Positions 1-64,000 of a DNA stretch of 64,000 nucleotides are shown piece by piece. Positions within the stretch are counted from its first letter, which is position 1, and every line of letters starts with the position of its first letter. Source of the stretch: Buxus sempervirens (Eukaryota > Streptophyta > Magnoliopsida > Buxales > Buxaceae); contig OX387192.1 of NCBI GenBank assembly GCA_947561395.2, positions 14,420,221 through 14,484,220 of the forward strand, written 5' to 3'. The notes beneath the pieces were generated by a model, which saw only the letters and a program-made list of their open reading frames with translations, was not told the origin of the DNA and did no database searches. Made by a program: the position numbers and the translations under genes.

Positions 1-495
1 GTCAACCCCCAAACCAAATAACCAAATCCAATAAGCAGGGTTATCCAACGTAACCCCAAATGGGACTTGAGCTTTCACTAAAGCCCAAATTGGAATCTTG
101 TGGGCCTTCCAATGGGGTCCACGTCAAACCAACATCACCTGGATAAAAAGATAAAATCAAATAAAAGAAAAGGGGACCCGCACCGTCTTAGTGGTCCCCA
201 CCTAGACCAATAAAATGTGCATGCTGGCATAGAAGTGGGGTAAATTTAGAATTGAGTCAACTCACAAAACAGAAAGCCCAAGGGACCCGTCAAACCGACG
301 GGGCGGACTGGGGTGTCTACGGACTTCCCCGGATCGTAACCGAGCCCTTTCTCAGAATCTCAAGCCGCAGACTAAAACAGACATCCTTAGGGCACCCAGG
401 TGTCTGCCTGCACCCCATCAGGCAGTGGCGACTCTTAGCCCCCAATTCTCCCCTCGCTTTCGCGCGTGCCCTCGCACCGGCACGACGTGCGCACA
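1..495 (+). repeat. 3' part of an LTR, TGTAAGCACC family
   Basis: This is the downstream end of a plus-oriented LTR whose start lies left of the window. It carries the family's GGCCCA-rich block and the conserved segment near 285-430 (GACGGGGCGGAC, GGGGTGTCTACGGACTTCCCC, then GGCAGTGGCGACTC). The same segment recurs inverted near 4549, 12711, 14506, 30806 and 40648. The end is placed at GTGCGCACA (495) because solo copies with target duplications end in the same way. The next five bases are ACCAC. No coding potential is supported; open frames here run through the conserved LTR block. Confidence 0.7.
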
Positions 496-2583
496 ACCAC
501 TTAGCTAACCAGTCAAAACTATGGATCCATATACAGCTAAGCCCACTAACATAAACCACGGTAAAACAACATACGGGAGGACACGCTACTATAGGAGGCA
601 TACACACTTTTATCCGTAAGGGATTACACATCTCTACACAGAGGATTACCCATCTCTGCCGTAAAAGCTAGTATCAACTCAACCACAGAAGCCGTATCAC
701 CCAACCGTAAAAGTAAAGTGAATAACATCATACCACATACCAATCCATACCAAAATATTCAATTCCAAGAGGAAACCATGATTCAATCCTTAAAAACCCA
801 AATACAGCCTTTTTCAGGATAACATATGCAATTCCTTAATTATATTCAAAATAAAACCCATGAATCATAAGTTCGATAAAACTCAGAGTTTATGCAATTC
901 CAGAAACCAATATTCATATTTAAAGTTCAAATAAAAGTAATTCAAATCTTGCTTAGAGTTTTCCTTATTAATCCCTTTATCATAAACCAATACCTAGGAT
1001 AGTTTCTATTTAAGTTTTCTGTATTTTTATTCTCCAACATATCCTACAAACCTAAAATATAGTCTATAAGGTAATTTTAATCCATAAATACAAGCTATTA
1101 TTATTCCTATGGTTGTTACCTTCAATTTAATCCTTTTCATACTTTAACCTATCCTTAGAACTTCCAATTGCTTGGTTATTTACAAAATATAATTTTATAA
1201 ATTTCTATACCTCAATTAGGTCCTTATAAAGTTGATAGAATGATTATCGTATTAGAAAAATTACTAGGTATTTAATCGTATTACAAAAATCTCAAAATTC
1301 TGAATTTTCTGAAAAGAGCGCCTACCTCTGTAGGCTAGGCGGTCTTGGGCAATCCTAGGCTCTCGTACAAAATTTCAATTTAAAATTCCAGATTTACCAA
1401 GTTCGGATTTTTATGCTTTTGCTTTGAGTTCCATTGGTCTAAATTAATCCCTTAACATTCTAAATCATATCTACAACACTCTAGATTAATTTGGGTCAAT
1501 CAAATACCATCCTACGATTATTTACATATTCAAACCAAGATTTCTCTATTAATTTAACAAAACCTTCAAGAATACGAAACTCTATAATATAAACCATTAA
1601 TTCCATGTAAATCCAGTTCGGACTAATCCATTCAAACCATATTAAATCATAGAAAAAAAAAACCATGCAGTTCCTCCAATTTTCAAGGGTTACTACTTGC
1701 CTCATACGCTAAAAACCATCTTCCTTTGAAGTTTCTAATTCTGGACCCAACTTCTACTCCCAAACGCACCAACCTAGAGTTCTTCAATTCCAATCTCCAC
1801 CGTGAACATTGTAGATCCCTCAGTGAAGATCAAAACCTCTAAATTTGAAATCGATCCACCGTACGGATTTTCCCCGATTGCGATTTGATGGAGACTGGTG
1901 GGACATCTCCAACAACCTTCTTCTTCCTTTCTCTCCCTCTTTTCTCTCATTATAAAACCCACGAAAATTCTCTCTTATCTCACCTTACTATCCTATTTAT
2001 ACTTGGCTTTAGAAGTCCTAAACCAACCCTAATAGGCTCCTTTAATTGGGCTAACCCCAAGCAAGGTCTAATTAAAGTCTAACTCCTTCTAATTAATTCA
2101 TACTTTTTCTCCACCTTCTATTTTTCTACCAAACAATACTAATCAAATCTCTTATTATCTAGACTCCTCCTTACATCCTAATTTCGTGCCTAACACTCAC
2201 TTAAATCCTAAATATTACCTAAAACCCAAATTAAGTTACTTTTCTCCCAATTAAGACCCGAATTTACCTAATTACCCTTTTCCACACTTTATGCCTTAAT
2301 TATCACTATTTTATTTCTAACTTGACTTAATAAATTATTTCCTTATATTTTCTAACCTTAATTGTCATTTAATGATTTATTTCAAAAATTACCCTTTCTG
2401 AAAATTACCAAAATACCATTTTAGGCTAATTTCCTTAAAATTCCTTCTTTATTTTGCAACTTACTACTTATTTGAATTACTTATCCTCTAAATCTTCACT
2501 TTTTATTTTAACTAGGACTTAAACTCATATTTTCTTTTATTTACTATTTATTTATTTATTATGTGAAAATTCGGGGTTTTACA
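496..2583 (-). repeat. Long AT-rich LTR, minus strand, right end TTTTACA at 2583
   Basis: Read on the minus strand this begins TGTAAAACCCCGAATTTTC, the same kind of 5' terminus as the solo LTRs at 8630-12022 and 40806-44517 and the copy ending at 36601. An internal block near 615-665 corresponds to their GTGTAYCTCGG-rich block, and GCGCCTACC/GGTAGGC-type words occur near 1318-1360. It interrupts the gag-like element immediately to the right. Its left end is hidden by the LTR that ends at 495, probably a nested insertion. Such large LTRs suggest a Tekay/Del-like Ty3/gypsy lineage, but that is inference; no coding region of it is present. Confidence 0.55.
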
Positions 2584-2890
2584 TTCTACTTCTCCACGAG
2601 TTGGTGATCATCTGCTGCTATGGCTTTTCCTTTCCCTCTTTGTCTTCGGCCATCTATTAAGGTGGGTGGAAAACCCACTATCTGGTTGCTCTGGGGTAAC
2701 CTTCTTTTTATGTCTTCAATTTCTTCTTCAATAACCCCTATTCGAGATTGCAGCTCAAAATTTTCTTTCCTTATTGCTTCCCAACATTCGTCCCACTTTT
2801 CTTCTTTGTCCTTTATCGCTTGTATCAGAATGCGAAAAGGTCCAATATCTGGATCACCATAGGACTTGTCCCTGATGTATCATCGATGTT
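2584..2890 (-). pseudogene. Remnant of second gag-like ORF (ORF2), truncated
   Basis: The minus strand encodes a stretch corresponding to the first ~90 residues of the second ORF of element H (55557-55840): a charged coiled-coil segment followed by a basic RREKGK-like region. It is cut off at 2584 by the long LTR to the left, so the zinc-knuckle module is lost. It lies directly downstream of the gag remnant, as in element H, which shows that the two ORFs belong to the same element type. A purine-rich, A-rich stretch (plus strand T-rich, 2979-3080) separates it from gag, just as an A-rich stretch separates the two ORFs in H. Confidence 0.5.
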
Positions 2891-2895
2891 GATTG

Positions 2896-4424
2896 TTAAC
2901 GGGGTTCCTGCCAGGAGTAACAAACATTAGAAAGCATAGTACATGGTATGAAACACAAATTGCATGATGATGATGATGCGTGTTTTTTTTCTCTTTTTCC
3001 TTTTTCTTTTCTTTTTCTTTTTTTTTTTTGTTTTTTTGCTTTGTTTTTGTTTTGTTTTTTGTTTTTGTTTTTTTTATTGGGCGGAGGATCGATTTTGAGT
3101 TCCCTAGCTTCAAGAAGATCTTGGACTGCATGCCGAAGGCCCCAACATCCATCAGTATCGTGGCCTTGTACACCCATGTGGTATTCATAGCTCTTGCTTG
3201 GATCATAGCCCTTCATTTTTTATGCCTTAGGATTCGGCGTTGCCAATTGCAGGTGTCCCTCTCTCAAGAGCATTGGTAACAATTTAGCCAACGTATATGG
3301 AAGCGGAGTGAACTCCCGGTTCTTTCTTTCCTCCGTGGTGAGATGTCTCCTGAGGCGAGACGCGATATTGTTGGTGGAGGGGAGGCTCACGCTTCTTGAG
3401 GAAGGGACGCGAAATGGCGCAGAAGTTTGTACATGGTTAACTGTACTTGTGCCGTCGTCATTCTCTTGCTTTTTACCACTTGAGATTGTTCCATGCAACA
3501 AGCTCATCGTGGAGCCTCCGAGCTTCTCCATTTTAATGGCATCCTCAATTCTATCTACCGCCATGATTAGGTCGGTCAAGCTTACAGCGCACTGTCCCAA
3601 CAGCATTGTGAAGTATGGTTGTCCCAGTAAGGATATGAACAAAGTCCGCTCTTATTCAAGAAAAGGGGGTTGTACCCCGTTCGCTAGTTCCATCCACCTT
3701 CTAGCGTAGTCTCTCACAGACTCGCTATTCCTCTTCGACAGCCTCTGTAATTCTGTTCTAGTTTGAACCATTTGGCTATTTAAGCAGTATTGTTGGATAA
3801 ACACGGTGGCGAGGTCATTCCATGTCTTAATCTTCTGCTTGTCCAGACTTAGGAACCAAGAGTATGCTGCCCCAGTTAGATATATCTGGAAGAACTGAAC
3901 CATAATCTTCTCATCCTTCGCATATTGGCACATGTCTCCAGCATACGATTGCAGGTGTATCAAGGGACATCCAATGCCATCAAAACTGTAGTTTAGGACA
4001 TCGGAATTTCGCTGGCAATTGGATGTCTGGGAAGAAACACAGGCTCTCTAGAGTGGTGTCATCCTGCACTGGGTTGGGTTGGAGTTGCCTCAAGAGGTCT
4101 TCCTTCATTGCGGCCATTCGGGTCTCATTATCTTCATTGCTGCCTTTATTTCCTCAAGCTGGGCCTTTCGTGCCCTATTCCAGTCTTGTTCTTCCTGCCA
4201 CAATTGGACAGGCACAAATGGTTCTTGTTGTGGAGGATGGATGGGAACTGCCGCCGGGTGTGGTAATGGAGTGTCCTGTGGTGGCGGATGTGCTGCCATG
4301 GGTGCTGGCTAAGGTGGTTGCCCTTGCTGGCATGCATCATGGCCACTTGTTGGCTTAGATCCGTTATGACTGGCTGCTCTTCGGTCCTTTGCTGTGATCG
4401 AGTTGGGGCCTTAGAAGAGTTCAT
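2896..4424 (-). pseudogene. gag: Decayed Ty3/gypsy gag, minus strand
   Basis: The Gag capsid/nucleocapsid protein would form the particle. Fragments in one frame (4299-4105, 3963-3652, 3642-3220, 3216-2896) give, in order, a proline-rich N-terminus, a retrotransposon-gag core (GDMCQYAKDEKIMVQFF, WFLSLDKQKIKTWNDLA, NSESVRDYARRWMELA), the FTPLPYTLAKLLPMLL motif and the GHDTDGCW knuckle, ending IDPPPN like gag of element H. In-frame stops lie near 4105, 3652 and 3220. The N-terminal part (4424-4146) is in another frame, so there is also a frameshift near 4300. The second knuckle position reads YEYH where element H has CGYH, so the first cysteine is lost. It lies just downstream of the minus-strand LTR 4471-7875, so it is the start of that element's internal region. 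It is clearly inactive. Confidence 0.85.
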
Positions 4425-6980
4425 TGCAGTCCTCTCTCACTATGAGTGCAGCGTTCTGAGTGGTGTTTTTTGTGCGAGCGTCGAAATGAACGCCGCACCG
4501 CGGGGCGTACGGATTCATGTTTGCCTCCAGGAGGGTAAAATGGAAATGTTGGAGTCACCACCGCCTGATGGGGTGCAAGCAGACACCTAGGTGCCTAAGT
4601 TTGTCTATTGGGCTGGTCTACGGCTTGAGATTCTAGGTAGGGCTCGGTTGCGGTTCGGGAAAGTCCGTAGACACCTCGGTCCACCCCGTCGGTTGACGAG
4701 TCTCATGGCTCTCCTGGTTTGAGTCAACTCACTGGTTTCTCACCCGATTCCTAATCCAGCATGCAACTGAGTTAAGTCTGGCGGGACCACCTGAGTGGTG
4801 TAGGTCCCTTTAATTGCTTTTATCTTGCTTAATTAAGTGGTCTGAGTCTGATTGGGTGGGCCCCGTTGGAAGGCCCACGGATACCTTGGTGGGCTTGGTT
4901 AAGCCCACATGTCCCTTGGTAGGCCTCCATCTAAGCCTAGGAGGCCCTTTGGGCTTTGGTGAGTTTGATTGATTTTACTTATGGTTCAGTTTGGAGTTTT
5001 TAAGTGATTTTTCATGCAAAGTGGACCAGGATTGGTGTGTGGGCCCATTGGGCAGGCCCACAGTGGTAGCTGAGTGATTTATTTGAATTTATCTTCTTTA
5101 GGTTTCCAAAGTGGGCTAGGCCTTGGGCTTGGGGCCCTTTAGTCTAGACTTGGACCGGGTGGTCCATGATTCAGTGGATCAGGGTGCTGGACCCTACCCA
5201 GTTGGGTTGATGGGCTTAATGGGTCCGATAGGCCCGCACCCACGGTCACGGCCAAACCATTCCTATGCTAAGCCTGCATGCTTCATTTTCATTGGGCTTT
5301 GATGGGCCTCGTAGGATTTGGCCCATTTAGTTTATTTTAATTATCTTTTTTTATTTTCAAAAAGTGATCTTGGGCTGGGTGGGCCACGTTGGAAGGCCCA
5401 CAAAGGAATCAAATTGGGCTTAAAAGCCCATGTCCCATTTTGGGTTTCCGGTTGACCCGGAAACCCTTCTGGTTCACCCGGTTCAGCTTCAGCAACACAA
5501 CAAATCAGCAAACATCAAAAATCAAGTTTTTTATTAAATTTTCAAAGTAACCAAAATTTCATTTCGGTCAAACCTGGAACACAATATAACTGAAAATACA
5601 TTTCGGTTATACTGTGTTTCTAGCTTAACCGAAATTTAATTTCGGTTAAGCCAGAAAACACACATAACCGACTTGAGTTTTCGATCAACCTGCGGAAATT
5701 CATTTTTTCACTTTTTTAGCAGAAAACCAATCCCTAAGGCTTGTGGACATGTATAAGGCCTATGTGGGCCCCCGTGTGGGCCCACAGTGGTTTGAATGAG
5801 GCCATTTGGCTCTTCTTTTTAGGGTCTTTCAAAATCAAACACAAAGGGGAATCAAAGGGTTTAGACCCCTTTCACACACCGAAGCAAAGATTAAACAGGG
5901 ATTTGGGTATCCCTTGTTTGGTTTTCTTTATTCTAAAAACACCCATCTTACCTATACATGGACGAAAATCAAACCAAAGTGACCACAATAGGCATGCTTC
6001 CAATCAAAGCTAAGGTGAGCACGACTAAGAGCAATTAAGAGTTGGAAAACACTTTTTTTTTCTGCACTCACAACTTAATGAAAATAGCTTTCTAAAACAT
6101 GCCTTTAGCACATGGAAACACATGCAAGCATATAGGGATATACATGCAAAGGGGGTCAGCTTCTCATGATCACAAAACAGTGACTAAAAGGTGATAAAAA
6201 CCTCGATGAGAATACATGGAAACAGTTGCAAAAGGATGCGATTATATAACCCTAACAAGAGGATATTATGCATTCATGTGATAGCGACTAGGCATGCATC
6301 TCATGTATTATATCATGTCAACATCATCTCACAAAACCTAGCGAAATAACATGTAAAGAAGGGAAGAGGAAGGGGGCTTACTTAAAGGGATCCATTAGAA
6401 GGCACATACAAAAGGAACATGCTCCTCTTTTTGATGAAAAGGAGACAAGCAAAACAGTGGCGGAATGGTGGTTGCATGAACCCTTCAAAACCCACCAAAC
6501 TACCTTCCATACCCTCTTTTACCAACCAAATACCTTACCTTTCTTGCCATGTAGGAATAACCACTCTTAAAAGAGCCTAAGAGAGACTATCGGGGATAGA
6601 ATGCATGCTTAGATTGAGGGGGACAACACATATACATAGAGAAAGAAATCAATGTACTTTGATCATGCTCATTTTAAGATATGTTACATAAAAAATGGTG
6701 AGGAGGCTTACCTTAAAGTCAAAAACCTCCTAGGATGGTGTTGGAACCCACTTGAGATACCCACAACACTTGAGCTCCTTTCCAACTCCAGCAAGTCCTC
6801 CAAAGGTCTCTTTCCAAGTGTTAGGAATGAAGAAGAAGGGGGTGGAAGGGGCTTAGGCTAGTTAGATTAGGATTTTTGCTGTAAAAAGATGTTGGAGAGG
6901 GTAGAGAAGGGAGGTACGAGCAGGATGGGGTGGGGGAAAATTTCGGCAGGCAGCAACCTTCAGCCAAATGGCTGGGGTTG

Positions 6981-6990
6981 CTATTTATAG
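6981..6990 (-). promoter_or_regulatory. TATA box of LTR a
   Basis: The minus strand reads CTATAAATAG about 0.9 kb inside the LTR, followed downstream by a pyrimidine-rich leader. Corresponding boxes occur in sister LTRs: GCTATAAAAA (16831-16840), TCTATAAAAG (23251-23260), TATAAATAGG (32859-32868), CTATAAAAAC (46121-46130), and TATATAA in both LTRs of element H. Conserved position across copies supports a Pol II promoter of the retrotransposon. Confidence 0.6.
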
Positions 6991-6997
6991 ACAAAAT

Positions 6998-7180
6998 TAA
7001 AGTAACCGAAATTGATTTTCGGTTACACTGCTTTTTAGTATAACCGAAAATCAATTTCGGTTATACCAATTTTGTTTGTAACCGAAATTGATTTTCGGTT
7101 ACACTGCTCTTTAGTATAATCGAAAATCAATTTCGGTTATACCAATTTTGTTTGTAACCGAAATTGAATTTCGGTTACTT
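6998..7180. repeat. Tandem palindromes upstream of the LTR a TATA box
   Basis: Five near-perfect inverted repeats are built from GTAACCGAAA and TTTCGGTTAC arms with 4-6 base centres, arranged as a tandem duplication of about 66 bases. Related arrays with the same word occur at 16852-16945 in LTR b, and less perfectly at 5565-5665 and 15505-15570 on the transcribed side. They can form cruciforms or hairpins. No protein-binding role is known to me. Confidence 0.75.
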
Positions 7181-7875
7181 TTGTACTTGATTCACATTCA
7201 TGGTTTGTCAAGTACAGAATCAGAGAATCTGTCAGACAATATTTGATTTCACTTTATGAACCGGAAATGAATTTTATTTCCGGTTATTCTTCTAATATTT
7301 TTTATATTTACAGATTGCCCCCTGGATTTGACCGATTTGACTGATTTGACATCTAAGATAATCGCAGATTGCCCCCTGAGCAATTTCAGTTCAATCCCTG
7401 AGATATTTTGCACATTTTGAATATTCATGGATGGCTTGAGATATTTATCTGAGTTTCTTGCCACGCGTGCAGTTCCTTCGCCCCGTGTGCAGTTTCCAGT
7501 ATTGCTGCCCAGAAACTTCCATTGCTCATATCTTTTTCATCCGGACTCCAATTTGAGCAAACTCAGTTGCTTTAGAACTGTATCGGAGTCCTCTATTCAT
7601 TGGGGCAAGGTTAAGCACCTGATTCAGGGTTTAGCATAAAGTCAATTTCTACTCCCCTTGAAGTTTGACCGGCCTGTAAATCCTTCATCCAGGCTCCGAT
7701 TCCAGCAAACTCAGTTGCGTTGGAACCGTGTCGGGATTCTCTATCCACTGAGATAAAGCAAGGTGGTCAATTATCACTTGATCAAAAAGTCAATTTTTGC
7801 CCCCTTAGGGTTTGACTTTCCAGCTAAGGTTTGCATTTCCGGCACTTCCGGGTGCACAAAAATGAGGTGCTTAGA

Positions 7876-8629
7876 TTCTCGATGTGAAATATCTGAATTA
7901 TACCTATTTACCAGGAATCTTGATCAGTTCCTTCTCTAACTATGAATGAGGTGTCGTGTGTAACGGGAACAAATACAATGTGGTTCATGTATGAAAGTCA
8001 TGTCTTGGAAAAACAACACTATAAAGAGTGTGACAATGCCCCAGTTAACCGAAAAACTCCTTCTGAGATTTGTGAAGTTAAAAACCTTGCAATTGATCTT
8101 TCAAAGATCTGAGACTTTGGAGATCATGCCATATTTGATTGTTTTCTAGCATGTGTGACACATGTTTTATGAGCAGAAACCTGAGAAAATCATGTCATGA
8201 GGATTAAACCTCAAAATCTGTACCTTGATCGGCATCAATTGTAAATTCCTTTGGAATCATGCAGTGGTAAGCGAATCATAAAATTCAGGAAACGCGTCCT
8301 GGACAGCCCAAATCGTGCCATGAATGGCATGGAGAATGTATGCCACAAGATGGTCAATTTGATTTACGTCTATATGGCTAGCTCAATATAACCACAAATG
8401 ACGGTTTATTGCGCATCGCAAGAGACGATGTTAATGTACGTCATGAAAGACGATTCAATGTAGGCTTGGAGGCCACTTTATTGTGTGCTTTGAAAAAGCA
8501 ACTTTGATGAACGCCCGGAGGCGATTTGATGTATGCCCGGAGGCGACTTGATGTATGCCCAAGGCGATTTGATGTGCTCCTGGAGGCGATTTTGATGTGC
8601 ACCCGGAGGTGATTTTGATGTACGCCTGA
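7876..8629. other. Unclassified segment ending in a short tandem repeat
   Basis: No gene is visible. From about 8400 to 8624 there is a degenerate tandem array, period about 24-26 bases, built on GATGTACGCCCGGAGGCGATT-like units with a constant spacer and a variable inverted repeat. The array is cut by the solo LTR at 8630 and resumes at 12023 with CCCGAAGGCGATT. It may be a short internal region between the two flanking minus-strand LTRs, but no polypurine tract or primer site is convincing. Confidence 0.45.
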
Positions 8630-11600
8630 TGTAATATCCCGGATTTTAATAGCATTTAAAATTAGATGTTTTGTTGGATTAATTTAATTAATTGATGGAA
8701 AATCTCAGAAATGGGGAAAAAGCGATCAAACCGGAATTTTCGGTGAACCAGTCAGATAAATTTTTAAAATCGGTGAGGAGCATGGCTAAGAATTTCTATT
8801 GGTAAATTTTATGGTGATTCAGTGGTGTGGCATGTGTAGAATCAAGGTATCTTAGTGGTGCTAGTGTAGGAAGTTGTTGGAGTGGCAACTATAGGATTTG
8901 GCTTTAAACAATACCTTGGCGGCATCTATAAAAGGATTCTAATTTTAATTCGGCAGTTTAGTTAGTTTATTGCTTGAACAATCTGGAGATCAGAGAATTC
9001 GGTGAAGGAAGAAGCTAGGGTTGAGAGGGTAGATTCTGGAAATTCTGTGGAGATCAGAGGGAATATAGTTTGGCCTTTGAGCTTTGTTCAAGCAAGAGTG
9101 AAGAATATTGCGGCAGCAACTTTTGGTTAGCTAAGAGTAGTGAATTTCGACCATCTCAGATCCAGTTAGGTAAGTCTAGCAGCTTAATAAGAATGATTTT
9201 GTTTAACTTTATTATTATGCGAATTAGAATTCAAATCTGTAGAGATCTAACTAGTAAATAAAAATTCAGTTAGAGGAAATGAAATTGATCGGATCTGAGG
9301 TGGTGGTGCAGAATCCAAATCTTAGAATTGAGGTCCTCAGCAATTCGAATTTAGCGTCACAAAGGTAAGTAGCACAAACTATTTCATTTTAGATGATTTA
9401 AATTGGAATTTGTTTCAGCCTTGAACTAGAGATCAGCCGAGCCCCTGTTTTACTGTGTTTTTGTGTCTAGATCTAATCACATAGGTAGTTGTAGCTGAAT
9501 TTTATATTGAGAATTTGTATGTGCCTTTAATGTGAGTAGCAAACCTCCTTTGGATTTGATTGTTTTAAACTAAAAATTCGTGTAAAATGGATGAGCATGC
9601 AACCGACCCTCTGTTTTGGTGTTTTGGCGCTCAAATCGATTCATAGATGATAAATGTGTTCAATTAAAGTTCCAGGTTAGAGCTATAATTTAGAAGAACG
9701 AATACTGTGATGTTAAAGAGGAATCATATACAAATTACATTATGAATCATGATTAGAACAAGAAATTAAGGTTGATGGCGCTGAGTTCAGGATTGAGAAA
9801 TCATATGAATAACTAATATAAATGGTAGAAATGGTTGATCAAATTAAATTGTATTGGAGTTTAAAGTATGTGCAAGGGGTTAAGATTATCCTAGGAATAT
9901 TTCGAATGCATGGCATTTGATCAAGTTGTTGTTATAAACCTTAGCTGTATTCAAATCTGGAAAAATGGGAGGGTGCCTAGGATGGCCTAGGATGGCCTAC
10001 CTTCTGAGGTAGGCGCTAGTGCAAATTTTGGAGAGGGCCTAGGATTGCCTAGGATGGCCTACCTAGGGGAGGTAGGCACTCATGTAATTGTGTATAGTCT
10101 TGTTTGGATATGCTCTTAGAAGCTGTAATTCATAGATTAAATGCCTAAAACCTGCTTTAGAATACTTAAAACAAATGTTAGAATTATTTAATTAAGATTT
10201 CTATTTGTGGTTTCATACAAGGGTACTATGGAGGAAATTAAGTATAAAAAAGGGAAGAACTATTCGAAAACAAAACAGCTCTTGTTCAGTACTTTATTAA
10301 TTACTTTAATCTTTAATGGTGGGAGAATAATTAAGGAATTATTCAGTAGTATTAAGGGACTGTTGGGAAATAAGTAAGGCTGGATTTGGGTTATGATCCA
10401 GGTATTAAAGATTGAAAAATCAGCAAATTAGGTAAAGTGTTCTCATGAGTTCTAATAACCTGTACAAGACTTGCATTTTGGGAAATGTAAAACCACTTTA
10501 GAAATATTTTTGAGAGTTTAATTAGAGATGGTGAGAAGTGTTTTGGAGTGAAAACAAAAATACTGAAATAAATGTATAAAGGAGGGATTTTATTCAATAA
10601 GCAGGGTGTATTTTTCAGATTTCTAATTAGTTGAGTTATGATCATGGAAGTTAAGATAAAGATTATTGTGAAGGTTCTGTTAGGATTAGACTACATCTGA
10701 GTTTTTGGAAATGCATTAGAAAATACCATTAAAGTTTCAATTAACCACAAGCAAAAAGATTTAGTTTTCCTAAGATGGAGTTAGGTGTGTGAGTAAAAGA
10801 TATCTTTGGCCTATGTTAAAGAGAGTGGATTAGTGTAATATTCATAGGGAAAAATTACTATTTGAGTATAAAATAAATGTATCACGTCTGAATTCAATAA
10901 TACGACCAAACTTTGATATCTATATGTAGATTTGCCGGTTTAACCGAAATTGAGCAATTTCACCAAACTTTGACTATAAAAAGGGAATTTTCTGCTATAC
11001 TTTGAAAAAGGACTTAAAGTCAAATTATTTTGGATAAATGTGGTTATTTGGTTTTCTCCACGTACTCGAATGATGTTTTTGGGATTTTTGATGGATTGAT
11101 GGTTATCTTACCTCCGTGTATCTCGGGGATGCCCCGTGTATCTCGGGATGCTATTGCCTCCGTGTATCTCGGGGATGCCCTGTGTAGCTCGGGATGATAT
11201 GATTGAGATTGAGATGAATTGTGCTAACTGGATTTCTCTGTTGGTTTTGGTTTTAGAGTCTAGTGGGCATAGCTCAATATGGATCCATGTTAGGAGCTAG
11301 ATAGTGGGAAGGATTTTCCTTTGCTAGTCGTAACACTTTGTTCACGTACGCGTTCCATCGTGTATCTCGATGAGGCCTTCACTGTATCTGGTTGGCTGCG
11401 GCTATGTTTGGGATAGTACATGCCAATTCATTACTGTATCTGAATGGGGTTCTCCTACAATAAGTGGATGACCGTGTAGCTCGGCTTCGCTCATAAGCCA
11501 GGAGGTGGCATAGTGAGCATGGTCTTACACTAGTTAAAGGCAGTCTTATTTCATGAGTCCTGCGGCGACTTATCAACTGTTGATTTGATGTTTTGTTGAA

Positions 11601-12022
11601 CTGGATTATTTCTGTATTTTATACTGATTGATTGGATTACTGTTGAATTACTCGGATTATTCGGAACTGAGGTGTTATCGCTACTGTTGCATGATTTACA
11701 ACTGTATTATATTTTAGAACTGATGAACTGTATTTGAGCATGCATGTGCTGCTTACTGGGATATTCGTATCTCATTCTTTTCTGTTTTGTTTTGTTTTCA
11801 GATTCTGGTAAGGACGGCACCGGCGGGTATATGCTTGGTTCATGTGAGGTAGTCTCGGTTATAGTGTCTTATTGTTGAGTTTGGGTTATAGTGCACTATG
11901 ATTATCCAATTATTGTTTTATTCATGTTTTCCTTCACTCTGATATTGCTATCCTGGGTTATATATTAACCTTTGGAGATAAGTTACGGTTTTCTCTACGT
12001 AACTTGGATCCGGGGCATTACA
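8630..12022 (+). mobile_element. Solo LTR, 3.4 kb, TGTAATATCC...GGGGCATTACA
   Basis: The ends are inverted, TGTAATATCCCGG and CCGGGGCATTACA. The flanks are CCTGA (8625-8629) and CCCGA (12023-12027), a 5-bp target duplication with one transition. The copy at 40806-44517 matches throughout, including the shared segment near 11690-11830 (GAGCATGCATGTGCTGCTTACTGGGATATTCG in part) and the GTGTATCTCGG block (11110-11490). No internal coding region is attached, so LTR-LTR recombination has left one LTR. The size and termini suggest a Ty3/gypsy Tekay-like family (inference). Confidence 0.85.
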
Positions 12023-12223
12023 CCCGAAGGCGATTCTGACCTTGGAAATTCTTTTGTGCACCTTTGAAAATGGTTTGACCAAACAGGTTTATGTAAATGA
12101 CCTCGAAAGCACATGCACTTAATGCATGAACAGGCATACACACAAATAAAGTGAAGGTTGAGTGATATTACCATCCTGAGAGTTTGTATTAACAAACAGA
12201 TATAAAAAACACACACCCAAAAG
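12023..12223. other. Right half of the segment split by the solo LTR
   Basis: This continues the 24-bp tandem array (CCCGAAGGCGATTCTGACC) and then runs into unclassified sequence up to the left end of LTR c. No ORF or known motif is seen. Confidence 0.45.
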
Positions 12224-14470
12224 TGTGTGCACAATCCTAAAAAGGGTTAGTGGCTATCAAGGCACAACTCTTAGATATACTTGTGTAAGGAAGCACGTCC
12301 AAGTCCTGATCAGCCTTTGTCCTTCATCTGTTCTTTCTTCTGCCCTTGGTGAAGGATGCAGGAAAACTTACAACTTGCCAGCGAGGGTGAACTTTACAAG
12401 ATATATACAAAAATCTGCAAAGGATTAATATTTAGGGCTGTTGGAAACCCAAAAAAGGGTACAAATTGCTTCATAGGTAGGTGAGCTGAATTCCTAGATC
12501 TAGGGTTTTGTGCCCCTGTCCTGATCTGGCCCACTTTCATCTGATTGTCTGATCTGGCCGACTTTCATCTGCTCAAAAAGACCAACCGGGACTTAGAGTG
12601 CCTCCAGCGGACTCAATGGGTCATGGCCCACGGCTCACAGGACTCAATGCATGGATCTGGGGTGGTTCCCCCTGATCAAAGTTAGGTCAACTTCCTAAAT
12701 TAGGGCTAAGGAGTCGCTACTACCTGATGGGGTGTAGGCAAACACCTGGATGCCTAAATGATGTCTATTAGGTGGTCTGCACATTAAGATTCTGGAAAAG
12801 GGACCGGTTACAGTTCGGGGAAGTCCGTAGACACCCCAGTCTGCCTCGTCAAAAGACGGGTCCCACAAGTTATCCTGGTTAGCGAGTCAACTTGATCTAA
12901 CTCACCCTATTCCTAAGCCGAACATGCATATTTATTTCAGGTCTGAGTGAGGTCCACCAAAGGTGTAGGTCGCCTTTCTTTTATTCGATTTTATCTTTTT
13001 ATCCAGGTGGTGTTGGTCTGATATGGGCCCCATTGGAAGGCCCATGGAATGCCAAGTAGGGCTTAGGCTAAGCCCAATTCCCATTTGGGGTTATGTGGGG
13101 TTATGTTGGATAACCCCATTTATTGGATTGGTTTATTTGGTTTTGGGTTAATTAAACATGCAAATGATTAGTGGGTTGAGCTTTTTAGGGCCCATTGGAC
13201 TTGGAGATGGCCCATGGGATTAACCAAGATGCCCTTGGGGCCCATTATTGAAAATGGGCCCTGGTTTGGGCTGGTCAGGGTGTGGGCCCCGTTGGAAGGC
13301 CCACAATGCCTTATTGGGCCCAAATCTCACAAAAGAGAGCTTGGGTTGACCCAGAGGCCCAAAGGGTCTGATTGGACTTATTGGAGATGGGTCAAGTGGG
13401 CCGAAGCCCAAAGAAATAGAAATGGGGGCTTACTGGGCTCTGTTGACAGAACAGGTGCGGTTCGAATTGCTCTGTGTATGTGGTTACGGCCCAGGAAGCT
13501 CAAAAGGCGATTCTCATGGGGGGTCTCGGAGTCCTTTCCCCAGGGACTTTTTCAAACTGCTGTAGGTCTCTGAGAAGACCCACAGTGGCTTCTACATGCC
13601 ATTTTCGGCCAGAAATGCCATTTTCCAATGGATTCTTAAAGTGGGAAGAATCCCTACTATTGGACAGCCATTAGAGCCTTGGAACAGGGACTCTAGAAGT
13701 CCCTGTTCGGTGTCATAAATGGTCTCCTCCTTTCCCTTATAGAGAAGGAGAAGGAAGGCCCAGAAGGCCAAGACCAAATCCCATTCTGTCAACTCATTCA
13801 CATATTCATTCAAACCATGTAAGCAAGCACAAGAAGCTAACAACCAGGGTGAACATGCACGAAACAAACATTTAAGAACCTTAGAAAAACAGTATATGAA
13901 AGTGGGATATTGCGGCAGTCTAATCATGCTTCAAGGATATGGTTCGTATGTATATAATATGGACCAACTAGTGAGTGAAATATGCTATAAGTGGGACTGC
14001 CTACTAGTACTCATGGTGGCAAAAATGATGTAATGGGTTCATGTACACCTCCTAACATATCATTCATGCCTACATGTAGGGATTTTCCCTTTGCCCATGA
14101 GGTGAACCAAAACAGTAGACAAGGAGGTGAGTGTCCACACCTGTGGTATTGTTTTTCATACTTCAAAGTCACTCAAGGAGACCAATTTATCACATGAGCA
14201 TGCATGCACGTAGAGAAGCAAAATAAAAACATTCAGTGAGAAGGGAATGGGGGGAAATTTAAGGGGTATAGCGGAGATGAGAAGGAGGACAGACCCTCAT
14301 CGTAAATGTAACAACAAAATAAAGTAAAAAAGACTTGCTTTAGGGAACCTCCTTCCCCCTTATAGTCAAAGCTCTCCTCCCATCTTCGAATGGGATCCTC
14401 CCCTTAGCATGGAGGATCCTATGGCATGAAAAATGAAGAAAACAGAGAAGGAAACATAATGGAAGGAAGG
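12224..14470 (-). repeat. LTR copy c, left (3') part, minus strand
   Basis: This is the downstream part of a minus-oriented LTR. Its terminal ~250 bases (12224-12480) match bases 50060-50290 of the 5' LTR of element H in reverse, including the polyadenylation-region stretch with CAAGTTGTAA and AAAGAACAGATGAA. It then holds the conserved CTGATGGGGTGTAGG segment (12720) and the GGCCCA block (13020-13400). It is interrupted at 14470 by solo LTR b and continues at 17643. The open frames here (for example 13214-13573) are not supported as genes. Confidence 0.6.
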
Positions 14471-17400
14471 TGTGCACACGTTGGAAATGCGGCACGAGTA
14501 AATTCGGAGTCGCCACCACCTGATGGGGTGCAAGCGGACACCCGGGGTGCCTAATCTTGTCTAGTTATGGCTTTGGTCTGCGGCTTTGAGATTCTAAGTA
14601 GGGTCTCAGTTGTGGTCTGGGGAAGTCTGTAGACACCCCAGTTCACCTCGTTGGATGATGGGTCCTGTGGGTTCCCTGGTTTGAGTCAACTATGGTTTTT
14701 CACCCGATTCCTAATCCAGTAGGTAATTTTGGTTAGGTCTGGTGGGACCACCTAAGTGGTGTGGGTCCCTTTAATTGCTTTTATCTTCCTTAACTGAGTG
14801 CTCTGAGTCTGATTTGAATGGGCCCTGTTGGAAGGCCCATGGTGTCCTTGGTGGGCTTAGTTAAGCCCGTATGCCTTTGGTGGGCCTTAGTCTAACCTAA
14901 GAGGCCCTTTGGGCTTTGGTGAGTTCACTTGATTATGCTTCTGGGGTTTAAGTTGAATTTACAGTGACTTGTATGCAAGAGTGGGTCGGAAATTGTTTAT
15001 GGGCCCATTGGGTGGGCCCGCAATGGTTGCTAATGATTTATTCAACTTTATCTCATTTTTAATCCTCAAAGTGGGCTAGACCATGGGCTTGGGGCCCATT
15101 AGTCTTGGCTTCGACCGAGGGGTCCATGGTTCAATGGGTCAGGGTATTGCACACTGCCCAGTTATGTTTATGGGCTTAGTGGGCCCGATAGGCCCGCACC
15201 CAAGGTCACGGCCAAACCATGCCTATGCTAGCCATCATGCTTCATTTTTATTGGGCTTTGGTGGGCCTCTAAGGGTTTGGCCCAATTAGTTCATTTTAAT
15301 TATCTTGTTTAATGTACAAAGGTGATCTTGGACTGGGTGGGCCCCTTTGGAAGGCCCACAAAGGAATCAAGTTGGGCTTGAAGGCCCGTGTGCCATTTTG
15401 GGTTTTCGGTCGGCTCGGAAACCCTGTTGGTTCAACCGGTTCAGTTCACATGGCATGGCAAATTAACAACATGCAAGAAAAATTGATTTTTGGAAAACAC
15501 TTAAAGTAATCGAAATCCAATTTCGGTTAAACAGGTATGCCAGCAAAACCGAAATTGGATTTCGGTTTAAGCCGCCAGAAGCCCTTGACCGACCTGAGAT
15601 CTCGGGCAAACTACAAAAATGCCTTTTTTCCACAGAGGACTGGTTCCTAGGGTTTGTGAGCATGTATGGTGTCTTTGTGGGCCACTGTGTGGGCCCACAG
15701 TGGTTAGAATGGAGCTGTTAGGCTCACTTTTGGGGGGCCTTCAAGGGTCAAAACAGCAAGGGGAATGAAGGGACTTTTCCCCCTTTTTCGAACCAAGGCA
15801 AGGATCGACCAGGGATCTGAGCATCCCTGGTTCGGTTTCTTTGGATCCCAACACAGATTAGCATACTCGCATGATTACTTATGGATAAAGATCGACTGAA
15901 ATGGATTACCTAGGCATGCTTTAAGCACATGGAAATGCACACTTGCACATAGAAATATACATGCAAAGGGGTCAACCTCATATGGTCACAAACAGTGACC
16001 AAAAGTGGCGAAACACGTCACTAGAAATGCATGAGAATGGTTGAAAAAGCATGCAATCATACAAAGCTGGAATCCTAGCATGCATGCTTTAAATCCTAAT
16101 AGCTAACAAAGAAATCTCATGCATTCAAGCGACAGCAACTAAACATGCATCTCACGCATTTAAACATATCAAGATCGTCTCCAAAACCTAACGAACTAGC
16201 AATTAAAGAAGGGAAGGAGAGGGGGGCTTACACCGAGGTTACACTTGGATTTAGTCAAGAGGAACATGCTCCTCATATTGACACGAAGCCAGTGACCACC
16301 ATGACCCCAAAACAGTAGCCGAAATAAGGATTGCATGACCACCTTAAGCCAACAAAATACTCTCCCTATTCTCTTTTACACGGCCTATAACCTCTCCTTT
16401 TACCATAGGAGGGTGAGGATCCATTGAACGGCATAGGGAGATGGCACAAAGATGAGAAAACTCTCACGTGAGGAGCCACATAACCTTACAACATGCTTGA
16501 AGACTAAAGTGCTCAAAATGAGCTATAATTTATATATGTTGAATAAAACTTGGTGCGGAAGACATACCTTAAGGTGTGAACTCTCTTTGGAAGTGTGCTT
16601 GAGCTCCTTCGTGACACCAAGCTCCTGGACAGCACCTCCTCTCCTTCAAATGACCTCTAGGGGCTCCTCCAAGCAATGGGAATGAGGCGAAAATGGTGGA
16701 GAAGTGGGTTGGAAGTGATTGGACTAGGATTTAGGGGTGTTGGAAGGGGTAGAGAGGAGGGGGACGAGCAGGGTAGGGGAGGGGAGAAATTCGGAGAACA
16801 GCCAACCCCCAACCAAATGGTTGGAGTCCCTTTTTATAGCCAAAAAAAGAATAACCGAAATTAATTTTCGGTTACACAGACTTTCCAGTATAACCGAAAA
16901 TTAATTTCGATTATACAGCATTTGCTTGTAACCGAAGTAACATTCCGGTTACTTTCACACTCGATTGGCAATTAATTTCTGTCAGGTACGGATTTAGGCA
17001 ATCTGTCGGGCGATATTCGATTTCACTTTATGAACTGAAAAATATATTTCGGTCATTCTGCCAATATTTTTGATATTTGCAGATTGCTCCCTGGATTTGA
17101 CCTGATTTGACATTGAGATATTCGCAGATAGCCCCCTGTGCGATTTTGGTTTAATCCCTGAGATATTTGGCGGATTTTGGATATTTACAGATTGCCCCCC
17201 GAGATATTTTCCTGCGTTTCTTGCCACGTATGTAGTTTCTTTGCCACATGCGCAGTTTCCGACATTGCTGCCCGGAAACTTCAACAGCTCATATCTCTTT
17301 CATCCGGATTCCGATTCTAGCAAACTCAGTTGCGTTAGAACCGTATTGGATCCCTCTATTCAATGACATAGGGCTAAGCACTTGGCACGGGGTTCAGCAA

Positions 17401-17637
17401 AAGTCAACTTTCGGCTCCCCCCTCAAGTTTGATCGGCCTTTAGAACCTTTATCCGGACTTCGATTCCTGCAAACTCAGTTGCGTTGGAACCGTGTCGGGA
17501 TTCTCCATCCATTGAGATAAAGCAAGGTGGCTAATTTTCCCTTGAACAAATGTCAAATTTTGCCCCTCAGGGTTTGAATTTCTGTCTAGGGCTTATATTT
17601 CTGGCTCTTCTGGGAGCGCAAAAATGAGGTGCTTACA
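14471..17637 (-). mobile_element. Solo LTR b (minus), TGTAAGCACC family
   Basis: On the minus strand it starts TGTAAGCACCTCATTTTTG at 17637 and ends in CGTGTGCACA at 14471. The flanks are GAAGG (14466-14470) and AAAGG (17638-17642), a target duplication with one mismatch. It contains the conserved segment (14506-14665), the GGCCCA block (14810-15430), palindromes (15505-15570 and 16852-16945), a TATA box (16831-16840) and U3 repeats (17280-17520). There is no internal region. It sits inside LTR c. Confidence 0.75.
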
Positions 17638-17890
17638 AAAGGCTTGAAGTAGCCTAGGACATGGACATGATCATAATACTCTCATTCTTATATATGTGAA
17701 ACAAAAGTTATTGAAAAACACACCTAGGTGTAGGGAGACCTCCCTAACACTGTGTGCTAGCTCCTTGAGGTTAGAACAATAGTTGAAGTAGCACCCTTCA
17801 ACTTTCGAGCAAGCTCCCAAGCTCCTTTTGCACTTGGGTTGAAGAGGAAAGGGAGGGGAAGGTGTTTGAGAGGATTGAAGTAGGTTTGAG
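17638..17890 (-). repeat. LTR copy c, middle part
   Basis: This leader-like sequence (AGCAAGCTCCCAAGCTCC, GGAGGGGAAGG) corresponds to the region just downstream of the TATA box in sister LTRs, for example 16560-16790. It continues at 23151, after the insertion at 17891-23150. The TTGAG at 17886-17890 is one copy of that insertion's target duplication. Confidence 0.6.
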
Positions 17891-18539
17891 TGTCACGCCC
17901 CGGAACCAGGTCTACCCCTACAAGGCACAACCCGTCCCAGATCGTGGCAAGTGGGCCATTCTACTTGATAAAAATACAAAGGAATTTAAACTTTTTCCTA
18001 ACAAGTGTAAGTGATAAGACAATTCATTCCGTGCATATCAAAAGTGTGTTCTATATATAAAGAAATGTAATATGACACAAGAGTTTGATTACAAAATGAC
18101 GGGTGACTATATCACTCCCTCTCAAAATACAAGGTGTATAATCCAAAAAAAAAATATACATGTAGGACAGGAATAAAACCTAAGGCCTATAGACATCTCT
18201 GCCTCTCAATACCCAAAGGCTTTATCTTTGCCTCTATCCCTAGCTCTGTCCTTTACACCGAACAAAGATGGATCTGAAAAATAAGAAGTAAAGCAACTGT
18301 GAGACGGTTGTCTCAATAAGCAACACATGCATGCACGAGAAAACACAATTTAGGCATATATCAATTGGTTAAATCATGACATGCGGTTAGTTAAAATCAT
18401 AAATCAAATATCACAGCTTAGTACCGTACAAGTTGGTGCATGCTTGTGCGTCAGTGTACAATTAATCAATTCAGTACAACCTTTCATTCAATCTCACCAA
18501 TTGTTATGTAAGAGGTCTAGTGTCATATAACAAGTCTAG

Positions 18540-18960
18540 TGTCATACCACACAAATTTCCATCCAGCTTCACTGTTTACACATGGTGGCTAGGCATCAAG
18601 AACAACAATAACCACAACTATCCATCTAGCTTCACCGTCTACTCATGGCGGCTAGGTATCCAGCTTTATGGCTAAGCATCTAGCTTTACCGTCTACTCAT
18701 GGCGGCTAGGCATCCAGCTTTATGGCTAGGNNNNNNNNNNNNNNNNNNNNNNNNNNNNNNNNNNNNNNNNNNNNNNNNNNNNNNNNNNNNNNNNNNNNNN
18801 NNNNNNNNNNNNNNNNNNNNNNNNNNNNNNNNNNNNNNNNNNNNNNNNNNNNNNNNNNNNNNNNNNNNNNNNNNNNNNNNNNNNNNNNNNNNNNNNNNNN
18901 NNNNNNNNNNNNNNNNNNNNNNNNNNNNNNACTCATGGCGGCTAGGCATTGGCCACCAAT
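18540..18960. repeat. Short tandem array with 200-N assembly gap (18731-18930)
   Basis: Units of about 37-42 bases (TTTACCGTCTACTCATGGCG, GCTAGGCATCCAGC) flank exactly 200 N on both sides. The gap therefore lies inside the array, which is probably collapsed or unresolved, and its true length is unknown. Open frames across the N are meaningless. Confidence 0.9.
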
Positions 18961-19104
18961 TACACATGGTGCCGGGATGATACAACCATAGCGAATAGAA
19001 ACAATAATAATACATGTACCCTTGCATGGGAAGTGCTTCATATAACCTGGGTCGCTACCCTCCATGTAACTCATATCATTGATGAACCAAATATCTCACA
19101 ATTT

Positions 19105-19250
19105 CAAGCTTTTGTGGAGGATGCTAGTTCACTACCCTCAACGAAAGTGAACCACACACACTACCCACCGATACACTTTTGTGGAGGATGCTAGTTCACT
19201 GCCCTCAACGGAAGTGAACCGCACACACTACCCACCGATACACTTTTCGG
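19105..19250. repeat. 73-bp tandem duplication
   Basis: Two adjacent copies of a segment containing TTTTGTGGAGGATGCTAG and CTACCCACCGATACACTTTT differ at a few bases (for example CTACCCTC/CTGCCCTC). It lies within the LTR 17891-23150. Confidence 0.85.
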
Positions 19251-19349
19251 TTACCCACATCAATACCACATGCACACTTGCATGGGGAATGCTCAAGGGT
19301 AAAGGGTTAATCTTGGGCCACGCCCTCATTCAATATCAATAACCACGGG

Positions 19350-20657
19350 TGTAAGGACCCGGTCAACCTTTTAACATTGACCAGGGTTCAACCTATTGGC
19401 TAGTCCAAGATCTTGAGTGGATAGTAAATTGGAGGGTTGAGATTAAGTCTTACACCCTAAGGACAAGATGGGTATTATGAATATAATTAAAGGGTAATAC
19501 AGAAATTTTACTTTATAAGTATAAAGGAGGATTAGGGTTATCTTATTAGTTTTGAGCAATACTAATTTGGGGTTTTGGTACTGGACGACCAGGAGAGGAG
19601 AGGCTTTCACGTTGAGTTCCTTTTGTTTGGTCTTCAAACAGCAAAAGCCAGGTAGGTGCTGCTATTCTCTCCTTATGATTTGATTTGCCCTTTTGTGAGT
19701 TATGTTTGTTCTATTTTATTGTGTTATATAAAAGAAAGTGGTTCGTGTTTTGGTGAAAAAGAAAGAGAGAGACCGTAGAGATGAGGGTCCTTTTTGTTTT
19801 GGGAAGTGAGAGAGAGGAAAGAAAATGAGAGAGAATGGAAAGTGACATGAGCCTTTGTACTTTTGTTTTGTTTTGGGAAGAGAGAAGAAAGAAAGAGAGA
19901 GAGAGAATGGGAAGGGACGTCAGCCCTTTTTTTTGGTAGAAAAAGATACAAAGAGGGAACAAGAGAGAGAAACATGTCATGAATTGTGTTATAAATATTT
20001 AAAGTTCAGGTACCTAAATTGTTTTATAAAAATTTAGAGAGAAATATTGAATGCTGCTTGACTTTCTGTTTCTGTCAGATCCTTTGTATTAGAAAAGAAG
20101 TGATATGCTCGTTTGGGAAAAGAGATACATGATTTATTTGAAATTAAAAGTTAATGTTATATTTAAAGTTCAGGTGCATGAACCTTTCTATAAATATTTA
20201 GAAATTGAAAAATGAATGGGACATTTCTGTCATTCAATATTCTTTAAAAAGAATCAAGTTACTTTTACATATTTAAAGTTTAGGCATAAAGTAAAAGCCT
20301 GAACTTCTTTTGAGTTCTAGGAAAAGACAGAGAATGATTTGATTCTCTTTTGGTTCCGGGAAAAGACTGAGAATGGTTTGATTATTTAAATAAGTGAATT
20401 TAAGTATCATTAACTTACAATAAATATTTTGTATTGGAGAACCTACCATTGTTTTCAGAACAGAGACAAACCATTGTTTGATTACTTAAATATTTAAATT
20501 TAGGCATGAGGAACCTATCTTTAAATATTTAGAGTTTGGAAAATTTTTATTTCTTTCATCCTGCTTGTTATTAAATGTTGATTAATGAGATTTATAAAGA
20601 CTGACAGGGTAGCAGGGGGAGAAGGACCCTTGCGATTTATAAAGTCTGGCAGGGTAG

Positions 20658-20692
<35 letters not shown>

Positions 20693-21327
20693 AAGGACCC
20701 ACGAGACTTGTGAAATATAGCAGGGGTAGCAGGGGGGAAAGACCCATTGATGCTGAAGAACCTTCAATCGTGTGATTGATTTACAAGTAATGTTTGCATA
20801 TGGCATACTTGATTCTAAAACACATGGTTGTAGCACATGATATATGATAAAGTTGTTCATGATGGTGCTGATTTCTGCATATTATTTTATTCTTGTTAGA
20901 CTCTAAATACTGAGATAACTGCCATATTTTGTGAATCTTATTATATGGAGTGAAATAGCTCCATCTACTGAGTCGTCGTACTCATCCCTACTGATTAAAT
21001 TTCAGGTCCTGAGGAGAACGCAGAACCAAAAGGGTAGTGAACGACCTTCCTCTTAAGTTACTAGTTTTAAATTGATAGGTCGGTCTGAACACTTTGTAGT
21101 GATAGGATTTTATTGAGATATTGAATATGGAGGAACTTTTATAGGAATTTCACTTATGGTATTTCTAAATTTTTCATTAGGAGATGTTATTAAAATCTTT
21201 GAATTTTATTATTAATATTAATCTGGTTCGTACATTTGTTTTCACATCGTTGTTGGCTTACGAGCGAGGTCGTGCTTTGGGATACGGGCCTATGTATTTA
21301 TTAAGGCTTAGTATTCGGGGCATGACA
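19350..21327 (+). mobile_element. Nested solo LTR TGTAAGGACCCGG...TTCGGGGCATGACA
   Basis: A perfect 5-bp duplication ACGGG (19345-19349 and 21328-21332) and TG...CA ends define a 1,978-bp solo LTR. Excising it rejoins the outer LTR sequence (ACCACGGGCCACTGCCC). It contains the GACAGGGTAGCAGGGGG short repeats with a G homopolymer. Its minus-strand frames at 19711-19980 are low-complexity and not genes. Confidence 0.9.
20595..20750 (+). repeat. Short repeats with a 33-base G run (20659-20691)
   Basis: Three units like AAAGACTGACAGGGTAGC-GGGGG-GAAAGGACCC occur. The middle one carries 33 consecutive G, others 5 and 6. The run could form a G-quadruplex in DNA or RNA. Its exact length is unreliable in any read technology. 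Confidence 0.85.
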
Positions 21328-23150
21328 ACGGGCCACTGCCCTTCCTATCTCATGGTACAAGTCATGGACCAATGCCCTTATTGTCATGCAACTCATATCA
21401 AGCGTGGGGCCGAAGCCCTTCATATCATATGGGGGTACTAATCATCGAATTTAATGGTAAAGGGTTGATTTCCCAGAAATTTCTACATTTCATGACTCTT
21501 CTGGGCAGCCTATGCCTTAATTCTTTGATACTTGTACAACTGGGTCTTGGTTCTTGATTTCTATCTCTAAAGGTTAATTGGAAGGTGATCTAAGTGGTGG
21601 ATTGAAGTTATTCTACCTCTATAGGAATCTGGGACAGAAAACCTCCGTAAGACCTTCCTTGGTAACACATACCCAACATCCTTGATATTTGGAATTTCAA
21701 GGTACTTCCACTTGGAACACTTACTAGACACGTAATTCTCACCTACACGTAGGTTGGATTTGAATAGAAACAATTAGTGGTATGATATGGGCTAAAATCA
21801 TACTTTTGAAACCTCCTACATTCCTTGACCCATTTTGGCAACCCATGGCTCAACTCCTTTGAAAACTCATGCAACTTGGGTTTGGTCCTTGTATTCTACT
21901 TCCATAGGTTATTTAGAAGGTATTTGAAGTGGTGGAATCAATTTATCCCACTTCTATAAAAATCCGGGACACAACTCTCTCTATGGGACCTATTATACCA
22001 AAATGTATCCAAAATCTTTACTATTTGGAATTTGGTGACAAATCCAATTGGAACACTCCCTAAACTCCTAAATCTCACTTGTACATGGGTTGGATTCACA
22101 CAAAATCAATCCTAAGTTCAATCTGGACAAAAATTGGGAAAACTGGGAAAACAGGGCAGAGCGCTCGATAGGTCGCTCGAGCCTGCTTCGAGCGGCCAAA
22201 GATTTGCTCTCGGGTTCCTCTGTTCAAGTAGGTCATTAGAGTAGTCGCTTGAGCGGCCATGCTTTACGGCTCTTCCTAAAACTATCACTCGATGCCGCGC
22301 TCGAGCAGCTGTTCAGGCGGCTAGGATTTCTCAGCAACTCGTGAAATCCGACTTTTGAGGATTTGTGGTTTTTCTCAAATCTCACTCGTTTTGGGTGTTT
22401 TTGGGCTCTAAATTGTTCCTAGCATGTGTAGTTATCTACTATTAAAAAAACCCCTAAAAGAAATCACACCTATTTGTCCACACGAATCATTTCATACATC
22501 AAACCCTAAATTCCACATTTATATACGAAAATGGCTAAAACTTGAAATATGGGAGGCGTGGTGTTGCTTACCTCTTGTAAACACTTAAGCAAGTCTTCTT
22601 GCTTCCTTTGCAACCCACGAACAGATCTTACAGCGCCTCTTGGTTGGTTTCACCGCAAATCTCCAAGCTTCTTCACCAAACGAAAATGGCACCTGGGTTC
22701 TCTTCTTTCTTTCCTTGCTGGTAAGGCTCTCTTTTCAAAAGGGAAACGTGATGGGAAGAAAATGAGGAGAGAAAGAGATGAAGAGTGGGAGTGGGAAGGA
22801 GGAGGAAGATGAAGAATGAAGAAGGGAAGGGGAGGAGAGGTCGGGTGTGGGGTTTGGGTCGTATGGGATTCTCCTTGGGGTTTTTCCACTTAATTGACTT
22901 CTCCCACCAGCCACTAAAATTTACAAGTTTGCCCTTCCGCGTCCTATGTTGCACAATACCAACACTTAGCCATTTTTCCTCGGTTAATACCTAATCCTAT
23001 TCAACAACTAGAGGTTACTCACTTCATAGGCCACTGTTGAGCCGGGGCTTAGCCACTTTGACTGGCTTTAGGCTTGGGCTTCTCCAGATTTTTCTATACA
23101 TTACACTCACTGGTTAGGGTGTACTAGGGATATTGGAACGGGGTTTCACA

Positions 23151-23791
23151 TTGAGGGTTTGGGAAGGGGAGAAGGGAGTAGTTTGGAGGTTCAAGAGAGT
23201 GAGGAAGAATAGTTAAAACTGACCAGCCCTTGTCCCACGTTCGAATCTGCCTTTTATAGAACACAGAGACCAAACCACACTTACTATGCGGTTTGGTCAA
23301 AACCGCACATACTGTGCTGTTTTGCCATGCTCGCACATACTGTGCGGTTGAATTGAGTCTTTTCAACATTAAATAGGGGACAAACTCACGTAGGCGTAGT
23401 CTGAAAAAAGTGTCCACACTTACAATGCGGGCACTTTTCGTCCACCGCTTCCTGTGATTGGCTCGCTCAAACGGCGCCCACTCAGACGAATCAAACTTCT
23501 CCAATTTTTTTATTATTTCTCATTTATCTTAATTAGTTTAATTAAGTCATTTTAAACTTTAATCGATTTGCTTGTGGGACTGTTTTGCTTATATCTTTTC
23601 CATCCGGGCTCTAATTCATGCAAACTTAATTGCGTTGAAACCTTGTCTGGATCCTCTACCCATTGGGATAGGGTATAGCAATCAATTTGGGCTCAGGTAG
23701 AAAATCACTTTTTTCTCCTTAGGGTTTTGGTCTATCTTTTAGGGTTTTGCTTTCTAGCTTTTAAGAAGGGTGCAAAAATGAGGTGTTTACA
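23151..23791 (-). repeat. LTR copy c, right (5'/U3) part
   Basis: On the minus strand this begins TGTAAACACCTCATTTTTG at 23791. It holds one U3 unit (CGGGCTCTAATTCATGCAAAC), GTGCGGTT palindromic words (23275-23350), and a TATA box TCTATAAAAG (23251-23260). A polypurine tract abuts its outer end, so this LTR is the 3' LTR of the minus-strand element whose internal part is 23792-28955. Confidence 0.75.
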
Positions 23792-23807
23792 GCTGCCCTT
23801 CTTTGCC
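23792..23807 (-). other. Polypurine tract of the minus-strand element C
   Basis: The minus strand reads GGCAAAGAAGGGCAGC directly before TGTAAACACC. The same position in element H reads GGCAAAGAGGGGCAGC before TGTAAGCACC. The ~70 bases upstream are also homologous (TGACAGAAATGC, GGTGACTTCGGC). This primes plus-strand DNA synthesis in reverse transcription. Confidence 0.8.
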
Positions 23808-24409
23808 GAAGTCACCTAGCTGATGAATGGCAAAGATTGAAAGAACCTCATTTTTGCATTTTGCATTTCTGTCAACATTGTCGATGAGCTAAGCCCTTTG
23901 GATGTTTTCAAAGAAGGGGAAGTGCCGTTGAAAGCTTTGCGTTGCTTTTGCTTCACTTCCAAATTTTGGGGAGTTTCCTTGCCACTGGGCATTTGGAAAG
24001 ATTCTCTGTCCTTCAGTTTAAATTAAAAAGATGGGGTCAGACTTAAACTCGCCAACGTGTTTCGGCGTTGATGCAAAGGTGCTCAACAGTGTTCTTTTCC
24101 TCTTGCTTGTTCCATTAAAGCTTTTTAAGTGTTTTCTTTTTTTTACCTTTGATTTCTTTTACCCTTTCAGACTTATTCTCTTTGGATTTTGGGAGGCTTT
24201 TGGATCTTGGGTGGAAGGAAGGAGGCGCTCTTGCTGTTGTTCGGCACTTCTAAAGAGCTCGCACACCTAACCTATTATATTTACAAAAGTGGGAAATCAA
24301 AAATTACAAAATGGCCAATTCGCCCAACAGTTCTTCATTTTGCCTTCTTCTTCATGTTTTGATTCTCTGTCTTTTTCAGGAATGGAAACATTTTGTTCCA
24401 TTTTGTAGA

Positions 24410-24660
24410 GGCACTTTGCTCCAGGGACGCCTTGCCCTTTCAGTCTTCAATTTTGGGGAAACACCTTGCTCCTTAGGGGCACGTTTCCGTGCCAATCAGA
24501 TGTGGGAGAATCCTTGCTCCTTAGGGGAACATTTCCATGTCCATTCAGTTGTGGGAGACGCCTTGCTCCTTAGGGACACATTTCCATGTCCATTCAGATG
24601 TGGGAGACGCCTTGCTCCTTAGGGACACATTTCCGTGCCCATTCAAATGTGGGAGACGCC
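24410..24660 (-). repeat. Minisatellite of element C, left half (unit ~49 bp)
   Basis: Units contain CCTTGCTCCTTAGG, GGACACATTTCCATGTCC and ATTCAGATGTGGGAGACG. Each holds an inverted repeat around TTTCC. Variants include GGCACG...CGTGCC (24478-24493). It continues after the LINE at 28584-28950 with CGACA...TGTCG (28694-28711). Confidence 0.85.
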
Positions 24661-27600
24661 TTTTTTTTGGAAAGTAAGTAAGAAATTAATTAAATAGACA
24701 GGATGTACAAGAGATGGTGGACCTAACCACCATAACAAGAAAAACTGGAGACCTCAATGGACATGGCCTCCAACACGTAAGCAAAGGATACAACACAAAG
24801 ATTACACACATGAACAATAAAGAAAAAACACCAGCAAACGACAAGCCTAAGGACGGCACCACGAGCAAAGGAAGGATGGGAACAAAAGCCCCTAGCCACG
24901 GACTCACAATGCTAGGTAACAAAGATTGGAAAAACTTCCCAATTTCCACAAATTTCCCTATGAAGCGAAGTATCTTTAATCCGATCTTCCATGTTTGCAA
25001 ACTTGAACCTGATATCCCCAGCAATGAGTTTAACTATTTCACCTTGAGGAAGAGCTTTGTTTTGAAAAATACGCCTATTTCTCTCTCTCTCCAGATGTGA
25101 TAGACTGTGGCAGCAAAAGCAACTCTTTTAATCTTTGTGATAAGGTTCTTACCAGCGAGATTATGGGATGCCCAATGGACCTCTTCTAACCAAGGAGAGT
25201 GGTTCCTATAACAACAGTTCTTCCTTTGTATGTTGCTCCAAATTTCCATGGAGTACCGGCATGAGAAGAAAAGGTGATTGATGTTTTCTTCATGATCTTG
25301 GCAGAAAAGGCATTTTGAGGTGGAGATGATGTTGTAACTAGCAAGCAAGCTTTGGGTTAATAGTCTTCCATGAATCGCCATCCACACTATAAAGGCATGC
25401 CGGGGCATGTTACGATTGAACCACACTAGATCCACCCATTGCACCTTTGTAGATCTAACTCTTGTAAGTTCATAGACTTCCTTTATATTGTAAGTACCTA
25501 TAGGCGACAGCTTCCAAATTATGGTATCCTTGTAACTCTGATCCGGTTGGTCCAGGTGTTGCAAATAACTCCATACATGCACTAAATCATGTGTAACCGC
25601 CACCAGAGGATCCCATGAATTATTTGTAATGATCGAAGAGACCCTAGCATCCAATGGTAAACCAGCATCATATGCAAGTCTCCTACCAAATTGCTGAAAC
25701 AAAGAACCTGTTGGGTGCCAATGATCAAACCAAAGCCAAGTGTCCTCACCACTACCTATTTTATACTTGATTTGTTGGTAGAGAAGCTGTCTTGCCTTTA
25801 GAATCTTCCTCCAAATCCACGATGAAGTTGAGGGAGGCTTGAGACTCCAAATGTTCCTATCTCTCAACAAGAACTTAACTGTCCATGCTACCCAAAGTGA
25901 TTGTTCTTGTTGGATAATACGCCACAGGTAGAGTGTAATTGCCGCCTTGTTCCACACTTGCAAGTTTATTATGCCAAGACCACCCTCATCTTTTGGCGAA
26001 CAAATTCGTGACCAACTAATGGGAGCCATCTTCTTCCTCACGTTAGAACCCGCCCAAAGGAAGCCTCTAGAAAGAGCTTCGATTTCCTATACAATCTTAC
26101 TTGGGAGCTGGAAGATTGATAACCAATAAACAGAGGAAGAGAAAACCACATACTTTATCAGCTGCAACCTCCCAGCATAAGAGAGAGACCTAGCCTTCCA
26201 AGATTGAATCTTATTTCTGATGTTATGAAGCAAAGGCTCGCAATCCCTTAGACGCAACCTAGTTGTGATCAAAGGGAGGCCCAAGTATTTGATTGGAAGA
26301 GTGCCGATAGTAACAGGGAAAGTGTTAACGATCTGCTCTTTAATCTCTTGAGAGATATCACATGGAAATAATAAGCTCTTCTCCGAATTGATCCTTAAAC
26401 CTGAGATACCAGCAAACTCATTTAAGCTATTAAAAATACATGAGAGGGACTCCATACCTCCTTTAGAGAATATCATCATGTCATCCGCAAAGCAAAGAGT
26501 CTTGATGTCATGCACTTTACACCTGGGATGATAGCTAAAACCTTCTGCCACCCTACTTTGAAGGATACCCCTAAACAGCTCCATTAGTAAGACAAAAATA
26601 TAAGGCGACAAAGGGTCACCTTGACGGAGACCTTTTGTGCCCTTAAAGAAACCAACTGAACACCCATTCATGTTTATGGAAAAGCTAGTGGTGGTGATAC
26701 ATTCCATTGCCCACTCGATAAATCTGCCAGGGATATTCATGGCTCTAAGCAAGAGTGGCAGTACCTCCCAATTTATCGAGTCATAGGCTTTCATAATATC
26801 AACTTTTAGTGTACATCTTGGGGTGCCCTTGTTTAAGTGATAATCATGGACCAGCTCTTGAGTTAGCATGATATTTTCTGATATCCTCCTTTCGGGAATA
26901 AATGCACTTTGATGTGGTCCTACCAAGTCACCGACCACTGCCTTGATTCTATTCGCCAAAATTTTGGAGATGCATTTATACACTGTGTTAACACATGATA
27001 TGGGCCGATAGTCTCCAACCTTAGATGGATTCCTACATTTAGGAACCAAGGAAATTAACGTGGCATTAACTTGCTTCAACAGCTTTGATGAGTAGAAGAA
27101 CGACTTGATAGCCGCACTAACATCCCTCCCCACAATGTTCCAAGCACTTTTGAAAAATTTCGGTGTAAATCCATCAGGACCCGGGGCCTTGTCCTCCTTC
27201 AAGCTAAACATTGTTTTCCTTATCTCCTCCTCAGATATGTCAACCATAAGGGCATCCTTCTGTTCCTGAGAGATTCGCCGAGAAATATGTTTCTGCAGGT
27301 CAGCTTCGTTACCATGCCAATTCAATTTTGAACCACCCAGGAGATTCTTATAGTGTAGCTCAAACCGGCTCTTGATTATCTCCCATTCAGTTACTTTAGA
27401 TCCATCTTCCTCATAAAGGCTCGTAATTCTGTTGAAAGACCGTCTCCCTATCAATGACCTGTGAAAAAACTCAGTATTAGAGTCACCTTGTTTTAGCCAT
27501 TGTATACGAGCCTTTTGTCGAACTTGGGACTCCAAATTGAGGGAAGACACTGCAAGCTTTCGAGTAAAGTACTGTTCTTGTAAGGCCAGCTCATGGTTGG

Positions 27601-28569
27601 TCGGATCCAAGAAAAGTTTCCTTTGGCACTCTTGAAGATTCCTTCTGCACTCATGTACCTGGGTCTCCAAGTTATGGAACTTCAGTTTACTCCATTCCCT
27701 GAGTTTATGCTTCAATGCTTTGAGCTTCTGAACCAAGCAATACATGGGATGGCCTTGTACAGATAGGGACTAGACTTCCTCCACTAAAGGCAGGAACTCA
27801 CTATGCCCAGTCCAATAGTTAAAAAACTTGAATGCCTTCGGACCAGGAGGGATACCACTATTAATTGTGATGAGGGAAGGGCTATGATCAGAGATATTCG
27901 GGGCAAGAAAATCAATCTCAGCTGCTGGAAATTCTTGTAACCAGAGATGATTGACCAAGGCTCTATCCAATTTACATTGGATTCTACAAGCACCATCAGA
28001 TTTATTGCTCCACGTATGCAAGAATCATTTACTTTTCAGATCAACCAACATACAATCATCAATGAACCTGTTAAAATCCTTTGCTGAAGGGATATGGATT
28101 GCTTTACCCCCCACTTTCTCAACCGAATCCCTGACACAGTTGAAGTCTCCTGCTAAAATCCACAGGCAGTTCGGGATACAGCTCTTAATATCTTGCCCCA
28201 AAGTCTTCCTAAGATAGTAGTTGTTTGCTCCATATACAAACGACGCCATACACTGCTGATTTGTGTCCTTCAAGAGCACTGCACAATGTATCAACTGATC
28301 TGTGGAGAATAACGAGTTCACCACCAGGTAGTTTGGATCCCAACACACCCAAATACGACCTTTCAAAGCACTAGAATAATTATCCGTGGATTCCCACAAA
28401 GGGCAAATGGAAGACAAAAACTGGCTTATTTACCTGTCTAACTTTTGTTTCAATTAGACACACAAGTTGTAGATTATATCTATGTATAATTTCCTTGACC
28501 TCTGCTCTTTTGATGGGGTCATTTAGACCCCTAATGTTCCATACCCCCCACTTAATCATTAAGAATAGT
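24661..28569 (-). mobile_element. L1-type LINE, 5'-truncated, with poly(A) at 24661
   Basis: This non-LTR retrotransposon is in minus orientation. A short T run (24661-24668, the A tail) marks the 3' end, and the element stops just upstream of the ORF2 start codon at 28559, so ORF1 is missing. The host minisatellite flanks both sides: GTGGGAGACGCC on the left, and GTGGGATGAACTTCC on the right, which may be a diverged target duplication. It inserted into element C and is younger than it. Confidence 0.85.
25034..28559 (-). pseudogene. LINE ORF2: endonuclease, reverse transcriptase, zf-RVT; broken
   Basis: ORF2 nicks target DNA and reverse-transcribes the LINE RNA. The start ATG is at 28559. 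The endonuclease begins WGVWNIRGLND (catalytic-type N) and ...CLIETKV, with GDFNCV and SDHSP further on. The reverse transcriptase (27745-26087) shows PGPDGF, DYRPIS, a KVDIMKAYDS motif A, GLRQGDPLSP and the catalytic FADD. The zf-RVT domain (26041-25034) shows FWKL-type features, C..C near SKCLFCQDHEENINHLFFSC and the VYHIWRERE end. A frameshift lies near 28420, and in-frame stops at 28025, 27770 and 26087. Apart from those, one frame stays open for 3.4 kb. The RT catalytic residues are intact, but the protein cannot be made whole. Confidence 0.9.
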
Positions 28570-28583
28570 GGGATGAACTTCCT

Positions 28584-28950
28584 TGCTCCTTAGGGGACAC
28601 ATTTCCATGTTGTTCAGTTGTTGGAGATGCCTTGCTCCTTAGGGGACACATTTCCGTGTCCATTCAGATGTGGGAGACGCCTTGCTCCTTAGGCGACACA
28701 TTTCCATGTCGTTCAGTTGTGGGAGACGCCTTGCTCCTTAGTTCTTCAATTTTGGGGAAACACCTTTCTCTCTGTGGTTTCGGAGTTGCCTTGCTCTAGG
28801 GATACCTTGCCCTTTTAGTTTCAAGAGACTTCTTACTCTCTTTCGGAGTTGCCTTGCTCTAGGGACGCCTTGCCCTTTTAGTTTCGAGAGACGCCTTGCT
28901 CTCTTTGGTTGGGAGATGCCTTGCTCCATTAGTTTCGGAGTCACCTTACT
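28584..28950 (-). repeat. Minisatellite of element C, right half
   Basis: This continues the ~49-bp units (to 28735), then degenerates into a second repeat, about 57-60 bases, with TTGCTCTAGGGACGCC, CCTTTTAGTTTC and GAGACGCC (28740-28950). No coding sequence is supported. Confidence 0.8.
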
Positions 28951-28955
28951 CTAGG

Positions 28956-29890
28956 TGTAAGCACCTCATTTTTTGCACCCCCAGAAGTGCTGAAAATAAA
29001 AACCCTAACTGAAAGGTCAAATCCTGAGAAGACAAAAGTTGACTTCTTCTTTTTTTTTTTTTTGGAAGGTAAGTCCAAGTGATAAATTGATGAAAAAAAT
29101 AATTACAATGAGAAGCTCAACCAAAAGAAAACAGTGCAAACACGCCCCTTATAGGGCATACAACAACCATAGACCTGCGAAGCCAAAGAGGCAAACACAA
29201 ACAAGACTGAGCTGTAGGATAACTACTGCTAACCCACAACAAACATCAAAAAACAAAGTTAACATCAATACCCCAATTCTGACATATACTCCGGTTTTGA
29301 GGGTTGTCCTTAACAGCTTTCTTCAAGCACGTGCAATTCATTGTGACATCCAAGGTAATGGAACAAACCAAGTCCTCATAGGGCAATGCCTTATTCTGGA
29401 ATATACACCTATTTCTTTCACGCCAGATATGGTAAACCATGGCACCAAACAAGGCCTTCTTCAACCATGCCACCACACAGTTACCAGTCAAGTTAGGAAA
29501 TTCCGACACCATACTTCTTCCCTATGATTTGGAAATTCCAACACGATTCTAACGCAACCGAGTTTGTTCAGATCGGGGTTTGGATGAAGAAGTTATGAAT
29601 CGGTCAAACTTGAGGGGAGCAGCAATTGACTTTCTGCTAAACCCCATATCAGCTACTTAACCCTGTCCCAATGGATAGAGGAGCTCGACCCAATTCCAAT
29701 GCAATTGAGTTTGCCAGAATCGGAGTCCAAACGAACAAGTTATGAGCAGTTGAAGTTCTAGGGCAGCATTGCCAAAAAACTGTCCATGTGGTAAAAATAG
29801 CAGAGAAAACAACAGATAAAGGTGTTTGGGGGTAAATCCGTGAATATCAGAACTTTCAAAAATATCTGGAGAATCAATTCAATTACTTCC
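28956..29890 (+). repeat. LTR copy d (plus), partial, split by a LINE tail
   Basis: It starts TGTAAGCACCTCATTTTTTG after CTAGG. U3 sequence runs to about 29045, a LINE tail is inserted, and the LTR resumes at about 29505 (CACCATACTTCTTCC, homologous to 38216). U3 units follow (GAGTTTGCCAGAATCGGAGTC) to about 29890. It lacks a TATA box, leader and 3' half, so it is truncated where a different LTR sequence begins (GGAGTCGCCACC, 29918). Confidence 0.65.
29048..29504 (-). pseudogene. LINE 3' tail, 5'-truncated
   Basis: A poly(T) run (29048-29062) is the A tail of a minus-strand LINE. Only the end of ORF2 remains (29512-29246): ALFGAMVYHIWRERNRCIF, the zf-RVT-adjacent C-terminal motif seen also in the LINE at 25034. 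It inserted into LTR d; comparison with 38190-38230 shows uninterrupted LTR there. Confidence 0.8.
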
Positions 29891-30743
29891 TATCACCACA
29901 CGAGTTCAATAAAAAAGGAGTCGCCACCATTCTGTTTAGGTGTGAATGGACACCAAAAAAAGAAAATAAAAATACAAAAGCAAAATTGGAGTAAAAATAA
30001 CTAAAAAATAAAAACAAAAAGTAACCAGAGATGGGTAAGGAGATTAGATTATGACTAGGTGAAGGTGTTAGGCACCCCTATTCATCCACACAAGGTGGTT
30101 GCCAAGTGTTCATGTTAGAAAAATGCTTGATAATAAAAACCAAATTAAAAGTAAAGAAAAAGAATAAAAACATGTATGGTTTTCTCCACATAAATGATCC
30201 AATTAATTTAGATCATTCCAATGAGTATACCATTACTTGAGCTTCATGATTAAATAAAATCAAGATAAAGAAAACAAAGCTAAAGTAAAAAAAAAAAAAC
30301 ATGAAAAAACTAGATATAAGTTAATTCCTCAAAATAAAAAAATAAAAATAAAAAATGAGGAATTAAACTTGGACAATATAGGGTACAGATCTGGTCCAGA
30401 TAACTCATTGGTTGAGAGATCTAAACCAAATAAGCTCATATTGATGAAAAACATCAAAAAGGGAGAGTTTAGACCATAGGATCCCCTCTCCAAAATTAAA
30501 ATAAATAAAAATCATCTTATGATAATCAAAAATGAATCTGAACAATTTTAGGGTCCAAATCTAGCCCAAAGCTCCCATTAATTGAGAGATCTAAACCAAA
30601 TACACCCATATTGATAAAAAAAAACATTAAAAAGTGAAAGTTTAGACCATAGGATCCTCTCTTAAAGATTAAAATCACCTCAAAAATCATCTCATGAAAC
30701 CCCAGAGGTTATTTTAAGGCTTCTGATTCTAGATCTACCATAT
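29891..30743 (-). repeat. Unrecognised LTR-like sequence, left part
   Basis: This AT-rich sequence begins near GGAGTCGCCACC (29919). It has a ~175-bp imperfect tandem duplication (30390-30490 and 30560-30655, both with TTTAGACCATAGGATCC). With 33712-34290 it encloses solo LTR e. No gene is seen; frames such as 29822-30004 are short and A-rich. Confidence 0.45.
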
Positions 30744-30748
30744 TGACC

Positions 30749-33706
30749 TATGCGCATGTCGCATGCGAGGCGCACGTGGGAGTGCGTGCCTCGGGAGATT
30801 TCGGGAGTCACCACTGCCTGATGGGGTGCAGGCAGACACCTGGGTTCCTAGATTTGCCTATTGGTCTGCGGTTCGAGATTCTGGCTAAGTTCTCAGTTAC
30901 GGTCCGGGGAAGTCTAAAAACACACCGGTCCGCCCCGTCGGTCTGATAGGTCCCTTGGGTTTTCCTAGTTCGAGTCAACTCAGTCTCACCCTAATCCTAG
31001 CCCAGTATGTATTAGATTAAGTCTGGTAGGGACCTTTGCAGGTGTAAGTCCCTTTTATTCATTTTTATCTTTTTAGCCATCTAAGTGAAGTGGGTCAGAT
31101 GTGGGCCCCATTGGAAAGCCCATTGGTTTCCAAATTAATTAAGTGTGTTTAAATTTTTTAAGGTCCATTGGGCTTGGGCTTGGCCCATGGACAATTAATC
31201 AAGTGGCCTGAGACCCATTTATGAAAACGGGTCTTGGTTTGGGCTGGACTGGGTGTGGGCCCTGTTGGAAGGCCCACAATGCCTTGGTAGGTCTAAGTGG
31301 ACTCAAGTCTTAAGATCAGGGCCTGGGTTGACCCAAGAGCCCATCTGGTCTAATTTAATCAGTATCAGGACGGGTTAGATAGAACCGGGTCAAGAAAACA
31401 GATTTTTATGGGCTTCTAGGTTTGACCGCATATGCGGTGCGGATTTGACCCGAATTCCAAAAACACCAGATATTTGCTGTGGGTTCTGCTCGCCCCTCTT
31501 CCAGTGGCCTTTGCCAACTGTTACGAGTTGCAGATCACCTCACAGTGATTTGAATATTCACTTTTGATTCAAAACATCTTCTCTCCTTTTGCTCGTTCAT
31601 GCATACATTCAACTACTCATAAATCATTGCACAAACTAAACTGAATGATCGAATCCATGCATGAGAAACACCATGTGTAGCACACAATACTACCAAATAA
31701 AAAAAATTTCAACAAACAGTATGCTTTTGAAATTTGATTGAAGATATCAATGGAAAAGAGTGCAAAGCAAAGAAACGTACCCTGATGAACTGAGAAAAAC
31801 TTCCTGTTGATGTTTGAGAAGCAAATAAAATTAAATTTTTAGCATACCATTCATATGCTATGAACGAGTGTAATTGAAAGAAACATTTAATTGATCAGTC
31901 ATGGTAATCTTTGTTCTTTTTTTTTTTTTAATGAAAACAAGGGGTAGATGAAATGATCATGCATATGAATCACTAATGAAAATATATCAGATGAGGGAAT
32001 ATCTACTACTAGTCTCATAAAATAAAAAAATAAGCAATCAAATAAGAATCTGATTCTATCTTTGAAAATGTCACTTGTACGTGTATCGATGCTTACTTCG
32101 AACCTTTGAAAGAATGGATATAGCATGCCAAACAGGTACGTGCTCATCTAAGTGAAAGTGGAGTGTCCCTACGTGTAGCCATATATGAACAACGAACATA
32201 AAACAAACATGCACATGAAGTGATAAACATTTACCCTTGAAAGGAAAGGGGGAAAGGATGATTAGGGGTACATTAGATTAGATTAAGAGGACAAACCCCT
32301 CTTTTGAAAGAAATAAATTAATAAAGAGAAGGAACTACTTTATATGAACACTTTTTCTCAATGAACAAGCTCTCATTTTTTCATTCTTTCGTATGGAGAC
32401 CCCCTCCTACCAAGGGGGACTTCATTTGTATGCAAAGAAAGGTAGATGGTTAGAATATACAACAAGAAATAGATCATAAGGTAAGCAAAACAATATGTCC
32501 TTGAAAAGATCTTATATTGACATATGAAGAACAAGATACAACAAGTAGATTTACCTTTATGTTACCTTCTTCTTTTGAATGAAATATGACCTCCAATGGA
32601 TGGAGACAGCAACCTTAAGTCCTTCTTTGCTCTAAAATTCTCTCCTTTGTCTTTAAATGATCAAGGGAGGAGAAAAGGATTGAAAAGGATGGTTCTAAGG
32701 ATAAAATGGGAAATAAGAGAAGATTTTTTAGTTGAAGGGGGGTTGAAATATTTATTGGTCGTAAGAAACAAGGTGGGAAAGAAGAAAGCCAAGAAGATGG
32801 GAGAGATAGGTTGGAGAAAATGGTAATGGCCGACCCCCTCAAAATGGGCTAATGAAGCCTATTTATATTCCATGACCAAAACACAATTACTTTTGCACTC
32901 TATGACCAAATGATCCACACTTTCAAAATGTGCCCTCTTTTTTAAAAGAACTAATGATGGCTTTTGAGCATTCTTCTCGGCCAAGCAATTGAGCTTATCC
33001 CATGTGCTCATTTTTTATTTTCTTTTTGAATTATTTTAATTGTTAGATATTTAATCTATATTAATATTTTATTAAGATTTTTTGTTTACTAGACGCATGT
33101 GCTCTTTTAGTAGATATTTACAAAATATTAATATTTTATTATTAGATTTTTATTTTTTTGTCCTTTCTTCAAATTTTGCCACACGTGCAGATTATTCGAA
33201 ATTTTAACTACTCATATCTTCCTCATCTGGTATCCGATTTAACAAAATTAGTGGCATTGGAATCAGGTTGGGATCCTCTATCCACTGAGCCAGAGTTTAG
33301 GAGCAAATTCGGATTTTTTAGCAGAAGTGCAAAGTTGCGTCTCGAAGCCAGTTTTGCTCATATCTCCTTATCCGGGACCTCGATTCCAGCAAAAATGGTT
33401 GCGTTGGAATCGTGACGAGATGCTCTTTCTGCTAGTATCAATTTGGGCAGCTGATCTGGGATTTAGCAGAAAGCCAATTTCTGCTATTTCCAAGTTTGAC
33501 CAGCCCATAACTTCTTAATTTGGACTCCGATTTGAGCAAACTAAGTTGCATTAGAACCGTATCAGAGTCCTCTATCCATTGGTATGAAGTTTGGTGGTCA
33601 ATTTTCACCCGATCAAAAAGTCAACTTTTTGAGCCCTTCACGTTTGACTTTTTCAATTAGGGTTTTATTCTTTCATTTTTCGGGGTGCAAAAATGAGGTG
33701 CTGACA
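30749..33706 (-). mobile_element. Solo LTR e (minus), TGTAAGCACC family
   Basis: A perfect 5-bp duplication TGACC flanks it (30744-30748 and 33707-33711). On the minus strand it starts TGTCAGCACCTCATTTTTG and ends GACATGCGCATA (the terminal CA has mutated to TA). It holds the conserved CTGATGGGGTGCAGG segment (30819), the GGCCCA block (31090-31340), a TATA box TATAAATAGG (32859-32868) and two U3 units (33200-33560). The 2,958-bp length helps define the family's full LTR size. Confidence 0.9.
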
Positions 33707-33711
33707 TGACC

Positions 33712-34290
33712 ATGATAGACCCAAAATCCTAGCCTAATAATAAAAACATCAAAAAAGAGAAAATAATGTAAAAACAGAATTTTAGGAGGAAAATAAGATC
33801 TAATGCTATGAGTAGCATAGATCCATGGTATTCCTCCATATTTCAATAATAAACAATCATACAACCTAAACAAAGTATTAAAAATAAATAAATCAAAGAT
33901 TATAATACATAGGGGCCTATCCTACGGATCCTTACCTGTCCTCCTTTTCCCCTAGAACCCTCTTCATGTTTACTGCTAGAGGAGATATTCGAGGTACTTG
34001 GATTGAAGTTTGGGGTTACAATCACATACAGGCCTTATTCTACAGAAAGAGTAAAAGACAGAATAATCTTGGAAATTAAAATATAAAAATAAAATAAAAG
34101 CTTACCTGGATTTTAGGGAGCAGAGAGGTAGAGGTTCTTCTCTTTACTTGGAGTTCTTCAACTTCTAATTCTCCTTCACAACTCTCAGCACAACTTCCAG
34201 CCTTAATTCTCTGTCTTTTTCACTGTCATTTGCTTGAAGAGAGGACCTCTATTTATAGGCATGAGCCAGGTCAAAGGTTTTAGAAGTTTC
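33712..34290 (-). repeat. Unrecognised LTR-like sequence, right part with promoter
   Basis: This continues the sequence interrupted by LTR e. On the minus strand, GCCTATAAATAGAGG (34246-34260) is a TATA box, followed by a pyrimidine-rich leader (34200-34120). The family is unknown; no protein is encoded. Confidence 0.45.
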
Positions 34291-34299
34291 TAATTTAGT

Positions 34300-36601
34300 T
34301 TTAGCAGCATGAATTAGGGTAGATATGAGAACAAAGGGGGCAACAAAAGACGGCCGAAACCCAAAAAGTAAGCATGAGTAGTAAACACAACTCTAAAAAT
34401 GAGCAATCTGAAAACAAGACAAATAATACGGAATGAGACACGAATATCTCAATAAGTAGCACATGCATGCACAATACATTTATCATTGTTACATTACGTG
34501 GATCGAGTAATATCCCGGCATGAAGGCGATAACACAATTAATCCGACTAAACTCACAATAATTCGGCAGACCAAGTTGTTATATTTAGTGAACTCCAACA
34601 GATAAGTAAAATCGCACTAGTAATGTCAAATGATCAAACTAGACTTTAATAATGACCAATTATCAGCTTTGAAAAACAACAACCCGAGGCCAATGTTATG
34701 CATTCACTTTAATTGAGTAATTCAACACACCAGAGCAACCTCCAATCCTCCTGGTACATAGTCTTGCCAACATAGGCTCGGTACTCTAAAATGACAACCT
34801 ACCCAGGAACTTGTCATCTAGTGTCGGCCTACTCCGGGTTTCAACACTGACAACCCGGCCTATCCAAGGATATAGGCTGCTCTACCATGGTCATGGCAAC
34901 ACTCATGGCTATGCAATTACTACAATAAAGGCAACACATCACATTACTAAGCTTAGACACTGGATCCAGGACAAGCTAGACCAAAACAAAACATTCAACT
35001 CATGAACCACCCTCTGGTAGCAAGGTATACCAACCTCTGGTAACACCCAAACCAATCTACAACCTCACGGGTCACTCAGGACCAGAACAAAGACTCATGA
35101 TACTGCAATTGAACTTCTAAAACCAGATTCAATCTCAACACTTTTCATTATATAACATTTACCCAAAGGAAAAGCACTAGTTATAAATTCTGCCCAGCGT
35201 AATAAAGTTGGTTAAAGCTCCGTTTAAAAAAAGTATCACAAACCTGGAATTAATAATGAAGCACGAACCAATCCAAACCATGAATTCATAGACCAGCAAC
35301 TTACTCACTAATAATCACCTTAAATCTAACCTTTAATCATAATAAATCCTACTAACAATTGATGGAGTAGTTCTAGCAAGTTACAATCACTTAGTCACGT
35401 TTAGAGTCTCTTAATCCAACTTCCAGACAAGTTTTTGAACCATCGAATTTGGAAAACCCCTTTAAATTTACATTTCGCAACTTCTACAAGTTTTTGGAGG
35501 GTGCGCTGACCTCAAGACAGTACGTGGCAGGTCGACGCAACCAATTTCGCCTATCCGCTAAGCTGCCACTGAGTAAAATCAGTAGGTGGCAGCTCAGCGC
35601 AAACTCCAGGTTATTTCGACGTCTCTGTTAGCTCTAGTTCAACACGACTGATCGGAAATTTAGCTTCTATGAGAACAAAATCAAACTCCTAATACCTCAA
35701 ATAAACTTAAACCACCAATTTGAAATTAATCTACGTAACTTCATATGCCGAGATGATCATATGCTCTTAAAATAGGTTTATATTGATAAATGTAGTTTGC
35801 TGCTCATAGATCCAAATTAAATCATGCAATCGGTTGCAAAACCACTAGCAAAACTAGTGCTACTTACATGATTTGATGAGAGGATGATCAGATCTCCCAC
35901 TTTCTGATCACAGTACTTCTGGACGAACAAATTCAGTGGCCGATTGGTCATTGTTGCACACATGAAATCAGATCTGACTTGATCTAAAACAGTACTTGCT
36001 TGATCACCTGGATTACAAGCCTTACTACTAAAATCAATTATTCTTACTTAATTTCTCCAGATCTGCTATTGAGTTGGACGATCTTCCTAAATTTTCAGAT
36101 GCTACGGTTCCAACAGTTAAACCTTCCAACTCCGATTAGCCCCTGGCACTTCCACTTCAACGACCCCTAAAGATTCTACCTCTCACCAGCCATTCAGCTC
36201 TCTGAATTTTATCTCTGCTTTCATCAATCCCCCCACCTGCAAATTAAATTGAACAGCCTATTTATAGACTTCGGTGGAGCTCAAATCTAACATGATTTGC
36301 TGCTTGTTTGCCCACAACATTCTCCTACACCTCCCCCTTAACTTTTAATTACGTAACTAATTTTCAACCAAAAATCACACACACCTTCCCATTTTAATTA
36401 AAATTAATCGTATGATTAGTAATAATTATTTAACTAATCTTAGACACCATTTATTCTAATTTAAGCCCTTTTTATCACTTAATTTCCAGAAATTCCAAAT
36501 TTATCCTTGCTTATCAATTACCTGAAATATTCACTTAATAATTTATTAAAACTGTTTATTTAATCTTTGAAATTAACATTAGCAAAATTTGAGGTTTTAC
36601 A
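34300..36601 (-). repeat. Long LTR (minus), right end TTTTACA at 36601
   Basis: On the minus strand this starts TGTAAAACCTCAAATTTTG and contains GTGCATGCATGTGCTAC and GATATTCGTGTCTCATTCC (34420-34475), shared with the solo LTRs at 8630 and 40806. The left end is not resolved (about 34300), and no target duplication was found (the right flank is ACGTG). A GCGC/GGTGGCAGCT word block lies at 35500-35600. No coding region. Confidence 0.6.
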
Positions 36602-37815
36602 ACGTGACCGTGTTTCTTCTGCAGTTTTCAGTGCTTTTATTCGACCGTGAACGGCCATTGCTCATTTTTCCTGCTCGAGTTTCCTTCTTCAAGCTCTAGC
36701 CACCGTAATCCTTCTCTGGCCTCCTCTTGCGACCACACTTTCTTCCGGACCTCCTCATTGACTTCAGTGTCTTCCTCCTTCTTCGGTGACCTTTATCCTT
36801 TTCGGTGACAGTGTTGCTTTGGACGACTGTTGGCATTCCTTCTTCCACTGCCGTGACCGTAAGCAAACCTTTGGTGTGCTTCAAATGACCGTGAACACTC
36901 ATTGAAGCTTCGGTGAAGTGAAGACTCCAATCCTTGCTTGCAAAATTTCCACTTTCGATCGAAACAGGTAAGTAGCCAAGATTTCCCCAAATACTTATTT
37001 ATCTTAATGATTTCATTTTGATGCCACTGTTACATCCGAAAATTGCTATATGGATGTTTTTACTGCCCGCTTGATTCTTATGAACAAATCCCTGATTTCT
37101 ATACTTGACCCATGATTCTCCGCTTTTGAGCTAGTAGACTAAGTCTTTGGTTCTTAGGGGAGCAAATATCCAAAATTCTGAGTCATACCCTGTTGATTTG
37201 TTGATAACCCATGCATGAACTATATTTGCTTGAATTGTTCTTTGCTTTGTTATTGATTGAGATTAGCCCACTTTCCATATCATTCTCTGAAATATTCCTC
37301 TGAACAATTCTACCCAAAAATGATATTTGGAATCACATTTTCCAATTCATGACTGGTTGACTTGCTGCAAACAAATTTTGATTGTCGTGTTTGCTTACTG
37401 CTCTTGATGTGACTCTTGAATTGACTTATTTGTGCTATTAATGTTCAAAACATAATTTTGTTCCCTCTGAATACATCAGTCACTTGAACACTCCAAACCT
37501 TTTTCTGATTCCTTGAAATAACACAAATTAGTAGTTTAGGCATTTTACAAACAAATTATTGTTCTAATAATTTAGAAGTAAATCCAGAACTCTTTAGGCA
37601 TTAGTAAATTCTCTTCCTTCCCTCTTTTTTTTCTTTTCTTTTTTTTCTTCCTTTTTTCCTTTTTTTTCAAAACATTTGGAAAATTAAATAAACCCCCTGA
37701 GTGGTTGGAGGTTTCTGAAGTACTTCCTTCCATTCTTCATTGTTCTTCTTCCTCCAACCAATTAAACTCAATTAGAATGGAAATCTAACCAATTTACAAA
37801 TAGTAAATAAAAATA
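36602..37815. other. Leader-like sequence with dispersed GACCGTG words; no gene seen
   Basis: The stretch has repeated GACCGTG/CGGTGA words in its first 300 bases, then AT-rich sequence and a pyrimidine tract (37622-37668). It ends at a short ORF with splice-like borders. It may be the 5' region of an element that LTR f interrupts. Confidence 0.35.
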
Positions 37816-37841
37816 ATGAACCATCTCCCTGTTCTGAACCC

Positions 37842-38114
37842 TCAGATGGCTTGTATCTGCTCTGCTCCCAGGGATCCTGTAGATGAGCCCTCTTCTTCTA
37901 GAGCTGAGAGGGACTCCGATTCCGATGTTCCAGATCTTCCTTTTGAGGGTTCACGGGAGGCGACCCCAGAGGTATTCCCTAACCCTTCTAAAATTCAACT
38001 TCTTTCCCAAAATCTTTCAACCTGATTATTTCTTCTTCCAATTTGTTTCCTTAGCTGGTGGTTGAGACTCCAGGCCGAGGTAGGGGCCGTGGTGAGCGCC
38101 AAGGTAGAGGCCGG
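37842..38114 (+). pseudogene. Putative two-exon ORF start, acidic then Arg/Gly-rich; cut by LTR f
   Basis: I do not recognise the gene. ATG at 37846 follows CCCTCAG. The first exon encodes an acidic segment (DPVDEPSSSRAERDSDSDVP) ending ATPE. A possible 83-base intron (37972-38054) has GTATTC at its 5' end and TTTCCTTAG at its 3' end; it keeps frame into a second segment rich in GRGRGRGERQGRGR. LTR f is inserted at 38115 in the Arg/Gly-rich part. It could be the gag start of another retrotransposon (some have basic RG tails) or a captured exon. Low confidence in expression. Confidence 0.3.
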
Positions 38115-40599
38115 TGTAAGCACCCAAATTTTGATCAAACAAAAAATGCTGAAAATAAAACCTGAAAGTCAAACCCAGAGGGGACAAGTGTTGACTTTTT
38201 GATCAAGTGAAATTCAGCCACCATAATTCTTCCTAATGATTAGGAAATTCCGACACGATTCTAACGCAACTGAGTTTGCTCTAATCGGGGTCCAGATGAA
38301 GAAGATATGGCCGGTCAAACTTGAGGGGGAGCAGAAATTGACTTTCTGCTAAACACCAGATTAGCTATTCAACCCTATCCCAATAGATATAGGACTCTGA
38401 TGCGGTTCTAAAGCAACTGAGTTTGCCAGAATCGGAGTCCAGATAAAGAAGATATAAGTAGTTGAAGTTTTTGGGCAGCAATGCAGGAAACTGCACACGT
38501 GGCAGAAGAGCAGCACACATGGTGAGAAACGCAGATAAATATCTTGGGGATTAATCCGTGAATATCCAAAATGATCAAAATATCTCAGGGATTAATCTGC
38601 AAATAGCCAGGGGCAATCTGCAAATATCTCGGTTGTCAAATCAGTCAAATCGGTCAAATCCGGGGGGCAATCTGTAAATATAAAAAATTTGCCTTTTTGT
38701 ATCAGACAAAATATGCTGGATATACATATATTTCTTTGTATCCGACATAATATGCCAGATACAAAAAATCTTCACCGAAATCTCGTTGGATTTTCCGACA
38801 GATTTTCTGAGCGCATTTAATTTTTGAAATAATTTTGTCTTGTATCCGACATCTTATTTCGGATACAAGGGGGGCTTAGTGTATCCAACATATTATGTCG
38901 AATACACACCAAGCCATGTGTATCCGACATATTATGTCGGATACAAACTGTTGCCTATAGAAAGGGTAGCAGCTGCCCTTGGCCGGGGTTGGCCATTCTT
39001 TGCTCATTTCCCCCCTTTCTCCCCCATGGTTCCAGCTCTGAAATCCTTCCTTCTTCCCCTCCCTTGTTTGCCCAAACCAAAGACACTTCCCTCTTGACCT
39101 TTCTACCCTTCCATTCCCTCTTCCTCTTCATTTCCACTCAAACCAAAGAGGGACTTGCTGCTATTGGTGTTGAAGGAGAGGTGTTGCTCTAGCTACTTCC
39201 TCCACGCCAAGGAGGCTCAACACATCTCATTCCAGGGTCTTAACCCCAAGGTATTGTTTCTTACTACTATTTGTTTCACATATATGGAAATAAGGTGATT
39301 TCAAGAAGGTTTTAAGGGTCTTGTGTTTCTGGTTTGAAAGCTATCCTCCACCATGTTTTTCATGTGTCTCCTTCTCATTTCCATCGCATAAAATGGCTCC
39401 CATGGTAAGGGTAGTGAATATGGCATCAAGGGAGGGAGTGGTCCATTTCAAGCATGGATAATGGCCTCTTAGCATGTTACTGTGTTATTATTTGTCTCAT
39501 TCGCAAGGGGGAGCATGTTCCCCCATGTTTGCCTCTCATGTGTCCCATCATAAGCCCCCCTTTATCCCTTCTTTCCTTGATTCTTTTATTTCCATGTAAA
39601 GTTGATTTTAGTATGCTTTCATAGTCTCTAAGGTATGCATGCATGCACATCTTCACACACCCACTAGAGCCATGTTAGGCCATTACATATGCTTGAGTCG
39701 TTAGCCATCTCATGGCATGCATGAGCACACACACATGCCCTTCACTTTTCATGCTCACAACACACAAAAAATGCATGCATGTTCTCCATGGTTCAAGAGC
39801 ATGTACATTGGGTTTGGTTTATTGTCTTTCCTTTATCTTATTAGTTTGCTGTTATGTGAAGATGGTGAAGACCAAATTGGGACATCAAGGCCCCTGTGTT
39901 ATTGCTAGATTTGGGTTCAAATGGGAGGAGGCAAAACCTTAAGCCTCCTCCCCCTTGATCGAACCCTTAAAGTCCCAAGAGAAGACCAAAATGGGGTCTT
40001 CCCCCTCTCTGTACCACTGTGGGCCCACAAAGCTGCTGGAGCATCACAAGAAGCCTAGAAACCCAAGCCCATCGGAAAAATCCAGAAAAAGCCCTTTCTG
40101 TTTGCTGATCCGACAACTCAGGTCGGATCAGCCTGTCTTTGTTCGTAGTCGACATCCAAGGTCGGTTACATGAAATCTGGTGTGTAGCCGACAACTAAGG
40201 TCGGCTACACTGGTTCCTGTGTGTAGCCGGCATCTCATGCCGGCCACACTGCCGAAATTTCATTTTCTTGTTTTTCTTGGTTTTGTGCAATTTTCTTGCT
40301 TTTCCAATCGAACCAAAGTGAGACTTAGACTATCGGTCCAACCAGACACACTTGTGGGCCTTCCAACGGGGCCCACCAAGCCCAACAAATTCACTTTGTC
40401 TTAAATAAGCAAATTAAATCAATCCGATGGGCCAGACCATCTGAGGCCCACCAAAGCCCAATTTGGGGTATGCATGCTTAGACTAAGTTGTGGTTTGGCC
40501 GAGATTGTGGGCTAGGGGCTATCGGGCCCACCAAGCCCATTAACCGAATCTGGAGGGTCAAAACCCCAATTCCCTAGGCCAAAGGCCCCAAGCCCAAGG
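38115..40599 (+). repeat. LTR copy f (plus), first part
   Basis: It starts TGTAAGCACCC after GCCGG. It has U3 units (38240-38440), palindromes of the CCGACATA/TATGTCGG type (38690-38945), a TATA-like box near 38956, a leader, GGGGGAGCATGTTCCCCC (39508), GTAGCCGACA/TGTCGGCTAC-type palindromes (40095-40250) and the GGCCCA block (40350-40540). It is interrupted at 40600 by solo LTR g (CAAGG duplication), continues at 48364-48870, and is then interrupted by element H. Open frames such as 38840-39097 and 39712-39942 are LTR sequence. Confidence 0.75.
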
Positions 40600-40805
40600 T
40601 GTGCGCACCCGACTTCGGTCGCCACATTGGGTAAAAATGGGAAATTGGAGTCGCCACCGCCTGATGGGGTGCAGGCGGACACCTGGGTGCCTAGATTTTC
40701 TATTAGACTGGTCGGCGGCTTAGAGATTCTAAGTAAGTTCTCGGTTACGGTCCGGGGAAGTCCGTAGACACCCCGGTCCGCCCCGTCGAATGACGGGTCC
40801 CATAG

Positions 40806-43800
40806 TGTAAAATCCCTAATTTTTAATGGAATTAAAAATTTATTAGTTTAGTAATTAAGTTAATGTTAATTAGTAATTTTCAAAGAAATAAGGCCAAGAA
40901 GTTAATTCCCGGACCTTTGGTCCAACCGGATGGGGCAATAACACTTAAATAGGTAAGGGCATTATTGGAATTTTCGATGGTTGAGTTGTGAGGGTTCAGT
41001 GTTGTGTCTGGTTTGGAATCAAGTGGAAATAGATGGTGCATGTGTAGGAAAATCTCTGGAGTGCCAAGTATAGAATCAGGCTTTAAACACATGTTGGGCG
41101 GCAATTATAAATAGGAGGAAAATTCAGTTGTTGGTTATTTTTCGTTGGTTGCTCAAGAGATCCAGAATTCAGATAGAAGAAGAAGAGAAGCCAGGGTTCG
41201 AGGAGGCTAATCGGTCTTAATCTAGTTTTTGATCTTTGTTAGCAGTTGAGCTAAAGTCACCTGCAGCAGCTCTTCAAATCAACAAGAGCAAATAAATTCT
41301 ACAAATTCAGATTTGGTCGAATAGGTTAGTATTGATTCAAGATGCTTTCGTTTAACTTCAAGGCAATTTCAAATCAGATTTCAGATCTGAAGAGATTTGG
41401 TCGAATAGGAGATAAACTTCAGAGAAGTGATTGTGAGTTGGAGCTTTGCTACAGAAATTTTTATCGGCAGAAATTGGAGCTTTAGCAACTCGAAAATTAG
41501 CTTTTCCAGGTAAGTAGCACCACTAGATGTTGTTTTGGTCGAATTAAATTGAGTTGTGGTAGTGGTTGAGTAAATAATCTGAAGAATACTCTGTTTTTGG
41601 TGCCTAGACCTGAATAACACGAATTCATGATCCAATTAAATTCTGCTGCACATTATTTGATCTATTAGTTGATCAGAATGATGCTGGAAGTGAGGAATAT
41701 AAGAAAATTGGATCAGGTTATGCATATTCAAATTTGTAATTAATTTGGTGTTGCTGAATTTGCTGTTACGAGTTAACATGGATGTCTAAGATTATTTGGA
41801 ATGTTTTTGGTGCTTAAGTAAATTTAAATGAGATTTGCTATACTGCTGGGAAGGTCTAGATTATCTTAGAAAAAGTTTGAAAGCAAGGTATCAATGCCGT
41901 CCCAGTGTTTGGGTTCATCAACAAAACGAAAACCTGGAAATTTCTACCTAGCGCTAAGCACTGTTCATCTGGCGCCAACCTCTTCAAAGGTCAGCGCCAG
42001 GTGCTGTTATTCAGACGTGAGTGTAAGCTTCTGAGCGCCAACCAATGTTGTCCTTAGTAGGTTGGTGCTGGTTGCATAAACTGCATAGAAGTCAATAAAC
42101 TGAATAGAAGTCAGTGCTTAATTTTTCCACAACAGCCAAGTTCGGCTATAGCTCCAGCAGAAAATGTTGATCGTTTAAAAGTGATGGAAGACTTATTAGC
42201 ACTGGTTACATACAATCAATAGAGGTCAGCGCCTAGTCATACCTTACAGCCAAGTGTGTTTGTTTCATTACAAGCAGATTTTGTTGACTAAATGGCAAAA
42301 GCCTCCTCTAGGAGTTTCAATTTAGTGTTAACATTAGACTAAGGTGAAGTCTCTTGTTGTTGTGTTGCAATCAAATTCAAATGGATGCAAGGACATCAGT
42401 TAGAGGGCTAGGAAGGATATGTAAATGTTTTAGAAGAGCAAATATAGGTTAGCTCTTTTGGGTAAAAGATCTGCCGCAATGTATAGCATGGAAGGGCTAG
42501 AGCGCCTAGGATTGCTGAACATTGCTGAGTGGCGCCCAGCTCCTTTCAGTAGTCTTGTTTTCGTTTTAAGTTTCATTTTCTGGGAAAGATATTTAGGGTG
42601 CTAATTAGGAATTACTAAGGGACTGTTGGGAAATAAAAAAATACTATAATTGAGACTATACTTAAGGTATTGAGGATTGACATCAGAAAAACTGTTCAGG
42701 TTAATAAGTTGGAGAGTTCTTATGAGTTCTAGAATCTGTCCAGCAACTATAATTTTAAATTGTAAAACTCATTGGGGAAATACTTTTGATAAACCAGAAG
42801 TGTAGAAAATAGAACTCAAGGTCAAGGTTGCTGAAGTTGGTTTAATTATTAATATGGGCAACTAAGGTTGTATTAATGGTTTAAGAGATTAAATTAAAAC
42901 CAAGTAAGGTGAAACATATTATTGGGAGGGGCAGTTTTATCATGGAAAAAGTCTTGGAAACTAAACATTAGGTCAGTCCTAGTTGGTTTGCTCCAGCAGC
43001 AACCCACATTGTGGAATTTTAGAGGGAGCGCCCAGGATTGCTGAAGATGGCTGAGGAGCGCCCACCCTCCCAGCAGCTTACTTTTTCTATATTTTTGTAA
43101 TTGCTTTTAAACTTTCATTGTGGGAATCATTAGTGAATTTATTTAGAAGTTATTAAAGGACTTTTAAAGGTTGTGCAACATTGGAAATAGGATCACAATT
43201 GATATTTTAATTATTGAAATCAATGTGCGAATTTTAGAAGAAATATGACTGTTAAGTAAAGAATTGGGGATTTAGGCTAAATGAGAGTGTTATGAGTATA
43301 AATTTTAATTGTAAACTACTGTTTAGGTTTTAAGCAAGTAATACAAGACAGAATTAAGTAACATAGTTAAATTTTGGTTTCAATACTCGGATTTACCGGT
43401 TTAACCGAAATTGAGGAATTTCACCAAACTTTGATTATAAAAAGGGAATTTTATACAATACTTTGAAAAAGGACTTGAAATCAAATTATTTTGGATAAAT
43501 GTGATTATTTTGTTTTCTCCATGTACTTGAATGATGTTCTCGGAATTTTTGATGGATTGATGGTTATCTTACCTCCGTGTACTCGGGGATGCCCCATGTA
43601 CTTGGGATGTTGATGCCTCTGTGTACTCAGAGATGCCCCGTGTACTCGGGATGATATGATTGAGATTGTGATGAGTTGTGCTTGCTGGATTTCACGGTTG
43701 GTTTTGGTTTTAGAGTCTAGTGGGCATAGCTCGATATGGATCCATGTTAGGAGCTAGTTAGTGGAAAGGATTGTTCTTTGCTAGTTGTAATACTTTGTTC

Positions 43801-44517
43801 ACGCACGCGTTTCCACTGTGTACTCAGTGAGGCCTGATCGTGTACTCGGCTGGCTGCGGCTATCCCTCATTTTATCGTGTACTCGGACTGTGACTGGATT
43901 AGTACATGCCAACCCATCACTGTACTGGGTGGGTTCTCCCGCAATAAGACGATGATCGTGTACTCGGCATATCGCACCTAAGCCGGGAGGTGGCATAGTG
44001 AACACTGGTATTACCTAGTTAAAGACAGTCTTATTTCATGAGTCCTGCAGCGACTTATCAACGGTTGATTTGATGTTACATATATATTGGTTGAACTGGA
44101 TTATTTCTGCATTTTATACTGATTGATTGGATTACTGTTGAATTACTTGGATTATTCGGAACTAATGTGTTATCGCTACTGTTGCATGATTTACAACTGT
44201 ATCATATTTTAGAACTGATGAACTGTACTTGAGCATGCATGTGCTGCTTACTGGGATATTCGTATCTCATTCTTTTCCATTTTGTTTTGTTTTCAGATTC
44301 TAGTAAGGACGGCACCAGCGGGTATATGCTTGGTTCATGTGAGTTAGCCTTGGGTTATAGTATTTTTATTGATGAGCTTGGGTTATAGTGCACTCTGATT
44401 ATTTAGTTATTGTTTTATTCATGTTTTCCTTCACTCTGATTTGCTATCCTAGGTTATATATTAACCTTCGGTGATAAGTTACGGTTTCTCTATGTAACTT
44501 GGATCCGGGGCGTTACA
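40806..44517 (+). mobile_element. Solo LTR, 3.7 kb, TGTAAAATCC...GGGGCGTTACA
   Basis: A perfect 5-bp duplication CATAG (40801-40805 and 44518-44522) with TG...CA ends. It is homologous along its length to the solo LTR at 8630-12022, most strongly at 43420-44517. It carries GGCGCC-type words (41945-42080, 42500-42540, 43025-43070) and a GTGTACTCGG block (43575-43970). No internal region. It interrupts the conserved segment of LTR g, which rejoins as GGGTCCCATAGG. Confidence 0.92.
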
Positions 44518-45344
44518 CATAGGTTTCCCTGGTTTGAGTCAACTTTGGTCTCTCACTCACCCGATTCCTATTCCAACATGCAATTTGATTAAGTCTGGCG
44601 GGACCGCCAAAGTGGTGTGGGTCCCTTTACTTGGTTTTATCTTCTTTAGTTAGAATGATCTGGGTCTGGTGGGGTGGGCCCTGTTGGAAGGCCCATGGTA
44701 TCCCTTGGTGGGCCAAGTGTGGCCCACATGTTCGTTGGTGGGCCAAGTGTGGCCCTTTGGACTTTGGTTCAATTTGACTTGATTTTATTTTGGAGTTCAA
44801 GTTGGGTTATTAAGTTATTTCCATGCAAGGTGGGCCGGATTGCTTTGCGGGCCCGTGAGTGGGCCACACATGGTAGCCAAGTGATTTATTAGGTTTATCT
44901 TGATTGGTTTCCAAAATGGGCCAAGCCTTGGGCTTGGGGCCCTTTACCTGGGCTTGAGCTTGAAAGCCCAAGACTTCCTTGGTTAGGGTTTTAAAACCCT
45001 ATCCTAGTCTGGTTCAATGGGCTTGGTGGGCCCGACAGGCCCTGCCCGTGGTCTCGGCCAAACCACAACCTAATTTAAGCATGCATGCCCCACCTAGGGC
45101 TTGGGTGGGCCTCAAGTGGTCCGGCCCACTCAAATCTTTTAATTATCTTAGTTAAGCAAAATTGAATGGTTCGGGCTGGGTCGGCCCCGTTGGAAGGCCC
45201 ACTGGAAATCAAGTTAGACCGGGTGGTCTGAGTCCCATGTTGGGTTTCCGGGTGACCCGGAAACCCTATTGGTTCATTTGGTTCGGTTCGAGAATGTCAC
45301 CCACAATCAACAAAAATTACAGAATATATAGAAATAACAAAATA

Positions 45345-45475
45345 CACAAAAGGCATCCGCGCGAGCTCGGCGGATGCAAAATGTGCTCCGCGCGAGCTTC
45401 GTGCGAAGCTTAGCGCAAGCTAGGCGCGAGCTCGGCGGATGCAAAATGCTCCGCGCAAGCTCAGCGCATACCCCA
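45345..45475. repeat. GC-rich inverted-word cluster in LTR g
   Basis: Dense GCGCGAGCTCGGCGGATGC, GCTTAGCGC and CGCATACC words occur here, many partly palindromic. The same words recur upstream of this LTR's TATA box (46145-46240). Confidence 0.7.
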
Positions 45476-46356
45476 ATTCTCTGTTTTTTTTTCCGAACTC
45501 CATGATTGACTGGTTTTTAAGCTCTGTAACTGCTTTCTGGGGATCATTAGACTCCCAGAAGACACCTGAACCCACTTCAAAATTAATCTAACCTAACTTC
45601 TCCCCACGACTCAAATTTCTTTGCAAACCTACAAATCTGAAAACAAAACACGAACAACACTGACAAAGAAGGGAACTGGGGGCTTTACATCGGGTTACAA
45701 CAGAGATGAGATTACCATGGGGGAAAATGCTCCCCCTTCGAATCAATCAAGCACGAACAAAAAATAACATGCTAAAATGGGAAGCATGCTCGATTTATAC
45801 ATGTTAAAACAATAACAGAGAGAGAGCTCACCTTGAGGTTTTAAACCTTCATGGAGTCTGCGTGAGGCCCCCCTGGAGTGCACGAGCAGTCGCTGGAGCA
45901 ACACCTCTCCTCACCAGCTTGTCGTCTTCTCGGTTGTGAGGTAATCGGAGAGGAAGAAGGGAGGTTTTTTTTAACTTAGGCCAAGCGAGGAGGACTAGTT
46001 CTCCATGGGAAGAGCCAACCCTTAAAATGCCGAACCCCAAAAAAAATCCCGAACCCCAAAAAATGCCGAACTCAAAAACCCCAACCAAAATCTGAACCCC
46101 CTGCAACGAATGGTCGCGCGGTTTTTATAGGAGAGAAAAAAAGGGGTATCCGCTAAGCTTACGCTGAGCGCATACCGCTTGCCACGTTCGCGCGAGCGAC
46201 CAAATGATTAAAAATAAATTAATGCGGCCGCTCGATGGTCGGAAAATCCGAATTTTTCTGATTTAGTCCTTGGTTATTTTCAATTTAATCCAATATTCTT
46301 GGATTTTTACAGATTTAGTCCCTGGGATATTTTGAATGTTTGGATATTTACGGATT

Positions 46357-47766
46357 TGGAAAGCAATTCTTAATGTGAAAGAGGAAATTGTCAACAATAC
46401 TGGTTGGATAATCGAAGAAGGTAAGGTAAATTTTTGGTATGATAAATGGTCTCATTTGGGTATTATTGCTGACTTAGTTCGTGATCAAGATATTTTAAAT
46501 CCTAACCTTCAAGTTGCTGATATTATTGAGAATAATTCTTGGAATTTGGACAATGTGTCGCCCCCTCTTCCTATTGATATAAGCAGAAAAATTGAAGATA
46601 TATGGCCTATTCTTAGCTCTTTCCCGGATAAAGAGGTTTGGCTTCCTTCATCTAATGGTATTTTTTCAGTTCATTCGGCTTGGGATAAGATTAGGCATCG
46701 AGCTCCTTTTTTAGCTCATAGTACTTTCTGGATGTCTTTCATACCATCCAAAATCAGCACTTTTATTTGGAGGCTCACTAAGTGGGCGATTCCTACAGAT
46801 GATAGAATCAAATCTTGTGGGATTTCTTTGTGTTCCAAATGTTGTTGCAAGAATGCTAAGGAAGAAAGTATAGATCATCTCTTTTCTTACAATGATATAG
46901 CTCAGCATGTTTGGAAATATTTTGCTCAGAAGTTTAATCTCCAATTTCATCCTTTGCATGATACTCCCAGTCGAATATTTTTTTGGATGGGAAGAGCAGG
47001 TAAGAAAGATCAGTTGGGTTTACTTATGTTGTCTTTGCCTTTGTTCGTGATTTGGGAAATATGGATTGCAAGGTGCAGTCAACGTTTTGAAGAACAAGAT
47101 ATAGTTGCTGCTAACATCATTAACAGGACAAATCATAGAGTCCAAGAAGCTGCGTACATCACAAAGCCTAAGTTTCCTTGCACAATAGAAAGAAATATGA
47201 TCCTTGAAACTTTACATATATACAGTCCTCATATCAGCACCTCGCATGCTAAGTTAATCAAATGGAAGAGGCTTCGTTCTTGCTCTATGATTTTAAATAT
47301 TAATGGGGCGTCTAAAGGCAATCCGGGTGCAAGTGGGGGAGGAGGCGTTTTCAGAGATCCCCAAGGTAAATTTATTTTGGGATTTACGGCTAGATATGGG
47401 ATAACTACAAATATTTGTGCTGAAGTCCTTGCTTTAAAAGATGGACTTCAAATTGCTGATCAAGAAGGATTTCAAGATTTCATCATTGAAACGGATTCAA
47501 AATTAATTGCTGATGCAATTAATCACCATTCCTCCTTGCCTTGGAAGTGCTCTTTCTGGTGGAAGGAGATACTTTCAAGAATTGCCAATCATAACAGAAG
47601 CATCCAACATATCTATCGTGAAGGCAATAGTGTGGCAGATGCTATTGCAAATGAAGGTTGCAGTTACTCTCATCTTCAAATTTTCAACCTTGAGTCTATT
47701 CTTCCTGTAAAAGCTAAACATGCTTTATTTCATGATAAAACAGGTCTCTGTTGCTTTAGGCCTTAA
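46357..47766 (+). pseudogene. LINE ORF2 C-terminus: zf-RVT and RNase H domain
   Basis: The frame is open for about 470 codons but lacks endonuclease and reverse transcriptase, so it is a fragment. Upstream bases of LTR g happen to extend the frame to 46336. It begins WKAILNVKEEIV and EGKVNFWYDKW, typical of the region after RT, and the zf-RVT region has SKCCCKNAKEESIDHLF. The C-terminal plant-type RNase H (about residues 320-450) has SKGNPGASGGGG, AEVLALKDG (E present), IIETDSKLI (D present) and REGNSVADAIA (D present). The first catalytic Asp of the usual N-x-D-G is Asn here (LNINGASKG). With no 5' part it cannot act alone. Confidence 0.88.
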
Positions 47767-47939
47767 AGTTTTGCTTTGTCTTGTAATTAGCTTCTCTCTG
47801 AGGGGTAAGGTATCTTATGTCCCCCCTGGCTAGGTGTATCCTTTTTGTTGGAATTAATCTACAGGTCAGGGTCTGCCTCAACCCTTCTCCCACCGATGGA
47901 GTGCCACTAATTTTAGTGGGTTTTAATTAAAAAAAAAAA
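46357..47939 (+). mobile_element. LINE 3' end with RNase H, inserted in LTR g
   Basis: This is a 5'-truncated L1-type LINE with an A tail at 47929-47939. Comparing LTR g with the uninterrupted counterpart in element H (49190-49320, reverse) shows the LINE replaced about 25 bases between GGATATTTACGGATTT and CTCGCCACGTG. Insertion therefore came with a small target deletion and no clear duplication. Confidence 0.85.
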
Positions 47940-48363
47940 CTCGCCACGTGCGCAGCTTTTTGCCACGTGCGCAGTTTGCCGATTTTGCTGCTCGGGAATC
48001 TTGTCAACTCATATTTTCTTCATCCGGGCTTCGATCTGGGCAAACTCAGTTGCGTTAGAATTGTATCGGAGCCCTCTATCCAATGGCATGGGGGTAAGCA
48101 CCCGGATCGGGGTTTATCAGAAAGTCAACTTTCGGTTCCTCCTCAAGTTTGACCGCCCGCAGAACCTTCATCCGGACTCCGATTCCTGCAAACTTAGTTG
48201 CGTTGGAACTGTGTTGGGATTCTCTATCCAATGAGATAAAGCGAGGTGGTCAACTATCACCTGATCAAAAAGTCAACTTTTTGTCCCCTCGGGGTTTGAC
48301 TTTCTGCCAGGGTTTCCATTTTTAGCACTTCCAAGGGTGCAAAAATAAGGTGCTTACACAAGG

Positions 48364-48870
48364 CCTAGCCCACTTTGGCAAAATTTAATAAAGATAACTC
48401 AAATCATTTGGTTACCAGTGTGTGGCCCACCCAGGGGCCCACAAATCAATCCAGACCCACTTTGCATGAAAATCAACTTAATTTTAAACTTGAACTTTAA
48501 AATAAAATCAATTCATTGGACAAAAGCCCAATGGGCGTCCCAGGCTTAGACTGAGGCCCACCACGGGACATGTGGGCTACACTTAGCCCACCAAGGAATC
48601 CGCGAGGCTTCCAACGGGGCCCGCCCAAACCAGACTCATCTCACCTTTAAGCTAAAAGATAAAATCAAGTAAAGGGACCCACACCACTCAGGTGATCCCA
48701 CCAGACTCAACAAAATGTACATGCTGGCTTAGGAACTGGGTGAGACCAAAATTGACTCAGAACCAGGAAACCCATGGGACCCGTCATCCGACGGGGCGGA
48801 CCGGGGTGTCTATGGACTTCCCCGTACCGTAATCGAGACCCTACCTTAGAATCTCAAGCCACATACCAGT
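48364..48870 (+). repeat. LTR copy f, continuation
   Basis: The GGCCCA block (48420-48610) and conserved segment (GACGGGGCGGACCGGGGTGTC, 48791-48811 in part) continue LTR f after solo LTR g. It is cut at 48870 by the 5' LTR of element H; the missing end of f should lie beyond the window. Confidence 0.75.
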
Positions 48871-50264
48871 TGTAAGCACCTCATTTTTGCGCTCCCAGAA
48901 CCAAAAATGCAAACCCTGGACAGAAAGTCAACCCTAAGGGGTGAAAAGTTGACTTTTTTTTATCAAATGAAATTGGCCACCTTTCTTTATCTCAATGAAT
49001 AGAGAATCCCGACACGAGTCCAACGCAACTGGGTTTGCAGGAATCAGGGTTCGGATGAAGGTTCTGCGGGCGGTCAAACTTAAGGAAAAGCCGAGAGTTG
49101 ACTTTTCCTCGAATTCCATGCCAAGTACCTTGCTTTATATCATTGGATAAAGAATCTCGACACGGTTCCAACACAACTGAGTTTGCAGGAAAATATCTCG
49201 GGGATCAAATCCGTAAATATCCAAACATTCGAAATATCCCAGGGACTGAATCTGTAAAAATCCGAGAATATCGGATTAAATTGAAATTGGCCAGGGACTA
49301 AATCTGAATTTTTAAGATTTTTTCGACCGGCGAGCGGCGGCATTTAATGAATTTTCATCATTATGCCGCTCGCGCGGACGTGGCGAGCAGCATGCGCTCA
49401 CCTAGAGCTGGGCGCCAAAGTGGGCGCAGACCCCCTTTTTCTTGCCTATATAAGGCCGCGCGGAGTTCACGCAGGGGGGTTGGGATTTTTTGTTCTTGGG
49501 TTGGGGATTTTTTTTCAGTGAAGGTTTTTATTCTGGTTGGCTGTTGGTTCTCAAAAAAAAAACTTCCCCTCCCGTGGCCTGACTTCCCTCCCTATATCCC
49601 CAAGCACCCGACCTTGCCTTCTGATCCTTCTTTTCTCCTTCTTCTTCATCCTTCTACCAAAGACCGGAGGAGCTACTCGCGGTGGCTGTTGGAGAGGAAG
49701 CTCGCAGCGGCGTTTCGCTTCGAGGAGGTCACACACTTCCACGAAAGAGCTCAGAACTTTTAGGTATTGTTCCCCTCTAGCTCCTATACCACATATATGA
49801 AAACTGGTTCTCTTGCATGACTTTTCTTGTGTAAGTATGGTATCCACCACGTTTGCTTCCACATGGGATCTCCCAGGCTACGGTTCTGGGCAATATGGGA
49901 TTTGGCGTAAAAGGGAGTGTGTTCCCAGCTAAGTGAGTCTTTTGTATCCCTGTAAACCCCCCCTCTCTTTCCTTTCCCTGACGGTTACCGGACATGCTCG
50001 AAGGTCCGGTCTAGCCCAGGCGTAGGCGAGGGTTTTGTGTTTTTTCTTGCCCATGCGATCTCCCTTTTGGCTCCCAACAGCCTTAAGGATTAAATCTTTG
50101 AAGTTTTTGTAAATATCTTGTAAACCTTCGCCCTCGATGGCAAGTTGTAATTTTTGCTGTGGTCCGACACCGGAAGCAGATGAAAGAACAGATGAAAGAC
50201 AGAAAGACTGATCAGGACTTGAATGTGCTCCTCTCCACAAGTATGTCTAGGAGTCGCGCCTTCA
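48871..50264 (+). repeat. 5' LTR of element H, with internal deletion
   Basis: It starts TGTAAGCACCTCATTTTTGC, identical to the 3' LTR. Relative to the 3' LTR it lacks 547 bp, joined at GCAGGAA (49185-49191). A TATA box is at 49447-49453. The end is uncertain. TTCA (50264) stands before TTGGCGCCAACC, a possible primer-binding site; alternatively the LTR runs to about 50290, because the related LTR c shows homology to that point. It shares U3 and leader architecture with the larger LTRs but lacks their GGCCCA block. Confidence 0.85.
49447..49453 (+). promoter_or_regulatory. TATA box of element H 5' LTR
   Basis: TATATAA lies in CCTATATAAGGCC, 576 bases into the LTR, downstream of a GC-rich inverted-repeat region (49330-49430) and upstream of a pyrimidine-rich leader. 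The same box is at 63163-63169 in the 3' LTR. Confidence 0.7.
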
Positions 50265-50282
50265 TTGGCGCCAACCCTTAGG
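50265..50282 (+). other. Candidate primer-binding site
   Basis: TTGGCGCCAACCCTTAGG follows a CA. A TGGCGCC start would pair with a tRNA ending GGCGCCA, and plant Ty3 elements often have TTGGCGCC here. Against this, the related sequence near 12250 has decayed and seems to lie inside an LTR. The tRNA is not assigned. Confidence 0.35.
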
Positions 50283-50465
50283 ACCACACACCATGTGTGC
50301 CTGAGTTAAATTCCGCACTGGTTTTGTCTTTTGCTTTATTTTTTGTAAAGCATGATAGAACTGCTAGTGATTAGTCTTTTGCTTGAAATTGTGCATGTCT
50401 TAGGACTGATTAAGAGTTTGGTGTGGAACCTTAAACTGATTTGGAATTTCGATCAGATAGTTGGC

Positions 50466-51590
50466 ATGGCATCCTCATCCTCATCTGAGAGAACCCGTTT
50501 CCCTAGGATAGAGAAGTGCGCCTGGGATACCCCCTGGATCCGTTCTTGGACAAGGCAGCTCCAAGGGAGTGAGCAGATTGAATGGGAGCACAAATACCAC
50601 ATCGGACAGACTTTGTCCCTATTAAATGTGCCGATCAATTGGGATATGATCCAAGCAGCATTGCTTTTCTGGGATCCCCAGCTTTCAGTTTTTCGATTCG
50701 GGGTCAATGAGTTGACTCCCACAATTGAGGAACTTGACCTGTTCCTCCGATTTCGCGACTTAGGAGAACCCGCTAGGCCAAGCCTCAAAGAAAGCTACAA
50801 GAATGAAGCTTGTGTTTTCTTTGGCCTCTCAAGGGGAGAATTCCAGACCTTAGGAGGTGACAAATCATTTACTAGGGTCTCCAAAACATTCCTTGCTGAA
50901 AAGATAAGAAACAAAAAGCAGGAAAGACCCCGGGCTTGGTTTGACACCTTCAACCTTGTGGTTCTGTCACAAATCTTCTTTCCAACTGGGGGAGACACCA
51001 TTAATTTGACCCTCATGGAAATTGTGGATCAACTCAGGACAGGGTACCAAATCATGCCACTGATCCTAGCTCAATTGTTCCATTCCCTGACTTTGTCCAA
51101 AAATGGAACCCGGAGGTTTCAAGGGTGCGCTCCCCTTCTCCACCTTTGGCTGCAAGACCACCTGATGGTGTCATCACCAGTCAATGCATATTACAAGGCA
51201 ACCGGCGACAACATCCATTGGTTGGCTCAAAGAGAGATCAAACCAGACCTACCCGCCCATGAGGATTGGTTTAACCACTTTCTCCACCTGAAGGGAGAAA
51301 CAGACATTAGATGGTGGGGTACATACAACATCCCCTACACCCCCATCATAGCTTTCAAGAAAAGAGAGGGACTTGCCTTGATAGGCCTCACCCATGCTGT
51401 GCCGTACTATCCGATTCGGGTTCTGAGACAGTTTGGGAAACCGCAGGGAATCCCAGTCAAGGACAACATGAGCAGTTTGATTGGTCCACTCACTAAAGGA
51501 CTAAGGACCCGACTATTGACAGAGTGGAAGATGGTGTGCGTGTATCGGGAAGACATCTTCACCGAATTACACTTTCAAGATTACGAGTAG
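50466..51590 (+). CDS. Plant-mobile-domain / DUF7745-like protein (ORF1 of element H)
   Basis: This is a captured-type accessory protein of unknown biochemical role. Plant mobile domains (PMD) occur in host proteins of the MAIN/MAIL type and inside plant Ty3/gypsy and MULE elements. I start at ATG 50466 (MASSSSSERTRFPRIEK), which gives 374 residues; the frame is open from an ATG at 50352 that would add a 38-residue hydrophobic leader. Family-like features are WDTPWIRSW near residue 20, NWDMIQAALLFWDPQ near 60, and FGVNELTPTIEELDLF near 80, resembling the PMD F-x-EMTPTLED signature, followed by W-rich helices. The frame ends at TAG 51588, but a 102-codon coiled-coil-like tail continues in the same frame. 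I identified the family by memory of motifs, not by search. Confidence 0.65.
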   Translation: MASSSSSERTRFPRIEKCAWDTPWIRSWTRQLQGSEQIEWEHKYHIGQTLSLLNVPINWDMIQAALLFWDPQLSVFRFGVNELTPTIEELDLFLRFRDLGEPARPSLKESYKNEACVFFGLSRGEFQTLGGDKSFTRVSKTFLAEKIRNKKQERPRAWFDTFNLVVLSQIFFPTGGDTINLTLMEIVDQLRTGYQIMPLILAQLFHSLTLSKNGTRRFQGCAPLLHLWLQDHLMVSSPVNAYYKATGDNIHWLAQREIKPDLPAHEDWFNHFLHLKGETDIRWWGTYNIPYTPIIAFKKREGLALIGLTHAVPYYPIRVLRQFGKPQGIPVKDNMSSLIGPLTKGLRTRLLTEWKMVCVYREDIFTELHFQDYE

Positions 51591-51899
51591 TGGATAGCTC
51601 GAGAATTTGGCCACGATGGCCCCCCACCTCTACAGCCTGTCGCTTCAAGCGACATTCCAGTTTTGCCCCCTAACACATATAGGGACAGGGTGGCCAAACT
51701 GCAGGAGACCCACTCCCGTATCCATTCAGCTTATGTGGATTCGGAACGGGAGAGTAGGCAGGCCAATACGGCCTTGCAACATGAAATGGAATTAGTGCGT
51801 AAGCGCGCCGAGGAGGACCGACGTCTGCGGAACAAGATTCTGCGAGCCTTGAGGAGGCAAGACGTGTCCTCCCACTATGATGATGACCAACCTAGCTAG
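51591..51899 (+). pseudogene. In-frame tail of ORF1 beyond a stop codon
   Basis: After TAG 51588-51590 the same frame encodes 102 residues: WIAREFGHDGPPP, a proline-rich linker, then a charged heptad-like segment (TYRDRVAKLQETHSRIHSAY, ERESRQANTALQHEMELVRK, RRLRNKILRALRRQ), ending at TAG 51897. Continuity of composition and frame suggests the original protein ran through. No internal ATG is well placed (one is at 51780). It is a nonsense-split gene or, less likely, a readthrough product. Confidence 0.6.
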
Positions 51900-52199
51900 A
51901 CTTTGGCTTTGTTGTATTTTGATAAGCATGATGATGTATTTTGTGCTGCGGCGGCAATTTTTGATTGAAGCATGAATTTATTTTCACTATGCTATGTTGT
52001 TCAGACTTAACAAAACAAGAACAAGAAATGGAAGAATTAATTCCCTCCAATAGGGCAACTCGGTCTCCGACAGACCACCTCTTCTCAGATAATTGCAATA
52101 TTCCTGGTCGCTGCGACCACCTAATTTCCTTTAACTGCATCTCTCTCATTGAGATCGCAAAACCCAGCAAGTGTTTAAAAACACCCAAGACATAGAGCT
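51900..52199 (+). other. Non-coding spacer before the minisatellite
   Basis: No coding signal is convincing. It contains a perfect GGTCG-CTG-CGACC inverted repeat (52108-52120) and GTGTTTAAAAACAC (52170-52183) just before the array, consistent with a hairpin-rich zone. Confidence 0.5.
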
Positions 52200-53830
52200 C
52201 AGAGCGTCTAAAATAGGGTTCTCTTTCCCAGTCGCCCCCGAGCGTCTAAAATAGATCAGCTTTCAAAAATAGGGTTCTCTCTCCCAGTTGCCTACGGGTA
52301 GCTAAAATAGATTTGGTTACTAGGGTTCTCTTTCCCAGTCGCCCCCGAGCGTCTAAAATAGATCAGTTTTCAAAAAATAGGGTTCTCTCTCCCAGTTGCC
52401 TACGGGTAGCTAAAATAGATTCGGTCATTAGGGTTCTCTTTCCCAGTCGCCTCCAAGCGTCTAAAATAGATCAGTTTTCAAAAATAGGGTTCTCTCTCCC
52501 AGTTGCCCACGAGTAGCTAAAATAGATTCGGCTATTAGGGTTCTCTTTCCCAGTCGCCTCCAAGCGTCTAAAATAGATCAGCTTTCAAAAATAGGGTTCT
52601 CTCTCCCAGTTGCCTACGGGTAGCTAAAATAGATTTGGTTACTAGGGTTCTCTTTCCCAGTCGCCTCCGAGCATCTAAAATAGATCAGTTTTCAAAACTA
52701 GGGTTCTCTCTCCCAGTTGCCCACGAGTAGCTAAAATAGATTCGGCTATTAGGGTTCTCTTTCCCAGTCGCCTCCAAGCGTCTAAAATAGATCAGCTTTC
52801 AAAAATAGGGTTCTCTCTCCCAGTTGCCTACGGGTAGCTAAAATAGATTTGGTTACTAGGGTTCTCTTTCCCAGTCGCCTCCGAGCATCTAAAATAGATC
52901 AGTTTTCAAAAATAGGGTTCTCTCTCCCAGTTGCCCACGGGTAGCTAAAATAGATTCGGTCATTAGGGTTCTCTTTCCCAGTCGCCCCCGAGCGTCTAAA
53001 ATAGATCAGCTTTCAAAAAAATAGGGTTCTCTCTCCCAGTTACCCACGGGTAGCTAAAATAGATTTGGTTACTAGGGTTCTCTTTCCCAGTCGCCTCCGA
53101 GCGTCTAAAATAGATCAGTTTTCAAAAATAGGGTTCTCTCTCCCAGTTGCCCACGGGTAGCTAAAATAGATTCGGTCATTAGGGTTCTCTTTCCCAGTCA
53201 CCTCCAAGCGTCTAAAATAGATCAGTTTTCAAAAATAGGGTTCTCTCTCCCAGTTGCCCACAGGTAGCTAAAATAGATTCGGTCATTAGGGTTCTCTTTC
53301 CCAGTCGCTTCCAAGCGACTAAAATAGATCAGCTTTCAAAAAAAAATAGGGTTCTCTCTCCCAGTTACCTGCGGGTAGCTAAAATAGATTCTGTCATTAG
53401 GGTTCTCTTTCCCAGTCGCTTCTGAGCGACTAAAATAGATCAGCTTTCAAAAAAAATAGGGTTCTCTCTCCCAGTTACCTGCGGGTAGCTAAAATAGATT
53501 CGGCTATTAGGGTTCTCTTTCCCAGTTGCTTCCGAGCGACTAAAATAGATCAGTTTTCAGAAAAAATAGGGTTCTCTCTCCCAGTTACCTACGGGTGGCT
53601 AAAATAGATTCGGCTATTAGGGTTCTCTTTCCCAGTCGCTTCCGAGCGACTAAAATAGATCAGCTTTCAGAAAAAATAGGGTTCTCTCTCCCAGTTACCT
53701 ACGGGTGGCTAAAATAGATTCGGTCACTAGGGTTCTCTTTCCCAGTCGCTTCCGAGCGACCAAAATAGATCAGTCTTTAGATTCATTCAGGTTCTCTTCC
53801 CTTGTTGCCCTAGGGTAGCTAAAATAGACC
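52200..53830 (+). repeat. Minisatellite 1 of element H: ~15 dimers of ~107 bp
   Basis: Two related half-units alternate. Type A is AGGGTTCTCTTTCCCAGTCG, then GCGTCTAAAATAGATCAG. Type B is AGGGTTCTCTCTCCCAGTTG, then GGGTAGCTAAAATAGATT. I count 15 occurrences of the A-type start between 52216 and 53730, spaced 105-113 bases. Each half-unit has an inverted repeat immediately after CTCCCAG/TTCCCAG: AGTTGCC-TACG-GGTAGCT (B), and AGTCGCT-TCCG-AGCGACT (A, 3' half of the array). Short open frames inside are not genes. It lies between ORF1 and gag and may be intronic (inference). Confidence 0.93.
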
Positions 53831-53999
53831 AGTTAGTCCAATTACATCAGATGAGAAAAATTAATAAAAAAAGAAACAAATCAGATAAAGTTATGTAAAC
53901 AATTTGTGTAAAGTGGCACTAATACTTATCAGTTGTCAATCAGGTACCAACATCGCCTCCAGAAGTCCGTACCTACTAAGATCAAGGAAAAGGCCTGAT

Positions 54000-55424
54000 A
54001 TGGACCAACAAGGAGAGCAGACACCGCCGGGGGAGCACCCGACAGAATCTAGCCATGGGCCAGTAGTGAATGAGATGCAACAGTGAATTGACAGCATGGG
54101 GTCCGTCATCCAAGAACTAATGGCAGAACTAAGAGAGCTAAGGCAGGTCCCACCAGTGGTACCCGTCGCCCAGCAGCCGCAGCCACAGCCACATTTCCCG
54201 CCACAAGCAGAGATGGCACCACCACTTTACCCAGCGCATCCTCCTCCCGAGGCACCACCACAGCCACCACCAGCGGTGCCTTTCCACATCACGCAGCAGG
54301 ATCAGTTTGTACCGGCTCAACTGGGGCAGCATGACGAAGACTGGTACAGAACTCAGGAAGCGCAGTTTGAAGGAAAATTGGCAACGGTAAGAGAAGAAAG
54401 CAAGGCAGAAATGGCCACCATGAGAGAACTCCTCAAACAGGTCCAACCCAGTGCAGTGCAGAGCGAGACTACGCTTGAAAGCCTTTGTTTCTTTTCAGAC
54501 ATCCAGCTCCCGGCTAAGTTCAAATGTCCTGAGCTACATCAATTCGACGGCACGGGTTGCCCACTGAACCACCTAAGATCATATTCTGGCGACATGTGTC
54601 AGTATGCCAAGGAAGAACAGATCATGGTACAGTTCTTCCAGAAGTCGTTGACTGACGCGGCTCACTCTTGGTTTTTGAGTCTGGATAAAATCAAAATTAA
54701 GACATGGAACGACTTGGCCGCAGTGTTCATCCAATGGTATCGTTTGAATAGCCAAATGGTTCAAACCCAGGCAGAATTGCAAAGGTTGTCAAGGAGGAAT
54801 AGCGAGTCTGTGAGAGACTACACTAAAAGATGGATGAAACTAGCAAGTGTGGTGCAACCCCCGCTCCTTGAACAAGAACAGACTTCTTTGTTCATTCCAT
54901 CGCTGGGGCAACCATACTTCACAATGCTGTTAGGACAGTGTGCCGCGAACTTCACCGACCTAATCATGGCGGCAGGCAGGATCGAAGATGCGATTAAGGC
55001 TGGAAAGATAGGAGGCTCCATGACAGGATCCTCCCATGGAGGGAAAGAAGGCATAAGATATGAAGGAACGATCAACCATGTCCGATCCGCCAAGCGCAAG
55101 AGAGGAAGCGACCACCCCCATGCCAGTGTCGCCCCAGCTCAGCTAAAGGAACCTTTGACCAAGGAAGAAAGGAAGAACCGTGTGTTTACACAGCTCCCAT
55201 ATACCTTGGCAGAATTGTTGCCCACCTTGTTGCAAGAAGGACACCTGAAGCAGGTTCCACCAAATAGAAGGGCACCAGCAAGTAGAGGGTATGACCCAGC
55301 TAAGGCATGCGGTTACCATAAAGGGGCACCAGGGCATGACACTGATGAGTGTTGGAGCCTTCGTCATGCCGTCCAAGATCTTCTGGAAGCTGGGGAGCTC
55401 AAGATCGACCCCCCGCCAAATTAA
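54000..55424 (+). CDS. gag: Gag of element H, split near its N-terminus by an in-frame TGA
   Basis: Gag forms the virus-like particle and binds RNA. ATG at 54000 opens 28 codons (MDQQGEQTPPGEHP...) that meet TGA at 54084-54086. The same frame then stays open for 445 codons; the next ATG is 54096 (MGSVIQELMAELRELR). In order: a Pro/Gln-rich segment (about residues 18-66 of the 442), a charged helix, and the retrotransposon-gag core (about 135-270) with GDMCQYAKEEQIMVQFF, WFLSLDKIKIKTWNDLA and NSESVRDYTKRWMKLA. A basic SAKRKRGS follows, then FTQLPYTLAELLPTLL and a knuckle-like CGYHKGAPGHDTDECW. It ends IDPPPN before an A-rich run. The core is intact, so translation from 54096 could give a working Gag. 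Confidence 0.88.
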
Positions 55425-55556
55425 AAACAAAAAAAAAACAAAACAAAAAAAAAAAGAGAAGAAAGAGATTAATTGAAGTCCTCAGCGTCATCATGCATCT
55501 TGGCATTTCACATCATGTATTCTGCCTTCTAATGTTTATCGCTCCTGCCAGGAACC
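55425..55556 (+). other. A-rich intercistronic stretch
   Basis: Runs of A with C and G interruptions (55425-55460) follow the gag stop, with a second in-frame TAA at 55470. The decayed element at 2979-3080 (minus) has the same A-rich stretch after IDPPPN, so it is a conserved trait. ORF2 lies in the same frame as gag. Confidence 0.6.
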
Positions 55557-56321
55557 GTGTCGACAGTCAACATGGATAGCACTTCAGGAATGCTTCCAGT
55601 GGTACGCGAGATGGTGGACCTTTTCCATATATTATGGCAAATAATACAGGACAGAGAAGAAGCGTGGAATAAACGCTGGGAAGCATGGAGGGAAGAAGAT
55701 TTCGAGCTGCGAGTCAGAGTAAGGGTTCTTGAAGAAGAAATCAAAAGCATGAAAGAAAAGATACCCTTGAGCAGCCAAGAAGTGAGCCCTCCACTAACCA
55801 TAGCAGATGGTCGAAGGCAAAGGGAGAAAGGAAAAGCCATAGCGGCAGATGTTCCCCAGCTTACGAAGAAGCTAAACGTCTACCGTGGCAAAGGGCAACA
55901 CGACCGAAGGATGGATCATTCAGAGGGCCCCCCAAGGAGGACAAGAGAAGAAATGGAGGCCAGACTGAGGAGGGTTTTTACCCCACTACCATATACACCG
56001 GCTGGGTTACTACCAATGCTGCTGAAGGAGGGGTACATGCGGATTAAGCCCCCGAACCCTCGATTGGTTAATGCCAGAAGCTACAATGCTGCGGAGCGAT
56101 GCGAGTACCATTCTGGTACTCCAGGGCACCACACAAGCCGGTGCTGGGACCTCCGGCATGATATTCAAGATCTGATTGATCAAGGATTCTTGAAGGAAAT
56201 GCTCGAGGAGCCAAGGTTCACTGAAGGACAAGACATCTCTGACGTGTTAGCACAGATTCGGATATCTGAACCACTCATCTCCCCACAAGAAGGAGAGGAT
56301 GATGATGAGGAGAGCACTTGA
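55557..56321 (+). CDS. ORF2 of element H: coiled coil plus a second copy of the Gag zinc-knuckle module
   Basis: The likely start is ATG 55572 (MDSTSGMLPVVREMVDLFHI), because the frame's first codons use GTG; this gives 249 residues. The N-terminal ~65 residues are a charged, heptad-rich helix (EEAWNKRWEAWREEDFELRV). A basic linker with GRRQREKGKAI follows. From about residue 136 it repeats the module found at the end of gag: FTPLPYTPAGLLPMLLKEGY, then CEYHSGTPGHHTSRCW and LRHDIQDLIDQGFL. It ends in an acidic EGEDDDEEST tail. It has no protease motif (no D-T/S-G). In full-length relatives this position would be the gag-pol junction. Its role is unknown; RNA binding through the knuckle is likely by analogy. 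Confidence 0.7.
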   Translation: MSTVNMDSTSGMLPVVREMVDLFHILWQIIQDREEAWNKRWEAWREEDFELRVRVRVLEEEIKSMKEKIPLSSQEVSPPLTIADGRRQREKGKAIAADVPQLTKKLNVYRGKGQHDRRMDHSEGPPRRTREEMEARLRRVFTPLPYTPAGLLPMLLKEGYMRIKPPNPRLVNARSYNAAERCEYHSGTPGHHTSRCWDLRHDIQDLIDQGFLKEMLEEPRFTEGQDISDVLAQIRISEPLISPQEGEDDDEEST

Positions 56322-58225
56322 AGGCTCCCGGCCGTGGCATGCAACAAAATTCCAAGAACGCCGATTACATCGGCCACCCTTTTGCATAGCTTGATTGCCT
56401 GTTTTGCTTATGCTTTCTTTTCTTTTAAACTCTGAACTAGACAGCATATTTCTTTTTACAAGATTATGAAATCTTTTGGGAAAATCACTGAAGTGTTCGG
56501 CCGCACCCAGGCATGACCGTGATCTTGGGACAAACCTGAACAATCAAAATGTGACAAATGGAACGTGCCAAACAGCACAAACTGTGCGGGTCTCAACATA
56601 GCTAAGGGATCCCCCCAACATCACATCAAAAACCTACCTCGCCAAACAAAGGGGCAAATTGTGATATGGGAGAAAAGAAAAGAAAGGGCAGGGTACCTAT
56701 ACTAGTCAAAGGTCATTGACATAATCTAGGATCAATGATCTCAATGAAATGATGAGAGGCCATTTTTTGGTTAAGATACTTCAAATAAATTCCGCTAGTT
56801 AAACGCGTTGAGCTTGATCGTCTCATTTCCAACCCACGTTGTGTCTAGCCACCCCAAACTGGGGTAAAGTCAAAAAGCAAAAGAATAAAAATAATAATGA
56901 ACAAAGAAGAAGAATGGTTCTCGAGCCAGCTAATCATGCAAAAGTAATTAAGTGTTACATTCTCTGTGAAAGGAAGAAAGGCCATCCTTGATCCTCTCCC
57001 AAAACTCATCTGACACAAGATGAAACCCTAGCAAAACACTTTGAGCCTAACAATTCCTTCATTAAACCTACCATGTCTTGTCTCCAAAACTGGGGCATAA
57101 AGATTCGTACAGTCAAAGATGCAAAAAGGAGAAAGGTGAAAATAGGGCAAAGCGAAAAGCACCCTAAGAACAAAGGGGACAGAAATAAGGAATGGAGAGA
57201 GCCCCAGAAAGCAAGAATGTGAAGAAAGAACTGGGGCAGTCCCTCGAAGAAAAAAAAGAAAAAAGAAGAGAACGAAAGCCGGGGCAAACCCCGAGGGCAA
57301 GAATCAAGAATTGGGGCAGAATACCCAAGAAAGAAGGGAAAGAAAGAAAAGAACAAAAATGGAAGAATGAGAAGAAGCTAAGTTGCAGGAACAAAGGTGA
57401 AGCGAGCCCTAACCAAAAAAGGGGTGGACAAGACATGGCTCTTAACCCATACGTCAATTTCGAGCCTTTATATCATTTCTTTTGAACCCTTGAGCCCAGC
57501 CTACATTTCATCCTACTATGAAGTCCTTTTTGATTGCAGAGAATGTAACATCGAATCTTGGGCAAGCTGGCAATGACAGAACCATAAAAGATAGAGAAGA
57601 ACTTTGGCTAGACAGAATGTTTACCCATAGAGTGAAGCTGTATAGGGTTTGAGCCTATTTATCCTTCATTTCTAAACACTGGAAACAAAGCCTACATTTC
57701 GTCCTACGGATAAGCCCTCTCTGATCATTGTGTGTCATGATCCATGGAAATTGTCAGGGCCCTAAAACTGGGATGGGACACCAAACCCAAATGAGAGAAT
57801 CAATCAAAGAAAAAAATCCCTTACACAACCCCCAACCAAGGGTAGGGGAAAAGGAGAAAGAAAAAGAGAAAGAGAAAGTCAAAGAAAAGCCAGGGCGGGG
57901 CAGTACCAAAGAAACCCCCTGAACCTAAGATAACTCCCCTCATTTCAACCGGGGGCATGCCATTGAAGGCCAAAATGTTGAGACACCTACAGGGAGTGCC
58001 GGATGGCACATTTTCCTAAGTCTAAACGAGAGTGTTAGGTAACTGACCCAAAGATTGCTGGTCTCGCCATGGAACCACTTCAGAAAGGAAAATCCGAACA
58101 TTTGGTGAATCCCCAAAAGGCTTCAACAAAGGAGAAATTACTTGGATTTGCACATAATTTTTGATGAAACAAATGAATTCTAATTGACCCAACTTCACAT
58201 GAACTTCTACAGGTACTAACAGAAC
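56322..58225 (+). other. Non-coding spacer where pol would be expected
   Basis: No protease, RT, RNase H or integrase motif is visible in any frame. The stretch is purine-rich and repeats PPT-like AAACTGGGG(C/T)A words near 56860, 57088, 57228, 57272, 57313 and 57890. A longer motif, CAGCCTACATTTCGTCCTAC with variants, occurs near 57497 and 57682 and again at 60478. These words commonly lie 3' of pol in plant gypsy elements, so this may be expanded 3'-untranslated sequence joined to gag by deletion of pol (inference). The frames 57728-57922 and 57006-57356 are low-complexity. Confidence 0.6.
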
Positions 58226-58229
58226 TTGA

Positions 58230-59096
58230 GACAGACAGAAAAGCCATCACTGCGTATTCACACGCTGATGCGCAGACAATCGTCACCGTGTATTCACACA
58301 TGGGACGCAGAAAAGCCATCACTGCGTATTCACACGCTGATGCGCAGAAAACTGTCACCATGTATTCACACATGGGACGCAAAAAAGCCATCACTGCGTA
58401 TTCACACGCTGATGCGCAGACAATCGTCACCGTGTATTCACACATGGGACGCAGAAAAGCCATCACTGAGTATTCACACGCTGATGCGCAGAAAACTGTC
58501 ACCATGTATTCACACATGGGACGCAGAAAAGCCATCACTGCGTATTCACACGCTGATGCGCAGAAAACCGTCACCGTGTATTCACACAAGGGACACAAAA
58601 AGCCATCACTGCGTATTCACACGCTGATGCGCAGAAAACCGTCACCGTGTATTCACACAAGGGACGCGAAAAGCCATCACTGCGTATTCACACGCTGATG
58701 CAAGAAAATGTCACCGTGTATTCACACATGGGACGTGAAAAAGCCATCACTGCGTATTCACACGCTGATGCAAGAAAACCGTCACCGTGTATTCACACAT
58801 GGGACGTAGAAAAGCCATCATTGCGTATTCACACGCTGATGCAAGAAAATGTCACCATGTATTCACACATGAGACATGAAAAAGCCATCACTGCGTATTC
58901 ACACGCTGATGCAAGAAAAAAACAGCACCGTGTATTCACACAGGGGACGCGGAAAGGTCATCAAAGCGTATTCACACGCTGATGCAAGAAAAACGTCACT
59001 GTGTATTCACACATGGGACGTGAAAAAGCCATCATTGCGTATTCACACGCTGCTGCAATAAAGAACCGTCGCAATGTATTCACACATTGGACATGG
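58230..59096 (+). repeat. Minisatellite 2a of element H (unit ~72 bp)
   Basis: There are about 12 units, each with two GTATTCACAC halves: GCCATCACTGCGTATTCACA then CGCTGATGCGCAG, and GTCACCGTGTATTCACACAT then GGGACGCAG. The 72-base period is a multiple of three, so all frames stay open on both strands; the resulting peptides are not genes. Later units shorten to about 66-69. Each half is an inverted repeat around ATTCAC (GCGT/ACGC and CCRTGT/ACATGG). Confidence 0.93.
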
Positions 59097-59363
59097 AATA
59101 AGTTGATGCCAAAGTCGCCGACGGAGGAGTCGGAGATTGGTGAAGGAATGGCATAAACCAAAGTTTGTAATACCAAGGCTGCCAATAGAGGAGTCCGAGA
59201 TTGGGGGAAGGAATGCCCCAGCATAACCAAAGTTTGTAATACTAAAACCGCCGGCGAATGAATCAGAGATTGGCAGAGGCAATTTTGAATGCAATCAAGC
59301 AAGAAAAAAGGAAATAACCAAGTCAGGATAAGTAATGGACAAAGACAAAAGGAGCAAGGTATC
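59097..59363 (+). repeat. Three ~66-bp units with GGAGTCGGAGATTGG
   Basis: Units contain CCAAAGTCGCCGACGGAGGA, GTCGGAGATTGG and GGAATGCCATAACC-like text. A fourth unit is at 59731-59770. With the following AGACAAAAGGAGCAAGGTAT, this block recurs after minisatellite 2b, so array plus block were duplicated together. Confidence 0.8.
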
Positions 59364-59718
59364 TCCCAAAAAATGTCACCGTGTATTCACACATGGGACG
59401 TGAAAAAGCCATCACTGCGTATTCACACACTGATGCAAGAAAATGTCATCGTGTATTCACACATGGGACGTGAAAAAGCCATCACTGCGTATTCACACGC
59501 TGATGCAAGAAAACCGTCACCGTGTATTCACACATGGGACGCAGAAAAGCCATCATTGCGTATTCACACGCTGATGCAAGAAAATGTCACCATGTATTCA
59601 CACATGAGACGTGAAAAAGCCATCACTACGTATTCACACGCTGATGCAAGAAAATCGTCACCGTGTATTCACACATGGGATGCCAAAGGAGTCATCACAG
59701 TGTATTCACACATTGGTT
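59364..59718 (+). repeat. Minisatellite 2b of element H
   Basis: Five more units of the ~70-base repeat (ATGCAAGAAAATGTCACC type) follow, resembling the last units of 2a. The block GCCAAAGCTGCTGATAGATG, AGTCAGAGATGGG (59733-59766) follows it, matching the block after 2a. Confidence 0.9.
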
Positions 59719-59870
59719 GACAGAATCTTGGGAAGCCAAAGCTGCTGATAGATGAGTCAGAGATGGGTAGAAGCAGTTTCAGATACAACCAAGACAAAGA
59801 AAGAAATGAGCAAGGATAGAAGGAGCAAAACGTCTCCCAACACCAAGAGATAAGGTAGCCTTGGAGCAAA

Positions 59871-60059
59871 GTGGCTCCACAAAATCGAATGAGATGTTTC
59901 CATCAAGAGGACAATAGAGGGAAATTCAAGCCAAACTACAAAGGGTCATTCGTAGTCCACAAGGTTCTGTCCCGAGGAGCACTCATCCTGCAAGAAATGG
60001 ATGGGGCAATTTTTCCTGAGCCGATAAATGCAGACGCAGTCAAACTGTACTATGCCTAG
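59871..60059 (+). pseudogene. Integrase C-terminal tail, only remnant of pol
   Basis: About 55 codons encode RGKFKPNYKGSFVVHKVL, GGALILQ-like RGALILQEMDG, and EPINADAVKLYYA before TAG. This is the characteristic end of plant Ty3/gypsy integrases (GPY-type module, here KGSFVV, then the N-A-D-x-L-K-x-Y-Y terminus). The catalytic D,D-35-E core, zinc domain and all upstream pol are missing. The frame starts with GTG at 59871 and no good ATG, so it is not likely expressed. It proves descent from an autonomous element by internal deletion. Confidence 0.85.
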
Positions 60060-62026
60060 GATCATTCTGATTGGGAAATGAAGAGAGGCCTTCCTTGACT
60101 CTCCTTTAGATTGTAAATCCTTCCAAGTACCTTAAATTCTCCCCTAGTTAGACAATTTTGAGCCTTAAAATTCTTTCAACCCATTGCAAGTGTTCTACAC
60201 ATCAAATGGGGCATTCCTGGCAAAGCAAAAAGAAACCGGGCATTCTTGCCCATAAAAACCTCAAAAAAGGAGAAGAAAGTGAAATAAAAAAAAAAGAGAG
60301 AAAGAAAGGAAAAAAGAAAAAGAAACAAAAAAAATGGGAAATGTTTGCCCGGCCAAAAATATAGAGATACGAATAAGCCAGGATGTAAGACCCACCAACA
60401 ATAAAAATAGCACACTCTGCAAACCCAGATAATTAAGCTTTTTTGAGCCATCTATCCTTTCTTTCATAACCGAGACCCAGCCTACGTTTCGTCCCATCTC
60501 TAAGATCTCTCAGATCCCAAAAAGAATGATCAAGGCAAACAGTTAGGTCTGCGTTCATCAGCAATGACGGAATTCAATGTTTCCTAGAAAGGATGGACAC
60601 AGCGAAAACCCGAAAAAAGGGCGTTGCGTGGTTAGTCAACAAAAAAAAAAAGAAAAAGAAAAAAAAGAGAACTAGTCACATCTGGTTTGAGCAGAGAAAG
60701 ATACGGAGGAGAGCAGTGATAGTGGCAGATAGTAAAATGAGAAAATTGAACAGATTTGAGAGGTCCAGACTGGCTGGTTGCGCCCGAGTCAAAGACTTCA
60801 CAGTGGCCTGTGATGACAATGCTTCTGAAAGTACAGCAAAAGTGGGATAACGGACATCTTCTCCAAAATCCCCAGCGGAGTTCCTTCAGTAAACGGAGAA
60901 TAGCAACCTCCAAAATCCCCAGTGGGAGGCCTTCAGCAAACAAGGGACGACACCCTTACGTCCCCAGTAGCGTCCTCTCAAGCAATAAAAGAATGATACC
61001 GGATGACGTAGACTTACCAAGCCTCGCCCAGTCTGAAGAGGCCGGCTTTGCGAAGAAGAGTAGAAAGAAGACAAGCAAGCTCGCATCAATCCCTGGTGGA
61101 GTCTCTCGCACTCAACAAGAACTTGAACGAACATGAAGAATTCGCACCCAAGCAGAGGGAGAAGGCCTTACAAAGGAAAATGACAGCGTGAGGAATCCCC
61201 ACTTATCCCCAGGGGAGCATCCTTCCCCGGGGAACTCCCACGCTTGTCACGAACAAGGCTCGACCCGAAAGAAGAGGCAATAAGAAAAAAGATTCCTGCC
61301 CAATCCCCAGCAACAGTCACTCCAAGCTGGGGAGCCTCTACAAGAGGGAAAGCCAATCAGAAAGTACTGCAGAAGAAGGAATGACAAAATATGAAGAAGA
61401 ATGAACATAAATGAAGATATCATCGGGCAAGATGGCCCCTTTTTGTAATTTTTTATTTTACACTTTTGTAAATAGAGTAGAGCAGGTGTGTAGGCTCCCT
61501 TGAGGCACTGGACAGCGCTGGAAGCACCTCCTCACCAACAGCAGCTCCTCCTCCGCTCTTCCTTCCTCCTTTCTCCATTCGGTCCACATCTTAACCCAAC
61601 CCTTAGCCACCAAATCCTATAAAAAAAAAGAAAAAAAAAGAGAAGAAGAAAATGCAGGCAAGCTTCAAGTAAAAGACACAAAATGGATCAGAAGTCTGAA
61701 GTCACCTAAAAGCTTTAATGGAACAAACAAGAAGAAAAGAATATTGTCAAGTGTCTGGCATCGACGCCGAAACAGGTTGGCGAGCTCAAGTCCAATCTAA
61801 TCTCTTTCAAACTTAAACTAAAATGCTGAAGAGTTGCCCTACAAAAACCCGAAAAGCAAAGGGAAAGGAAACTCTGAAGCTAGGAAGTGACGCCACATGA
61901 TTTGGCCGCTTCCCTCTCAAAGTGAAAATTTCAAAGGACTAAACTCCTCAACCATGTCGACAGAAATGCCAGGCGCAAAAACGAGATTCTTTTTCTCTTT
62001 GCCGTTCATCCGCAAGGTGACTCCGG
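60060..62026 (+). other. 3' spacer of element H
   Basis: No gene. It has A/G-rich tracts (60260-60335, 60640-60670, 61620-61650) and a GCCTACGTTTCGTCCC motif (60480). A short duplication with AAAATCCCCAG (60861-60930) and repeated TCCCCAG words (60960, 61194, 61202, 61310) follow. The last 300 bases match element C in reverse (GGCATCGACGCCGAAACAGG near 61759). Confidence 0.6.
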
Positions 62027-62040
62027 CAAAGAGGGGCAGC
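62027..62040 (+). other. Polypurine tract of element H
   Basis: AAAGAGGGGCAGC ends exactly at the first base of the 3' LTR. It matches the tract of element C (AAAGAAGGGCAGC on the minus strand at 23792). Confidence 0.85.
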
Positions 62041-63778
62041 TGTAAGCACCTCATTTTTGCGCTCCCAGAACCAAAAATGCAAACCCTGGACAGAAAGTCA
62101 ACCCTAAGGGGTGAAAAGTTGACTTTTTTTATCAAATGAAATTGGCCACCTTTCTTTATCTCAATGAATAGAGAATCCCGACACGAGTCCAACGCAACTG
62201 GGTTTGCAGGAATCGGGGTCCGGATGAAGGTTCTGCGGGCGGTCAAACTTAAGGAAAAGCCGAGAGTTGACTTTTCCTCGAATTCCATGCCAAGTTCCTT
62301 GCTTTATATCATTGGATAAAGAATCTCGACACGGTTCCAACACAACTGAGTTTGCAGGAATCGGGGTCCGGATGAAGGTTCTGCGGGCGGTCAAACTTGA
62401 GCAGGGCCAAAGGTTGACTTTTTGCTAAAATCCGATCCAGAGGCCTACCCCTAGGTCATTGGATAGAGAATCTCGACACGGTTCCAACGCAACTGAGTTT
62501 ACAGGAATCGGGGTCCGGATGAAGGTTCTGCGAGCGATCAAACTTGAGCAGGGCCAAAAGTTGACTTTCTGCTAAAATTCGATCCAGAGGCCTACCCCTA
62601 GGTCATTGGATAGAGAATCTCGACACGGTTCCAACGCAACTGAGTTTGCAGGAATCGGGGTCCGGATGAAGGTTCTGCGGGCGGTCAAACCTGAGCAGAG
62701 CCAAAAGTTGACTTTCTGCTAAAATCCGATTCGGAGGCCTACCCCTAGGTCATGGGATGGAGGGCTCCGATACGATTCTAATGAAACTAAGTTTGCCCAG
62801 ATCGGAGTCCGGATGAAGAAAATATGAGCTGATGAAATTTCCGAGCAGCAAAACCGGCAATCTGCGCACGTGGCAAAAAGCTGCACACGTGGCGAGTTGC
62901 GCAGGAAAATATCTCGGGGATCAAATCCGTAAATATCCAAACATTCGAAATATCCCAGGGACTGAATCTGTAAAAATCCGAGAATATCGGATTAAATTGA
63001 AATTGGCCAGGGACTAAATCTGAATTTTTAAGATTTTTTCGACCGGCGAGCGGCGGCATTTAATGAATTTTCATCATTATGCCGCTCGCGCGGACGTGGC
63101 GAGCAGCATGCGCTCACCTGGAGCTGGGCGCCAAAGTGGGCGCAGACCCCCTTTTTCTTGCCTATATAAGGCCGCGCGGAGTTCACGCAGGGGGGTTGGG
63201 ATTTTTTGTTCTCGGGTTAGGGATTTTTTTTCAGTGAAGGTTTTTATTCTGGTTGGCTGTTGGTTCTCAAAAAAAAAACTTCCCCTCCCGTGGCCTGACT
63301 TCCCTCCCTATATCCCCAAGCACCCGACCTTGCCTTCTGATCCTTCTTTTCTCCTTCTTCTTCATCCTTCTACCAAAGACCGGAGGAGCTACTCGCGGTG
63401 GCTGTTGGAGAGGAAGCTCGCAGCGGCGTTTCGCTTCGAGGAGGTCACACACTTCCACGAAAGAGCTCAGAACTTTTAGGTATTGTTCCCCTCTAGCTCC
63501 TATACCACATATATGAAAACTGGTTCTCTTGCATGACTTTTCTTGTGTAAGTATGGTATCCACCACGTTTGCTTCCACATGGGATCTCCCAGGCTACGGT
63601 TCTGGGCAATATGGGATTTGGCGTAAAAGGGAGTGTGTTCCCAGCTAAGTGAGTCTTTTGTATCCCTGTAAACCCCCCCTCTCTTTCCTTTCCCTGACGG
63701 TTACCGGACATGCTCGAAGGTCCGGTCTAGCCCAAGCGTAGGCGAGGGTTTTGTGTTTTTTCTTGCCCATGCGATCTC
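62041..63778 (+). repeat. 3' LTR of element H (right end interrupted)
   Basis: It begins TGTAAGCACC after the polypurine tract and aligns with the 5' LTR to GCGATCTC (63778), where the two diverge abruptly. It keeps four to five tandem U3 units of about 147 bases (AATCGGGGTCCGGATGAAGG near 62211, 62359, 62506 and 62653, variant near 62796); the 5' LTR has lost most of these. TATA at 63163-63169. Confidence 0.9.
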
Positions 63779-64000
63779 TGTCTTTTATGGTCACTATTTA
63801 ATTTTTGCTAAACATGCCAACATGCTCCCCAACCCCCTGCCTGTGTGCTTGCTAACATGCTCCATCATCCTCATTACCCCTGTGAAGTCATCGGGCTTGG
63901 TTTTATGTATCATCGGGTTCGGTTTTGCCTAAAAAGAGATGTGGGGTCGTGTGATGAAGTAGTTCAGATTAATTTGAATGCATGTTTAAGGGTCTCTTGG
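63779..64000. other. Unidentified sequence interrupting the 3' LTR
   Basis: From TGTCTTTTATGGTC onward the sequence no longer matches the 5' LTR (which continues CCTTTTGGCTCC at 50063). A TG start after ATCTC would fit another LTR insertion, but its other end lies beyond the window. No gene is seen. Confidence 0.5.

What the first reader, a model, noticed from the sequence alone, without database searches (positions are those of the whole stretch)
48871..63778. Candidate system: a retrotransposon lineage that lost pol but keeps Gag, a plant-mobile-domain protein and hairpin arrays
Element H is young by its LTRs yet has only the integrase tail left of pol. It keeps a PMD/DUF7745-like ORF, gag and a Gag-knuckle ORF, and two large hairpin arrays. 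Element C and the 8-12 kb segment carry different arrays of the same design. Hypothesis: the arrays are cis RNA elements that let a non-autonomous element capture particles or trans-acting RT, with Gag or the extra knuckle protein as reader. PMD genes and gag-only elements are each known in plants; the combination with hairpin arrays is, to my knowledge, not described.
Basis: partly seen in the sequence, partly recalled or inferred. Interest (0 to 1): 0.85.

Follow-up and report, generated by a model that had tools for sequence, protein, structure and literature searches.

The report
Pol-less retrotransposon with hairpin-string RNA arrays
A family of plant jumping genes has lost its copying enzymes but keeps its shell proteins under selection, swaps its ends with enzyme-bearing cousins, and carries strings of short hairpins, one shared with those cousins and one seen so far only in enzyme-less copies.

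Summary
Element H is real, but its right-hand end was misplaced. It is one decayed copy of a multi-copy, pol-less Ogre-type (Ty3/gypsy, Tat) family. The same genome holds pol-bearing partners; in the three fetched, LTR, PMD and 3' regions are about 93-99% identical to H, but the array 1-gag stretch only 72-74%. LTRs of the two kinds intermingle (one pol-less clade rejected, p-AU 5e-41) while gag separates them 100/100, so their RNAs probably recombine in shared particles. Gag, an extra knuckle protein (ORF3) and PMD are under purifying selection (dN/dS 0.25-0.33). ORF3's nucleocapsid part is 83% identical to the partner's Gag, 49% to H's own. Both arrays are hairpin strings with compensatory stem changes. 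The array in the place of pol was seen only in pol-less copies; its loop AUUCAC is nearly invariant. Gag-supplying non-autonomous partners (wheat Quinta/Cereba), PMD in Ogre, and arrays in pol-less Ogre are published. New here are the covarying hairpins and the partner-type nucleocapsid protein. What the arrays do, and whether they act as RNA, remains inference.

The parts
48871..50062 (+). 5' LTR of H, internally shortened and cut off at its 3' end
   Evidence: TG start as in the 3' LTR (sequence); core 49185-50062 is 99.54% identical to 62901-63778; fewer 147-bp U3 repeats than the 3' LTR
50062..50063 (.). deletion junction: LTR 3' end, primer-binding site and ~1.1 kb leader missing
   Evidence: in L009, L015, L018 and L020 the LTR continues as at 63779 onward; sequence matching 50060 resumes only 2.6-3.2 kb beyond the point that matches 64000
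50352..51590 (+). ORF1: plant mobile domain / DUF7745 protein
   Evidence: Pfam PF24924 1.6e-21, PF10536 6.1e-19; dN/dS 0.262 over 6 copies, 4 of them with in-frame stops
52214..53828 (+). array 1: tandem hairpins upstream of gag (7-bp stem, often UNCG loop)
   Evidence: TRF; covariation; also in 3 of 3 pol-bearing relatives
54096..55424 (+). ORF2: Gag with C-x2-H-x5-H-x4-C knuckle
   Evidence: Pfam PF03732 7.4e-12; dN/dS 0.248, bootstrap 0.194-0.326, 13 copies; 63% protein identity to partner Gag
55557..56321 (+). ORF3: N-terminal part without known relatives plus partner-type Gag nucleocapsid
   Evidence: 83% identity over 77 aa to partner Gag, 49% over 95 aa to own Gag; dN/dS 0.323, 13 copies
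56339..58223 (+). A-rich segment found only in pol-less copies, occupying the place of pol
   Evidence: matches L018/L019, L020/L021, L029, L030 (76-96%), not L009-L017
58236..59092 (+). array 2, first block: alternating alpha/beta 36-bp hairpins with loop AUUCAC
   Evidence: TRF; pairing and covariation; loop conservation; fold z -4.5 for 58236-58535
59370..59711 (+). array 2, second block
   Evidence: TRF
59901..60059 (+). last ~52 codons and stop of the integrase ORF, the only pol remnant found
   Evidence: 59901 is where ~94-95% DNA identity to partners resumes (L011:462, L012:4259 minus strand), inside their integrase ORF ending at L012:4104
60060..62040 (+). 3' noncoding region ending in a purine-rich tract before the LTR
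   Evidence: 91-97% identity among A and B copies over 60831-62040; sequence
62041..64000 (+). 3' LTR; continues to about 64961 outside the window
   Evidence: LTR end ...GCGCGCACA at L028 position 1182; flanking CCAGC against upstream CCAGT at 48866-48870, 4 of 5 target-site bases

Best explanation
H is a decayed copy of a semi-autonomous Ogre-type family. SHOWN: the family lacks pol but keeps PMD, Gag and ORF3 as selected proteins; it shares LTRs and 3' ends with pol-bearing partners; LTRs group across the two kinds; both arrays are hairpin strings whose stems changed in a compensating way. INFERRED: RNAs of both kinds enter the same virus-like particles, where the partner's reverse transcriptase and integrase copy both and template switching exchanges ends; the pol-less element pays part of the cost by supplying Gag. 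The pre-gag hairpin array, shared with the partner, most likely acts on the sense RNA as a Gag-binding (packaging or dimer-linking) or translation-spacing element. Array 2, in the place of pol, would add many copies of a second hairpin with a nearly fixed loop. ORF3, with its partner-type nucleocapsid, would help hold pol-less RNA in partner particles.
For: Three pol-bearing relatives carry RT, RH, a second RNase H and integrase domains, the same PMD ORF, array-1 units and near-identical ends. The LTR tree (12 LTRs, 3 A and 3 B elements) mixes A and B: H groups with L009/L011 and L012/L014, L018 with L015/L017; one B clade rejected, p-AU 5.1e-41; gag separates A and B 100/100. dN/dS: gag 0.248 (13 copies) and 0.331 (6), ORF3 0.323 (13), PMD 0.262 (6); 95% bootstrap upper bounds all below 0.5. 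ORF3 versus a second family, L053: 0.248 at dS 0.60. ORF3 nucleocapsid 83% to partner Gag. Array 1: 86.9% of cells paired versus 11-43% when slid, 54 both-side changes versus 17 in shuffles. Array 2: 92.1% versus 10-58%, 65 versus 21. Array-2 loop 146 of 152 identical, 0.009 changes per site against 0.046-0.066 in the arms.
Against: No expression, particle or binding data. Repeat units are related, so covariation counts are not independent events; for array 1 the number of further pair types is reached by 57 of 500 shuffles. G-U cells exceed A-C cells in both arrays (62:23, 49:20), but slid controls range from 114:45 to 6:40 (array 1) and 144:3 to 28:117 (array 2), so this says nothing about strand. 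Array 1 RNA is not unusually stable (z -1.25). In the second family's 22-bp arrays A-C exceeds G-U (13 to 5). H lacks the primer-binding site, so it is not a working copy. In-frame stops: gag 2 of 13 (B1) and 3 of 6 (B2), PMD 4 of 6. B2 copies lack ORF3 yet multiplied, so ORF3 is dispensable. Gene conversion between integrated copies could also mix LTRs.
Confidence: 0.57

Rival explanations
1. The hairpin arrays are by-products. Palindromic units stall reverse transcriptase and multiply by slippage or template switching, and mismatched arms are corrected against each other (quasi-palindrome correction), so matched stems arise without selection.
For: Tandem arrays are common and hypervariable in Tat/Ogre elements and are thought to arise by abnormal strand transfer (PMC7004042 passages). 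Copy numbers vary among copies. Array 1 folding energy is unremarkable. Tandem 147-bp LTR repeats with no fold signal coexist. The G-U excess does not survive the slid control.
Against: The array-2 loop is 5-7 times less variable than the arms. A 14-base hairpin core (TCGCCTCCGAGCGT) recurs in arrays with different linkers and period, though such a short match could be chance.
Confidence: 0.37
2. Pure parasite: the pol-less family uses the partner's Gag as well; its own gag, ORF3 and PMD are relics.
For: H lacks the primer-binding site; several gag and PMD copies have stops.
Against: Purifying selection on gag, ORF3 and PMD among copies, and on ORF3 between two pol-less families.
Confidence: 0.1
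3. One reading: the arrays are special capture devices of non-autonomous elements only.
For: Array 2 found in 5 of 5 pol-less copies and 0 of 3 pol-bearing ones. Its unit occurs 1248 times in the genome, reversed-pattern control 0. Of 16 clusters (counted by eye) among the first 100 listed places, all on C1, 6 have a pol-less-type gag or ORF3 hit about 2.7-3.5 kb upstream; the other 10 have none in the capped hit lists.
Against: Array 1 is in 3 of 3 pol-bearing relatives. Only 3 pol-bearing copies were checked for array 2.
Confidence: 0.2
4. The arrays act as DNA: satellite seeds, chromatin or recombination hotspots, not as RNA.
For: Ogre arrays seed satellites in Lathyrus (PMC7004042 passages). 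Nothing measured here separates RNA from single-stranded DNA hairpins.
Against: UNCG loops on the sense strand (80 of 146 array-1 units, 41 of 146 as C(UNCG)G) are a feature known for RNA stability (recalled).
Confidence: 0.15

Closest known systems
RLG_Quinta / RLG_Cereba of wheat (PMC11302176, passages read)
   Same: Non-autonomous partner without RT/INT that encodes Gag plus a domain of unknown function; LTR ends and primer-binding site conserved with the autonomous partner; strongly diverged Gag DNA (Quinta A versus B about 65%) between flanks over 90% identical, attributed to template switching.
   Different: Centromere-specific elements. No PMD ORF, hairpin arrays or partner-type nucleocapsid protein in the passages read.
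Semi-autonomous RLG_Sabrina / RLG_WHAM with RLG_Wilma (PMC9744471, passages read)
   Same: Gag-coding, pol-less high-copy elements presumed to use an autonomous partner; LTR trees used to pair partners.
   Different: Sabrina has Gag-protease rather than Gag plus ORF3; no hairpin arrays in the passages read.
Pol-less Ogre elements with tandem arrays in Lathyrus sativus (PMC7004042, passages read)
   Same: Ogre lineage; GAG close to tandem arrays; pol missing through large deletions.
   Different: Arrays treated as satellite sources; the strings hairpin, palindrom and secondary structure do not occur in the main text.
Ogre lineage with PMD extra ORF (PMC6317226, passages read)
   Same: PMD in 57% of Ogre elements; second RNase H between RH and INT; very large elements with arrays.
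   Different: No pol-less PMD family in the passages read.
TR-GAG elements (recalled; only search listings of papers naming them were seen)
   Same: LTR, gag, no pol.
   Different: No PMD or ORF3 that I recall; H is far larger (recalled).

Membership tests
Ogre lineage (Ty3/gypsy, Tat) | extra ORF with plant mobile domain | tested here: met
   H; relatives; frequency in Ogre from PMC6317226
Ogre lineage (Ty3/gypsy, Tat) | additional RNase H between RH and integrase (shared with Retand) | tested here: met
   in pol-bearing relatives only: L016 RT 1081-1241, RT_RNaseH 1330-1434, RVT_3 1491-1609, H2C2 1701-1755
Ogre lineage (Ty3/gypsy, Tat) | primer-binding site for tRNA-Arg (recalled as typical) | tested here: inconclusive
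   relatives have TGGCGACTC... just after the LTR; match to tRNA-Arg is recalled; the genome search did not complete
[quoted passage not shown]
   no reference RT set was at hand
Gag-supplying non-autonomous partner (Quinta/Sabrina kind) | no RT/INT coding, gag kept | tested here: met
   purifying selection
Gag-supplying non-autonomous partner (Quinta/Sabrina kind) | LTR ends and primer-binding site shared with one autonomous family | tested here: met
   LTR identity and mixing; the primer-binding site begins TGGCGACTC in L009, L015 (A) and L018 (B), with differences further along; H itself has lost it
Gag-supplying non-autonomous partner (Quinta/Sabrina kind) | mobilised by the partner | not testable with these tools
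   needs particle or insertion data
Hypervariable tandem arrays of Tat elements | family-specific tandem repeats of variable copy number in noncoding internal regions | tested here: met
Known structured RNA family (Rfam) | match to a covariance model | tested here: not met
   0 matches at E 0.1 in 48800-64000

The most novel reading that the evidence does not exclude
The hairpin strings are a packaging code. A pre-gag string of hairpins, many with UNCG loops, is read by the Gag nucleocapsid of pol-bearing and pol-less elements alike. The pol-less family added a second string with a near-invariant AUUCAC loop in the place of pol, and ORF3, a separate protein with the partner's own type of nucleocapsid; together they steer its RNA into partner particles: a dedicated RNA-protein hitch-hiking system in plant retrotransposons.
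Probability: 0.2. Interest if true: 0.82.

Novelty: new variant of a known kind. Interest (0 to 1): 0.54.

Why it matters
How non-autonomous LTR retrotransposons get their RNA into another element's particles is, to my knowledge, poorly understood in plants. Here one genome offers a pol-less family, its likely partner, evidence that their sequences recombine, and defined hairpins plus a candidate reader, so specific binding and packaging tests can be designed. It also suggests that some of the 'hypervariable' arrays of Ogre-type elements, usually seen as satellite seeds, may be structured RNA.

Tried and rejected
Array 2 as a coding repeat: it is open for stretches of 133, 136 and 143 aa, but repeats are 70-73 bp and linkers 8-11 bp, so the frame is not kept; weak Pfam hits there (HEWD, L51, DUF4881) are below their cut-offs.

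ORF3 as a host gene: no Pfam hit; AlphaFold on the single sequence is low confidence (mean pLDDT 49.9; helices 12-68 and 82-118), so I did not search folds.

Energy alone as proof of hairpins: fails for array 1 and for 8503-8626.

Odds were lowered for it (best explanation 0.60 to 0.57, novel case 0.22 to 0.20, by-product rival 0.33 to 0.37, DNA rival 0.12 to 0.15, interest 0.56 to 0.54).

Relatives in viral contigs: none. Rfam: none.

Loop conservation was circular (units were found by the loop); repeated with the loop masked. A fuzzy match found fewer units (47 alpha, 42 beta) and was superseded. One search found no files and was rerun. One search gave the whole-ORF3 result and then failed on the split by halves, not repeated.

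Rows dropped: L018 and L020 were left out of the gag dN/dS set (L018 gag is frame-broken, L020 open), and L029/L030 gag were not added; frameshifts are not counted in the stop tallies. Twelve 31-base array-1 units had a T appended at their 3' flank, outside the stem; 11 of 161 anchors gave no unit.

Not achieved: genome-wide pairing of array-2 sites with gag and tRNA identity of the primer-binding site.
Full report
What is there. The window lies in a 676-Mb genome held without a name (G000:C15:14420221-14484220); that it is a plant is inferred from PMD and Ogre content. Element H starts at 48871 with TGTAAGC. Its ORFs are PMD/DUF7745 (50352-51590), gag (54096-55424) and ORF3 (55557-56321). Array 1 lies between PMD and gag. 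Array 2 lies after ORF3, in front of the last ~52 codons of integrase. No pol domain was found in the forward frames of 56100-62032; reverse frames there were not searched.

True ends. Comparison with other copies shows that the 3' LTR does not end at 63778. It runs on to ...GCGCGCACA at 64961, read from the fetched downstream stretch L028. The five bases after it are CCAGC, against CCAGT before 48871: a target-site duplication with one difference. 63778 is only the point where the broken 5' LTR stops matching: a deletion at 50062/50063 took the LTR 3' end, the primer-binding site and ~1.1 kb of leader (leader length by hand from L009, L015 and L018). H is therefore a dead copy of a family, not the family itself.

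Partners with pol. Three LTR-paired relatives (A: L009-L011, L012-L014, L015-L017) carry RT, RNase H, a second RNase H (RVT_3) and integrase domains in the space where H has its A-rich segment and array 2. Their LTR cores are 93-99% identical to H's, the PMD region 95.6-95.8%, the 3' region 93.5-94.7%, but the array 1-gag stretch only 72-74% and Gag protein 63%. A search with a 2.2-kb pol stretch from one of them scored 40 of 5183 candidates; 39 places besides the query matched at 94-95%, and one 85% piece. Pol-bearing relatives are thus abundant; the LTRs and gag of those 39 were not looked at. The second RNase H between RH and integrase, and a PMD extra ORF, are Ogre features in PMC6317226 (passages).

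Pol-less family (B). A gag+ORF3 DNA search scored 40 of 2661 candidates: 22 copies with gag and ORF3 at 88-100% (B1, H included), 17 with gag only at 94-95% (B2), 1 truncated. Five pol-less copies were seen at length: H, L018/L019, L020/L021, L029, L030; all five have array 2. Array 1 is seen whole in three and only at its end in L029 and L030, whose stretches begin there. In four more B1 copies the 3' LTR lies about 7.5 kb after the gag start, as B spacing predicts, against roughly 10.5 kb in one A element (by hand; uncertain by multiples of the 147-bp LTR repeat); that they lack pol is inferred from this.

Selection. dN/dS (Nei-Gojobori, codon bootstrap): gag B1 0.248 (0.194-0.326; 13 copies), gag B2 0.331 (0.227-0.460; 6), ORF3 0.323 (0.225-0.437; 13), PMD 0.262 (0.188-0.358; 6 copies, A and B). 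In-frame stops: gag 2 of 13 B1 and 3 of 6 B2 copies, ORF3 2 of 13; PMD 4 of 6. Frameshifts are not in these counts. Copies came from the top of a similarity-ranked list (12 of the 21 other full B1 hits, 6 of 17 B2 hits), which may favour intact ones; L018, whose gag is frame-broken, and L020, L029 and L030 were not in the gag set. A second pol-less family was found through ORF3 (150 of 709 candidates scored, 59 at 82-99%, 91 at 54-72%). Its member L053 has gag pieces (59-71% protein), ORF3 (74% over its length), no pol domain in 9 kb of forward frames, and the same B-only segment (82%) interrupted by a nested LTR. ORF3 between the two families: dN/dS 0.248 (0.157-0.351), dS 0.60. The pol-less layout therefore appears to predate their split.

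ORF3. Residues 127-203 are 83% identical to the A-type Gag nucleocapsid; against H's own Gag, ORF3 is 49% identical over 95 residues. The first 126 residues match nothing in the fetched A elements; the single-sequence model is helical but low confidence.

Exchange of ends. In the tree of 12 LTR cores from 3 A and 3 B elements, H groups with L009 and L012-L014, L018 with L015, and L020 branches outside H's group; one B clade is rejected (log-likelihood 173 lower, p-AU 5.1e-41). The grouping by pol was fixed beforehand, but I had already seen the identity table. In the gag tree (3 A, 5 B) A and B are separated with 100/100 support. The simplest reading is template switching between co-packaged RNAs; gene conversion between integrated copies is not excluded.

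Hairpins. Array 1: 150 units came from 161 anchors, 146 of one length, 58 distinct. Stem 7 bp, loop 4. Pairing 86.9%; sliding the partner by 1-3 columns gives 11-43%; 5 of 7 pairs show changes on both sides (2 of 500 shuffles reach this), 54 cells against 17.2 in shuffles; further pair types 12 against 10.5, reached by 57 of 500 shuffles. Loops are UNCG in 80 of 146 units, and C(UNCG)G in 41; TCCA and TATG (32 units) are what CpG decay of UNCG would give. Units were anchored on flanking words, so flank conservation is not evidence. Array 2: found with the loop masked, 152 units in 5 copies, 61 distinct; alternating alpha and beta hairpins with the same loop and different stems; 92.1% paired against 10-58% slid; 65 both-side cells against 20.7; pairs with both-side changes 7 against 3.7, reached by 7 of 500 shuffles. 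The common frame for alpha and beta was set by hand to fit the hairpin, which favours it. Loop AUUCAC intact in 146 of 152, 0.0088 changes per site against 0.046 and 0.066 in the arms. G-U exceeds A-C in both arrays (62:23; 49:20), but slid controls are as skewed in either direction, so whether the structure matters as RNA or DNA is open. RNA folding z of the first 300 nt: array 2 -4.5, array 1 -1.25, LTR repeats +0.3.

Second family. Upstream of gag, L053 and others carry 22-bp hairpins CGCC-UNCG-GGCG with a different linker, followed by what by eye are hairpins of other stems in a fixed order, not tested statistically. UNCG loops 13 of 26; pairing 76% against 30-49% slid; A-C (13) exceeds G-U (5). 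Of eight fetched stretches meant to lie upstream of gag, five (L055, L057, L058, L059, L061) show this array; L054 has a 22-bp repeat of other sequence, L056 and L060 none of this type; gag itself was recognised in six of the eight. The core TCGCCTCCGAGCGT occurs in both array kinds, so the shared UNCG loop may reflect common origin, not independent gain.

What is known. PMD in Ogre, pol-less Ogre with arrays near GAG, and Gag-supplying pol-less partners with recombined ends are published (PMC6317226, PMC7004042, PMC11302176, PMC9744471; passages only). Retand elements include non-autonomous ones and arrays in about half (PMC11963269; abstract, parts 1-2 of 5 and passages). Three searches gave no paper on hairpin arrays in such elements: 3 papers, listing only; none; 1 paper, passages. 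Macas 2009 was seen only as a citation.

Verdict. Ordinary in kind, unusual in detail: a semi-autonomous Ogre-type family with covarying hairpin strings and a partner-type nucleocapsid protein. Function of the arrays is inferred.

Noticed in passing
window 2580-4218, minus strand: Older degenerate gag (68.7% DNA identity to H) followed by a homologue of the ORF3 N-terminus (57% protein identity over 86 aa).
   Followed up: partly
window 8392-8626, minus strand; L053:120-375, L055, L058, L059, L061: String of hairpins with different stems in fixed order and A-rich linkers; homologous to the pre-gag arrays of the second pol-less family.
   Followed up: partly
window 7002-7178 and 38841-38946: Very strong palindromic tandem repeats (fold z -14 to -16 and -8 to -10) in other LTR-element sequence; element context not worked out.
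   Followed up: no
window 62161-62818 and copies: 147-bp U3 tandem repeats vary in number between the two LTRs of H and among copies; no fold signal.
   Followed up: partly
G000:C8:31593647-31607658: Five LTR-core matches at 90-91% within 14 kb, four of them on one strand spaced about 3.5 kb: LTRs that may be tandemly duplicated.
   Followed up: no
L049-L052 (3' LTRs of four B1 copies): LTRs match H only up to about 63200 and then differ: B1 copies with 94-95% identical gag carry different downstream LTR segments.
   Followed up: partly
window 25034-27745, minus strand; 46336-47766, plus strand: LINE-type ORFs: reverse transcriptase and zf-RVT on the minus strand, zf-RVT and RNase H on the plus strand.
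   Followed up: no
L009:6099-9100, L053:3707-6655: Apparent nested LTR insertions inside family members.
   Followed up: no
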